DNA from: Maribacter sp.
Lineage (GTDB): Bacteria; Bacteroidota; Bacteroidia; Flavobacteriales; Flavobacteriaceae
DNA: 46,021 bases
NCBI GenBank assembly: GCA_022865355.1
Contig: JALHST010000029.1
Span: 1 to 46,021, forward strand
Reading direction: 5' to 3'
Shown here: positions 1-46,021 of the stretch, piece by piece
Layout: every line of letters begins with the position of its first letter
How positions within the stretch are numbered: position 1 is the first letter of the stretch
Translations under genes and position numbers: made by a program
Notes under the pieces: model-generated
Seen by the model: only the letters and a program-made list of their open reading frames with translations
The model's database searches: none
Told to the model about the DNA's origin: nothing

Positions 1-567
1 GACTTCCCGAATCATGTTCTCCGTTCCTCCCGGCCCATCTCCTTTTTTGCCATCCCAGAGCGCAATAAAGGTCAGGTTTCGGTCGCCCATCGTCAGCGCG
101 GTATTCAAGATCCACAGGTTGTTCTGCTCCCAAAAATCAGCAGACGAATCTTTGGACTGTTGCCCATTAGACAATTCGTTCGATTCTGAAAATAGTCGAA
201 AAGTAATGTTGGGATCCGCCTCCAGGGCTTTAAAACGCGCTATCCAGCTTTTGCCCCCGGGGCGTACTGATTTGGCTATGAACTTCTCACGGGGCAATGC
301 CAAAAGTACCTGGGTCGGTATACCCAGCTCCTGGCACACTTCATGAAAGAGAATATCGCCCCCACAAGCACCTCCGGCGACACCAATGACGCTTTGCAGT
401 TCATCCTCCGAAAAATGGTCCTTTTTAAATACCGTGTTCAATATTTTTAAAACCTTCGTTTTTATTTCTTGTTTGACACTTCCTTCCTTTTCTTTGGGGA
501 ATCTCGGTGTCTCGCGCTCGGCGGTGTCGATCATATGGCCTGAAAACAGAATAACGTAAGGTTTCAT
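1..567 (-). CDS. Partial Rossmann-like protein with GGACGGD motif (3' end outside window)
   Basis: An open frame of 189 codons starts at the ATG at 567-565 and runs without a stop off the left edge, so the C-terminus is missing. It begins MKPYVILFSGHMID, continues to a PRFP segment near residue 21, and has a glycine-rich motif GVAGGACGGDILFHE at about residues 62-76, then LLALPREKF near 88-96. The beta-strand/glycine-loop/LALP pattern resembles Rossmannoid nucleotide-binding folds of the SLOG/LOG type, but this assignment is a guess from motif shape. No signal peptide or membrane segment is visible. It lies 75 bp downstream of the patatin gene on the same strand and may be co-transcribed with it. 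That the frame is real is well supported; the function is unknown. Confidence 0.75.
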   Translation of the reverse strand, partial: MKPYVILFSGHMIDTAERETPRFPKEKEGSVKQEIKTKVLKILNTVFKKDHFSEDELQSVIGVAGGACGGDILFHEVCQELGIPTQVLLALPREKFIAKSVRPGGKSWIARFKALEADPNITFRLFSESNELSNGQQSKDSSADFWEQNNLWILNTALTMGDRNLTFIALWDGKKGDGPGGTENMIREV

Positions 568-642
568 TGTTCTTTACATGAGTAAATGCTAACTGCTAGA
601 ATGGGTCATCAGATACCTCTCTAGAAAGCTATAATTTGTATA

Positions 643-1779
643 CTAAACAAAGGCCCCAAAATGTTCGAGGTTCACTTGGGAGATGGCCGTTTTCGCGCCG
701 ATTAATTGAAGGTCTTTGATATTTTTTGGTTTATCCATTTTACGCACTTTATCCGAGTCTAAATGTTCCAGACCAAGATCTTTCAAACCATTTTTACTTA
801 GATCGACATTATATCTTACATATAGGAAATCCCGATGGGTCTCCTTTTCCTTCGGAATCATATCGCCCAATTCCCTGTCTATAGGCGCACCAAAGGTACA
901 TCTGCCGACCGTACGACAATTGATATCCTGATCAACTTGCATGGTATACAGCAAGTTCTCCGGTAATTGCTTTAAAGTCTTCCCAATATTGCCATATACT
1001 CCCGCGGAGGTGGCGCTACCAGTGCCTATCGAAACTATCAATAGTTTGTCTTCCCCTTTTTCCCAATTGAGATGGTAAGCAGGGAGGGTCACCATGCGAT
1101 ACAATAAAAAGGCCGGATTGTTATAAGGGGTAACCCCACCATCTACGAATACAAAGGTTTTTGAAGTATCATTCGGGTCCCATTGCAAGGTTTCCGGAGG
1201 AAAATAAGCCGGTGCGGCCGTACTGGCCCGTATCAACTGGTGGAGTTTTATTTTTTGGTTGTTATCAGGCCTTTCTTTGTTATTGTATTTTGCCAAAGGA
1301 TTATTGCTAATTGGCCAAGGAGAATCGGTACTTCGGTTCATGGTCACCACGGTGAGCAAGGCTTTAAATTTGCCATTCGCTATATCCATGTCGGTTTCCG
1401 CGCCGAAGGTACTTTTAAACATGGTAAGCAATGGACCTGACTCATAGAAAGACTTCCAGATTTCCAACCGATGATCGAACATCGCCTTGCCTTTTTTGGT
1501 GTAAAAATCCAATAGTTCGTCGACCGACATGCCGATGGAAAGTCCAGCCGCGATAATCGCTCCGGTACTGGTCCCACCGAAATAATCAAAATAATCGCTC
1601 AACCGAAAATCATCGCCATTTTTGAGTCGTGATTTTAGATCCTTTTCGAGTTTGGACAGAATTTCCAGCGTGATGACCCCGCGAATGCCCCCGCCGTCAA
1701 GGGAAAGTATTTTCCGCGGCTGCTTATTTTCATAACGATCCGCCAGAGTTCCCCAAAGAGACGATTTTGCATTTTCCAT
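643..1779 (-). CDS. Patatin-like phospholipase
   Basis: This 378-residue protein has the full patatin signature: the oxyanion glycine motif DGGGIRG at residues 28-34, the nucleophile elbow GTSTG with Ser71, and the catalytic Asp213 in a DGG motif followed by NNPA. Patatins use a Ser-Asp dyad to hydrolyse acyl chains from phospholipids. No signal peptide or membrane segment is seen, so it is probably cytoplasmic. It is not fused to other domains. Patatins occur as lipid-turnover enzymes and as membrane-degrading effectors of nucleotide-signalled defence systems (CapV in CBASS). Here the neighbours are a class III cyclase upstream and a possibly nucleotide-binding protein downstream, which makes an effector role conceivable, but no CD-NTase is present. 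Enzyme class is certain; physiological role is open. Confidence 0.93.
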   Translation of the reverse strand: MENAKSSLWGTLADRYENKQPRKILSLDGGGIRGVITLEILSKLEKDLKSRLKNGDDFRLSDYFDYFGGTSTGAIIAAGLSIGMSVDELLDFYTKKGKAMFDHRLEIWKSFYESGPLLTMFKSTFGAETDMDIANGKFKALLTVVTMNRSTDSPWPISNNPLAKYNNKERPDNNQKIKLHQLIRASTAAPAYFPPETLQWDPNDTSKTFVFVDGGVTPYNNPAFLLYRMVTLPAYHLNWEKGEDKLLIVSIGTGSATSAGVYGNIGKTLKQLPENLLYTMQVDQDINCRTVGRCTFGAPIDRELGDMIPKEKETHRDFLYVRYNVDLSKNGLKDLGLEHLDSDKVRKMDKPKNIKDLQLIGAKTAISQVNLEHFGAFV

Positions 1780-2148
1780 AATTAATTTGTTTACAGTTAA
1801 AGACTACCCTCTGCAGTTTAAGGGAACCATATTAAATATCTAATAAGATAGGAAGAAACTTCCAAAAAGAAGTCTCGCTACAACATTTATTCCAATTCCT
1901 GATCTGAGATGCAAGCCAACCACCTATACCTGCCTGTACAATTTGTCACACGGCCTCAAAGAGGCATTTCCCCATCTTGTTTTCTTTGAACAAGGATTTG
2001 CAGCAGTTATGGGAATAGCGGATTCTACTATAGTTTTCACTGGCCTATTCGCGCGACCCGGAGAGGCTTTCAGCGGAAAATTCAATGGGATGCTAAAAAT
2101 CCTTTCGTTTCTTCATACCGCTTTATTTAAGAAAATCAGGACGTTGCT
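1780..2148. other. Intergenic region, 369 bp
   Basis: This gap separates the cyclase stop from the patatin start, both on the minus strand, so patatin may have its own promoter here. I found no TAnnTTTG box on the minus strand. A short perfect hairpin (GCCTC-AAA-GAGGC) lies at 1953-1965. A 69-codon plus-strand frame at 1943-2152 shows no recognisable protein features and was not called. Confidence 0.5.
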
Positions 2149-4149
2149 TTAACTATTTATTTTGTTAGCCACCGAAGCTTTGTTTACAGGTCGATCCTTT
2201 AAGTCATGCACAAAATACATGTCCATCATCCCCTTATTTTTTACATGGATCTGGCCCCGATGCTCACAGCGGTAGGTGTCCTTTATCAGTAAATAAGTAG
2301 ATTCGGATATATTGATCATGCCCGGCTCTGATAGCGATTCCATCCGGGCGGCCACGTTCACCGTATCGCCCCAGATATCGTAGGCGAACTTTTTGGTGCC
2401 AACGACCCCTGCAACAACGGATCCCGTATTGATGCCGATACGCACATCAAAAGGCACCACAAGGGCATCCACCTTCAGCTTGGCCTCTTCCATCACTTGG
2501 GCAATTTCAAAAGCGGCCTGCACCATTTTAATAGGATGGTCATCGGTCGGAAAGGGCAATCCCCCGGCGACCATATAGGCATCGCCAATGGTCTTTATTT
2601 TTTCAAGATCATATTTCTCAATGATTGCATCGAATTTCGAAAAATAATAATCAATGGTTTTTACCAAAACTTCTGGTGATAGGTTATTAGAATAACTGGT
2701 AAAGCCTTTGAAATCGGTGAACATCACCGTAACCGATTCAAATTTTTTCGCTGCCACCTTCCCAAATTGTTTAAGTTCAAGGGCTGTTTCATCGGGAAGA
2801 ATATTCAACAACAGGTTTTCGGAGCGGTTTTTTTCTTCCTCGATGATCTTATTGGTTCTCTTGACATAACGGTATCTTTTATAGGAGCCCACCGCCACGA
2901 AAACTACCAGGACCAAGGATAAAATGGTACCATAAATGACATATTTCTGCCGCTTTGCCTGTAATTCAGCAATTTGGGCCTCTTGCTCCAACAAGCCAAT
3001 TTCATTTTGTTTTTTATCTAGATCAAAATTAAATTGTAGACCCCTGATTTTATCGTCGGTTTTAAGATTAAAGAGCGAGTCTTTTTTTGCCAGATACAGT
3101 GTTTGGTATTTAAAAGCATTACTAAAATCACCTTTTGATGCGTAGGTATTGGACAAATCCTGATAAATGTCTCTCAATTCATCATTCGCATCTATCTGTT
3201 TCGCGAGAATTTCTGCTTTGCTGTATGCCCTTAATGCCTCGGTATAATTATCTTGCTTATGAACGAGTCCTATGGCAATTAAGGCTTGAACGACTACCGA
3301 TTGTTGATTATTCGCCTGGGCTGTTCGGTATGCTTCATTTAAATAACCGATGGCTTTTTCTTTTTTCCCCATTTTGAACTCCACTACGCCCAATTTTATG
3401 AGATTATCCGCACGTAAAGTTATGTTTTGGGAACCCGCCAACGCTTCTTCATAATATTTAAGGGCATCGTCAAAGCGACCCTGTTCGAAATATACTTCAC
3501 CAACACCCATTAAATAGGACGTAATTAAATCGGAGTTACTTATACTTGATTGGTATTTTTCTATTTGATTAAAAAACTCCAACGCTTTTTCATAATCATG
3601 CATTTCTGCATAAAGGCCTCCCAAATTTAATAAGGCTTGTGCTATACTATTAGAGTCTTTTGTTTTTTCAGAAAGTCTTAAAGAACGCAAATAGTATTCT
3701 AAAGCTTTGGTATGGCTCCCTTGGTTATAATAAACGGCACCCAGATTATTCACAAGCTTTGCGATTCCCAATGTGTCATGAATAGCTTCATAGGTTTCCA
3801 AGGACTTTGTCCAATGGTCCAATACCTCCAAATAATCGCCCTGATAATACTTGGCAAGACCCAGATTTTTTTCTGCATTGGCCTTTCCTTTTAAATACCC
3901 CAATTTATTTGAAAGTTCAAGAGCTTGTTCGGAATATGTAAGGGATTCGGAAATAGCTTCATTTTTAAGTATCTCAATACTTAAATCATTGAGAGTAGTC
4001 ACCATCGCAGTATCTTTCTTCCCGGTTTGAACAAGCCTTTTTAGACTGTCGATTTGGGCGTTTTGAGCCCACAAAGAACCTGTAATCAACAAGAACAGCG
4101 CCAATATTATCAATATGTAGGTTCCCTTTTTTTGGTCGATCATAGGCAT
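2149..4149 (-). CDS. TPR-containing membrane adenylate cyclase (class III)
   Basis: The 666-residue protein has an N-terminal hydrophobic signal ending near WAQ (residue 29), a long tetratricopeptide-repeat region (about 40-370), a coiled segment, one transmembrane helix at about 399-421, and a C-terminal class III cyclase domain (about 440-645). Metal-binding Asp479 (FTDFKG) and Asp523 (GDAYM), adenine-selecting Lys519 and Asp591 (DIWGD), and transition-state Asn598 and Arg602 (NVAAR) are all present, so it should make cAMP. The TPRs would lie in the periplasm and the cyclase in the cytoplasm, a common Bacteroidota sensor layout. The start is 10 bp from the stop of the giant secreted protein, implying one transcript. 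A second ATG two codons in (4143) is an equally possible start. Confidence 0.93.
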   Translation of the reverse strand: MPMIDQKKGTYILIILALFLLITGSLWAQNAQIDSLKRLVQTGKKDTAMVTTLNDLSIEILKNEAISESLTYSEQALELSNKLGYLKGKANAEKNLGLAKYYQGDYLEVLDHWTKSLETYEAIHDTLGIAKLVNNLGAVYYNQGSHTKALEYYLRSLRLSEKTKDSNSIAQALLNLGGLYAEMHDYEKALEFFNQIEKYQSSISNSDLITSYLMGVGEVYFEQGRFDDALKYYEEALAGSQNITLRADNLIKLGVVEFKMGKKEKAIGYLNEAYRTAQANNQQSVVVQALIAIGLVHKQDNYTEALRAYSKAEILAKQIDANDELRDIYQDLSNTYASKGDFSNAFKYQTLYLAKKDSLFNLKTDDKIRGLQFNFDLDKKQNEIGLLEQEAQIAELQAKRQKYVIYGTILSLVLVVFVAVGSYKRYRYVKRTNKIIEEEKNRSENLLLNILPDETALELKQFGKVAAKKFESVTVMFTDFKGFTSYSNNLSPEVLVKTIDYYFSKFDAIIEKYDLEKIKTIGDAYMVAGGLPFPTDDHPIKMVQAAFEIAQVMEEAKLKVDALVVPFDVRIGINTGSVVAGVVGTKKFAYDIWGDTVNVAARMESLSEPGMINISESTYLLIKDTYRCEHRGQIHVKNKGMMDMYFVHDLKDRPVNKASVANKINS

Positions 4150-4159
4150 TCCATTTTTA

Positions 4160-7100
4160 CTACTCTTTTACCACACTAAATACTTGTACATCATCGTTGG
4201 CGGATAAACGGATAAAATACATTCCATTTGGATAACCGCTCATGTCTATTACATGCGTGGTGGGGGCATTGGTCCCGTTCAGCTGGTTATGAAGGTATAA
4301 AATTCCGTAGAAATCAAAGACATCCAAGGTAACCATGGCAGAAATATCCTGTTCAATATATAATATACCATCCTTCACCGGATTGGGATGCAACACATAT
4401 TTCGGAATTCCACTGGTATTGGTCGTACTGCTGGCATCACATTTGTTTGAATTGGCATTTACATTGGTAGTCGTTGACGTTTTGTGATTACTATCCATGC
4501 TCGTAAGTTCCCATTTTAAGGTATTTCCATCAAAACGAATTTCAAAGGTATGCTCGCCCGGTAAAAATTTGATGGGAAGTTCCCCACTATATTGTGCGGG
4601 TCCCGATAGTAGATTTTCCGGCCCTTCCAATATGTAAATGGCCTCATCATTCGGATTCTCGTACCGGAAATGGGCAATATAAAACAGGCCGTCCGGGTCA
4701 CCGGGATTTTCTTCTACGCAATCAGTATAGGTGCGTATTTTACGCATGTTATTGCTTGAGTTAATGTAGACGGTCCCGATGCGTAGGTATTCAATCATAT
4801 AATTAAAATTGGCCGGCTCTATGATCTTTATGAAATAGACCCCTGCATCTCCCATATACGGATTACCCGCCACATCTTCGATACGGTATTGGATACCTCC
4901 GGAGAAAACGTTTTGTTGCGTTTCGTTATTTACATATCCCGTAATGGCCGTTGTTATCATGGAGGCGTCGATCGTCGTACCTTCATCGACTACCAAATCC
5001 TGTATAGTCGCATAAAGGCTTTCCTTAAGAATGGTGAGTTGACCATGGGATATCCCATAATCTATTGTATAATTTTGAGGCACCGACTCAGTTTCCGTAA
5101 TCCATATTTCATAATCGCCTACATTCAAATTATCATCTTGGCCGATTTCGTTCCCTGAGGCATCCACAAAATAGTAGGGGATACCATTAGGGAAAACAGT
5201 AATTGGGTCATCATCATAAGCAAAAGGACCAAACCTGGGATCTATGACAGGTGTTTCACCATACTTGATTGTTGGTGCCACTGGATTAAACGTTAAAGGT
5301 GCTTTTGAAATTGTTAAAGTTCCGCGGTTGACATCCGGTACAATTATATAATTGTCATTGAGATCATCCGTAATAAAGATTCCGTACTCACCAACATCAA
5401 TTTTTTGTCCTATGGTGTATGTAGTATCATCTCCATCTACTTTCTTAAAATAATAGGGTATTTTGCCATCGGTGCCTTCTAAAACAGCCGCATCTTCACC
5501 TTCGGCAAAACCAGTGATTCCTGCTGGGTCTATATTTGGAATCTCACCATACTTGAATTCTACGGCCTCAGGATTAAAAGATAAAGTAGCTTCATTAACA
5601 GTCAAGGTACCTCGGTTTGCATCCGGCACAATGAGATAATTATCCATTGGATCATCGGTAATAAATATATCATAAACACCAACATCCATTTTTTCACCTA
5701 TGACATATGTTGTGCCATCGCCGTCTACTTTCTTGAAATAGTAAGGTATATTACCATCATTTCCTTCTAAAACTGTAGCATCTTCGCCCTCGGCAAAACC
5801 GGTGATTCCAGCTGGGTCTATGACCGGTATGTCACCATATGCGATCTGGATGGCAACTGGATTAAATGCTAAAGTAGCTGGCTCAATAGTTAAGGTACCA
5901 TATGTATCGTTAATGGTATTAGATATTAAATAATTTTCGGGATTTCTAATTTTGATTGCATAATCACCAATTTCTTTTAGGTCGTCTATTTCCAGTTCTG
6001 TGCCATCTCCTCCCTCTTTAATGAAATAATACGGTATTCCACCATCCTCTTCCGGGAAAACAGTTGCTAACGATTCTTGGTATTCCCCTTCAAAAGCCCA
6101 TCCATCAAAACTAGATATCAAGTTATTTTTTGTGATATGCGTGCCGTAGGGTATTATCAAGTTATTAATACTTGCAGTTAGATCTTTTGGCAATACGGTC
6201 AAACTTCCTTGCGCATAGGTTATGTTAAAATTAGCCGACATGGCATTTAGAAAGGCTCCAGGATATATAACGTGGCCTTCAGTGCCGGGGGTAACATCGA
6301 GGCCTGTAATCATATTCAATGAATACATGTCCGAAATCGCTCTATCAGGATCAGAACCGTCATCTGGCGGTGCATCTTCGGCGTCAATGATCGAGAATAC
6401 CGACTCATAGCCACTATAGGGTCTGTCCGGGTCATCTGTGCTCACCACGGCCTGAAATTTACTGACTACTGCCTGAAATTTATTTTCTATGCCAAGGTCA
6501 ACCACCCCGGAGAATAAATCTTCGGCGCTTACTACCGCTTGAAATTTACTTACTACCGCCTGAAATTTATTGGTAGTCCCATTGTCATAGGCCAAACGGG
6601 CGTCTATATAATTGGTGAAATTCTCATTATCCAAATTAATCGTGTTCATGCCACTTACAACCGCCTGAAATTTATTTTGAATCGTACGTTCTGAGGCGCT
6701 CCAGCTTCCTCCATTTAAAAGATCCAATAAATCATATCCACTCACTACCGCCTGAAATTTACTGACAACTGCCTGAAATTTATTGGGTAAGCCATCTTTA
6801 TAGTCGCTTTGGTGGGTCGCGTCTATTAGACTGTAAAAACCCGTCTCCCTAGAATTATCGCTTATTCCGGTAGCATCATAATCATACCTCAATGTATTTA
6901 AGATGGCGTCACCATACGTAACAGTAAGGGGTTCAGGTGTTATTGTCAGATCTTTTTTGTTAATGGTTAAATAACCTACTTTACCTTCATCAGGGTCGAT
7001 ATACCCTGAAATAAAATTTATTTGGTATAAATCGTGATCATAGTCCTGGTCTCCGAAAGAAGGGGTGATTACATAATCAAATACAATGGGATAACCACCT

Positions 7101-9835
7101 TCTGCAAGTTTTTCGTCCAACGCCGTGTTGTTTAAAACTACTGGTGGAAGACCTTCTAACGATTCAAAGGTCACACCTTCGGGAAGTCCTTCCACGGTAA
7201 AAGGCGGTACATATTCCGGGTTATTGGCATCGGCCCTATAGTAAGAAGTTATGTCCTGCCCATATTCAAATTGGGCATTGTTGGCAAGAATATTCAGGGC
7301 TAATTTGCCTTCATCAAAGAAATATGCCGGGTCAGAGGCACCTCCATCTGCACCTCCAGGGGTTATACTGTTTGTAACAACGAACAAAGCGGGATTGCCG
7401 GAGAAAGTAGGAACAGTGGCAGTAATGACAGACTGACCATCCTCTGTTATAATTTGAACATCCTCCAACGGCTGATCATTAAACAAAATTTCAAAATCAT
7501 CAACATTTTCTGGAAAGAACTCGCCAATGATGGTCACGGTGAAAGGTTCCGCACTCGGTGTTTTTCCATCTTCGACCCTAAGTTCGGTTATTTTGGCCGT
7601 TTGTGATGCAATCGTTTTAAAGGCGGCTAGTGTATTTAAAAATCCAGCGGCCGACCCGTCGGCAGCGGCGAATGGGGTAGCTGAACTTTTAAATAACTGC
7701 AATGCTTGATCCGCCGAGTAGGTTGTGGATCCAGATCCATCCGGAAACCAAGAAGGTGCGGCAGACATTAATAATGCCATGGCACCCGCCAAATGCGGTG
7801 CCGATGCCGAAGTGCCATAAAAGTTCAAAACACCATCTTTATCACACGTGTCACATTGAGCATTTTGGCCTATAGTAGTAGACGCCGTATTACCGCCGTC
7901 TGGCGCGTAAAGATCAATGGCCAGCGTAGTGCCATCTTTCAATAAGCCACCATAGGAAGAGAAAGTTTCGGCTACCGGACTACTGGCCTTACGATAATCT
8001 ACCGCCCCTGTGGTAATCGAAGCTGGATTCATGGCATGACCACTCACCGTGGGGGCACCGTTACCAAAATATTCTGGAAATTTCAGTCCATCGGGCGTCC
8101 CATCTGCCGCCGCGGTATGAAATGCAATATATCGAAAAGGCACATTGGTAGGGCCGTTAGCACTGGTAATTAGAATATTGGCATTTCCTGAACCTGTAGC
8201 CCGAAAAACGATAATCTCTGTGGGGTCCCCGGCGATATTTACACGATTGCTACCTACCAGCAATCTGCCAAGATCATCTACTATGTAAATGTCCAGATCT
8301 TCAAGGGCGCCTGCACTGCCTTGTGAAGCCAACAATTCTTTCCATTGTAAGGCAATTAAATAGGTGCCAGGGTCTACATGTATTTTTTGCAAGTAATCCC
8401 CCGTACCATCAAATAGATGCGCCCTGGTTGAGCTTCCAGTAGGAATAAAATTTGTAACCGGTACATTTGAAGAGGCAGCGAAAGTACTTTGATAACTTTT
8501 ATTCGCTAAATTTCCCGCGGAAGTGACATGAAATTTTCCAGGTTGGCTCACAAAGGATTGTATAGCGGTAGCTATTCGACCGGTTCCAAGAAAAAAGGGC
8601 TCGGTTATAAAAGTGATATCGTCTACGACCATATCACAGCTTAGGGCCAAGGCATTGAAACCCTCTTCAAATTGGCGAGGGGAGGCTGTTGCGGTATGAA
8701 ATTGCAATGCCGCACCTGGCGCTACATCATGCAGTATCTGCATCATGGCCCTACCTTCATCTGAAGATTTAGATGCATTATCCTTCACAATAATTGGATC
8801 GGCAGGCAATTCCCCATTGGCAATATCAAGAGCGGCAAACGATTCCCCAGGGAGGGCCATGTCATAGCTGTCGGACAGTACTCCTATGGTAATGCCTTTA
8901 CCATCGACCGGCACAATTGCCCCATCGGCATCAACCGTACGAAATGACGCTCGAACTATATTTGAAGTCTGGGCGGCATCTCCTTGTGTGATAACGCCAC
9001 CTGAATTATTGGTGGCAGGATATACCGGCCTTGCAAAGTTTATATATGGTTTAGTCAGGTTATTAATAGAGTAATCGTTCAAAAGACATAGGTCTGGCTT
9101 CGTAAAATACACATCAATGACCGCAAATCGACTCAATTGATCAACTAAACTTTCTGAGGAACCAGCTTCATATAATAAAAAATCAGAGCTTGGTATGTTA
9201 AATGGAGGACCTTGCAATAAAGTGATTAAATTCGCCAATTGCCCATTATTCGGTACAATTTCAATGAGTACCTTGTCGTCTTTTAATTGGAAAATGAGAG
9301 GTGAAGGGATCAGCGAGACTGGGTTATCGCATAAGGAGCTGAGTTCTTGCCCTATAATTTCATACGATTTTCCATTATTTAGTACAGGTTCGATAAACCC
9401 GTCATTGACTGAGCATTTAGAAGAATTTGCATTCGCAATAACGGTATGCGTATTGCCATTACTGATGATGGTCCATTCAACATAATCGCCAGGGCCAAAT
9501 TCTTTGGTGAAAACTTTGTTAACCGAGCCAGATTTAAATTTATTCAATCCTTTCGCTACCCGCTTGCCATTATTCGATTTAATGATACTACCATTTTCAT
9601 CAATGACCACCTCTTTATTTGTAGGGTTTACATAGCCGAAACTTGCCTGAAGTAATCCATTCGAAAGATCTTTTACACAATAAACAACCGGGATGATATC
9701 CTTGTTTTTTTGAGCATGACCAACAAATACAAAGAAAAGGCAAAATAGCAGTGGTAACTGCCATCTGAAATTGGCATAATTTTTATTGCGATGGGTTCTC
9801 TGGGCATCAATACTAACAAAATACCTTTTTTTCAT
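4160..9835 (-). CDS. Giant T9SS-secreted subtilisin-like protein with MBG domains and KFQAVVS repeats
   Basis: I chose the ATG at 9835 (MKKRYF) over the in-frame ATG at 9877, because it leaves a recognisable signal peptide ending GHAQ near residue 42 of a 1891-residue protein. A subtilisin-like domain spans about 300-720: Asp322 (LSDSYD) and Ser676 (GTSASAPH) are present, but the expected His is replaced by Glu360 in DEGRAMM. An IPT/Ig-like segment follows, then about five to six MBG-type Ig-like repeats marked by xxYGxxP/YGD motifs. Within one of them sit seven copies of KFQAVVS (residues about 1019-1132). The last roughly 75 residues (HPNPVKDG through FSVVKE) form a T9SS type A sorting domain. 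It should therefore be exported by Sec and T9SS and anchored or released outside. Substrate and protease activity are unknown. Confidence 0.92.
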   Translation of the reverse strand: MKKRYFVSIDAQRTHRNKNYANFRWQLPLLFCLFFVFVGHAQKNKDIIPVVYCVKDLSNGLLQASFGYVNPTNKEVVIDENGSIIKSNNGKRVAKGLNKFKSGSVNKVFTKEFGPGDYVEWTIISNGNTHTVIANANSSKCSVNDGFIEPVLNNGKSYEIIGQELSSLCDNPVSLIPSPLIFQLKDDKVLIEIVPNNGQLANLITLLQGPPFNIPSSDFLLYEAGSSESLVDQLSRFAVIDVYFTKPDLCLLNDYSINNLTKPYINFARPVYPATNNSGGVITQGDAAQTSNIVRASFRTVDADGAIVPVDGKGITIGVLSDSYDMALPGESFAALDIANGELPADPIIVKDNASKSSDEGRAMMQILHDVAPGAALQFHTATASPRQFEEGFNALALSCDMVVDDITFITEPFFLGTGRIATAIQSFVSQPGKFHVTSAGNLANKSYQSTFAASSNVPVTNFIPTGSSTRAHLFDGTGDYLQKIHVDPGTYLIALQWKELLASQGSAGALEDLDIYIVDDLGRLLVGSNRVNIAGDPTEIIVFRATGSGNANILITSANGPTNVPFRYIAFHTAAADGTPDGLKFPEYFGNGAPTVSGHAMNPASITTGAVDYRKASSPVAETFSSYGGLLKDGTTLAIDLYAPDGGNTASTTIGQNAQCDTCDKDGVLNFYGTSASAPHLAGAMALLMSAAPSWFPDGSGSTTYSADQALQLFKSSATPFAAADGSAAGFLNTLAAFKTIASQTAKITELRVEDGKTPSAEPFTVTIIGEFFPENVDDFEILFNDQPLEDVQIITEDGQSVITATVPTFSGNPALFVVTNSITPGGADGGASDPAYFFDEGKLALNILANNAQFEYGQDITSYYRADANNPEYVPPFTVEGLPEGVTFESLEGLPPVVLNNTALDEKLAEGGYPIVFDYVITPSFGDQDYDHDLYQINFISGYIDPDEGKVGYLTINKKDLTITPEPLTVTYGDAILNTLRYDYDATGISDNSRETGFYSLIDATHQSDYKDGLPNKFQAVVSKFQAVVSGYDLLDLLNGGSWSASERTIQNKFQAVVSGMNTINLDNENFTNYIDARLAYDNGTTNKFQAVVSKFQAVVSAEDLFSGVVDLGIENKFQAVVSKFQAVVSTDDPDRPYSGYESVFSIIDAEDAPPDDGSDPDRAISDMYSLNMITGLDVTPGTEGHVIYPGAFLNAMSANFNITYAQGSLTVLPKDLTASINNLIIPYGTHITKNNLISSFDGWAFEGEYQESLATVFPEEDGGIPYYFIKEGGDGTELEIDDLKEIGDYAIKIRNPENYLISNTINDTYGTLTIEPATLAFNPVAIQIAYGDIPVIDPAGITGFAEGEDATVLEGNDGNIPYYFKKVDGDGTTYVIGEKMDVGVYDIFITDDPMDNYLIVPDANRGTLTVNEATLSFNPEAVEFKYGEIPNIDPAGITGFAEGEDAAVLEGTDGKIPYYFKKVDGDDTTYTIGQKIDVGEYGIFITDDLNDNYIIVPDVNRGTLTISKAPLTFNPVAPTIKYGETPVIDPRFGPFAYDDDPITVFPNGIPYYFVDASGNEIGQDDNLNVGDYEIWITETESVPQNYTIDYGISHGQLTILKESLYATIQDLVVDEGTTIDASMITTAITGYVNNETQQNVFSGGIQYRIEDVAGNPYMGDAGVYFIKIIEPANFNYMIEYLRIGTVYINSSNNMRKIRTYTDCVEENPGDPDGLFYIAHFRYENPNDEAIYILEGPENLLSGPAQYSGELPIKFLPGEHTFEIRFDGNTLKWELTSMDSNHKTSTTTNVNANSNKCDASSTTNTSGIPKYVLHPNPVKDGILYIEQDISAMVTLDVFDFYGILYLHNQLNGTNAPTTHVIDMSGYPNGMYFIRLSANDDVQVFSVVKE
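6440..6781 (-). repeat. Seven-copy 21-bp protein-coding repeat (KFQAVVS)
   Basis: Seven 21-bp units encode the identical heptapeptide KFQAVVS at 6440-6460, 6461-6481, 6527-6547, 6548-6568, 6653-6673, 6740-6760 and 6761-6781. Six form three tandem pairs and one (6653-6673) stands alone. The units differ at synonymous positions (for example GTGGTGAGC, GTAGTCAGT and GTAGTAAGT for VVS) while the peptide never changes, which points to selection on the peptide rather than recent DNA duplication. Spacers of 15-28 residues are unrelated to each other. In four cases an Asn precedes the first heptad. Confidence 0.95.
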
Positions 9836-9877
9836 AGATGATCGATTATATATAATGCCTAAATCTAAATTTGCCAT

Positions 9878-10463
9878 TTTAATAGTAGCATTTTAAAGCA
9901 ATATTTGGTGCAACTTAAAGTCTCATTACATAAAAATAGGAACCAATAAAAATTGAGAAATGATAATTCCCAACTAAATACTATATCCCTGAGCCTGTCT
10001 CCAACTTTTTACATTGAATTGGAACAAGAATTTCTACTATTTTTTAGTGTTGTATAAACAATAGTAATAACCAAAAGTCACAAGGGGGGGGGGTAAAAGG
10101 CTCAAAAAAACCTTAATTTGTTGCTAAAAGGCAATAATAACGACTGCCAATAAAAGCTAGGCACAAAAAAAAATTACAAATTCTGGTAGAATGTGGGGAT
10201 GATTCTATCATAAAAATATCAAATTAATTTCGATTTTAATGCTTATTTGCCAGCATAATGCAACATTTGGTACGAATGTAGGATTATTCGTATAATTTCG
10301 CATAGGGCCCTTGGAGCGGGAAATTTGCTTGACCAGGGCTATTTTTTCGTAGTATTTAAATAGTTTTATTCTGCAACGACTACTAAATTTTATAATTACA
10401 AACCGTTGGCCGTTACCCTGCCCAACCCAGAATTAAAAAGGATTCCTTTCTACAACATTATCA
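9878..10463. other. Intergenic region, 586 bp, with a G10 tract
   Basis: No coding frame is convincing here. The region should carry the promoter of the giant secreted protein operon (minus strand) and the end of the rhamnose operon transcript. It contains an uninterrupted run of ten G at 10084-10093 and two near-identical 14-mers, GCAATATTTGGTGC at 9898-9911 and GCAACATTTGGTAC at 10260-10273 (12 of 14 identical). No exact TAnnTTTG box was found on the minus strand. Confidence 0.5.
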
Positions 10464-11876
10464 TCAGTTTATCTTCCTTTGCCACATTCTACTAAAAACC
10501 AAAAACAGTATTCCGCAAAAGAGCCAAGCCGGTAGCGTAACAAAGGAAAGGAAGATATCAAATTGTAGGGAGATAAAATAAAAGAGCCCAAAACTGATGG
10601 CCCAGGCAAAAAGGACCGCTTTGTTATATTTTATATTGGCTACTTCCGCATAATTTTTTACGATTCCCGCTTGTTTATGAAAGAAATGTTCAAAAACAAT
10701 AACGGCCCCTATCGGCGCTAGGATAAAACCATACAAGGCTACAAAATCCAATAACTTCATTGCAAATGCCGGAAAAATTCCCGCCACGGTGGCAACCGTC
10801 CCGGCGATAATCGTCACCCAAAACGTCGACACTTTGGGCATGATGGCCTGAAACGCGAGTCCGGCCCTATAAATCGTCGGATTGGCCGTCGTCCATCCGG
10901 CTAGGATGACCGCGATGATCCCGAAAACGCCTAAGGCATTATAGGCCAAAGGTCCAGGGGCCACGTTGGGGGCCTGCCCGTTCGATAAGATTAGCTGTGC
11001 CTCGGGTGATTGAAGATACACGGCATACAACAAGGCGGCCGCGATCCAGGCCATGTAATGGCCCACATACATCCCTGCAGCGGTGGTCCAACCTGAATTC
11101 GCACTTTTGGCAAATCGAAAAACTGAAAGATCCGACATCCCGACATGCATAGCGGCATTGGCAAACCAAGACCAGATGACCACGTGCCAGAACGTATACT
11201 TGATCTGTCCTGGGAAAGGATCGGAGCCCTCCCCCCAAATATTCCAGAAATCGGAGAAATTTTTGACTCCCAATTGGTTGATCGCCACGATGCCGCAGGC
11301 CAAGAAAGCCAACACAATGAAAGGCGCCATCCAATTGGCCGCCATTGATACCATCGTGAAGCCTTTGGCCGCTACGATCGATATAATCGCACCAATGCCG
11401 ATTACGATCAGTATCCAGGTCATGCCATTCGGCATGGTATCGGTGAGTTTGGGCATTTCCATATCAAAAGGGATGCCTACCGCGGTCGCCGAAACGGTAA
11501 TCATGGCCCCGGCCAGAAAACAGAATAGGATGCCATTGGCCAGATTATACCCGATCACCAATTTCTTGCCGCAGATCTTTTCCAATTGATAATAGAGGGT
11601 GAGTCGGTATTGAACGGCAATTTCGGCCGTCAGGAACCTCCAACTGAGTACGGCCAAGAAATTTCCCAGGAGCAAGCCAATGATGAGATCAAAGGCGCTT
11701 ACCCCGGCGGTCAGGAACAAGGGACCAATCACAAATTCGGTCCCTGCCGCATGTTCTCCTGCATACATTCCTAAAAAACTGGTCCAGCCTTTTAAATTCG
11801 ATTTGGGTACCGGGACACGCTCGAATTCCCCACCTGCTTTTTCTTCTATTTCTTCTTCAAAATTATATTGGCTCAT
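10464..11876 (-). CDS. NCS1-like (purine-cytosine permease family) transporter, candidate rhamnose importer
   Basis: This 470-residue, strongly hydrophobic protein has about twelve membrane segments. The N-terminal pattern (KGWTSFLGMYAGEHAAGTEF and a following GPLFLTAGVSAFDLIIG segment) and overall layout resemble the NCS1/cytosine permease family of cation-coupled nucleobase transporters. It is the last gene of the rhamnose operon, 24 bp after the kinase, in the place where a sugar importer is expected; no RhaT, MFS or ABC transporter is present in the operon. The inferred job is uptake of L-rhamnose or a related sugar across the inner membrane. Family placement is from memory of motifs and moderately secure; the substrate is inferred only from context. 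Confidence 0.8.
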   Translation of the reverse strand: MSQYNFEEEIEEKAGGEFERVPVPKSNLKGWTSFLGMYAGEHAAGTEFVIGPLFLTAGVSAFDLIIGLLLGNFLAVLSWRFLTAEIAVQYRLTLYYQLEKICGKKLVIGYNLANGILFCFLAGAMITVSATAVGIPFDMEMPKLTDTMPNGMTWILIVIGIGAIISIVAAKGFTMVSMAANWMAPFIVLAFLACGIVAINQLGVKNFSDFWNIWGEGSDPFPGQIKYTFWHVVIWSWFANAAMHVGMSDLSVFRFAKSANSGWTTAAGMYVGHYMAWIAAALLYAVYLQSPEAQLILSNGQAPNVAPGPLAYNALGVFGIIAVILAGWTTANPTIYRAGLAFQAIMPKVSTFWVTIIAGTVATVAGIFPAFAMKLLDFVALYGFILAPIGAVIVFEHFFHKQAGIVKNYAEVANIKYNKAVLFAWAISFGLFYFISLQFDIFLSFVTLPAWLFCGILFLVFSRMWQRKIN

Positions 11877-11900
11877 GGTACTTGGTTCGTTAGTTGGTTG

Positions 11901-13274
11901 TTATTTTATTTTGACTGGCAACTGTTTTTTAAGTGCATAATTACTTTTTAAAAAGTCGGGAGGCAAGGTGTTGTTCTTTAGTACGATTACGGCACCTAGG
12001 GCAGAACCCAATGCCGAATGGGTGGTATAAATCGTTACTTCCCCCAAATAAAAAGTCAAAAGGGTTATATACACTTCGTTGTCGGTAAAACCGCCATCAA
12101 TATATAGCTCGTCGATGGTTTGTTCCCCTATTGCCGATCGAATACTCCGCACTTGTAATTCGACGAGTTCTCGCAGCAATCGGTGGTAGGCATGTTTATA
12201 ATCCCCGTAGGGAAGATTGGTCGCTGAAGGCATGTTCCCACCTTCTAAATACTTCCATTTGAAGAAAGGTTGGGCATCTTTTCTGACTTCCATAAAAATA
12301 TCGGCATCGAATACCACCTGCTTATGAAATTCAAGTGGTACATTATAGTGGGTGGCCAAAACCGTGACTTGATGTACGTATTCATTTCCGAGAAATAGTC
12401 GGGACACCTTTACCGGTCGACCATCGATCTGCATATTAAAAATGCAACCGTTCCGAATATCTTCATCGGTCAACAAGCCTCTTGCAAACGGATTGATAGC
12501 TATGCTCCAGGTTCCCGTAGAAACCAGCACAAAGGGCTTTTTGACACATCGAATATAGGGCAGCAAGGCTGAGGAACTATCGTGGATACCTACGCCGACG
12601 CGGATGGTTTTCCCGTAAAAATCAATGGGGTAGGTTGTATCGGTAGGTACAATTGGCGGCAAAATGGGGTCGATATGCTCTTTGTAGACCCATTCGTGGT
12701 AATCATTTTTTTCAAAATCCCAAAAAATGGTATGGCAACCGATACTGCTATATTCGTTCACTGGAATACCGGTGAACACATAGCTCAGGTACTGGGGCAG
12801 GTGTAGGGAGTATTTTACCCTTTTATAGATTTCTGGTCTTTTGTATTTGAGCCAATACAATTGCATGCCCGAATTCAGCATGCCCAATTTAAGGGAACCG
12901 GTCGTTCTTAAAAATTCTTCCTCGGGGCCATAGGTGTCATAAAAAGTATTTAGTATCCCATCCTTTAAGGGCTTCATATAATTGTAGAGCGGGGTAAGCG
13001 TTTTTCCATTTTCGTCAATGTGTACCAAACTGGCCCCATAACATGAAAAGTTCAGCGTCTCTATTTCATATTGCTGTGAAAGAAGGATTCGTTGAAAAAC
13101 TGCCTTTATCCAGTGCACCAGGGCCTCCAAATTCTCAGTGGGAAACCCGTCTTCATCGGCTATTTCATCAAAGCTCGTGTACTCTCGGTAGACTTCATGG
13201 TAATGCGTATCAAAAAGGAAAAACTTTTTGTTCGTCTTGCCAATGTCGAATACAGCCGATACCTTGATACTCAT
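11901..13274 (-). CDS. FGGY-family carbohydrate kinase, probable rhamnulokinase
   Basis: The protein of 457 residues starts with MSIKVSAVFDIGKTNKKFF, the N-terminal ATP-binding strand of FGGY kinases. The motif GIHDSSSALLPY carries the expected catalytic Asp232, and STGTWS (phosphate loop) and the C-terminal IDGGFTDN segment are also typical. The frame stays open upstream to a TTG at 13301, but the ATG at 13274 is preferred: it is preceded by AAGGA, lies 10 bp after the isomerase stop, and gives the usual FGGY N-terminus. It would phosphorylate L-rhamnulose to L-rhamnulose 1-phosphate between the isomerase and the aldolase encoded in the same operon. It is divergent from E. coli RhaB, so a related ketose substrate cannot be excluded. 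Confidence 0.88.
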   Translation of the reverse strand: MSIKVSAVFDIGKTNKKFFLFDTHYHEVYREYTSFDEIADEDGFPTENLEALVHWIKAVFQRILLSQQYEIETLNFSCYGASLVHIDENGKTLTPLYNYMKPLKDGILNTFYDTYGPEEEFLRTTGSLKLGMLNSGMQLYWLKYKRPEIYKRVKYSLHLPQYLSYVFTGIPVNEYSSIGCHTIFWDFEKNDYHEWVYKEHIDPILPPIVPTDTTYPIDFYGKTIRVGVGIHDSSSALLPYIRCVKKPFVLVSTGTWSIAINPFARGLLTDEDIRNGCIFNMQIDGRPVKVSRLFLGNEYVHQVTVLATHYNVPLEFHKQVVFDADIFMEVRKDAQPFFKWKYLEGGNMPSATNLPYGDYKHAYHRLLRELVELQVRSIRSAIGEQTIDELYIDGGFTDNEVYITLLTFYLGEVTIYTTHSALGSALGAVIVLKNNTLPPDFLKSNYALKKQLPVKIK

Positions 13275-13284
13275 TCCTTGCTTC

Positions 13285-14565
13285 TTAAAGTCCCGATGCA
13301 ACGGTATTTTTACCTCTTTCCCGTATCAATTGTTCGCGGATCTTTAGGGAACGAAAAGTCTTGAGGGGATGTATTGTCCCACCCCGCCTTAATCGCGCCG
13401 CTTCCAAGAGGGGCCTGACATCGGTGCGAAAGGCGTCTTGCAGAATTTCTTGACAAACCACAACATCGTTGGCTTCTTGCGCCGACTTTAATTGTGATTG
13501 ATCGATCAAAAGTGCCTTGGCATAAGCTTCTTGAATGGCCTCGAGTGATTGTATCAAATCTTCCAAGGGGTCTTTTATATTATGGCTGGCATCGATCATC
13601 CACGCGGGATATGGATTTTGCGGATTGTTCAGCATGCCATACACCAGTTCGTTAAAGATCAAGAACAGGGCGTAGGGCTTGACACTGCCTACGGTACTGT
13701 CATCATCCCCATACTTGCTGTCATTGAAATGAAAACCACCCAATTTTCCTTTGAGCATCAAGGTAGAAACGATCTGTTCAATGTTCGTATTGGGCAAATG
13801 ATGCCCCAAATCTACCAAGGTATAGGCCCTATCTCCGCAGGCATTCGCCAGCATAAACGAAGTGCCCCAATCTTGGATGACCGTGCTGTAAAAATTGGGT
13901 TCATAGGGTTTGTATTCTATAAACAGTTTCCAATCGGAGGGAAGGGCAGCATAAATTTCCTTTAGACTGTCCTCGGTGTGCTGAAGCGCTGTTTGAAAAT
14001 TGCGCTGGCCTGGAAAATTGGCGCCGTCCGCCAACCAGACCGTAAGACTTTTCGAACCTAATTTTTTGCCGATGTCAACAACCTCGATATTGTGTTTCAC
14101 GGCTTGCTTTCGAACGGCTGAACGGTTTGCACTTAAAGAACCGTACTTGTAGCTTTCCTTCGCATTTTTCTGATCTTGGAAGGTATTTGAATTGACGGCG
14201 TCAAAAAGCAGTTCATGACTTGCGGCCAATTCCTTGATGGCCGTATAATCGCTTGGAACATCCCACGGAATGTGCAAGGATATGGCCCCGGCCGTCTGGG
14301 TTAAACTTTGCAAAATGCCTACATCTTCGATTTTTTGTTCCAAGGTGGCTGGCTCCCCATAAAAAGAAAACCTTCCGAAGCGGGTACCCCCGGCCCCCAA
14401 CGCCCAACTGGGAATGGCAACTTGAAAGGCGGCCAATTGATCAATGATCGCTTCCACTTCGCCTCCCGCATGCCTCAGGGTATGTGATAGGAAGTCGAAC
14501 CGTTCAGTATGGGATTTCAAATGCGGCTTGTTTTCTTCGGCTATTCGCTCTTTGGTAATTCTCAT
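13285..14565 (-). CDS. rhaI: L-rhamnose isomerase, RhaI type
   Basis: At 426 residues it matches the size of the Pseudomonas stutzeri-type L-rhamnose isomerase (about 430). It is a TIM-barrel enzyme of the xylose-isomerase-like superfamily; likely metal ligands are visible in IEYKPYEP, LVDLGHH and GGFHFNDSKYGDDD. It interconverts L-rhamnose and L-rhamnulose in the cytoplasm. It lacks the E. coli RhaA architecture. Upstream lies the DUF3500 lipoprotein gene (56 bp gap) and downstream the kinase (10 bp gap), so it is an internal gene of the rhamnose operon. Assignment is strong from family and context together. Confidence 0.92.
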   Translation of the reverse strand: MRITKERIAEENKPHLKSHTERFDFLSHTLRHAGGEVEAIIDQLAAFQVAIPSWALGAGGTRFGRFSFYGEPATLEQKIEDVGILQSLTQTAGAISLHIPWDVPSDYTAIKELAASHELLFDAVNSNTFQDQKNAKESYKYGSLSANRSAVRKQAVKHNIEVVDIGKKLGSKSLTVWLADGANFPGQRNFQTALQHTEDSLKEIYAALPSDWKLFIEYKPYEPNFYSTVIQDWGTSFMLANACGDRAYTLVDLGHHLPNTNIEQIVSTLMLKGKLGGFHFNDSKYGDDDSTVGSVKPYALFLIFNELVYGMLNNPQNPYPAWMIDASHNIKDPLEDLIQSLEAIQEAYAKALLIDQSQLKSAQEANDVVVCQEILQDAFRTDVRPLLEAARLRRGGTIHPLKTFRSLKIREQLIRERGKNTVASGL

Positions 14566-14621
14566 GGGATACTGATTTCAATGTACTGTTGTATTCAGGC
14601 TTCATTTCAAAATTCCGAGGA

Positions 14622-15833
14622 TCAATGATGATGTGTTTCCAGATGCTGACGCAATAAATCCTTGCCATAGTCATTGCCATTTGGGGTGCGTACCACCGTG
14701 TGGATATGGTTACGGCTTGGCAGGCTATGATCCACATTGGGAACCCCGACCACCCGTTGATGATCGAACTCGATCAATACCACAGGGCTATGGATGCGAT
14801 AATAAAAAACGGCTTCGGCGTCGGTTTGGCCGACCCAGGCGAACCAGGTATTATCGAGATGCGCCTCGATTTCCTCCATTTTTATCTGCCGGTGGCCTTC
14901 CCGCATATTGTCGATATATTGAGCCACCAGTGCGAGAAATGCCTTTTTATGTGATTCGGACAACATGGAAACCGGGAGACCTTCATAATTTAAGATCAGG
15001 TTGTCCTTAAAAGCTTGTGCCTTGGCATCATCCTTCAATTTGGAGGTGGATAAGGTTGCCATCTTCTGTTGTTCTTTGGGCAATGATTGCATGAATGCAA
15101 GCCCTAAGTTCTGCTCGTCCTGAAAAATGGAATTCCCTTTATATTTACCGGAGGTGGTTATTATAGGTTCCCCGCCCATAAATACCGGGGACATGACGAT
15201 TTGGTCGCCCAGTACGAAATAATTGATGACGAGGTGATGGCCGTCCAGTTGCCAACCCCAAGGTTCTGTTTCGGAGGGATTCCCCATAAAGGTAAAAAAA
15301 TACAACTCTTCATCATAGGCATCTGACCCATTATTGAGCTCCTTTAGCGTTTGGTCGGTTTTCATGATATCCTTGCTGAGCGCCAGTCCCTTGGCACTTA
15401 AGGAGGCCTGCATCAAATTGAAGGCCGCCTTTTTCTGAGCGGGATCCATCTCTTTTAATGAAAAGCCCTGTCGCGTATAAATACCATTATCCACATTACA
15501 CCAAGTACGCCATTCGTCGTCATCAATAGCGAATTTTGTACGCCCAAGTTGCTCTTCAGTCAGGGTTCCCAAAAAGTTTTCGGCGGCCTCTTGAATGGGC
15601 TTAGTGGAAACGCCGGTGGATCGAATGGGAAACAGATCCAACTCTTTTCCATTTTCTGTCCTCACCCCTTCAAACGGTTCCTGCAAAGCCTTGGCCTGCA
15701 ATTCGGCAAAAAATGCAGCGGGACCTTTGGGCGCTTCCTTTTGCTCAGTGGCCGCTTCAACTTTTTTCTGATCTGCTGACTGCTTACAGGAGATGATCAA
15801 GGATATTAGTACAAATAGAATAGACTTTTTCAT
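14622..15833 (-). CDS. DUF3500 lipoprotein
   Basis: A 403-residue protein with a lipoprotein signal (MKKSILFVLISLIISC, lipid-modified Cys16) followed by a linker rich in Lys/Glu/Ala. The rest matches what I know of DUF3500: an N-terminal helical part, then FTFMGNP and PWGWQLDGHHLVINYFV, in which the paired His are likely functional, and a C-terminal FDHQR and RNHIHTVVRTPNGNDYG segment also rich in His. It would sit in the periplasm or on the outer membrane. The biochemical role of DUF3500 is not known to me. It lies inside the rhamnose operon between the aldolase/dehydrogenase and isomerase genes, so a role in rhamnoside recognition or processing is an inference only. Confidence 0.88.
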   Translation of the reverse strand: MKKSILFVLISLIISCKQSADQKKVEAATEQKEAPKGPAAFFAELQAKALQEPFEGVRTENGKELDLFPIRSTGVSTKPIQEAAENFLGTLTEEQLGRTKFAIDDDEWRTWCNVDNGIYTRQGFSLKEMDPAQKKAAFNLMQASLSAKGLALSKDIMKTDQTLKELNNGSDAYDEELYFFTFMGNPSETEPWGWQLDGHHLVINYFVLGDQIVMSPVFMGGEPIITTSGKYKGNSIFQDEQNLGLAFMQSLPKEQQKMATLSTSKLKDDAKAQAFKDNLILNYEGLPVSMLSESHKKAFLALVAQYIDNMREGHRQIKMEEIEAHLDNTWFAWVGQTDAEAVFYYRIHSPVVLIEFDHQRVVGVPNVDHSLPSRNHIHTVVRTPNGNDYGKDLLRQHLETHHH

Positions 15834-15906
15834 TCTGAATTATTTACGGAGCATCCGGTATTGGGCCCCTTTTATGTGTTGAAGATAATGAAACCGATCG
15901 AATCCG

Positions 15907-18009
15907 CTATCGTACAAAGGCATTGGCCATACCACCATCTACGTTGATAATATTTCCTGTGGATTTGTCCAGTACGGCCACTAGTGCAAAAACGGCATTT
16001 GCGATATCCTCCGGATAGATGATTTCGTTCAGCAGATTTCGTTTGGCATAATGTGCGGGTAGCTCCGCTACGGATATGCCATAGGCTTTGGCACGTCCTT
16101 CGGCCCAGGCCCCTTCCCAGATTTTGCTACCGACGATGACCCCATCCGGATTCACCGTATTCACACGAATCTTATCGGGCCCCAGTTCGGCTGCCAATAA
16201 GCGGGCCATGTGTTGCTGTGCGGCCTTCGCTGTACCATACCCTACGTTGTTAGGCCCGGCCACCAAGCCATTTTTACTGGCAATACTGATGATATCGCCA
16301 CCCATTCCTTGCATGCGCATGATTTCCACCGCTTGTTTGGCCAGCTCGAATTGCCCTTTTACAAGCACGTTTTGTAAGATGTCCCAATCTTTTTCGGTAG
16401 TCTCTTCCAAAGGTTTTGAAATGGCAAGTCCGGCACTATGGACCACGATATCTACCCCGCCAAATTCAAGGCATGCCTTTTTATAGGCCTCTGCAATCGA
16501 TTCTGATTTGGTCACATCACAGACGGCAAAGGTCGCGGTATCGGGTTTGTAGGTGCCTATAGCCTTCTTCAACCGGTCTTCGGCGATATCCGATAATACC
16601 ACATTGGCCCCTTCGGCAGCCATTTTATCGGCTATGGCCTTGCCAATGCCACCACCAGCCCCGGTTACCAAGGCCACTTTGCGCGATAAGGGTTGTTCTT
16701 TGGGCATGCGTTGTAATTTGGCCTCTTCCAATAACCAATATTCGATATCAAAAGCTTCCTGCCGTGGGAGGGAGGTATATTCAGAAATGGCCTCGGCCCC
16801 CCGCATCACGTTGATGGCATTGATATAAAATTCGCTGGCGACCCGAGTGGTCTGCTTGTTCTTGGCAAAACTGAACATCCCAACGCCGGGATAGAGGATG
16901 ATCACTGGATTAGGATCCCGCATGGCCGGGCTATTGGGCCTTGTACAGGTTTCATAATAGGCTGCGTATTCTTGTCGGTACTTTTGAAAAGCGGGCTTTA
17001 ATTTTTCCAATATTTTAGCCGAATCCGATAGATCTTCTTTGGGATCCAATGTCAATACCAACGGTTGAATCTTGGTACGCAGGAAGTGATCGGGGCAGGA
17101 GGTACCCATCGGGGCCAGACGCTCCAAATCATTGCTATTTATATATTCCATAACCACATTGGTATCGGTGAAATGTCCGATCATGCGATTTTCCGAAGAA
17201 CAGAGTCCGCGCAACAGCGGCATCAATCGCGCCGCTTTTTCGGTGCGCTCGAATGAGGGTAAGCTTTGCACTTTTTGGCCTCCAAATACCTTCCCTTTTT
17301 CCCTGATCTTCTTTTCAATGAATTCGGAAGCCATTTCAATGACCTCCAAACTGTTCAGATAACATGCGTAGGACGAATCTCCCCAGGTAAAGAGTCCGTG
17401 ACCGCCCAAAACAATGCCGCGGATTCCCGGGTTGTCATGCAGGCATTTTTCGAGTTGCAGTCCCAGATCAAAACCAGGCCGCTGCCAAGGGACCCACCCC
17501 ATGGTATCGCCCCAGATTTCTTTAGTCACTTTTTCACTGTCCTTGGCCGCGGCGACGGCGATCAATGCATCGGGGTGGAGGTGGTCGATGTGTTTAAAAG
17601 GCAGTAGGCCATGCAATGGGGTGTCGATCGAAGGTGCCTTGCTGGCCAGATCAAAAATACAGTGGTCAAAGAGGCCCACCATACGATCTTCATCTGCCAG
17701 ACCGCCATACACATTTTTGAGATTTCTGAGTCTTTCGGTGTATAAACCCGCAATGCCCGCCTTGGTCAACGTACCGATGTCGCCCCCGGAACCTTTGATC
17801 CACATGACTTCAACCTCTTGGTCGGTCAAGGGATCTTTTTCGATGGTTTTACAACTGGTATTGCCTCCTCCGAAATTGGTAATGCGAAGATCGGCTCCTA
17901 GAATATTGGAACGATAAAGGAATAGAGCGACTTGATTGTTTTCGAAAGCAGCTGCTTTGCGGTCATCCCACAAATAGTCAACATATTTAAAAGAATTGGT
18001 CTTGATCAT
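15907..18009 (-). CDS. rhaEW: Bifunctional L-rhamnulose-1-phosphate aldolase / L-lactaldehyde dehydrogenase
   Basis: This 700-residue fusion has an N-terminal class II (Zn-dependent) aldolase domain, with HPDALIAVAA and GGHGLFTWGD holding candidate metal-binding His, and a C-terminal short-chain dehydrogenase domain from about residue 445, with the NAD-binding TGAGGGIG motif, acidic SDIAED after strand 2, and the YGTAK catalytic pair. The architecture is that of RhaEW-type enzymes, which cleave L-rhamnulose 1-phosphate to DHAP and L-lactaldehyde and oxidise the latter to L-lactate. It is the first catabolic gene after the rhamnosidase (37 bp gap). Together with the isomerase and kinase it completes the phosphorylated rhamnose pathway. 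Confidence 0.93.
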   Translation of the reverse strand: MIKTNSFKYVDYLWDDRKAAAFENNQVALFLYRSNILGADLRITNFGGGNTSCKTIEKDPLTDQEVEVMWIKGSGGDIGTLTKAGIAGLYTERLRNLKNVYGGLADEDRMVGLFDHCIFDLASKAPSIDTPLHGLLPFKHIDHLHPDALIAVAAAKDSEKVTKEIWGDTMGWVPWQRPGFDLGLQLEKCLHDNPGIRGIVLGGHGLFTWGDSSYACYLNSLEVIEMASEFIEKKIREKGKVFGGQKVQSLPSFERTEKAARLMPLLRGLCSSENRMIGHFTDTNVVMEYINSNDLERLAPMGTSCPDHFLRTKIQPLVLTLDPKEDLSDSAKILEKLKPAFQKYRQEYAAYYETCTRPNSPAMRDPNPVIILYPGVGMFSFAKNKQTTRVASEFYINAINVMRGAEAISEYTSLPRQEAFDIEYWLLEEAKLQRMPKEQPLSRKVALVTGAGGGIGKAIADKMAAEGANVVLSDIAEDRLKKAIGTYKPDTATFAVCDVTKSESIAEAYKKACLEFGGVDIVVHSAGLAISKPLEETTEKDWDILQNVLVKGQFELAKQAVEIMRMQGMGGDIISIASKNGLVAGPNNVGYGTAKAAQQHMARLLAAELGPDKIRVNTVNPDGVIVGSKIWEGAWAEGRAKAYGISVAELPAHYAKRNLLNEIIYPEDIANAVFALVAVLDKSTGNIINVDGGMANAFVR

Positions 18010-18046
18010 GATCTGGATTTGATAGTATTCATAGCTAATTTCTAGT

Positions 18047-21000
18047 TTAAAGCTCCTTAACTGACAAAAGTGTAACAGGGCCTAATAGTCCTGATGGGAA
18101 TAAAGGAGAATCCTTTTTGTAAAAAGGCATGGTCGTGAAGGTAGTTTTCTCCTTGACATCGGGCTGAGCATCGCCTATCAGGCGGTTCACCCAGGAATTC
18201 GTTACTTTTACTTCCAGAATATTGCGGCCCTTTTGAAGCTCGTCCGTTACGTCTAAACGAAATGGTACTTTCCAAAAGATCCCAACATTTTTGTCATTTA
18301 AAGTTACTTCGGCAATATTTTTCACTTGACCGAGATCAATTTCATACGTAGTTCCAGAAACCGGTCGCGTCATTTTAAAAGGAATGGTATAGGTAGCAGT
18401 TCCTGAGAAGTATTTGACTTCCCGGTTTTCGCTATTCGACCACGATGTGAGTGTCGAAAAAATTTCGGGATGCCCATTAAAATCGACCTTCCAATCACCC
18501 GATATTTTTTGGACTACCGAGCGGGCGCCGGTGGGTGCGATAAAATTATTGGTTGCTGCGTTCTCCTTAAATATAATGAAATAGGCATCCCATGATTCAA
18601 AATGTAAGGGTATACGCGTTCTTCCATCTTTGATTTGATAGGATACCTTTACAGTCTTTCCCGTTTGTGCGTTCCATAATTCAGGTACTTTTCCTTCGAT
18701 CCTGAAACTTACCGTTGCATTGGTAGCATTGACATTTCTATTGTTCAACCAATAGATATCGGTTTGGGCATCCTTTCGGTGCCTAAAAAGTATTTTATGG
18801 TCCGTATCGCTAATTATTACATCAGGTTCGGCGGCTACTTTTTGGTCGATTCCCACATTGGCCAAAGCCCAGATTTCATTGACAAGTCTTGAAAACTCAA
18901 CGCTATCGTCCGAGAGACTCGGGGACGATTCAGGTTGTTCACCAATAATTGTAATGCCGGCCTTGGCCAGTTTTCCTAATTTTTTCAGTACGGGCAAGGT
19001 CATTAATTTACTGGTACCATCCAACATCAGAACCTCGTACGCATTTCCGCTTTGGGCAACCAGTTTGCCGTCTTTGGTTTCAATGGCATTGAGCAACGCA
19101 GTGGCATTTACAAAGTCAAATTCAAATCCTGCAGGTATTGGTGGCAATTTTTCCCTGCACACCCAGGTAATATTTGTGTTTTCACCATATAAATAAAGGT
19201 AATCGGCCACATTTTTACCTTGTTGCAGCAAATACGAACTTCTGCCGAGATAATCGATCCAAGGTTTGGCCAGTTCGGCCCAGGTTTCTTGACGTGTAAA
19301 ATATTGACCGAACGGGCCTAATGAAAATCCGGGTTTTTTATCGTCCAGAGGTTGATGTACCGAGGTATGTATTACAAAACGGTTCAGGCCGGAAGCCAAT
19401 TCAAGATCTGCCGTTCTTTTTAGTCGCTCCGGGTATTCCTGAAATGGCTTTCCCACTGAAGTCATTGATTCGGCCGCTACGAATGGTTTTCCGTAAATAT
19501 TCGCCACCGACGCCGATTCGCGAATATCCGCTTCACTCCGTACTTCTTCGTCCGGTCCACGATTCAGACTACCTGGAGTCCACATGGCCGACATGGGGAT
19601 ATCGGCATTACGTTTTATATCCATACCGTCCGCCAGATAAACCCGCTTGTTTTCATGGGATTCGGTATAACGTTTCATGGCTCTTTTGTGAAGCTCCTCC
19701 CCGATGACATCATAGTGGTTGTCAACGATCATTTCCCCAATGGTCTTTCTAAAGTCCCAAAGAAATTTTTCGCTGGAGGCGGCACTTTCCACGATGTGCC
19801 CCGAAAGTACAGGCAGCCATTGATGTAGATCGTAACCCCTTCTATCTTCGAATTCTTGCGGCAAGTTATGGGTCCAGTTCATGTGACCTGCTTCATAACT
19901 GTCTAAAATCATAAAGCCCAACCCCTTTTCACCCATCAGGCCACTCGTGGCGTCCTTGTACATATCTAGATAGGTATTGATGTACCGTTTGACGGCCTCT
20001 TTGTCAAGTTTATCGACTTCCAGTCCCGTTGCCTCGGGGGATGCCGGATGGTTCTGCCTACCAGTTAGGGAATAGCCCAAGCGCAAGATCATCCAGTTGC
20101 CCTTGGGAACCTTCCATTGTAAAGTACCATCCTCTTCAAGTTTTGAACTTAGATCAAAGATGGCATCACTTTCGATTACATCGGCATTTTGGGGAACAAA
20201 GGTCACATTATCCTCGGTCCAAGGGGTAAAGCCGGCCTTATCTTCCAGTTGATCGATACGATCGGCCGTGTACAATACGAATTCGGCTACTTCAACACCC
20301 TTGGGTTTGGGTGCTTCGGGCGGCGCCCCAGCCATTAATGCGAATAGGTTGGTTTCCGATTCGAGGGTGGTATATACCAGTCTAAAATATTTGGCCGTTG
20401 TCGCCTTAATGGCTACTGTATTTTGGGGAACAATACTTCCGGATATAGTGGCTATTTGCCTGAAATGTATGCCATCGTCGCTTACTTTCAAGGACCGGTT
20501 TACCGGGCCGCCATCAAAACCTTCCATGGCGAAATGGTTTGCACCGGCAACGCTGAACGCCTTAATGGTCTGTGGCGTTTCGAATTCATATTGTATCCAA
20601 ATTTCCTCACCCACTTCTTTCGGGGGCAAAAATTGAACATTCGTCAAATCGCCATCGGTCAGGTCGTCCAAGCTAAAACTACCTCCACTTGAACTCACTT
20701 TTGGATGCAATGTTCTGATATCGATATCATTTTCGGGCAAACGGAAGGCAATCAAGGCGGCATCTTCGTAGTAATCGGGCAAAGTACCGATAAATCCTCC
20801 TGAAATGCCGCCACTCGCTACCATCGTATTTTGGAATGCCCCAGTGATCGAAGACGGCTTCTTGATTTTTCCAGAAAATTGTTGTCCTCCGGAAATCCTG
20901 GTTTCTGTCCAAACATATTTTTTCATAGCGTCTTTCGGTACGACCCAAGGGCCCCCGGTGACACTCCAACCAGGAGAACCGGCAATGGCCATTTCCAATC

Positions 21001-21343
21001 CTTTTTTATTGGCAAGGTCAGTAGTAAATTTGAAGGCGTCCTTCCATTCAGGGGTCATAAAGACTAATTTCTTGGCAACTACGACGGGGGTAAAAAGGTT
21101 GGCGTCAAAATTCTGAAAGCCACCTATCCCAACGCGTTCCATCCAGTCCAAATCTTTTTGAATACCTTCCTTGCTAATGTTGCCGTTCATCCAATGCCAC
21201 CATACACGGGGTTTGGCAGTATTAGGGGGATTATTGAAGCCTCGGCTCAAATTTGTCCCGGTATCGGACGTTTGGGATTGGCCGAACGTAAAACATAGCA
21301 AGATGAACGGGATACAAACAACTATTCTCAGGTCTTTCTTCAT
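18047..21343 (-). CDS. GH106-type alpha-L-rhamnosidase, secreted
   Basis: The 1098-residue protein starts with a signal peptide (MKKDLRIVVCIPFILL ... SQ, cleavage near residue 25) and then the GH106 N-terminal pattern PRVWWHWMNGNISKEGIQKDLD and ERVGIGGFQNFDAN. Further GH106-like features are LGFMILDSYEAGHMNWT with acidic residues in the barrel, AAESMTS, and a C-terminal beta-sandwich ending TYEIDLGQVKNIAEVTLNDK. GH106 enzymes remove terminal alpha-L-rhamnose from pectic rhamnogalacturonan, flavonoid rhamnosides or similar glycans. No T9SS tag is seen, so a periplasmic site is most likely. It is the first gene of the rhamnose operon, and a candidate operator lies 90-125 bp upstream. Confidence 0.92.
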   Translation of the reverse strand: MKKDLRIVVCIPFILLCFTFGQSQTSDTGTNLSRGFNNPPNTAKPRVWWHWMNGNISKEGIQKDLDWMERVGIGGFQNFDANLFTPVVVAKKLVFMTPEWKDAFKFTTDLANKKGLEMAIAGSPGWSVTGGPWVVPKDAMKKYVWTETRISGGQQFSGKIKKPSSITGAFQNTMVASGGISGGFIGTLPDYYEDAALIAFRLPENDIDIRTLHPKVSSSGGSFSLDDLTDGDLTNVQFLPPKEVGEEIWIQYEFETPQTIKAFSVAGANHFAMEGFDGGPVNRSLKVSDDGIHFRQIATISGSIVPQNTVAIKATTAKYFRLVYTTLESETNLFALMAGAPPEAPKPKGVEVAEFVLYTADRIDQLEDKAGFTPWTEDNVTFVPQNADVIESDAIFDLSSKLEEDGTLQWKVPKGNWMILRLGYSLTGRQNHPASPEATGLEVDKLDKEAVKRYINTYLDMYKDATSGLMGEKGLGFMILDSYEAGHMNWTHNLPQEFEDRRGYDLHQWLPVLSGHIVESAASSEKFLWDFRKTIGEMIVDNHYDVIGEELHKRAMKRYTESHENKRVYLADGMDIKRNADIPMSAMWTPGSLNRGPDEEVRSEADIRESASVANIYGKPFVAAESMTSVGKPFQEYPERLKRTADLELASGLNRFVIHTSVHQPLDDKKPGFSLGPFGQYFTRQETWAELAKPWIDYLGRSSYLLQQGKNVADYLYLYGENTNITWVCREKLPPIPAGFEFDFVNATALLNAIETKDGKLVAQSGNAYEVLMLDGTSKLMTLPVLKKLGKLAKAGITIIGEQPESSPSLSDDSVEFSRLVNEIWALANVGIDQKVAAEPDVIISDTDHKILFRHRKDAQTDIYWLNNRNVNATNATVSFRIEGKVPELWNAQTGKTVKVSYQIKDGRTRIPLHFESWDAYFIIFKENAATNNFIAPTGARSVVQKISGDWKVDFNGHPEIFSTLTSWSNSENREVKYFSGTATYTIPFKMTRPVSGTTYEIDLGQVKNIAEVTLNDKNVGIFWKVPFRLDVTDELQKGRNILEVKVTNSWVNRLIGDAQPDVKEKTTFTTMPFYKKDSPLFPSGLLGPVTLLSVKEL

Positions 21344-21433
21344 AATTATGACAACGTTTAAAATTTAATGCCAATAATGACCGGTCGATAGCAGGTATGG
21401 CCCTGTCGTGCCAATAAGATGTGGCAAAACAAT

Positions 21434-21468
21434 AGTACAGTAGTAAATTGTGAATACTATTCTGTACT
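21434..21468. promoter_or_regulatory. 35-bp inverted repeat upstream of the rhamnose operon, candidate operator
   Basis: The arms AGTACAG (21434-21440) and CTGTACT (21462-21468) are perfect complements, with inner AGTA (21442-21445) and TACT (21455-21458) also nearly symmetric. It sits in the 180-bp gap between the GntR gene and the GH106 start. Other GTAC-centred sites lie at 21509-21512 (AATGTACG) and in the leader of the GntR gene (CGTACAATTC at 22551, TGTACAATTG near 22679). This suggests a site for the GntR-type regulator, possibly with autoregulation; it is inference from symmetry and location. Confidence 0.5.
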
Positions 21469-21523
21469 GTTCCGATGCGCTTCGAAAGGGTATTAATACT
21501 GTAGAAATGTACGATAAATCGCT

Positions 21524-22546
21524 TTACAGTGAGTTCCTGGGAATCACGTAGAACGGATTGTCAATTTGACGTTTCTCATGGTTTAGTACCAAATTTGCAG
21601 CCTGTTCCCCCAACTTTTTAAAGTCCGTTGAAATTACCGTGATCCCTTCCAATAAAATTTCCTTTAAAGGGGTATCGTTATAGGAGATAACCCCGACGTC
21701 TTTACCCAAAATATAGTCAGTTTTTTTTATTTTTTTTATTAAGCTTACCAAATCATCTTCCATTAAATTGATATAGGCCGTGTTTTTTTCAATTTTCAGT
21801 TGACCGATGTCTTCCATCACTTCAAAGTCGTATGCGTTCTCGCCACAGAATCTCATAAATCCCTTTTTGATTTCGACGGGCTGGTAGGTTTTTTTTCGAA
21901 AGAATAATTTTATTTGCTTGTATTTTCTTAATAAAGGGTTCAATTCGGTTAATGCGGAATAGATGTTGTATTCAAAATCCTGATAAACACTTCCAATCGC
22001 AGTACCCAATGGGGCCAGATTTTTGTCGAGGACGATTAATTTGTTCAAAGGAATCTCTTTTTTTATAAATGCTATTAGATCATCTCCTCCTTCCTCAAAA
22101 TGCGGGATGATTACATAATGTGTATATTCCCTTTCCTTACCTGCTAAAATAAGTTCCTTAAAATGCCTATAGTTATTTTCATAGATAAAAAAATCAATAG
22201 TGGCAGAATCCCCCAACGTCTTGGAAAAGGCATCGTAAATAATTTTCTTGTGAGCACTTAGTTTATTGAACAACAAAAAGACCTTGGCCCTTAAAACCAA
22301 ATCGACTTTTTTAATATAATAGCCTTTACCCGGAACCGATTCAATTAGTCCGATATGTTTTAGATGGTCATAGGCCCTGACGATGGTGTCGCGAGAAATA
22401 TCAAATTCGATCAAAAGGTCGTTTACCGATGGTAATTTATCATTGATTTTCACATTCCCACTTTCGATCGCCGTAAGAATTGAATTGATGATCTGTTTGT
22501 ATTTGGGAACTTTGGAATATTCATTGATGGCGATTAAAGAGATCAT
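21524..22546 (-). CDS. GntR-family transcriptional regulator with sugar-binding-like C-domain
   Basis: The 340-residue protein has an N-terminal GntR winged helix (about residues 8-77; KLPSVNDLLIEFDISRDTIV and IGLIESVPGKGYYI) followed by a C-terminal domain resembling LacI/periplasmic-binding effector domains, with VLDKNLAPLG, GVISYNDTPLKEILLEGITVISTDF and GEQAANLVL. This layout is used in Bacteroidota for sugar-responsive control. It lies directly upstream of the rhamnose operon in the same direction, with a 180-bp gap containing a strong inverted repeat. It is the likely local regulator, with rhamnose or an intermediate as effector; activator or repressor mode cannot be told from sequence. 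Confidence 0.9.
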   Translation of the reverse strand: MISLIAINEYSKVPKYKQIINSILTAIESGNVKINDKLPSVNDLLIEFDISRDTIVRAYDHLKHIGLIESVPGKGYYIKKVDLVLRAKVFLLFNKLSAHKKIIYDAFSKTLGDSATIDFFIYENNYRHFKELILAGKEREYTHYVIIPHFEEGGDDLIAFIKKEIPLNKLIVLDKNLAPLGTAIGSVYQDFEYNIYSALTELNPLLRKYKQIKLFFRKKTYQPVEIKKGFMRFCGENAYDFEVMEDIGQLKIEKNTAYINLMEDDLVSLIKKIKKTDYILGKDVGVISYNDTPLKEILLEGITVISTDFKKLGEQAANLVLNHEKRQIDNPFYVIPRNSL

Positions 22547-23023
22547 AAAACGTACAATTCAGATATTTAAGTTAATGATTCCCGGGGACACTATAAAATA
22601 GAAGCATGCCCTATTGGATTAATGTAAAATTCGATTGAAATACGCAGTTGCATAAATAAGGATCCTTAGTTTTGGAAATGTACAATTGCCTTGAATTACT
22701 TCCTATAAGAAATGTTTCGAAAAATGACTTATACGCCATTAATTTATAAGTGAAGAAAGGAAGGATTATAATAATGGCGATTTTAAGGAGATGGCGGCTC
22801 ATGTTTAATCAATTTCTGAAATATGTACTTAAAACAAAAAATTATCCTGACATTGAAATCTTATCACACTTATATTGGTTGGGAATATACAGTCGATATT
22901 AATTCTAAGTAGTTAAAATAATATCAATAAATTTGAAACCATTTCATCAGCTTTGGCTAAATCAATAAGAGTCATAGTATAAATTGGCAGCTCAAAATAT
23001 AAGTTCAAATTAATAAAGAAAAA
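22547..23023. other. Divergent intergenic region, 477 bp
   Basis: This lies between the minus-strand GntR gene and the plus-strand HSD10-like gene and must hold both promoters. A 12-bp perfect palindrome TAAGGATCCTTA is at 22657-22668. GTACAATT occurs twice (22552 and 22680). A 63-codon minus-strand frame at 22611-22802 has no recognisable features and was not called. Confidence 0.5.
22928..22935 (+). promoter_or_regulatory. Candidate Bacteroidota -7 box (TAAATTTG)
   Basis: The octamer matches the TAnnTTTG consensus and lies 88 bp upstream of the dehydrogenase start at 23024. No clear TTG element is found at the usual distance upstream, so the call is weak. Confidence 0.3.
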
Positions 23024-23791
23024 ATGCAAATTAAGAACAGGACGTTCCTTGTCACTGGTGGTGCCTCCGGATTGGGTTTTGCGACGGCCCGTATGGTCAT
23101 CGAAGCCGGGGGCAATGCCATCCTAGCCGATGTGAACTCGGAGGTCGGCAAAAAGGCCGTGCTAGAACTTGGTAAACAGGCGCTTTTTATGCAGACCGAT
23201 GTTACCGACGAAGAAAATGTGAAACAGACCATTGCCACAGGGGTATCTCATTTCGGTGGGTTACATGGCGTGGTGAATTGCGCCGGGATCGGGCCCGCCG
23301 AACGCGTCTTGGGAAAAAATGGCATCCATCGCTTGTCGTTTTTTAAGCAGGTGATAGAAATAAATCTCGTAGGCACCTTCAATGTACTCCGCTTGGCAGC
23401 CGAACATATGCAACATAACGAACCCGGGGAAAGTGGCGAACGCGGGATAATCATTAATACTGCCTCCGTAGCAGCTTTTGAAGGGCAGATAGGGCAGGCG
23501 GCCTATTCAGCTTCCAAGGGGGGTATAGTAGCTATGATGCTGCCGATTGCCCGGGAACTGGCACGGTTTGGCATCCGTGTGATGACCATTGCCCCTGGTA
23601 TTTTTGAAACCCCTTTATTAATGGGGTATTCAGAAGAAGTAAAGAGCTCTTTGGCGATGCAGGTCCCATTTCCTTCCAGGTTAGGCCGGCCCCATGAGTA
23701 TGCGGCATTGGCCAAACATATTATAGAGAACCAAATGCTGAATGGGGAAACCATCCGTTTGGATGGCGCCATTCGCATGGCAGGCAAATAG
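23024..23791 (+). CDS. 3-hydroxyacyl-CoA dehydrogenase, HSD10-like SDR
   Basis: A classical short-chain dehydrogenase of 255 residues: NAD-binding TGGASGLG (residues 11-18), acidic Asp after strand 2 (LADVN, favouring NAD), NCAGIGPA, and the YSASK catalytic pair Tyr161/Lys165. Long stretches ([49 protein letters not shown]) closely follow those of human HSD17B10 (type 2 3-hydroxyacyl-CoA dehydrogenase). It should oxidise 3-hydroxyacyl-CoA to 3-ketoacyl-CoA. The next gene is a feruloyl-CoA-synthetase-like enzyme 114 bp downstream, so a CoA-dependent aromatic or fatty side-chain oxidation is the natural reading. Identity as an HSD10-type enzyme is strong; substrate is open. Confidence 0.92.
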
Positions 23792-23816
23792 TGCTGAAGT
23801 TCACCAACCAACAAAA

Positions 23817-23909
23817 ATGAGAAGGATTATCACTTTTTTGAACAGGATTTTTGATAAAATCCCGCCTGAACCAGGTTTCAGTGGAGAAGGGAGTATGGCA
23901 GCTTTATGA
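23817..23909 (+). CDS. Possible 30-residue small ORF coupled to the acyl-CoA synthetase gene
   Basis: ATG at 23817 opens a frame of 30 codons ending with TGA at 23907-23909, which overlaps the ATG of the next gene (ATGA). The peptide begins MRRIITFLNRIFDKIPPEPG and ends SMAAL. It could be a leader ORF giving translational coupling, a remnant, or chance. I do not recognise it. Coding status is unproven. Confidence 0.3.
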   Translation: MRRIITFLNRIFDKIPPEPGFSGEGSMAAL

Positions 23910-25747
23910 AAAAGGACATTCCATTATTAAAAATACCTACGATTCAAATCGATATCCAAAAGGAAGTACGGCCTGAGGGTACCATCTACCTTCATACTGC
24001 GGTAGAACTGGAAAAGCATCCTGATCGGATTACCGACCGACTCGTGTATTGGGCCAAAAAAACCCCAAAAACGGTATTCTTGGCCCAAAGGGGGCTCGAT
24101 GGACAATGGCAAACGCTTAACTATGAGGAGGTTTGGGCTAAAGTCCAGAGTATCGCGCAGTATCTGCTGAATAATGACATCAGTTCTGAAAGGCCCGTCG
24201 TTATATTATCAGGCAACAGTCTGGAACATGGCCTGATGGCCTTGGCGGCGATGCACATTGGCATTCCCTACTCGCCCTTGAGTCCGGCCTATTCTTTACG
24301 TTCTACTGATTTTCGAAAAGTACGGCAATGTATTGACCTTTTGTCACCAGGGTTAATTTTCGTACAGAATGCCAAAGAATTTGAAACGGCCCTCATGTTA
24401 ATCGCTCCATCGGTTCCGGTGATAGCGGTGTCGAATCCGATTGAGGGGAATATACGTTTTGAAGAATTACTGAAGGTCGATGCCACTCAAGAAGTAATGA
24501 AGGCCTATGATCAAGTAGGCCCTGATACCGTCGCCAAAATTCTTTTTACCTCAGGTTCGACAGGCGAGGCCAAAGGGGTCATAAATACACATGGCAACAT
24601 TACTGCAAACTGGCAACAAATTACCCAGACTTTTCCTTTTATCGCCAACGGCACCCTTACCCTGATCGATTGGCTTCCCTGGAACCATACCTTCGGTGGG
24701 AATCATAATTTCGGCATTACACTTTATAATGGGGGCACCCTGTACGTAGATGAAGGAAATCCTACCCTAGAAGGTTTTTCGAAAACCCTTGATAATTTAA
24801 GGTCGATTGCGCCGACCATTTATTTTAATGTGCCCAGAGGATACGACTTGCTTATTCCTCATTTAAAAGCTGACAAAGAACTCAGTAAACTGTTTTTTAG
24901 TCGATTGAAAATGCTGTTTTTTGCAGGAGCAAGTTTGCCACAACATATATGGCACGATTTGGATGACTTGGCGAAAAAATCAATAGGAAAAAGACTTCTC
25001 ATTGCATCAGGATATGGTATGACCGAAACCAGCCCTTCCGCACTTTTTAATACGGTGTTCGGAAGTTTATCCGCCAGTCTTGGGGTACCTGTTCCGGGGC
25101 TTAAGGTGAAATTGGTGCCGGATGGTGATAAATTTGAAGCGCGTTTCCGCGGAAAAAATGTAAGCCCAGGGTATTGGAGAAACCGGGAAGTCACAGTGGA
25201 GGCCTTCGATGAAGAAGGTTTTTTTAAATCGGGCGATGCCCTGAGACTTGTCAATAACGATAATGCGAATGCAGGTCTCGTTTTTGATGGCCGATTAACG
25301 GAAGATTTTAAATTAAGTTCTGGTACTTGGGTCAATGTGGGATTGCTGCGGGAACGTCTCATAGAAATGGGTAATGGGCTGATTAAGGATGCAGTGATAA
25401 CGGGCCATAATCGCGCGTATTTGGGTGCGATCATTTTTCCGGACCTACACTATTGTGCCAAGCTTGCCGAACTGAATGACAGCACTAAGATACAAGAGGT
25501 AATCAATGCCGATATGGTATTATTGGCTTTGCAGGAAGTGTTAAACATACTGGGCAAAAACAGTACCGGCAGTTCCACGTTGATCAAGAGGGCCATTTTC
25601 TCCGATTTCCTACCCTTGATCGAAAGGGGAGAAGTAACCGATAAAGGCTCTATAAATCAGCAAGCGGTGTTATCGAACCGGGAACCATTCTGGCAAAGGT
25701 TATATGCTGAAGAGTTGTTACCTGGCATCATTGAATTCAAAAAATAA
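23906..25747 (+). CDS. Feruloyl-CoA-synthetase-like acyl-CoA ligase
   Basis: A 613-residue member of the ANL (AMP-binding) superfamily. It has the phosphate loop LFTSGSTGEAKGV near residue 213, the FCS-type segment DWLPWNHTFGGNHNFG, the YGMTETSPSALFNT adenylation motif, and SGDALRLV and FDGRLTEDFKLSSG near the hinge. It would activate a carboxylic acid with ATP and CoA; the DWLPWNHTFGGNHN segment is what I associate with feruloyl-CoA synthetases of bacteria that degrade hydroxycinnamates. It is paired with the HSD10-like dehydrogenase upstream, but no enoyl-CoA hydratase/aldolase or vanillin dehydrogenase follows. It converges with the sorbosone dehydrogenase gene 15 bp downstream. Ligase class is certain, substrate probable aryl or acyl acid. 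Confidence 0.9.
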   Translation: MKKDIPLLKIPTIQIDIQKEVRPEGTIYLHTAVELEKHPDRITDRLVYWAKKTPKTVFLAQRGLDGQWQTLNYEEVWAKVQSIAQYLLNNDISSERPVVILSGNSLEHGLMALAAMHIGIPYSPLSPAYSLRSTDFRKVRQCIDLLSPGLIFVQNAKEFETALMLIAPSVPVIAVSNPIEGNIRFEELLKVDATQEVMKAYDQVGPDTVAKILFTSGSTGEAKGVINTHGNITANWQQITQTFPFIANGTLTLIDWLPWNHTFGGNHNFGITLYNGGTLYVDEGNPTLEGFSKTLDNLRSIAPTIYFNVPRGYDLLIPHLKADKELSKLFFSRLKMLFFAGASLPQHIWHDLDDLAKKSIGKRLLIASGYGMTETSPSALFNTVFGSLSASLGVPVPGLKVKLVPDGDKFEARFRGKNVSPGYWRNREVTVEAFDEEGFFKSGDALRLVNNDNANAGLVFDGRLTEDFKLSSGTWVNVGLLRERLIEMGNGLIKDAVITGHNRAYLGAIIFPDLHYCAKLAELNDSTKIQEVINADMVLLALQEVLNILGKNSTGSSTLIKRAIFSDFLPLIERGEVTDKGSINQQAVLSNREPFWQRLYAEELLPGIIEFKK

Positions 25748-25762
25748 CTATAGCAATAGACA

Positions 25763-27520
25763 TTATAACACCGAGATTCTTACCCCCACCACCTTATATA
25801 CCTTGCCATTGCTCTTGGTGAAAATGAACAGCTCTCCCGAACTATCGACTCCAAAACGTAGGTCTACCCTGTCATTTGGGGTAATTTCCAAAAAGTGGGT
25901 CGCTATGCCGTTTAATTCAAGGCCTAGGGAAAAGATGGGTGCCTGTTGCCCATCAATAAGTTCAGACGCTTCCGAATAGAATAGGGTGCCACGGGGAATA
26001 TCGCCAAAAATATATTTGCCCTTTAATGCCGGAATTTTCGATCCGGCATACACAAAACCGCCCGAAACCGCATTGCCTTCATCGTGGTCGTATTGAATCA
26101 CCGGATACGAATACCCAGAATCGTAGGGAGGTAGCGGATATACCAGTTCGGTATTCGCCTCCACATCGAATAAAAAGGTGCCTTCCCGGTTCGGCCAGCC
26201 ATAATCGGCCCCTTTTTTTCCCAAATTAATTTCTTCAACACTATGCTGCCCGATATTTGAAATCAACATTTTGCCAGATCCACTTTCATCCCAGGAAATG
26301 CGATGGGGGTTTCTAAAACCCCGGCACCATATTTCCCCTACTTTCCCAGCTTCTTTGATAAAAGGGTTATCGTTCGGAATCCCATACTTGCCGTTGGCAC
26401 TATTATGTCCTTTAGGATCGATGCGAAGTACGCTTCCCCAAATAGTTTTGTTTGTATTACATAAAAACGGGTAGCCACCCAATCCAGCACCCCCATCACC
26501 GATCCCCAAATATAGAAGGCCATAGTCGGGATTACCAGGTCTGGCTAAGGGGTTGAATGTGAGTTGTTGGAAACCATGGATACCGTTGACCATATCAACC
26601 CGTATGAGTTCGCGTCTAACGCCTGAGAATGTATCGGCTGCAGGGTCGACTGCCTTCCATTCGGTCAATACCCACTGCAGGGCAACGGGGATGCTGTCAT
26701 TGATCGAAAAGTCGGCCCGTGCTGTTTTGGCCGGTTCGGTATGGGTAGTATAGAATAGTCCGTTATGTTCAAATTCCGGATGAAAGGCAAAGCTACCCAA
26801 TCCCGTACCAAGCCCGGGTTGATCAATAAAACTGGGTTCTTCCTCCTTAATATCCAAATACACACGAACCGTATTCGCGACCATTTCATATAATTTTCCG
26901 CGTAGGTCTGCGATAAAGAGTCGCTCCCCGTTCATGGTTTTTAAGGCGGAAAGGGTATTGATGCGTGCCTTGGGACCCGAGGTTGCACTGGGTGGTACGG
27001 TGACCACCTCTTCAACTACCAAAGAAAGGCCCGATGGCTTGATTTGGTCCGGAATGGGATTCAAAAGGCCATCTTTTCGGGTATTTTTGCTTTTCTTTTC
27101 CCCTTCTGAAAATTTATGTATAAATCCCAAAAGATCTTCAAGGTCCTTCTCCTGGATCATGGGAAATGCGGGCATATAGAGATGATGCTTCTCAAAAAGT
27201 GCAACGGCACGCTCGTCCCCGTTTTGTATTACGGCCGTTGGGTTGTTGATAAAGGCGACCAACCACGACTTTTCTACTGCAGACGTAACACCGCTCAGAT
27301 TCGGACCGATTTCGGCCGAGCTAAAGTTATGGCAGCTGGCACAATGCTGATTAAATAACGCCATTCCATGCTGTACCGACAATTCATCCCTCAAATAGTT
27401 ATTGTTTGTTACGACGGTATTTTGTGAAGTTTCTTTTTTCCCCACACGATGGCATGCCGTTTGAAAGATGAGAAGACATAGTACGAAGGATATAAAAATG
27501 GTCTTGGCGGGTATCGACAT
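25763..27520 (-). CDS. Cytochrome c / glucose-sorbosone dehydrogenase lipoprotein
   Basis: The 585-residue protein has a lipoprotein signal (lipobox QTAC, Cys23), a single-heme cytochrome c domain (Cys60-Ala-Ser-Cys63-His64, with a possible Met axial ligand in YMPAFPM), and a C-terminal six-bladed propeller of the glucose/sorbosone dehydrogenase (PQQ-type) family, with YLGIGDGGAGLGG, LRIDPKG, GFRNPHRISWD, GQHSVEEINL and DYGWPNREG. It is probably a periplasm-facing sugar or alcohol oxidase passing electrons to the heme and then the respiratory chain. It is transcribed alone, divergent from the mannonate oxidoreductase gene. The fold is clear; the substrate cannot be read from sequence. Confidence 0.92.
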   Translation of the reverse strand: MSIPAKTIFISFVLCLLIFQTACHRVGKKETSQNTVVTNNNYLRDELSVQHGMALFNQHCASCHNFSSAEIGPNLSGVTSAVEKSWLVAFINNPTAVIQNGDERAVALFEKHHLYMPAFPMIQEKDLEDLLGFIHKFSEGEKKSKNTRKDGLLNPIPDQIKPSGLSLVVEEVVTVPPSATSGPKARINTLSALKTMNGERLFIADLRGKLYEMVANTVRVYLDIKEEEPSFIDQPGLGTGLGSFAFHPEFEHNGLFYTTHTEPAKTARADFSINDSIPVALQWVLTEWKAVDPAADTFSGVRRELIRVDMVNGIHGFQQLTFNPLARPGNPDYGLLYLGIGDGGAGLGGYPFLCNTNKTIWGSVLRIDPKGHNSANGKYGIPNDNPFIKEAGKVGEIWCRGFRNPHRISWDESGSGKMLISNIGQHSVEEINLGKKGADYGWPNREGTFLFDVEANTELVYPLPPYDSGYSYPVIQYDHDEGNAVSGGFVYAGSKIPALKGKYIFGDIPRGTLFYSEASELIDGQQAPIFSLGLELNGIATHFLEITPNDRVDLRFGVDSSGELFIFTKSNGKVYKVVGVRISVL

Positions 27521-27729
27521 GGATTGAAATATTGAAAGTTCCTAAAATAAAATGAGTATCCTATAGCCACTGCAATCAACTAAAATAGTGAATAATTTAA
27601 GCATATATTTTTTTAGTTTCCTCCTACTGAAATCTTTATGAAAAGCAATTTTCCGCATCCGATGGTTGTTACCGATCTATGGTGGGGCATTATTGGTCCA
27701 AAATGGTAGATTCTCGTTATCACCCGAAC

Positions 27730-27737
27730 TAAATTTG
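27730..27737 (+). promoter_or_regulatory. Candidate -7 box (TAAATTTG) for the uxu operon
   Basis: TAAATTTG matches the Bacteroidota TAnnTTTG consensus and lies 48 bp upstream of the start at 27785, which would give a 5' leader of about 40 nt. No convincing TTG element lies at the usual distance upstream. Confidence 0.35.
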
Positions 27738-27784
27738 TGACCGAACTAATAATTTCGTAATCTAGTGATATCCAATTTTTTTAA

Positions 27785-28600
27785 ATGAACGAATATTTCA
27801 ATATTTCCGGTAAGGTTGCCATAATAACGGGAGCGGCAGGCGCACTGGCAGGTACCGTGGCAATAGCACTAGCCAAAAGCGGGGTGAAATTGGCATTGTT
27901 ATCCAGAAATACTGAAGCGATTGCCGGTTTACTTCAAGAAATTGATCAGCATGGCGGAATCGCGAAGGGCTATAAGGCAGATATTTTATCCGAAACCAAT
28001 TTAAAAACGGTGAAAAAGACCATCATCGCCGATTTTGGGAGCATAGATATTCTTTTGAATATTGCAGGCGGGAACCTGCCCGGGGCTACCATCGCCGATG
28101 ATCGTACGGTTTTTGACATGGCCCTGGACGATTTTAACAAGGTGGTGGCACTCAATTTAAATGGCACCGTCATTCCTTCCCTGGTTTTTGGCAAAGAGAT
28201 GGCCAACCAGAAACACGGCGTCATCATTAATTACTCGTCGATGGCAGTTGACCGGGCAATTACGCGTGTCGCGGGCTATAGCGCCTCAAAAGCCGCCATG
28301 GAAAATTTTACCCGCTGGATGTCGGTCGAAATGGCCAAAAAATTCGGGGATGGGGTTCGGGTGAATGCGGTAGCTCCTGGTTTTTTCATCGGTAATCAAA
28401 ATAAGAAACTCCTGATCAATGAGGATGGGACGTATACAAAGCGGGGACAGACTATCATTAATAATACCCCCATGGGTCGATTTGGAGAAACGGAAGAACT
28501 CAATGGGGTGATCCATTTCTTATGCAGTGATGCCGCAAAATTTATCACCGGGGTAGTGATACCTGTCGATGGTGGTTTCAGTGCCTTTAGTGGGGTATAA
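27785..28600 (+). CDS. uxuB: SDR-type D-mannonate oxidoreductase (fructuronate reductase)
   Basis: A 271-residue short-chain dehydrogenase with cofactor loop TGAAGALAG, NIAGGNLPGA, the catalytic Tyr165/Lys169 (GYSASKAAM), and PVDGGFSAFSGV at the C-terminus. The insertion MGRFGETEELNGVIHFLCSD and the position 12 bp before mannonate dehydratase are typical of SDR-type D-mannonate oxidoreductases that reduce D-fructuronate to D-mannonate with NAD(P)H. This is not homologous to E. coli UxuB but fills the same step, so the symbol is functional. It heads a plus-strand run of hexuronate and polysaccharide genes. Confidence 0.88.
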   Translation: MNEYFNISGKVAIITGAAGALAGTVAIALAKSGVKLALLSRNTEAIAGLLQEIDQHGGIAKGYKADILSETNLKTVKKTIIADFGSIDILLNIAGGNLPGATIADDRTVFDMALDDFNKVVALNLNGTVIPSLVFGKEMANQKHGVIINYSSMAVDRAITRVAGYSASKAAMENFTRWMSVEMAKKFGDGVRVNAVAPGFFIGNQNKKLLINEDGTYTKRGQTIINNTPMGRFGETEELNGVIHFLCSDAAKFITGVVIPVDGGFSAFSGV

Positions 28601-28612
28601 ATAGGGGAATAA

Positions 28613-29779
28613 ATGAAGGAAACATTCAGATGGTTTGGCAACAATGACCCGGTGTCTTTGGCGTATATACGGCAAGCCGGGGCAACGGGGGTAGTAACCG
28701 CTTTACACCATATTCCCAATGGGGAGATTTGGCCGCTTGGGGAAATCAAAAAAACCAAGGATAAAATTGAAGCTGCCGGTCTGGCATGGACCTTTATTGA
28801 AAGCATTCCAATTCATGAGAATATCAAGCTACGATCGGGCGACTACCTACAACGTATTGAAAATTACAAACAAAGTCTCCTCAATATAGCGCAGGCCGGC
28901 GTCAAAAATGTCTGTTATAATTTTATGCCGGTATTGGATTGGACGCGTACACAGCTTCATTGGAAATTGAATCATGGGGGTACGGCCTTGCGCTTCGATA
29001 AGGTCGACATGGCCATCTTTGAACGGTATCACCTGAAACGTGATAGGGCTGAGAAGGACTATACCGAAGCGATCTTGCAAGTGGCGGCGACTCGCTTTTC
29101 GAAGATGACCGTTCTGGAGCGGGATAAACTCCAGGAAAATGTTTTAAAAGGCCTTCCGGGAACCGTAGATGATCTCACCATTCCCGTATTCAAAAAGATG
29201 ATCTCCCAATACCAGGGCTTGACACACCAGGACCTTAAATCAAATCTATCCTACTTTTTAAATGCGATTGTTCCTATAGCCGAGGAACACGACATAAAAA
29301 TGGCTATCCATCCCGATGACCCTCCTTTTGACATTATGGGCCTCCCGCGTATTATTAAATCGGAAGGCGATCTCGAAGATTTGGTAGCGTTTATAGATAG
29401 TCCTTCAAACGGCATAACTTTCTGTACCGGTTCCTTAGGCGCCAATCCGGCAAATGATCTACCAAAAATGATTCGGAAGTTTGCCGCAAGGATCCATTTT
29501 CTACATCTGCGCAATGTGAAACGTGAAGACGATGGCAGCTTCTATGAGGATAACCACTTGGAAGGATCTTCGGATATGTATGCCATTGTCAAGGCAGTTT
29601 TGGAAATAGAAAATCAACGGAATGTAGAACTCCCAATGCGGCCTGACCACGGGCATCAATTGTTGCACGATTTGAATTCGGACGATTCCTATGCCGGTTA
29701 TACCGCCATAGGGCGCTTAAAGGGCCTTGCCGAAATACGTGGATTGGCCATGGGCATATCGAAAAGCGTAAGGAAATAA
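28613..29779 (+). CDS. uxuA: Mannonate dehydratase
   Basis: At 388 residues it is the usual length of UxuA (about 390). The N-terminal RWFGNNDPVSLAYIRQAGATGVVTALHHIPNGEIW (split here as RWFGNNDPVSL and GVVTALHHIPNG), VCYNFMPVLDWTRT, MAIHPDDPPFDIMGLPRI and MRPDHGHQLLHD segments are characteristic, with several His/Asp/Cys suited to bind the metal. It dehydrates D-mannonate to 2-keto-3-deoxy-D-gluconate in the cytoplasm. Paired with the upstream SDR it forms two of the middle steps of glucuronate breakdown; uronate isomerase, KDG kinase and KDPG aldolase are not in this window. Confidence 0.96.
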   Translation: MKETFRWFGNNDPVSLAYIRQAGATGVVTALHHIPNGEIWPLGEIKKTKDKIEAAGLAWTFIESIPIHENIKLRSGDYLQRIENYKQSLLNIAQAGVKNVCYNFMPVLDWTRTQLHWKLNHGGTALRFDKVDMAIFERYHLKRDRAEKDYTEAILQVAATRFSKMTVLERDKLQENVLKGLPGTVDDLTIPVFKKMISQYQGLTHQDLKSNLSYFLNAIVPIAEEHDIKMAIHPDDPPFDIMGLPRIIKSEGDLEDLVAFIDSPSNGITFCTGSLGANPANDLPKMIRKFAARIHFLHLRNVKREDDGSFYEDNHLEGSSDMYAIVKAVLEIENQRNVELPMRPDHGHQLLHDLNSDDSYAGYTAIGRLKGLAEIRGLAMGISKSVRK

Positions 29780-29840
29780 GCCCTTTTGGGCCCAAAAAAT
29801 TTATATATTTTTACCGCTATAACCAACCAAATATTCAACC

Positions 29841-31466
29841 ATGAAAGGACTTGACGCACTCGACTGGGCCGTAATCATAGCCTATTTTTTGATCTTACTT
29901 GGCGTCGCCTGGTGGGTCATCAAACAAAAACAAAAAAATACCGAAGATTACTTCCTTGCCGGTCGGAATATTGGGTGGTTCATGGTCGGAGCCTCGATTT
30001 TTGCGTCGAACATTGGATCCGAACACGTGGTGGGCCTGGCAGGAAATGGGGCCGGGGATAAGATGCCCTTGCTAATTTATGAACTGCATGCCTGGATCGT
30101 TTTGATGTTGGGTTGGGTATTCCTGCCCTTTTATGCTAGAAGCGGTGTCTTTACCATGCCCGAATTTTTGGAAAAAAGATTCGATGCACGCTCGCGTTGG
30201 GTACTCTCGATCGTTTCCTTGATAGCCTATATTCTTACAAAGGTATCGGTTACCATTTATGCCGGCGGAGTCGTCGTCTCGGCCTTATTGGGCATACCCT
30301 TCTGGATAGGTGCCGTGGCAACAGTCGTCCTGACAGGCTTGTATACGGTACTCGGCGGAATGCGGGCCGTCGTATATACCGAAACGATCCAAGCCGTTAT
30401 CTTGGTCTTGGGAGCGGGCATACTTACGTTTATGGGATTGGAAACCGTCGGGGGTTGGGCTGAGCTTAAAAATACGATCGGCACCGACTATTTTAATATG
30501 TGGCGGCCCAATTCGGATCCCAATTATCCTTGGCTACCCCTATTTATTACTAGTACCATTGTAGGCATCTGGTATTGGTGCACCGATCAAGTAATCGTTC
30601 AAAGGGTCCTTAGTGCAAAAAACATAAAAGAAGGGCGACGGGGATCTATTTTCGGAGCCCTGTTAAAATTGATGCCGGTGTTTCTTTTTTTGATACCGGG
30701 GGTTATCGCCTTGGGTCTGAAAATGCAAGGAAAGCTGGATTGGGATAGTCCGGATCAGGCCTTTCCAGTCTTAATGAGCAACATTTTGCCCTCCGGACTT
30801 CGCGGCCTGGTAGCGGCTGGTTTGCTAGCGGCTTTGATGAGTTCCTTGGCTTCGGTCTTTAATTCATGTTCAACACTATTTACTCTGGATATTTATAAAA
30901 AATTAAAACCCAATAAGCCCGAAGAAAAATTGGTAAAAACAGGAAGGATTGCCACTTTCTTTGTTGTCGGTCTGGGATTATTATGGATTCCGATTATAAC
31001 GAAGCTCTCCGATGGCCTTTATGAATATTTACAAAATGTTCAGGCCTATATATCACCACCTATTGCCGCCGTCTTTCTTTTAGGCATATTTTACAGGCGC
31101 ATCAATGCCAATGGTGCCATTGCTACCTTGGTCGGTGGCTTTCTAATCGGATTTACAAAGCTCAGCCTAGAAATTATGAAGTCAAGTTTTGAAGAGGGCA
31201 GTACCTTATACAATATCGCCCATATCAATTGGCTGGTCTTTGGGGCCTATTTCTTTGCAATGTGCGTTGCCATTGCCGTGGTCGTGAGTATGTTTTATCC
31301 GGCACCTACACAGGCACAATTGGCCGGATTGACATTTGGTACGGTGACTGCCGAACAAAAGGCGACCAACAAAGCCAGTTACAACTTCTGGGATATATTC
31401 GCCTCGGTAGCCATCATTGTGATTGTATTGTATATCATGATATCGTTTAGTACACTATCCTTATAG
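29841..31466 (+). CDS. Sodium:solute symporter (SSS family)
   Basis: A 541-residue integral membrane protein with about 14 helices. The SSS pattern is clear: DYFLAGRNIGWFMVGASIFASNIGSEHVVG at helix 1-2 (key motifs DYFLAGRN and GSEHVVG), PFYARSGVFTMPEFLEKRF, GGMRAVVYTETIQ, DQVIVQRVLSAKN and GLLAALMSSLASVFNSCST. It resembles the SGLT-like sugar branch. It lies between mannonate dehydratase and the exported oxidoreductase, so a sugar or uronic acid released by this locus is the likely cargo. Na+ coupling is a family property; the substrate is inferred from context. Confidence 0.93.
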   Translation: MKGLDALDWAVIIAYFLILLGVAWWVIKQKQKNTEDYFLAGRNIGWFMVGASIFASNIGSEHVVGLAGNGAGDKMPLLIYELHAWIVLMLGWVFLPFYARSGVFTMPEFLEKRFDARSRWVLSIVSLIAYILTKVSVTIYAGGVVVSALLGIPFWIGAVATVVLTGLYTVLGGMRAVVYTETIQAVILVLGAGILTFMGLETVGGWAELKNTIGTDYFNMWRPNSDPNYPWLPLFITSTIVGIWYWCTDQVIVQRVLSAKNIKEGRRGSIFGALLKLMPVFLFLIPGVIALGLKMQGKLDWDSPDQAFPVLMSNILPSGLRGLVAAGLLAALMSSLASVFNSCSTLFTLDIYKKLKPNKPEEKLVKTGRIATFFVVGLGLLWIPIITKLSDGLYEYLQNVQAYISPPIAAVFLLGIFYRRINANGAIATLVGGFLIGFTKLSLEIMKSSFEEGSTLYNIAHINWLVFGAYFFAMCVAIAVVVSMFYPAPTQAQLAGLTFGTVTAEQKATNKASYNFWDIFASVAIIVIVLYIMISFSTLSL

Positions 31467-31630
31467 GATGAAATTCCGAACATGATTACCATAGGGTATT
31501 TATCCCAGGATCGATTGCCGCGGATACCTATTGAAAAAGCAGGGTTGTCATCAATTAAATATGATAAATTATAATTATATTCACCATAAATAGTAAATTT
31601 TTAACGAATCCATCACATAAATATCCTATC

Positions 31631-32977
31631 ATGGAAAATCTAAAGAAGAACGATCCGACGAATATCGGTTCTGAGAAGTCCCGCCGATCCTTTGTCAAGA
31701 ATACGGCTTTGCTTTCTGGAGCCTTGATTTTGCCGTCAATGCAGATGAACTCAATGTTCAATGTATTCAATGACAAAAAATTGAAAATAGCTTTGGTTGG
31801 TTGTGGGGGTCGGGGAACCGGTGCCGCATTGCAAGCCTTGATGGCCGATGACAATGTTGAATTGGTGGCCATGGCAGATGCTTTTGAAGACCGATTAAAG
31901 GACAGCTTGGCCAATATTCGCAAGGAAAGTGGTGATAGTAAAAAGGTGAACGTTAAGGATGAAAATCAATTCGTAGGATTTGATGCTGCCCAAAAGGCCA
32001 TCGATTTGGCCGATGTAGTAATTTTAGCGACTCCTCCTGGCTTCAGACCACAACATTTTGAATATGCCGTAAACAATGGAAAACATGTTTTTATGGAAAA
32101 ACCGGTGGCCACTGATGCTCCCGGCGTTCGTAGGGTATTGGCAGCGGCAAAAATAGCCAAAGAAAAGAAATTGAACGTGGTGGTGGGCCTTCAGCGACAT
32201 TATCAAGATAGTTATCTAGCGGCTTTGGAACACTTAAAGCAAGACAAGATCGGAAAGATCGTTTCCGGGCAGATCTATTGGGACAGTGCCGGGGTCTGGG
32301 TACGTGAGCGACAACCTGGGCAGACCGAACTCGAATACCAAATGCGCAATTGGTATTATTTCTGCTGGTTGTGTGGCGACCATATTCTGGAGCAGCACAT
32401 ACATAACATTGATGTCGCCAATTGGTTCGTAGGGGAATACCCGATTTCTGCGCAAGGGATGGGTGGGAGAGCCGTTCGTGTAGGCAAGGACCATGGCGAG
32501 ATTTTTGATCACCATTTTGTTGAATATACCTATCCCAGTGGGGCGGTAATTGCCAGTCAGTGTAGGCATCAGCCAGATACGATGAATCGAGTTTCCGAAT
32601 TTTTCCAGGGAACCAAAGGAACGGTCTCCACCGAAGGAGACAATGCGACCTTAGTCGACTGGAATGGCAATACCCTTTTTGAACATCGGGGAAAGGACGA
32701 TCCCAATCCGTATGAAGTCGAACATATTCGTTTGTTCGAGTCTATTCGCAACGGTGGCGTCATCGCAGATGCTGAAAATGGTGCCAGAAGTACAATGACC
32801 GCCATTATGGGAAGAATGGCCACCTATTCGGGAAAGGTCATCAAATGGGACGAGGCCATGAATTCGAACATCGTCTTGATCCCAGACGGACTTACCTGGG
32901 ATTCCCCGGCACCGGTGCAACCCAATGCCGATGGAACTTATAAAATACCGATGCCTGGTCAGACAGTGGTCATTTAA
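31631..32977 (+). CDS. Gfo/Idh/MocA-family oxidoreductase with Tat signal
   Basis: The 448-residue protein has a twin-arginine type leader (KSRRSFVKNTALLSGALILP, residues about 16-36), then the NAD(P)-binding domain (ALVGCGGRGTGAA), the EKP motif (FMEKPVATDAPGVRR), and a C-terminal domain with WLCGDHILEQHIHNIDVANW. The Tat signal implies that it is exported folded with its cofactor bound. Exported members of this superfamily include the NAD-dependent GH109 glycosidases, so a glycan-acting redox or retaining hydrolase role is possible, but I cannot assign it. The next gene, a sulfatase lipoprotein, starts 10 bp downstream, suggesting both act on the same extracytoplasmic saccharide. Confidence 0.92.
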   Translation: MENLKKNDPTNIGSEKSRRSFVKNTALLSGALILPSMQMNSMFNVFNDKKLKIALVGCGGRGTGAALQALMADDNVELVAMADAFEDRLKDSLANIRKESGDSKKVNVKDENQFVGFDAAQKAIDLADVVILATPPGFRPQHFEYAVNNGKHVFMEKPVATDAPGVRRVLAAAKIAKEKKLNVVVGLQRHYQDSYLAALEHLKQDKIGKIVSGQIYWDSAGVWVRERQPGQTELEYQMRNWYYFCWLCGDHILEQHIHNIDVANWFVGEYPISAQGMGGRAVRVGKDHGEIFDHHFVEYTYPSGAVIASQCRHQPDTMNRVSEFFQGTKGTVSTEGDNATLVDWNGNTLFEHRGKDDPNPYEVEHIRLFESIRNGGVIADAENGARSTMTAIMGRMATYSGKVIKWDEAMNSNIVLIPDGLTWDSPAPVQPNADGTYKIPMPGQTVVI

Positions 32978-32987
32978 AAAGAGTAAA

Positions 32988-34571
32988 ATGTTGCCAAAGC
33001 ATAAAGTTTTGTCCCTGCTCCTTGCAGGGACACTTATTTGGTCCTGTAAGGACCATCGGACCGGTGCTGCGAATGTTGTTGATGCTGTTAAACCCAATAT
33101 CATTTATATACTTGCCGATGATCTTGGCTATGGGGAAATCGGGGCCTATGGGCAGGAAAAAATAGAGACCCCCAACATTGATGCCTTGGCCAAAAATGGT
33201 ATGCTTTTCACCCAACATTATACCAGTGCCCCGGTCTGTGCCCCGGCACGTTATATGTTTTTAACGGGGAAGCATTCCGGGCATGCCTATATACGTGGGA
33301 ATGATGAATGGGGGGAGCGCGGGGATGTTTGGAACTATATTGCCATGGCAGAAGATTCTACCTTGGAAGGTCAAAAACCGATGCCCGAAAATACGATTAC
33401 ACTAGGCCATCGGCTCCAAGAAGTCGGTTATCAAACCGCGCTGATCGGAAAATGGGGCTTGGGGGCGCCCCAAACACAATCGATACCCAACGAAATGGGC
33501 TTTAATTTCTTCTTCGGGTATAATTGCCAGCGGCAGGCCCATACCTATTACCCCTTGCATCTCTATAAAAATAAGAATCGTGTACACCTGGCCAACGATA
33601 CGGTCGCCCCGAATACGAAATTGCCCAAAGGGGCCGATATTCATGATTCGGCAAATTATTTGGCCTACACCTTAAAAGACTATGCACCGGATTTGATGTT
33701 CAAGGAACTCTCTAATTTTGTAGCGATAAACAAAGACCATCCCTTCTTTTTATATTGGGCTACCCCCATACCACATGTCGCCATTCAAGCCCCTCAGAAA
33801 TGGGTAGATCATTATATTGCCAAGTTTGGCGAAGAAACGCCCTATTTGGGGGACAAAGGCTATTTTCCTCATAAAAATCCACATGCAGGCTACGCCGCGA
33901 TGATATCCTACTTGGATGAAAATATTGGCAAATTGGTGCAACAACTCAAAGAGGAAGGCATCTACGACCAAACCGTTATTATTTTCACCTCTGATAACGG
34001 ACCCAGTTATGCAGGTGGAGCCGACCCTGAATTTTTCAATAGTGCGCGGCCTTTTGCTGGGATCTATGGCAAAGGGAAAGGTTTTGTATATGAAGGCGGG
34101 ATACGGGTACCCATGATCGCTTCTTGGCCGGGACATATTAAAGCAGGAAGCCGCACCGAACATGTTTCGGCACAGTACGATATGCTGGCCACGCTTTCTG
34201 ATATTGCCGGGTTTGAAATTCCTGAAGTAACTGACGGTATCAGTTTTTCGCCAACTCTTTTTTCGGAGGAGAACCAGAAAGAGCATGACTTCATGTATTG
34301 GGAATTTCCGGAATATGGGGGGCAGGTGGCTATTCGGATCGGGGATTGGAAAGTGATACGGCAAAACTTGAAAAATGAGAAGGAAATACCCTCTCTTGAA
34401 GTTTATAATCTTTTGGATGACCCTCTGGAAACTAAAAATCTTGCGGATGTCCATCCAGAAATTATAAAAAAAGCGGTCGAAATTTTCAAGCAGCAACATA
34501 CCAATGCCGAAGTTGAGCGATTTCGTATTCCGTCAATCGAAAACGGACTGCTCGGTGAAGCCCGGCACTAG
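32988..34571 (+). CDS. S1-family sulfatase lipoprotein
   Basis: I chose the ATG at 32988 instead of an in-frame ATG at 32925 that overlaps the previous gene: it yields a lipoprotein signal (MLPKHKVLSLLLAGTLIWSC, Cys20) and a 10-bp spacing. The 527-residue protein has the type I sulfatase core: N-terminal metal-binding PNIIYILADDLGYGE, the formylglycine motif C84-A-P-A-R88 followed by TGKHSGH, IGKWGLG, and a second metal-site TSDNGPS. It hydrolyses sulfate esters, probably from a carbohydrate, on the periplasmic or surface side. Cys84 needs conversion to formylglycine; a formylglycine-generating enzyme is encoded 1.3 kb downstream. Confidence 0.94.
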   Translation: MLPKHKVLSLLLAGTLIWSCKDHRTGAANVVDAVKPNIIYILADDLGYGEIGAYGQEKIETPNIDALAKNGMLFTQHYTSAPVCAPARYMFLTGKHSGHAYIRGNDEWGERGDVWNYIAMAEDSTLEGQKPMPENTITLGHRLQEVGYQTALIGKWGLGAPQTQSIPNEMGFNFFFGYNCQRQAHTYYPLHLYKNKNRVHLANDTVAPNTKLPKGADIHDSANYLAYTLKDYAPDLMFKELSNFVAINKDHPFFLYWATPIPHVAIQAPQKWVDHYIAKFGEETPYLGDKGYFPHKNPHAGYAAMISYLDENIGKLVQQLKEEGIYDQTVIIFTSDNGPSYAGGADPEFFNSARPFAGIYGKGKGFVYEGGIRVPMIASWPGHIKAGSRTEHVSAQYDMLATLSDIAGFEIPEVTDGISFSPTLFSEENQKEHDFMYWEFPEYGGQVAIRIGDWKVIRQNLKNEKEIPSLEVYNLLDDPLETKNLADVHPEIIKKAVEIFKQQHTNAEVERFRIPSIENGLLGEARH

Positions 34572-34595
34572 GCAACTCCATGCCATGACTTCGAC

Positions 34596-35789
34596 CTACT
34601 CTTGCGTTGAAAATTTGTAGACCGTAGTCGATTTATACTCCAGACCAGGGGCAAGAATTGTGCTCGGAAAAGCATTTTGATTGGGAGAATCGGGAAAATG
34701 TTGCGTCTCCAAACAGATGGATCCCCTGAATACATACGGTTTTCCTTTTTTTCCAAGGGTGGTACCATCTAAAAAATTTCCGGTGTAGACCTGAACTCCG
34801 GGTTCACTGGTAAAGACCTCCATAACCCTGCCACTTTTAGGTTCAATTACCTTTGCGGCAAAAACGAGTCCGTCTTCATTTTTTGGTCCAGAATTCAGGA
34901 TAAAATTATGATCATACCCGTTGCCTATTTTAAGTTGTGGAAAATCGGCGCCAATATCCTGACCGAGGGTTTTCGGTGTTCTAAAATCGAAGGGCGTATT
35001 CACCACCGGCATGAGTTCTCCCGTAGGAATCAAACCTTCATCTACGGCATTAAAACGATCGGCGTTTATTTGTACTATATGATCATCGATGGTCCCGTTT
35101 CCGGCGCCTTTCAGATTGAAAAAAGAATGATTGGTCAGGTTTACGGGGGTTTTCTTGTCGGTGGTGGCCAAGTAATTTATTTTCAATTCGTTGGTATCGC
35201 TCAATGTATAATCAACGGTAACATCCAGATTCCCGGGATAGCCTTCTTCCATATCGGGTGAAATTCTATGAAACCTTATGTAGTTGGGAGCAATCGAATC
35301 TACATCCCATACGACTGATTCAAATCCTTTTAAACCGCCATGCAAATGATTCTTGCCATTGTTTTTTGCCAACTCATAGGTGGTTCCATCTAAGGTAAAC
35401 TGGCCATTGGCGATCCTATTGCCATACCGGCCAATGACCGAACCGAAATATTTACCACTGGGTTTTTCATACCCCTCAAGGGTAGCGGCCCCTAAAACGA
35501 CATCCTCCATTTTCCCATTTTTATCCGGCACCAGTAAAGAAACCAAATGCTGTCCGTAATTGGTAAAAGTTGCTTCGATTCCGTTTTTGTTCCTCAGGAC
35601 ATAAAGTGAAACGGGCTTGTCATCGACCATACGTTCAAAATCAGCTTTTGCGATTCCCGAATGGGTCGTATCGGGCAGACTTTGGGCGGTGTTTTGATCG
35701 GTCTCATTTTTTGCTGATTTTTCCTTGCAGCTGAAAGCGCCTAAAAGTAGCAATACGACAAGAAGCTTAGGTAATACGGTAATTTTCAT
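34596..35789 (-). CDS. galM: Aldose 1-epimerase, lipoprotein
   Basis: The frame is open to 36032, but the ATG at 35789 gives a 397-residue protein with a lipoprotein signal (MKITVLPKLLVVLLLLGAFSC, Cys21) and avoids overlap with the divergent gene. GalM motifs are present: FGSVIGRYGNRIANG, NHLHGG, NLTNHSFFNLKG, NGYDHNFIL, VYTGNFLDG, and ICLETQHFPDSPNQ with the catalytic Glu; His is in the LTNHSFF segment. It equilibrates alpha and beta anomers of galactose or other aldoses, here outside the cytoplasm, preparing released sugars for uptake. It converges with the sulfatase gene (24 bp between stops) and diverges from the FGE/galK pair over a 64-bp gap. Confidence 0.94.
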   Translation of the reverse strand: MKITVLPKLLVVLLLLGAFSCKEKSAKNETDQNTAQSLPDTTHSGIAKADFERMVDDKPVSLYVLRNKNGIEATFTNYGQHLVSLLVPDKNGKMEDVVLGAATLEGYEKPSGKYFGSVIGRYGNRIANGQFTLDGTTYELAKNNGKNHLHGGLKGFESVVWDVDSIAPNYIRFHRISPDMEEGYPGNLDVTVDYTLSDTNELKINYLATTDKKTPVNLTNHSFFNLKGAGNGTIDDHIVQINADRFNAVDEGLIPTGELMPVVNTPFDFRTPKTLGQDIGADFPQLKIGNGYDHNFILNSGPKNEDGLVFAAKVIEPKSGRVMEVFTSEPGVQVYTGNFLDGTTLGKKGKPYVFRGSICLETQHFPDSPNQNAFPSTILAPGLEYKSTTVYKFSTQE

Positions 35790-35853
35790 TTGTTTTTTCT
35801 TAGGTTTATGAAGATATAAAATAACTTTACAAATTAGACCGAATATAAGCAAA

Positions 35854-36996
35854 ATGCGGATCTCCCTTTTTAAACTATGTCTCTTTTCGGTATTTGCAAT
35901 TGCCTTGTCAGGGTGCAGGCAGCAAAGCCGTGTACAAAATAGGACGCCTACAATAATTGACAGATCGGACAGCGAGGTTTCAATTGGCATTCTTACGACG
36001 ATGCCCGAGAATCTATCGGTACCTACTGGCATGGTGTGGATACCTGGAGGCGTATTTGAACAGGGTGCCGTTGCTCAGGACAAGCTCGCCATGGCGCATG
36101 AAAAGCCCGCCCATAGGGTAGCTGTAGATGGATTTTTTATGGCCCTTACCGAGGTGACCAATGCGCAATTCGAAAAATTCGTAAAAGAAACAGGGTACGT
36201 TACGATTGCCGAGAGGGCAATAGATTGGGAGGAGATTAAAAAACAGCTTCCAGAAGGCACTCCCAAACCTCCTGATAGTATTATGCAACCGGGAGCCTTG
36301 ACTTTTAAAAAATCAGAGACCTCCGTTCCCAATTTATATGATTTTTCGCAATGGTGGCAATGGACTATTGGAGCGAATTGGCGACACCCCAAAGGACCCG
36401 GTACTTCGATAAAAGGAAAAGAGGACTACCCGGTCGTGCAAATTGCCTATGAAGATGCGATTGCCTATTGCGATTGGGCCGGCAGACGATTGCCCACCGA
36501 GGCCGAATGGGAGTGGGCTGCGCGGGGAAATAATAAAAATAACATCTATTTTTGGGGGGACGATGCGTCACTTTTGCATCAAAACGCCAATACATGGGAA
36601 GGTGAATTTCCTGTGACCAATACGTTGATGGATGGTTTCGAGTTTCTGGCCCCAGTAAAATCGTACCCCCCAAATGGATATGGGCTCTATGATATGGCTG
36701 GAAATGTGTGGGAATGGACCAGTGATTGGTATAATTCAAACTACTATAATGAACTGGCCCTCCAACCTAAGGTCCCCAAAAATCCCTTGGGCGCCGCGAG
36801 CCCCAATAACGAAAGAGATCCATTGGCTAGGGAGAAAATAATGAAAGGAGGCTCTTTTTTATGTAGCGCATCGTATTGTGCCAGTTATCGCATCTCTGCA
36901 CGAATGGCCACCAGTTTGGATTCTTCGCTTGAACATTTGGGGTTTCGAACCGTTGCTGCCGTCGCAATGATTCAATCAAAAAATAATCAGAACTAA
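35854..36996 (+). CDS. Exported formylglycine-generating enzyme (sulfatase modifying factor) lipoprotein
   Basis: The 380-residue protein has a lipoprotein signal (IALSGC, Cys21) and an FGE-sulfatase domain from GMVWIPGGVFEQG to the C-terminus. Both catalytic cysteines of true FGEs are present: Cys337 and Cys342 in GGSFLCSASYC, followed by YRISARM and LGFRTV. LPTEAEWEWAARG and YDMAGNVWEWTSDW are family hallmarks. It should oxidise the sulfatase Cys in CxPxR to formylglycine using O2. Since both this enzyme and the neighbouring sulfatase carry export signals, maturation after translocation is implied. It is followed 5 bp later by galactokinase. Confidence 0.92.
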   Translation: MRISLFKLCLFSVFAIALSGCRQQSRVQNRTPTIIDRSDSEVSIGILTTMPENLSVPTGMVWIPGGVFEQGAVAQDKLAMAHEKPAHRVAVDGFFMALTEVTNAQFEKFVKETGYVTIAERAIDWEEIKKQLPEGTPKPPDSIMQPGALTFKKSETSVPNLYDFSQWWQWTIGANWRHPKGPGTSIKGKEDYPVVQIAYEDAIAYCDWAGRRLPTEAEWEWAARGNNKNNIYFWGDDASLLHQNANTWEGEFPVTNTLMDGFEFLAPVKSYPPNGYGLYDMAGNVWEWTSDWYNSNYYNELALQPKVPKNPLGAASPNNERDPLAREKIMKGGSFLCSASYCASYRISARMATSLDSSLEHLGFRTVAAVAMIQSKNNQN

Positions 36997-37001
36997 TAGG
37001 G

Positions 37002-38141
37002 ATGCAATTCTTAAAGAATTTTAGACCAGAATTGATTATCGAATCGCCAGGGAGAATAAATTTAATCGGCGAGCATACCGATTATAACCTAGGGTATGTC
37101 CTTCCGACTGCCATTGAAAAACATATTACGTTTTCATTTCAGAAAAATGGTTCCATAAGTGATTGCAACTTTTTCAGTAAAGGCTGGGATGTTGGTTTTA
37201 AAGCCGATTTGAAAGAGCTATCAAGAAGTTCCGTAACGTGGGAAAATTATGTTCTGGGGGTCCTGTTCGAAATCACAAAACGAACCAATAAGCTGAGGGG
37301 CTTTAACTGTGTTTTAGAAAGCAATCTACCCCAGGGTTCCGGGCTGAGCTCTTCGGCAGCCTTGGAATGCGGCCTAGCCTTTGGCCTCAATGAACTTTTT
37401 GCACTGGGACTTTCTAAAATGGATATCGTAAAGCTTTCCCAAACTGCGGAGCATACGTATGTAGGGACACAATGCGGTATTATGGACCAATTTGCGTCGG
37501 TAATGAGTGAAACGGGCCACGGTATTCTATTGGATTGCAGAAGTTTAAGCTATGATTTGATACCACTTGTGCTTGCCCCTTATAAAATCATATTATTGAA
37601 TACGGGCGTTTCGCATGATTTGGCGACCAGTGAATACAATGTGCGGAAATTTGAATGTGAAGAAGGGGTATCGATCATAAAGCAAACCTATCCACAGATA
37701 CATTCCCTTCGAGAAGTGACCCCCGAAATGTTGATAGCCAATAAGCACAAGATGCGGGAGGTGGTTTATAGAAGATGTTCCTTCATACTGCAGGAAAACA
37801 AACGGGTATTGCAAATGGCCGATGCCTTAAAAAAATATGATTTTAAAGCGGCTGGAAACCTATTATATGAAGCACATACGGGTATCAGCGAGTTATACGA
37901 GGTAAGCTGTAAGGAATCTGATTTCTTGGTAGATTTTTCAAAAGGGTATACGGCCGTTTTAGGCGCGCGTCAGACCGGTGGGGGTTTTGGGGGCTGTACT
38001 TTGCATTTGGTCCATCAGGAAGCGGTTTCTCAATTTATAACCGAGGCAACCCATGAATATCGAAAGCAATTTGGAATACAACTTACCGCTTTCGAAGTTT
38101 CTCCAAGCAAAGGAACATCGATATCGTTCGTAGGCCAATAA
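37002..38141 (+). CDS. galK: Galactokinase
   Basis: At 379 residues it matches galactokinase length (E. coli 382). All GHMP signatures are visible: the galactokinase motif PGRINLIGEHTDYNLGYVLP near residue 17, the ATP-binding PQGSGLSSSAALECG near 103, and TGGGFGGCTLHLV near the C-terminus; CGIMDQFAS carries the catalytic Asp region. It phosphorylates alpha-D-galactose to galactose 1-phosphate in the cytoplasm. It follows the FGE gene with 5 bp spacing, and galM is divergent next door; galT is not in the window. This indicates that galactose is among the sugars released by the local glycan machinery. Confidence 0.96.
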   Translation: MQFLKNFRPELIIESPGRINLIGEHTDYNLGYVLPTAIEKHITFSFQKNGSISDCNFFSKGWDVGFKADLKELSRSSVTWENYVLGVLFEITKRTNKLRGFNCVLESNLPQGSGLSSSAALECGLAFGLNELFALGLSKMDIVKLSQTAEHTYVGTQCGIMDQFASVMSETGHGILLDCRSLSYDLIPLVLAPYKIILLNTGVSHDLATSEYNVRKFECEEGVSIIKQTYPQIHSLREVTPEMLIANKHKMREVVYRRCSFILQENKRVLQMADALKKYDFKAAGNLLYEAHTGISELYEVSCKESDFLVDFSKGYTAVLGARQTGGGFGGCTLHLVHQEAVSQFITEATHEYRKQFGIQLTAFEVSPSKGTSISFVGQ

Positions 38142-38177
38142 ATAGGACTTAAAGCCCCCACCATGGATAAGGGATGT

Positions 38178-38885
38178 TTAACCTTGCATTAGGGCCTCTT
38201 CCAATGCGATTTTTTTATGTTTACTAAGGGGAATTTCATGACCTTCGATTTCAACAAAAGCCGAATTAAATTTCTCAACTTTATCCAAATTGACGATATA
38301 CGATTTATGTATCCTCAAGAACCTATCTTCGGGCAGGAGGGCCATAAATGATTTCATAGTCGAAAGGACCAATATATTACCATATTCGGTGATCAATTTT
38401 ATATAATCTCCAAAACCTTGGACCCAATTAATATGCTTCAGGAAGACTTTTACTTTTTTAAGATCACTGTTGACATAGATATAATCATTATCCACATCAA
38501 TATTCTCAGATCTAACATAGTTTAGCAGCGCCCGTTTTATTGATTCGTTGAATCGTTCTTTTGTAATTGGTTTTAGCAAATAGTCGGTTACATTATGATC
38601 AAAAGCTCGCAACGCGTAGGTAGGATTGCTAGTAATCAAAATAATCTGAGGCGTGATTTCAAGTGATTCAATTAATTCAAATCCATTGACCACAGGCATC
38701 TCTACATCTAGAAAAATAAGATCCACCTCGTTTCGCTTGATACTTGCCCTGGCATTGATGCCATTTTCAAAAACATCTACCAATGCTAAATTGGGATGCT
38801 TTTCTATGAGCGCTGTCAGAGCCGCACGCTGAACCGCTGAATCATCGATTACCATGCATTTTAATAGGGGCGTAATAGTATTCAT
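38178..38885 (-). CDS. LytTR-family response regulator (orphan)
   Basis: A 235-residue protein with an N-terminal receiver domain (MVIDDSAVQRAAL, phospho-acceptor Asp60 in FLDVEMP, Thr/Ser in ITSNPTYALRAFD, Lys in LLKPITKERF) and a C-terminal LytTR DNA-binding domain (RFLRIHKSYIVNLDKVEKF, IPLSKHKK). No LytS-type histidine kinase is adjacent; such orphans are usual in Bacteroidota, where the partner kinase is coded elsewhere. It converges with galK. Its targets are not evident from the sequence. Confidence 0.94.
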   Translation of the reverse strand: MNTITPLLKCMVIDDSAVQRAALTALIEKHPNLALVDVFENGINARASIKRNEVDLIFLDVEMPVVNGFELIESLEITPQIILITSNPTYALRAFDHNVTDYLLKPITKERFNESIKRALLNYVRSENIDVDNDYIYVNSDLKKVKVFLKHINWVQGFGDYIKLITEYGNILVLSTMKSFMALLPEDRFLRIHKSYIVNLDKVEKFNSAFVEIEGHEIPLSKHKKIALEEALMQG

Positions 38886-38978
38886 AGTTTACCGATTACC
38901 ATTGAAATTAAAAAAGCAACCTGAGTCGAAGTGTATATACTCTTTGAATCTTTGTGGGGTATAGTACTAATTCATTTA

Positions 38979-38986
38979 CAAAGATA
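38979..38986 (-). promoter_or_regulatory. Candidate -7 box (TATCTTTG) for the response regulator
   Basis: On the minus strand this reads TATCTTTG, an exact TAnnTTTG match, 94 bp upstream of the regulator start. An exact TTG at the usual -33 distance is not visible. Confidence 0.35.
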
Positions 38987-39276
38987 GTAGGTATTTGCGA
39001 ATCACATTTGTAAATCACTCATATATTGTTAGATAAGCAGTAATTTTCACCTCAGTGAAGGTATCCTTATTCAGAACTTGTGTAGCCCTAATCTATTTTG
39101 GTCACATAGGATGGAATGGTTTATAAAAGAGATGATGAGTGAGCGGTATCATCTCGATACATCCGGGGAATGAAACTACCCAAAAGCCTAATACCCTTTC
39201 ATTACTTTCTAATAGAGCTATTTAGAAAACATATAACTTTTGATAACTTTTAATGTAAGTTTTTTTACAAAAATCC

Positions 39277-39284
39277 TACTTTTG
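39277..39284 (+). promoter_or_regulatory. Candidate -7 box (TACTTTTG) for trxB
   Basis: Exact TAnnTTTG match just upstream of trxB. With transcription expected to begin about 6-8 nt after the box, the first ATG at 39290 would be at or before the mRNA start, which favours one of the internal ATGs (39299 or 39314). Confidence 0.4.
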
Positions 39285-39313
39285 TTTAGATGAATACAAT
39301 GAAGAACATACAT

Positions 39314-40279
39314 ATGGCAGCGAAATTGGAACGATTGAAAACATTGATAATAGGATCAGGTCCTGCGGGTTATACCGCGGCAATATATGCAGCGCGGGCA
39401 GATTTAAAACCGGTCGTGTATACCGGACTGGAGCCGGGTGGCCAATTGACTACAACCACCGAGGTTGATAATTTTCCCGGTTACCCAGATGGTATAGATG
39501 GTCCGGCGATGATGGTTCAGCTTCAAAAACAGGCGGAACGCTTTGGTACCGAAGTACGATTTGGTGTGGTAACTGCGGTTGAATTGAGCAATGAAGTTGG
39601 CGGAATCCATAAAGTAACCATTGATGATACAACGGCAATTGAAGCCGAGACCATAATTATATCTACCGGTGCCACAGCGAAATATCTGAACATACCAAGT
39701 GAGCAACGCCTGAGAGGTGGAGGTGTATCGGCCTGTGCGGTATGTGATGGCTTTTTTTATAAAGGTCAGGATGTGGCTATCGTGGGGGCTGGGGATACCG
39801 CAGCGGAAGAAGCCTCCTACTTGGCGAATATATGTAAGAAGGTAACCATGTTAGTGCGTAAAGATCATATGCGGGCTTCCAAAGCCATGCAGAATCGGGT
39901 CAGCAGTCTTTCAAATATTGAAATTCGATATAATTCCGAAATTGACGAAGTTTTGGGTGATCAAGTCGTTGAAGGCTTACGAATTGTTAACAATAAGACT
40001 GGTGAAAAAGAGGATATTAAAATAACCGGACTTTTTATTGCCATCGGACATACCCCCAATACCGATATTTTTAAGGGACAGTTGGATATGGACGAGGTGG
40101 GGTATATACTTACGAAAGGAAAATCTACAAAGACCAATAAGCCAGGCGTTTTCGCTTGTGGGGATGCACAAGATAAAGAATACCGCCAGGCCGTCACCGC
40201 AGCGGGAACCGGCTGTATGGCCGCCTTGGATGCGGAGCGGTATTTGGCGACCATAGAAACTCCGGAAGTAGTAGCATAA
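39314..40279 (+). CDS. trxB: Thioredoxin-disulfide reductase
   Basis: The protein has the FAD-binding LIIGSGPAGYTAAIYAARA motif, EPGGQLTTTTEVDNFPGYP, the redox-active Cys141-Ala-Val-Cys144 pair, the NADPH-binding VGAGDTAAEEA motif, and GVFACGDAQDKEYRQAVTAAGTG. It reduces thioredoxin with NADPH. The start at 39314 (MAAKLERLKTLI) gives 321 residues, the same as E. coli TrxB, and agrees with the position of the -7 box; in-frame ATGs at 39290 and 39299 would add 8 or 5 residues. It is monocistronic: divergent gene on the left, terminator on the right. Confidence 0.96.
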   Translation: MAAKLERLKTLIIGSGPAGYTAAIYAARADLKPVVYTGLEPGGQLTTTTEVDNFPGYPDGIDGPAMMVQLQKQAERFGTEVRFGVVTAVELSNEVGGIHKVTIDDTTAIEAETIIISTGATAKYLNIPSEQRLRGGGVSACAVCDGFFYKGQDVAIVGAGDTAAEEASYLANICKKVTMLVRKDHMRASKAMQNRVSSLSNIEIRYNSEIDEVLGDQVVEGLRIVNNKTGEKEDIKITGLFIAIGHTPNTDIFKGQLDMDEVGYILTKGKSTKTNKPGVFACGDAQDKEYRQAVTAAGTGCMAALDAERYLATIETPEVVA

Positions 40280-40297
40280 TACTTCTTGAGATACGTT

Positions 40298-40326
40298 AAA
40301 AAAAGCCACGGAAGTGGCGTTTTTTA
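40298..40326. terminator. Bidirectional intrinsic terminator
   Basis: A GCCAC / GTGGC stem (40305-40309 and 40314-40318) with a GGAA loop is flanked by seven A on the left and a T-run on the right, so it can stop both trxB (plus) and the convergent small secreted-protein gene (minus). Confidence 0.8.
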
Positions 40327-40336
40327 TTTGAATGAC

Positions 40337-40789
40337 CTAGTCGATTCGTTTGTAATTCTCCGAAAAAGTGCGTTGTCCTTCGGCATCTACCGAAATTTGG
40401 CTGTACCAATCATCCCCCAACTTTAATTCAAAGTTGTAAACGCTCAGCGTATCTGATATTCTTCTCATGGATGTCGACATATATTCGAGTGTTTCGGCCA
40501 GCGTACTGTCGGTGGCTTTATAGGAGCCATAACCAAACCATTCAATGGAGTCTGTGGGTACGTAACGCGTCCACATTACTTTGCCGTTGTAGTACATTTT
40601 TATTTGTCGATAGCCGTTGGCCGTTGGGGTTGTATCTGAAACATTGACACCATCCCGATAATTGTAGAAGCTTACGAGTTCCCAAGTACCCTCAATTGAT
40701 TTCTGAAAGGCTCTTGATCTTGGCTCAGGGTAATCGGTGGCAGAAACCAGCATGAGCATCAAGAAAACAAGTGCAAGTAACTTTTTCAT
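40337..40789 (-). CDS. Small secreted lipocalin-like protein
   Basis: A 150-residue protein with a signal peptide (MKKLLALVFLMLMLVSA) and a domain starting with IEGTWELVSFYNYRDG, then ANGYRQIKMYYNGKVMWTRY, DSIEWFGYGSYK and LEYMSTSMRR. The opening GTWELVSF and beta-rich pattern suggest a small calycin/lipocalin-like barrel, as in DUF4488-type proteins of Bacteroidota; the exact family is tentative. No catalytic motif is visible. It converges with trxB over a shared terminator and stands alone on the other side. Function unknown. Confidence 0.85.
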   Translation of the reverse strand: MKKLLALVFLMLMLVSATDYPEPRSRAFQKSIEGTWELVSFYNYRDGVNVSDTTPTANGYRQIKMYYNGKVMWTRYVPTDSIEWFGYGSYKATDSTLAETLEYMSTSMRRISDTLSVYNFELKLGDDWYSQISVDAEGQRTFSENYKRID

Positions 40790-40870
40790 GGTCTTTTACT
40801 TTAGAGTTAATGATTATTTATCCATCAAAAGTTACAAAAAAATAATGTTGTAATACTAATTCAAAAATAA

Positions 40871-41965
40871 TTAATGATTGCCCTCCCGATTCGCGTCTCT
40901 TAAACCGTGATCTGAATTGGAATAATATTCATTTATGCAGGCGGCAAGTCGCAAAATATCATGCTCGGCATGATTCGAGCTAATTACGATTCGTTGCATC
41001 ATACCGCTATGGTCGGTCGGGTAATTGAAATTGGTAATTATGATTTCCTGATTTTCTAAATAATCGGCTAGGCCCGTGTTCATAAAGGAAAATCCCGGAT
41101 GGCCATCGATAGTAATAAATTCTTTTTTATATCGTAAATGCGACCAGAAAAATGAAATATTTTGTATTAATTGTATCCTTTTTTTGTTTATTAGTGTTTT
41201 GCTGTCCATCAAGGTTGCCAAGAAAGCTGGACTCGGCGGACTGGCCCCTCCAAAGAACTCGCTTCTTTTAAGTTCCTCAATTCTTGTCTGATTGCCAAAG
41301 ATGGCACCGGCCTGAATACCAAGTCCTTTCCCCAGGGAACAACAAACCAAAAGTTCTTTGGGCTTCATTTTTTTTATCAGGCCGTATACACCTCTCCCAT
41401 TTTCCCCAAGAATCCCAATGCCATGCGAATCGTCAATGACAAGGACGATTTTATCCAAAGGCAATGATCGAAGTCCGCTGAAATCAGGATAATTACCTCC
41501 TGAGAAGTCAACTGAATCCATTAAAAGAATCGGTATTCCCCCTTTTTTTATTTCCAGATGTTGTCTTATGGCGATATTAAGCGCCGTAAAGGTTGCATAT
41601 GATTTTTGTTTGGTGGAAAATAAGGCAGTGTGGGTATGGGGTGCATAAAATAGTTTATACGTGGGGGAGCAAAAATATTGAACCAACAATTGTGCCGCCA
41701 AGTATCCCGAAGACATGGTCGTACAGGCGCTGCTTCCGACCAACTTTGCCAAATAGTGTTCGACTTCCTCAAAGATTGAAAACCGCACATTCGAATTCCT
41801 TGAAGCGCCATAACTGCTGCCATACTTCCTTATATTATTGATCAAAAAAGCCTGAAATTCATTATCGGTCTGTAGTCCTAAATAAGCTGTTCCACCGAAA
41901 TACAGGTATTTTCGGTTAGTATCAAGGATTTCACGATCCGGGAAACGGTCTATATAATGGATCAT
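40871..41965 (-). CDS. Alpha-oxoamine synthase-like PLP enzyme (BioF/KBL family)
   Basis: A 364-residue fold type I PLP enzyme. It shows YLGL, GSSYGASRNSN, TMSSGYLAAQ, the PLP-ring motif IDDSHGIGILGENGRG, and the Schiff-base Lys in CSLGKGLGIQAG, as in 8-amino-7-oxononanoate synthase and 2-amino-3-ketobutyrate CoA ligase. It is shorter at the N-terminus than BioF. No biotin genes are near; instead its ATG overlaps the stop of the dipeptide epimerase gene (ATGA at 41962-41965), meaning tight translational coupling. It would condense an amino acid with an acyl-CoA, or act as a lyase, but the substrates are not known. Confidence 0.88.
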   Translation of the reverse strand: MIHYIDRFPDREILDTNRKYLYFGGTAYLGLQTDNEFQAFLINNIRKYGSSYGASRNSNVRFSIFEEVEHYLAKLVGSSACTTMSSGYLAAQLLVQYFCSPTYKLFYAPHTHTALFSTKQKSYATFTALNIAIRQHLEIKKGGIPILLMDSVDFSGGNYPDFSGLRSLPLDKIVLVIDDSHGIGILGENGRGVYGLIKKMKPKELLVCCSLGKGLGIQAGAIFGNQTRIEELKRSEFFGGASPPSPAFLATLMDSKTLINKKRIQLIQNISFFWSHLRYKKEFITIDGHPGFSFMNTGLADYLENQEIIITNFNYPTDHSGMMQRIVISSNHAEHDILRLAACINEYYSNSDHGLRDANREGNH

Positions 41966-42975
41966 GTTCGTAAGGTAATTCCGCTTCCTCCCAACGAGGG
42001 AAAAATCAATTCGCCGTTTTTCAAGATTTGTACCCCGTCAGCAATATCCCGCTTGATTAAGAGGGGCCCATCCATATCTACATAATCGAGTTGTGGCAGT
42101 AGTTGGGCAATGGCGGAAATACCTACGGTGCTCTCGGTCATACACCCTACCATAACCTTCAGGCCTAGTCCACGGGCCTTTTTGATCATTCGCAAGGCCG
42201 GGGTCAGACCGCCACATTTGGTAAGTTTAATATTTATGCCACTAAAATGAAGGCCACATTTTTCCACATCATTTTCAACGATACAACTCTCATCGGCAAT
42301 TATGGGCAGAACACTTTTGTGTATAACTTTTTCCATGCCTTCCCAATCATCGGCCTTCAAAGGTTGTTCCAAAAACTCAACCCCTAGATTCTTGAGCAAG
42401 GGCGCGTTTAAAACCGTTTCCTTGGCAGTCCATGCACAATTGGCGTCGATTCTAAACACCGAATCGGTATGTTTGCGCAGTTCCTTTACGATGCCAATGT
42501 CATCCTTGGTACCTAATTTAATTTTGTAAATAGGCCAGGGTACTTCCTTCATTTTTTTTACCATTTTGCCAAGGGTATCGATGCCGATAGTATAATTGGT
42601 GATAGGATATTTATCGATTGTAGTTCCCCAAATTTCATAGAGGGGTTTGCCTAAAAGTTTTCCATATAAATCGTGGGCCGCAAGGTCGATGGCACAGATT
42701 GCAAAATTGCTTAACTTTTGATCAACCAAAAACTGATGTAATACCGCAGGGGTGGTAAAATCAAAGGCCTCTATACTATCGCGCACCTGTTCGATTTCCG
42801 CAATCATACTGTCCAATGTGATTTTATAGTAAGGGTTTGATGTAGCTTCCCCATAGCCCGTATGACCATTTAAGGAGAGGGCGGCAATCAAGGTGTCTTG
42901 TGTATCGTGGGATTCACGAGAGATACTAAACGTATGTTTTAAAGGAAGGGTATATTTTTTAAGGCGTAACTGCAT
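41962..42975 (-). CDS. Dipeptide epimerase (enolase superfamily)
   Basis: The 337-residue protein has the muconate-lactonizing/dipeptide epimerase layout: a lid domain, then barrel motifs YKIKLG (catalytic Lys), RIDANCAWT, EFLEQPLK, IADESC (metal ligands Asp, Glu, Asp) and NIKLTKCGG (second catalytic Lys), ending with a DMDGPLLIKRD segment typical of L-Ala-D/L-Glu epimerases. These enzymes interconvert L-Ala-D-Glu and L-Ala-L-Glu from recycled peptidoglycan, or other dipeptides. It shares an ATGA overlap with the PLP enzyme downstream. Superfamily placement is secure; exact dipeptide specificity is inferred. Confidence 0.92.
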   Translation of the reverse strand: MQLRLKKYTLPLKHTFSISRESHDTQDTLIAALSLNGHTGYGEATSNPYYKITLDSMIAEIEQVRDSIEAFDFTTPAVLHQFLVDQKLSNFAICAIDLAAHDLYGKLLGKPLYEIWGTTIDKYPITNYTIGIDTLGKMVKKMKEVPWPIYKIKLGTKDDIGIVKELRKHTDSVFRIDANCAWTAKETVLNAPLLKNLGVEFLEQPLKADDWEGMEKVIHKSVLPIIADESCIVENDVEKCGLHFSGINIKLTKCGGLTPALRMIKKARGLGLKVMVGCMTESTVGISAIAQLLPQLDYVDMDGPLLIKRDIADGVQILKNGELIFPSLGGSGITLRT

Positions 42976-43044
42976 TCGTAAAATTCTTTTTACTAAGATA
43001 GGGAAAGACCGGCTTGGTTTCCAAAATCAAAGAACTCAAAAATC

Positions 43045-43072
43045 AAAGCCCTGGCAGTGGAGCCAGGGCTTT
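43045..43072. terminator. Strong hairpin, probable terminator of the DUF2807 gene
   Basis: AAAGCCCTGGC (43045-43055) and GCCAGGGCTTT (43062-43072) form a perfect 11-bp stem with a 6-nt loop. On the minus strand it is followed by GATTTTTGAG, so it should terminate transcription leaving the DUF2807 gene and insulate the epimerase operon. Confidence 0.75.
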
Positions 43073-43118
43073 ACGCGTCGGGTGGTTTTGAGGTATGGCT
43101 TTATGAATCGTATGGGCC

Positions 43119-43850
43119 TTAATACTTATTGACACTCCCTGAAACCGACTTATTTTTTTGTATCGTAGCGTCACCGGAATAAGAAATATTACCACCACTG
43201 CTGGCATCTGCCGTTAAAGATTTCGAAACGTGAATGCCAATATTCGCGCCGCTACTGGCTTCGGCATTACATTCTGTGGTAAATAGTTTTTTGGCATTGA
43301 CATTGGCCCCACTGCTTCCATCGATAAAGGCTTTTTGGGCACTCCCAGATAGATCTAGGTTGGCACCGCTACTGGCATCGATATCTATATCTTCGGCGGA
43401 AACATTCAGCTGTACCAAAGCCCCGCTACTGGCGTCGATTTCAAGGTAATCTGCCTTAATTTCGTTTTCGGTCCTTAAGTTGGCTCCACTTGAGCTACTT
43501 AATGCCGTAATTTGGGGTAAGGAAACGCGTACTTTTTTAGTGGCCCTGCCAATATTTTCAATCGCATGAATGCGAAGTTTGCCATTTTTGATATCGGTGC
43601 CGATGAGATCGATGATGTTTTCATCGCCTTCGACCGTAATTTCAAAATCGTTCGCTTGGGTTACCGTTACCTCTAGGCCCTCCGAGGCGGATATTTCGGT
43701 AAAGTCATCGGTAATTTCCCGATTTTCCTCTACTACTATGCCATTTCCTTTTATTCCGGTTCCAAAGTCCCCAAAATTGATATCAAACCCGCAGGATGAT
43801 AAAATGAGTGCCAGTAAAAATGCGATGGTAATTCTTGCTAGTGTTGTCAT
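43119..43850 (-). CDS. DUF2807 (GIN-domain) lipoprotein
   Basis: A 243-residue lipoprotein (Cys20 in LILSSC) with the DUF2807 head domain: ITDDFTEISASEGLEVTV, VEGDENIIDLI, then a repeating beta-helix-like run with recurrent DASSGA/SSGAN motifs (six or more between about residues 117 and 225). Such repeats form a right-handed beta-roll, exposed in the periplasm or on the surface. It lies downstream of the PspC gene, a frequent Bacteroidota arrangement with a PadR regulator. Function unknown; an envelope-associated role is inferred. Confidence 0.92.
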   Translation of the reverse strand: MTTLARITIAFLLALILSSCGFDINFGDFGTGIKGNGIVVEENREITDDFTEISASEGLEVTVTQANDFEITVEGDENIIDLIGTDIKNGKLRIHAIENIGRATKKVRVSLPQITALSSSSGANLRTENEIKADYLEIDASSGALVQLNVSAEDIDIDASSGANLDLSGSAQKAFIDGSSGANVNAKKLFTTECNAEASSGANIGIHVSKSLTADASSGGNISYSGDATIQKNKSVSGSVNKY

Positions 43851-44033
43851 GATAGTTGTTTTATGTGCAGAACCCGATCTTTGTAAAATCGAAGCCCAGC
43901 GATTGATTAATGATCCGTAAGATGGTATAATATGCTTCCCCGTAAAATTGTTCTATATAGCTTTTGTTTAATAAATTTAGATTCTCAATTGTTGGATTGA
44001 TACGATGGATCGTAAATTGTGTCGTTCGCGGGT

Positions 44034-45824
44034 CTAATGGTCCACACGAAGTCCGTCTTCATCGATATCTATATTAACATTGTCGCTACTATTCTTGTCC
44101 TTGGATTTTATCTTGACGCCTTTCTCATCGATTTTTAATTTAAAGGTGTCGCCATTGTCCTTGATGTCGATATCGACGCCGTCTTTATTGATGATTACGC
44201 GGTTGTTCCCGGTATCATCCTCCTGGTCCTCTATCGTATCTGGGCAATTTTGGCATTCGAGTTCGCCCGAATCGCCCATTTTCCATAAATAATCGCCCAA
44301 TTCGCAACCGTCCATGTCCCGATCGTTATTTGACCGAAGGGTCCAACAGCGCCCATTCGATTTGTCATAATCAATTACCATTCCGACCGGAACATATAAA
44401 TTTACCCGAACTTCTTGGTTTTTGATTTTGTTTTCCCTTGCGGTGGTCAAAAAGTCATCCAGGACAAGGGTATTTCCTTCTACTTCATAGGAATAGTTGA
44501 TTTTTTGGGCTGTCTCACGGGCATTCTGAAATGAACCGCCATCGGCATTCCTCCTAATTTCTATCCGTATGATCGAATCTTTTGATTTTTTAAGATTGAT
44601 ACGCACATCCCGCGAAACAAGATATTCCCCCCCATCCTTGTCATGATCCAGAATGATGCCATTTATCCCAATATGGTTCCCATCTTCATCGGTGTCGGAA
44701 GACTTCATAACGATGTTCAACGTATCGGTCGGTCGTTCGAAAACCAATTCGTTTTCTATTGTCGTGCTTCCGGAGTACGCATGGGCAGCAGCTTCCCTGA
44801 ATCCGAGAACGATCAGGCATATCAAACAGATCAACCAAAGACCAAGTAGGGTGAATTTGGCAATATTGCCAATTGATTTAAGATTATTTACCAAAATTTT
44901 CAGCCCTAAATACAGAAGAAAGAAAAACGGAATCCCAATGGCAAAGAAACTCAACAAAGAAATCAGCCAAACGGGGGTATTCGTCGAATTGACGATGTTG
45001 TAAAAGTCGATGCCCGGTATATGGATCATGTCTAGGATACCCACCGTGAAAAGTCCGATAAACAAACCAATTACAGCAGATGCTCCGATGATGATTAAGA
45101 GGATGCCGATAAATTTACCGATTATCTTAAAAAAGAAGAGGATGATATCGCCGAGCGTATCGAAAAAAGTCTTTCCACTGCTCTTGACTTTTTGTCCAAC
45201 GCCTTCATAATCAACGTTTTTTATACGATCCGCCACCTCTTCAAAACCTTCTTTTACTTTTCGTTCGATGTTGCTAATATTTACGGCTTCGCCGCGCATA
45301 TCGAGTTTTTGGGAGGTGGTCCTGGCCTCGGGAATGAGTATCCATAAAAGACCATACAAGAGTATAAAGCCTCCTCCGGAACCAATGGTCAGAAATATCC
45401 ATAACAACCGGACCCAAATGGCGTCGATACCAAAATAATAGCCTAGGCCTGAGGATACTCCGGCCACATATTTTGTCTCGGTATCACGGTATAATTTTTT
45501 AGACCTTACCTGTTCCTTGGAAGTTTGGCGTGTTTTTGGTTCATCTTCAAAAATATCCTCATCCACCATGTAGTCTTCGGGCTGTCCCATAATGGTGATC
45601 ACCTCATCAACTTCCTTTTCGGTGATGACCTGGCGTTCGTTCTCTAGTTTCTCATAAAAAAGCTCGGCAATGCGTGCCTCGATATCAGCTTGAATCTCAT
45701 CGCTCCCGGGCGTATTGGCAAAGGAACGTTTTATTGATTCGAGATAGCGGCGCATTTTATTGTACGCCTGTTCATCAATATGAAAAAGTGTATTTGCGAG
45801 ATTTATATTTATTGTCTTGTTCAT
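44034..45824 (-). CDS. PspC-domain membrane protein
   Basis: The 596-residue protein begins with a cytoplasmic helical region (ININLANTLFHIDEQAYNK, IEARIAELF, VITIMGQPEDYM) typical of PspC proteins of Bacteroidota, then a PspC domain (KYVAGVSSGLGYYFGIDAIWVRLLWIF ... LLWILIPEA) at about residues 115-170, three to four further membrane segments (about 225-350), and an acidic C-terminal domain rich in Asp with repeated DKDG/DIDEDG stretches. The acidic tail could bind divalent cations, which is a guess. It follows the padR-like gene and precedes the DUF2807 gene on the same strand, matching an envelope-stress type operon. Confidence 0.92.
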   Translation of the reverse strand: MNKTININLANTLFHIDEQAYNKMRRYLESIKRSFANTPGSDEIQADIEARIAELFYEKLENERQVITEKEVDEVITIMGQPEDYMVDEDIFEDEPKTRQTSKEQVRSKKLYRDTETKYVAGVSSGLGYYFGIDAIWVRLLWIFLTIGSGGGFILLYGLLWILIPEARTTSQKLDMRGEAVNISNIERKVKEGFEEVADRIKNVDYEGVGQKVKSSGKTFFDTLGDIILFFFKIIGKFIGILLIIIGASAVIGLFIGLFTVGILDMIHIPGIDFYNIVNSTNTPVWLISLLSFFAIGIPFFFLLYLGLKILVNNLKSIGNIAKFTLLGLWLICLICLIVLGFREAAAHAYSGSTTIENELVFERPTDTLNIVMKSSDTDEDGNHIGINGIILDHDKDGGEYLVSRDVRINLKKSKDSIIRIEIRRNADGGSFQNARETAQKINYSYEVEGNTLVLDDFLTTARENKIKNQEVRVNLYVPVGMVIDYDKSNGRCWTLRSNNDRDMDGCELGDYLWKMGDSGELECQNCPDTIEDQEDDTGNNRVIINKDGVDIDIKDNGDTFKLKIDEKGVKIKSKDKNSSDNVNIDIDEDGLRVDH

Positions 45825-45875
45825 TGTTAACTGTTTTTTACCTCAAATTTATTTCGCGGTCTGTTAGTTTCTAGG

Positions 45876-46021
45876 CTATTTGTTTTTTGTTACCAAATTC
45901 GCGGCATTTCTTAATTCATCCCATGTACTATCCAATTCTTTTAGGAATAGTTTGCCTGTTTCGGTCAAAGTATAATATTTTCTTGGTGGCCCTGAGGTCT
46001 ATTCTTCCCATCGATAGTTGA
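45876..46021 (-). pseudogene. 3' end of a PadR-family regulator gene with in-frame TAG (5' end outside window)
   Basis: Reading leftward from the edge, the frame gives NYRWEE, a TAG at 46001-45999, then TSGPPRKYYTLTETG and KLFLKELDSTWDELRNAAN to a TAG stop at 45878-45876. GPPRKYY-LTxxG is the PadR wing signature, and PadR proteins normally have a Ser where the TAG sits (WEESxSGPPRKYY). A one-base change from TCG would explain it. The gene lies 51 bp upstream of the PspC gene, as in the common padR-pspC order. Either the gene is truncated before the wing, or there is a sequencing error near the window end. Confidence 0.7.

Follow-up and report, generated by a model that had tools for sequence, protein, structure and literature searches.

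The seven KFQAVVS heptads of the giant secreted protein P0001 were probably copies of a repeated peptide ligand that is read by P0002, a TPR receptor cyclase encoded by the neighboring gene. Both genes were found in Maribacter sp. (GCA_022865355.1, contig JALHST010000029.1, positions 1 to 46,021), and this whole stretch of 46,021 nt is called the window below. We favored recognition of the ligand by a protein receptor acting in trans because the copies changed in concert, non-sister paralogues of a genome mostly shared their motif, and the TPR ectodomain changed along with the peptide. The features of the locus are collected in Table 1.

Table 1. Positions of the giant gene, its cyclase neighbor and their parts in the window.
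Feature	Position	Strand	Basis
Patatin-like phospholipase downstream of the cyclase; candidate member, possible output enzyme	643..1779	-	Pfam, E 2e-25
P0002, TPR receptor cyclase, 666 aa	2149..4149	-	10 bases downstream of giant gene; Pfam; structure model
Class III adenylate/guanylate cyclase domain, P0002 residues 466-648	2206..2754	-	Pfam PF00211, E 7.7e-56
Candidate TPR-groove specificity residues S166, S168 and Q171 of P0002	3637..3654	-	columns splitting with the heptad's last residue; model
P0001, giant secreted protein, 1905 aa	4160..9877	-	ORF and translation, Pfam, NCBIfam
Por secretion tail (T9SS type A sorting domain), P0001 residues 1830-1897	4187..4390	-	Pfam PF18962, E 2.3e-7; TIGR04183 above cut-off
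Heptad cassette: seven KFQAVVS units and three conserved spacers, P0001 residues 1033-1146	6440..6781	-	translation, orthologue comparison
KFQAVVS units	6440-6460, 6461-6481, 6527-6547, 6548-6568, 6653-6673, 6740-6760, 6761-6781	-	
Subtilase-type (S8) match, P0001 residues 447-712	7742..8539	-	Pfam PF00082, E 1.2e-10

P0001 comprised, in order, a signal sequence (by eye), a subtilase-type domain, the heptad cassette, more repeats, and a T9SS type A tail. The PF00082 score was 41.6 bits against the Pfam cut-off of 21.8, which made this part an S8 catalytic-domain match with putative activity; its matches to solved structures were weak, the best having an E of 0.003. The C-terminal sorting domain scored above the curated cut-offs of PF18962 and TIGR04183, supporting the preliminary description of P0001 as a T9SS-exported protein. 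The same description had placed the heptads within an MBG-like repeat. This resemblance was by eye only, no MBG family matched P0001 in Pfam at E 0.01, and we rejected MBG domain membership. Elsewhere in the giant gene, at positions 5235-5899, a 288-bp unit was repeated in tandem about twice; the copies were 76% alike and coded for adjacent domain-sized repeats. Past the giant gene, the minus-strand stretch 11901-18009 had, by eye only, the appearance of an L-rhamnose use cluster.

The heptads formed three tandem pairs and one single, separated by spacers of 22, 28, and 15 residues. Allowing up to two mismatches, the DNA pattern AAATTTCAGGCNGTNGT gave seven matches in the window where 0.09 were expected, and none of 100 shuffles reached seven. 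The exact KFQAVV-coding pattern had one extra match in the whole genome, on another contig, where it overlapped a 599-aa ORF on the opposite strand; phage records gave no match to the heptads. All seven units differed in DNA, and the spacers were mutually unlike, yet each one was conserved among orthologues. Thus, the number and the paired or single arrangement of the copies, the 21-bp units with varying synonymous sites, and the unrelated spacers of 15-28 residues all stood as first described. Structure prediction of the heptad region returned no usable model (pLDDT 34).

A genome scan for relatives gave eight loci. Eight seven-copy proteins (the window, L040-L045, and G803) shared a 2-1-2-2 layout with spacers of 21-22, 28, and 15 residues, while L046 and L047 had five copies matching the search pattern. 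The motif was KFQAVVS in the window and L040, KFQALVS in L041 and L042, KFQAIVN in L043, KFQAVVN in L044 and G803, KFRAVVN in L045 (six copies plus one KFQAVVN), KF[RK]AVVN in L046, and KFRAIVN in L047. The copies were therefore uniform within a protein and changed in concert between species: only one of the 392 residues in the 56 units of the eight proteins deviated from its own protein's consensus, and 5000 cross-protein shuffles never gave fewer than 34 deviations. The comparison of copy number among homologues, which the preliminary description had proposed, showed that orthologues retained both copy number and layout. Homologues without repeats, or with repeats of identical DNA, which that description had named as evidence against its reading, were looked for and this was not the pattern found.

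In protein searches, homologues turned up in 21 of the 397 genomes examined at family level, in 20 of 395 at class level, and in 5 of 395 at order level, these sets overlapping. They were also present in 4 of 5 Aestuariibaculum genomes and in 2 of 8 and 2 of 2 genomes of two more genera, which overlap with the former sets. An order-level search for more KF types returned three genomes from another family and the already known G000 and G176. Many distant homologues had a different homogeneous ladder in the cassette slot, namely NGLSLV, NGLSVI (13 copies), NGFSFV, NGQALGII, FKGLAN, RFRTVLN, NAKVVT, NARAIV, NGRPLV, NGKRSV, NGSRGIA, or RGTALVN, and peptide types differed among close species. The ladder of G164 (L052) was mixed. 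In G358 (L060/L112) it was degenerate (FINGKGYINGVSY and similar), whereas G176, from the same genus, had a uniform NGLSVI ladder; the degenerate repeats of G358 counted against the ligand reading.

Six genomes encoded two repeat-bearing paralogues each, whose subtilase domains were non-sister (identity 49-63%; tree built without G656). The motifs of the two paralogues were identical in G747, G609, and G784, one residue apart in G440 and G663, and three apart in G662. They agreed at 31 of 36 positions, and among 720 pairings only the true one scored so high; for this test, the consensus motifs were entered by hand, NARVLV was chosen for the mixed G440a, and one residue of the G784 seven-mer was omitted. 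The test did not include the second copies G890b, G1124b, and G1134b, for which k-mer listing revealed no such ladder. A reader shared within a genome would explain why non-sister paralogues carried matching motifs. The G662 paralogues L123 (SGRVVT) and L124 (NPRVIT) were an exception to within-genome matching as well as to the S/N rule described below, and both departures counted against the ligand reading.

Uniform copies could also arise if DNA duplication or gene conversion kept them alike without selection for identity. In the 41 proteins with author-listed motifs that had at least four exact copies, the mean codon identity between exact copies was 0.45 versus 0.40 expected from the codons used for the same residues elsewhere in their own gene. 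This slight overall excess, with z > 2 in 8 of 41 proteins including that of the window, would be in line with duplication or conversion, as would the three of eight KF-type proteins that exceeded codon usage (the window, L040, and L042). However, most proteins were within codon usage and one was below it (z < -2). Orthologous KF copies were slightly more codon-identical than non-orthologous ones (0.527 versus 0.490, a value reached in none of 500 permutations), which also spoke against this explanation. For four of the five paralogue pairs with matching motifs, cassette codon identity at shared residues was 0.48-0.56 versus 0.43-0.46 in the subtilase region; the exception was G784, where a value of 0.71 suggested that recent copying of the cassette was likely. 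We therefore considered duplication or conversion highly improbable. Since synonymous sites were near random, the peptide rather than the DNA was kept uniform, and the DNA of the units was not strongly homogenised. A plain DNA repeat was likewise disfavored as a candidate: all copies differed in DNA, and codons were near random in most proteins. The earlier claim that selection acts on the peptide was supported by the codon comparison and by the copy number and layout kept among orthologues.

The reader in question was probably P0002, in which we recognized by eye a signal sequence and a single membrane span, and which further comprised a TPR ectodomain (TPR_12, E 4.6e-39) and a class III nucleotide cyclase. 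Its structure model contained a block with pLDDT 77-94 over residues 51-350, and the best TPR matches found by Foldseek were peptide-bound LGN. A TPR-cyclase was linked on the same strand at 42 of 52 loci, mostly directly downstream and otherwise upstream, with an HD gene usually and a PycTM gene sometimes lying between the upstream cyclase and the giant gene. The fetched DNA gave a partial view in some cases, with only the cyclase half at L111, L112, L113, and L118 and only the TPR half at L130; L040 lacked the subtilase and cyclase parts and was not among the 52 loci. For the remaining ten loci, the fetched DNA did not contain a linked cyclase, and this counted against the ligand reading. 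Five of these were second paralogues with a linked copy in the same genome (G662b, G440b, G609a, G663b, and G784b), and G609a directly preceded the linked G609b. The others were G747a and G580, together with G747b (at a contig end), G594 (truncated by its contig), and G656 (where we saw no ladder). At L171 (G1124), the cyclase ORF that follows the giant gene was without most of the TPR part and was possibly broken or mis-assembled.

Three TPR columns split according to the last residue of the heptad, S or N, in all ten KF-type pairs. The S-type receptors (the window, L040, L041, and L042) had [STN]166, [SN]168, and Q171, whereas the N-type receptors had P, R, and S/T at these positions; columns 60 and 163 showed a less strict split. 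In a partition test, the number of strict columns was equaled by 5 of 210 partitions and the tightness of the cluster by 4 of 210; this only moderate outcome, from rows that were related, counted against the ligand reading. Of 24 N-type loci beyond the KF group, 23 had R168 and all 24 had S/T171; with the six KF N-types added, the counts were 29 of 30 and 30 of 30, respectively, while P166 was not general. This count was made without L114, L115, L117, and L121 (no TPR columns), G1124a (short cyclase ORF), and G1134a (near a contig end), and L123 (SGRVVT) was counted as S-type. That S-type locus, G662a, retained R168 and T171 and was the exception. In the P0002 model, residues 166, 168, and 171 were at the start of helix 166-182, and residue 171 occupied what we take to be TPR position 2, a groove position.

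A natural comparison was provided by the near-identical Aestuariibaculum loci L042 (G802) and G803, where within the two genes only the cassette and the TPR ectodomain diverged as blocks. The cassette differed at 100 of 500 positions (20%; 16,900-17,400 of the G803 stretch) and the ectodomain at 225 of 809 (28%; 18,700-19,500), compared to 2-4% elsewhere: 69 of 3000 before the cassette, 48 of 1200 after it, and 25 of 1100 in the rest of the cyclase gene. These figures were sums over bins, and bin 18600 (7/100, at the gene junction) entered no sum. Nucleotide identity of the cassette to L044 was 0.84-0.86 for G803 versus 0.74-0.76 for G802, and amino acid identity of the TPR part to L044 and L045 was 0.70-0.73 versus 0.63-0.65. 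Thus, both the cassette and the ectodomain of G803 were nearer to the N-type relatives than those of G802. Past an anti-sigma-like gene, starting near 23.1 kb in the G803 stretch, L095/L096 also diverged strongly from L097/L098 over several genes, with protein identity down to 61%. Since other genes to the right of the locus diverged too, divergent blocks as such were not unique to the cassette and the TPR part, which weighed against the ligand reading. The pattern of G802 and G803 was repeated in G204 (RARALVN) and G377 (GFKALVN), whose cyclases were 0.94 and TPR parts 0.48 identical. On the other hand, TPR domains outpaced cyclases in same-motif pairs as well, and L041 and L043, which have different motifs, showed little TPR excess; both observations counted against the ligand reading.

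The genes around the cyclases offered candidates for an output. The patatin-like phospholipase of the window resembled defence-system effectors, matching a PADLOC effector phospholipase with an E of 3.2e-44; against the NCBIfam CBASS lipase it scored 114.7 bits, below the cut-off of 200, and it had no match in any other fetched stretch. Searches of Pfam, NCBIfam, and PADLOC gave no match for the ORF after it (1-567, minus strand, 189 aa), which extends past the edge of the window. Among the 50 fetched stretches, HD genes were present in 23 and PycTM genes (PF18967) in 11, the seeds being identified by Pfam. No PycTM gene was found beside the locus of the window, which had the patatin gene instead. 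Of the 21 family genomes that have the giant gene, 18 contained short PycTM genes, versus 3 of the 34 that lack it, a comparison uncorrected for relatedness and based on a class (<65 bits, frames of 234 aa or less) that was defined after the table was seen. Since PycTM genes of any kind occurred in 49 of 55 genomes, only the short class was associated with the giant gene. In G000, G025, G275, and G325, a short PycTM gene was near another TPR-cyclase-matching gene (only its TPR part was in the stretch for G325). One such second TPR-cyclase was L150 (G000 contig 224, 3-3246), close to a short PycTM gene from which a 153-aa ORF separated it.

According to the model that we propose, a giant T9SS-secreted subtilase-type protein would present several copies of one 6-8-residue peptide, and the TPR ectodomain of the adjacent membrane nucleotide cyclase would bind and read it, either after excision of the units or within the intact protein. 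Binding would then alter the cyclic-nucleotide output, and the cyclic nucleotide may act on HD, PycTM-type, or similar partner proteins. Change in the peptide would go along with change in the TPR groove, so that peptide types are specific to lineages and a cassette can be exchanged together with its matching ectodomain. This ligand-receptor reading, left unconsidered in the preliminary description, largely replaced the binding or assembly motif suggested there: the roles of an assembly strand, a glycan site, or a metal site found no support in the concerted change, the mostly matching paralogue motifs, and the TPR co-change. In its widest form, the model would describe a novel type of peptide signalling in Bacteroidota, where a lineage-specific, multi-copy password between cells is shown on or cut from a giant T9SS protein, a receptor cyclase that would be the bacterial equivalent of peptide-hormone receptor cyclases co-evolves with it, the effectors are Pycsar-like, and types are swapped as matched ligand and receptor blocks; we put this forward tentatively, at a little short of an even chance.

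A stronger form, not exclusive of this model, is that the subtilase domain or another protease frees the units as a pheromone or kin signal between cells. N or S preceded all 66 KF-type units, the same residue class as at the unit end, and N, S, or D preceded 139 of 153 units in 22 other proteins. Multi-copy propeptides are known in Bacillota (PMC11343458). The motif [ST]DEGR[AG]M was present in 50 of 52 subtilase domains, and close species differed in peptide type. However, the units were deep within large proteins (1458-3736 aa among the homologues bearing them), catalysis was putative, with a serine motif (searched as a regular expression) in only 45 of 52 subtilase domains, and a freed peptide would need passage through the outer membrane. 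Release was therefore a possibility that we held with clear reservation.

Recognition may also take place within a single cell. T9SS cargo passes through the periplasm, and the TPR part of P0002 was periplasmic by eye, so the cyclase could monitor its own cell's giant protein during or before export, as an envelope or export sensor with no cell-cell signal. The co-variation data would fit such recognition in cis equally, but fast change of peptide type and replacement of matched blocks would be expected of self/non-self or species-specific signalling, and a sensor of this kind, which we considered unlikely, would need a further cause for them. Still less probable was a purely structural role, in which identical beta strands stack within or between molecules and their copies match for that reason. 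Uniformity within a protein with free codons and the alternating hydrophobic pattern (by eye) would suit stacked strands, and the model of the heptad region was uninformative for or against them; matching motifs in non-sister paralogues and TPR co-divergence, however, were not predicted by stacking.

The proposed ligand and receptor had parallels among known systems. RRNPP/RRNPPA systems of Bacillota combine a propeptide of 10-100 aa with an intracellular receptor of about 250-500 aa encoded by an adjacent gene (PMC10075063), and Phr propeptides sometimes contain the pheromone in several copies per precursor (PMC11343458). The likeness to them was a short secreted peptide from an at times multi-copy precursor and a TPR receptor from an adjacent gene; here, the TPR receptor was recognized by TPR_12 and the P0002 model, and the two genes adjoined (10 bases apart in the window). 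For the RRNPP feature of a mature peptide bound in the TPR groove, what we observed was the co-variation of TPR columns. However, the ligand protein had 1905 aa, P0002 was a 666-aa protein that has both a cyclase domain and a membrane span, and the host was a member of Bacteroidota with T9SS. Because two defining features differed, we did not file the locus under RRNPP despite the like working. Pycsar, in which a PycC cyclase with a PycTM or other effector beside it is coupled to cCMP or cUMP synthesis and anti-phage defence, was resembled in the class III cyclase, although the best PADLOC PycC match (E 6e-13) may reflect the general class III fold, and in the PycTM genes of some stretches; P0002 differed in being a probable receptor, with TPRs as its ectodomain and the gene of its presumed ligand linked to it, at a locus without adjacent PycTM. 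Animal receptor guanylyl cyclases have peptide ligands, for example the sea-urchin egg peptides from multi-copy precursors. They share with our locus a multi-copy peptide precursor and a receptor cyclase, but here the ectodomain was a TPR, the system bacterial, and the ligand inside a giant protease-like protein, and no homology is claimed. Finally, P0001 was like T9SS subtilase cargo in its subtilase match and type A sorting tail and differed in its uniform short-peptide cassette and linked receptor cyclase.

In the open-access literature searched, exclusive of preprints, we found no mention of KFQAVVS and no joint mention of the MBG domain with type IX secretion, and Pycsar together with tetratricopeptide was mentioned only in one paper, on phage and satellite hotspots. 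No description of such a system was found there by title and abstract, and a large survey of TPR-based peptide quorum sensing covered only complete genomes of Firmicutes and viruses (PMC10075063). The change of the neighboring sensor together with the peptide points to a peptide signalling system that is apparently undescribed so far. Even without signalling, dispersed copies that co-change with each other and with those of non-sister paralogues, while their codons are largely free, represent an unusual selection for identity. The locus supplies a testable set consisting of the candidate ligand KFQAVVS, the candidate receptor P0002, the specificity variants KFQALVS and KFQAVVN in near-identical loci, and candidate contacts. 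If the model is true, it would open peptide signalling in a major phylum and suggest an outside trigger for Pycsar-like effectors.
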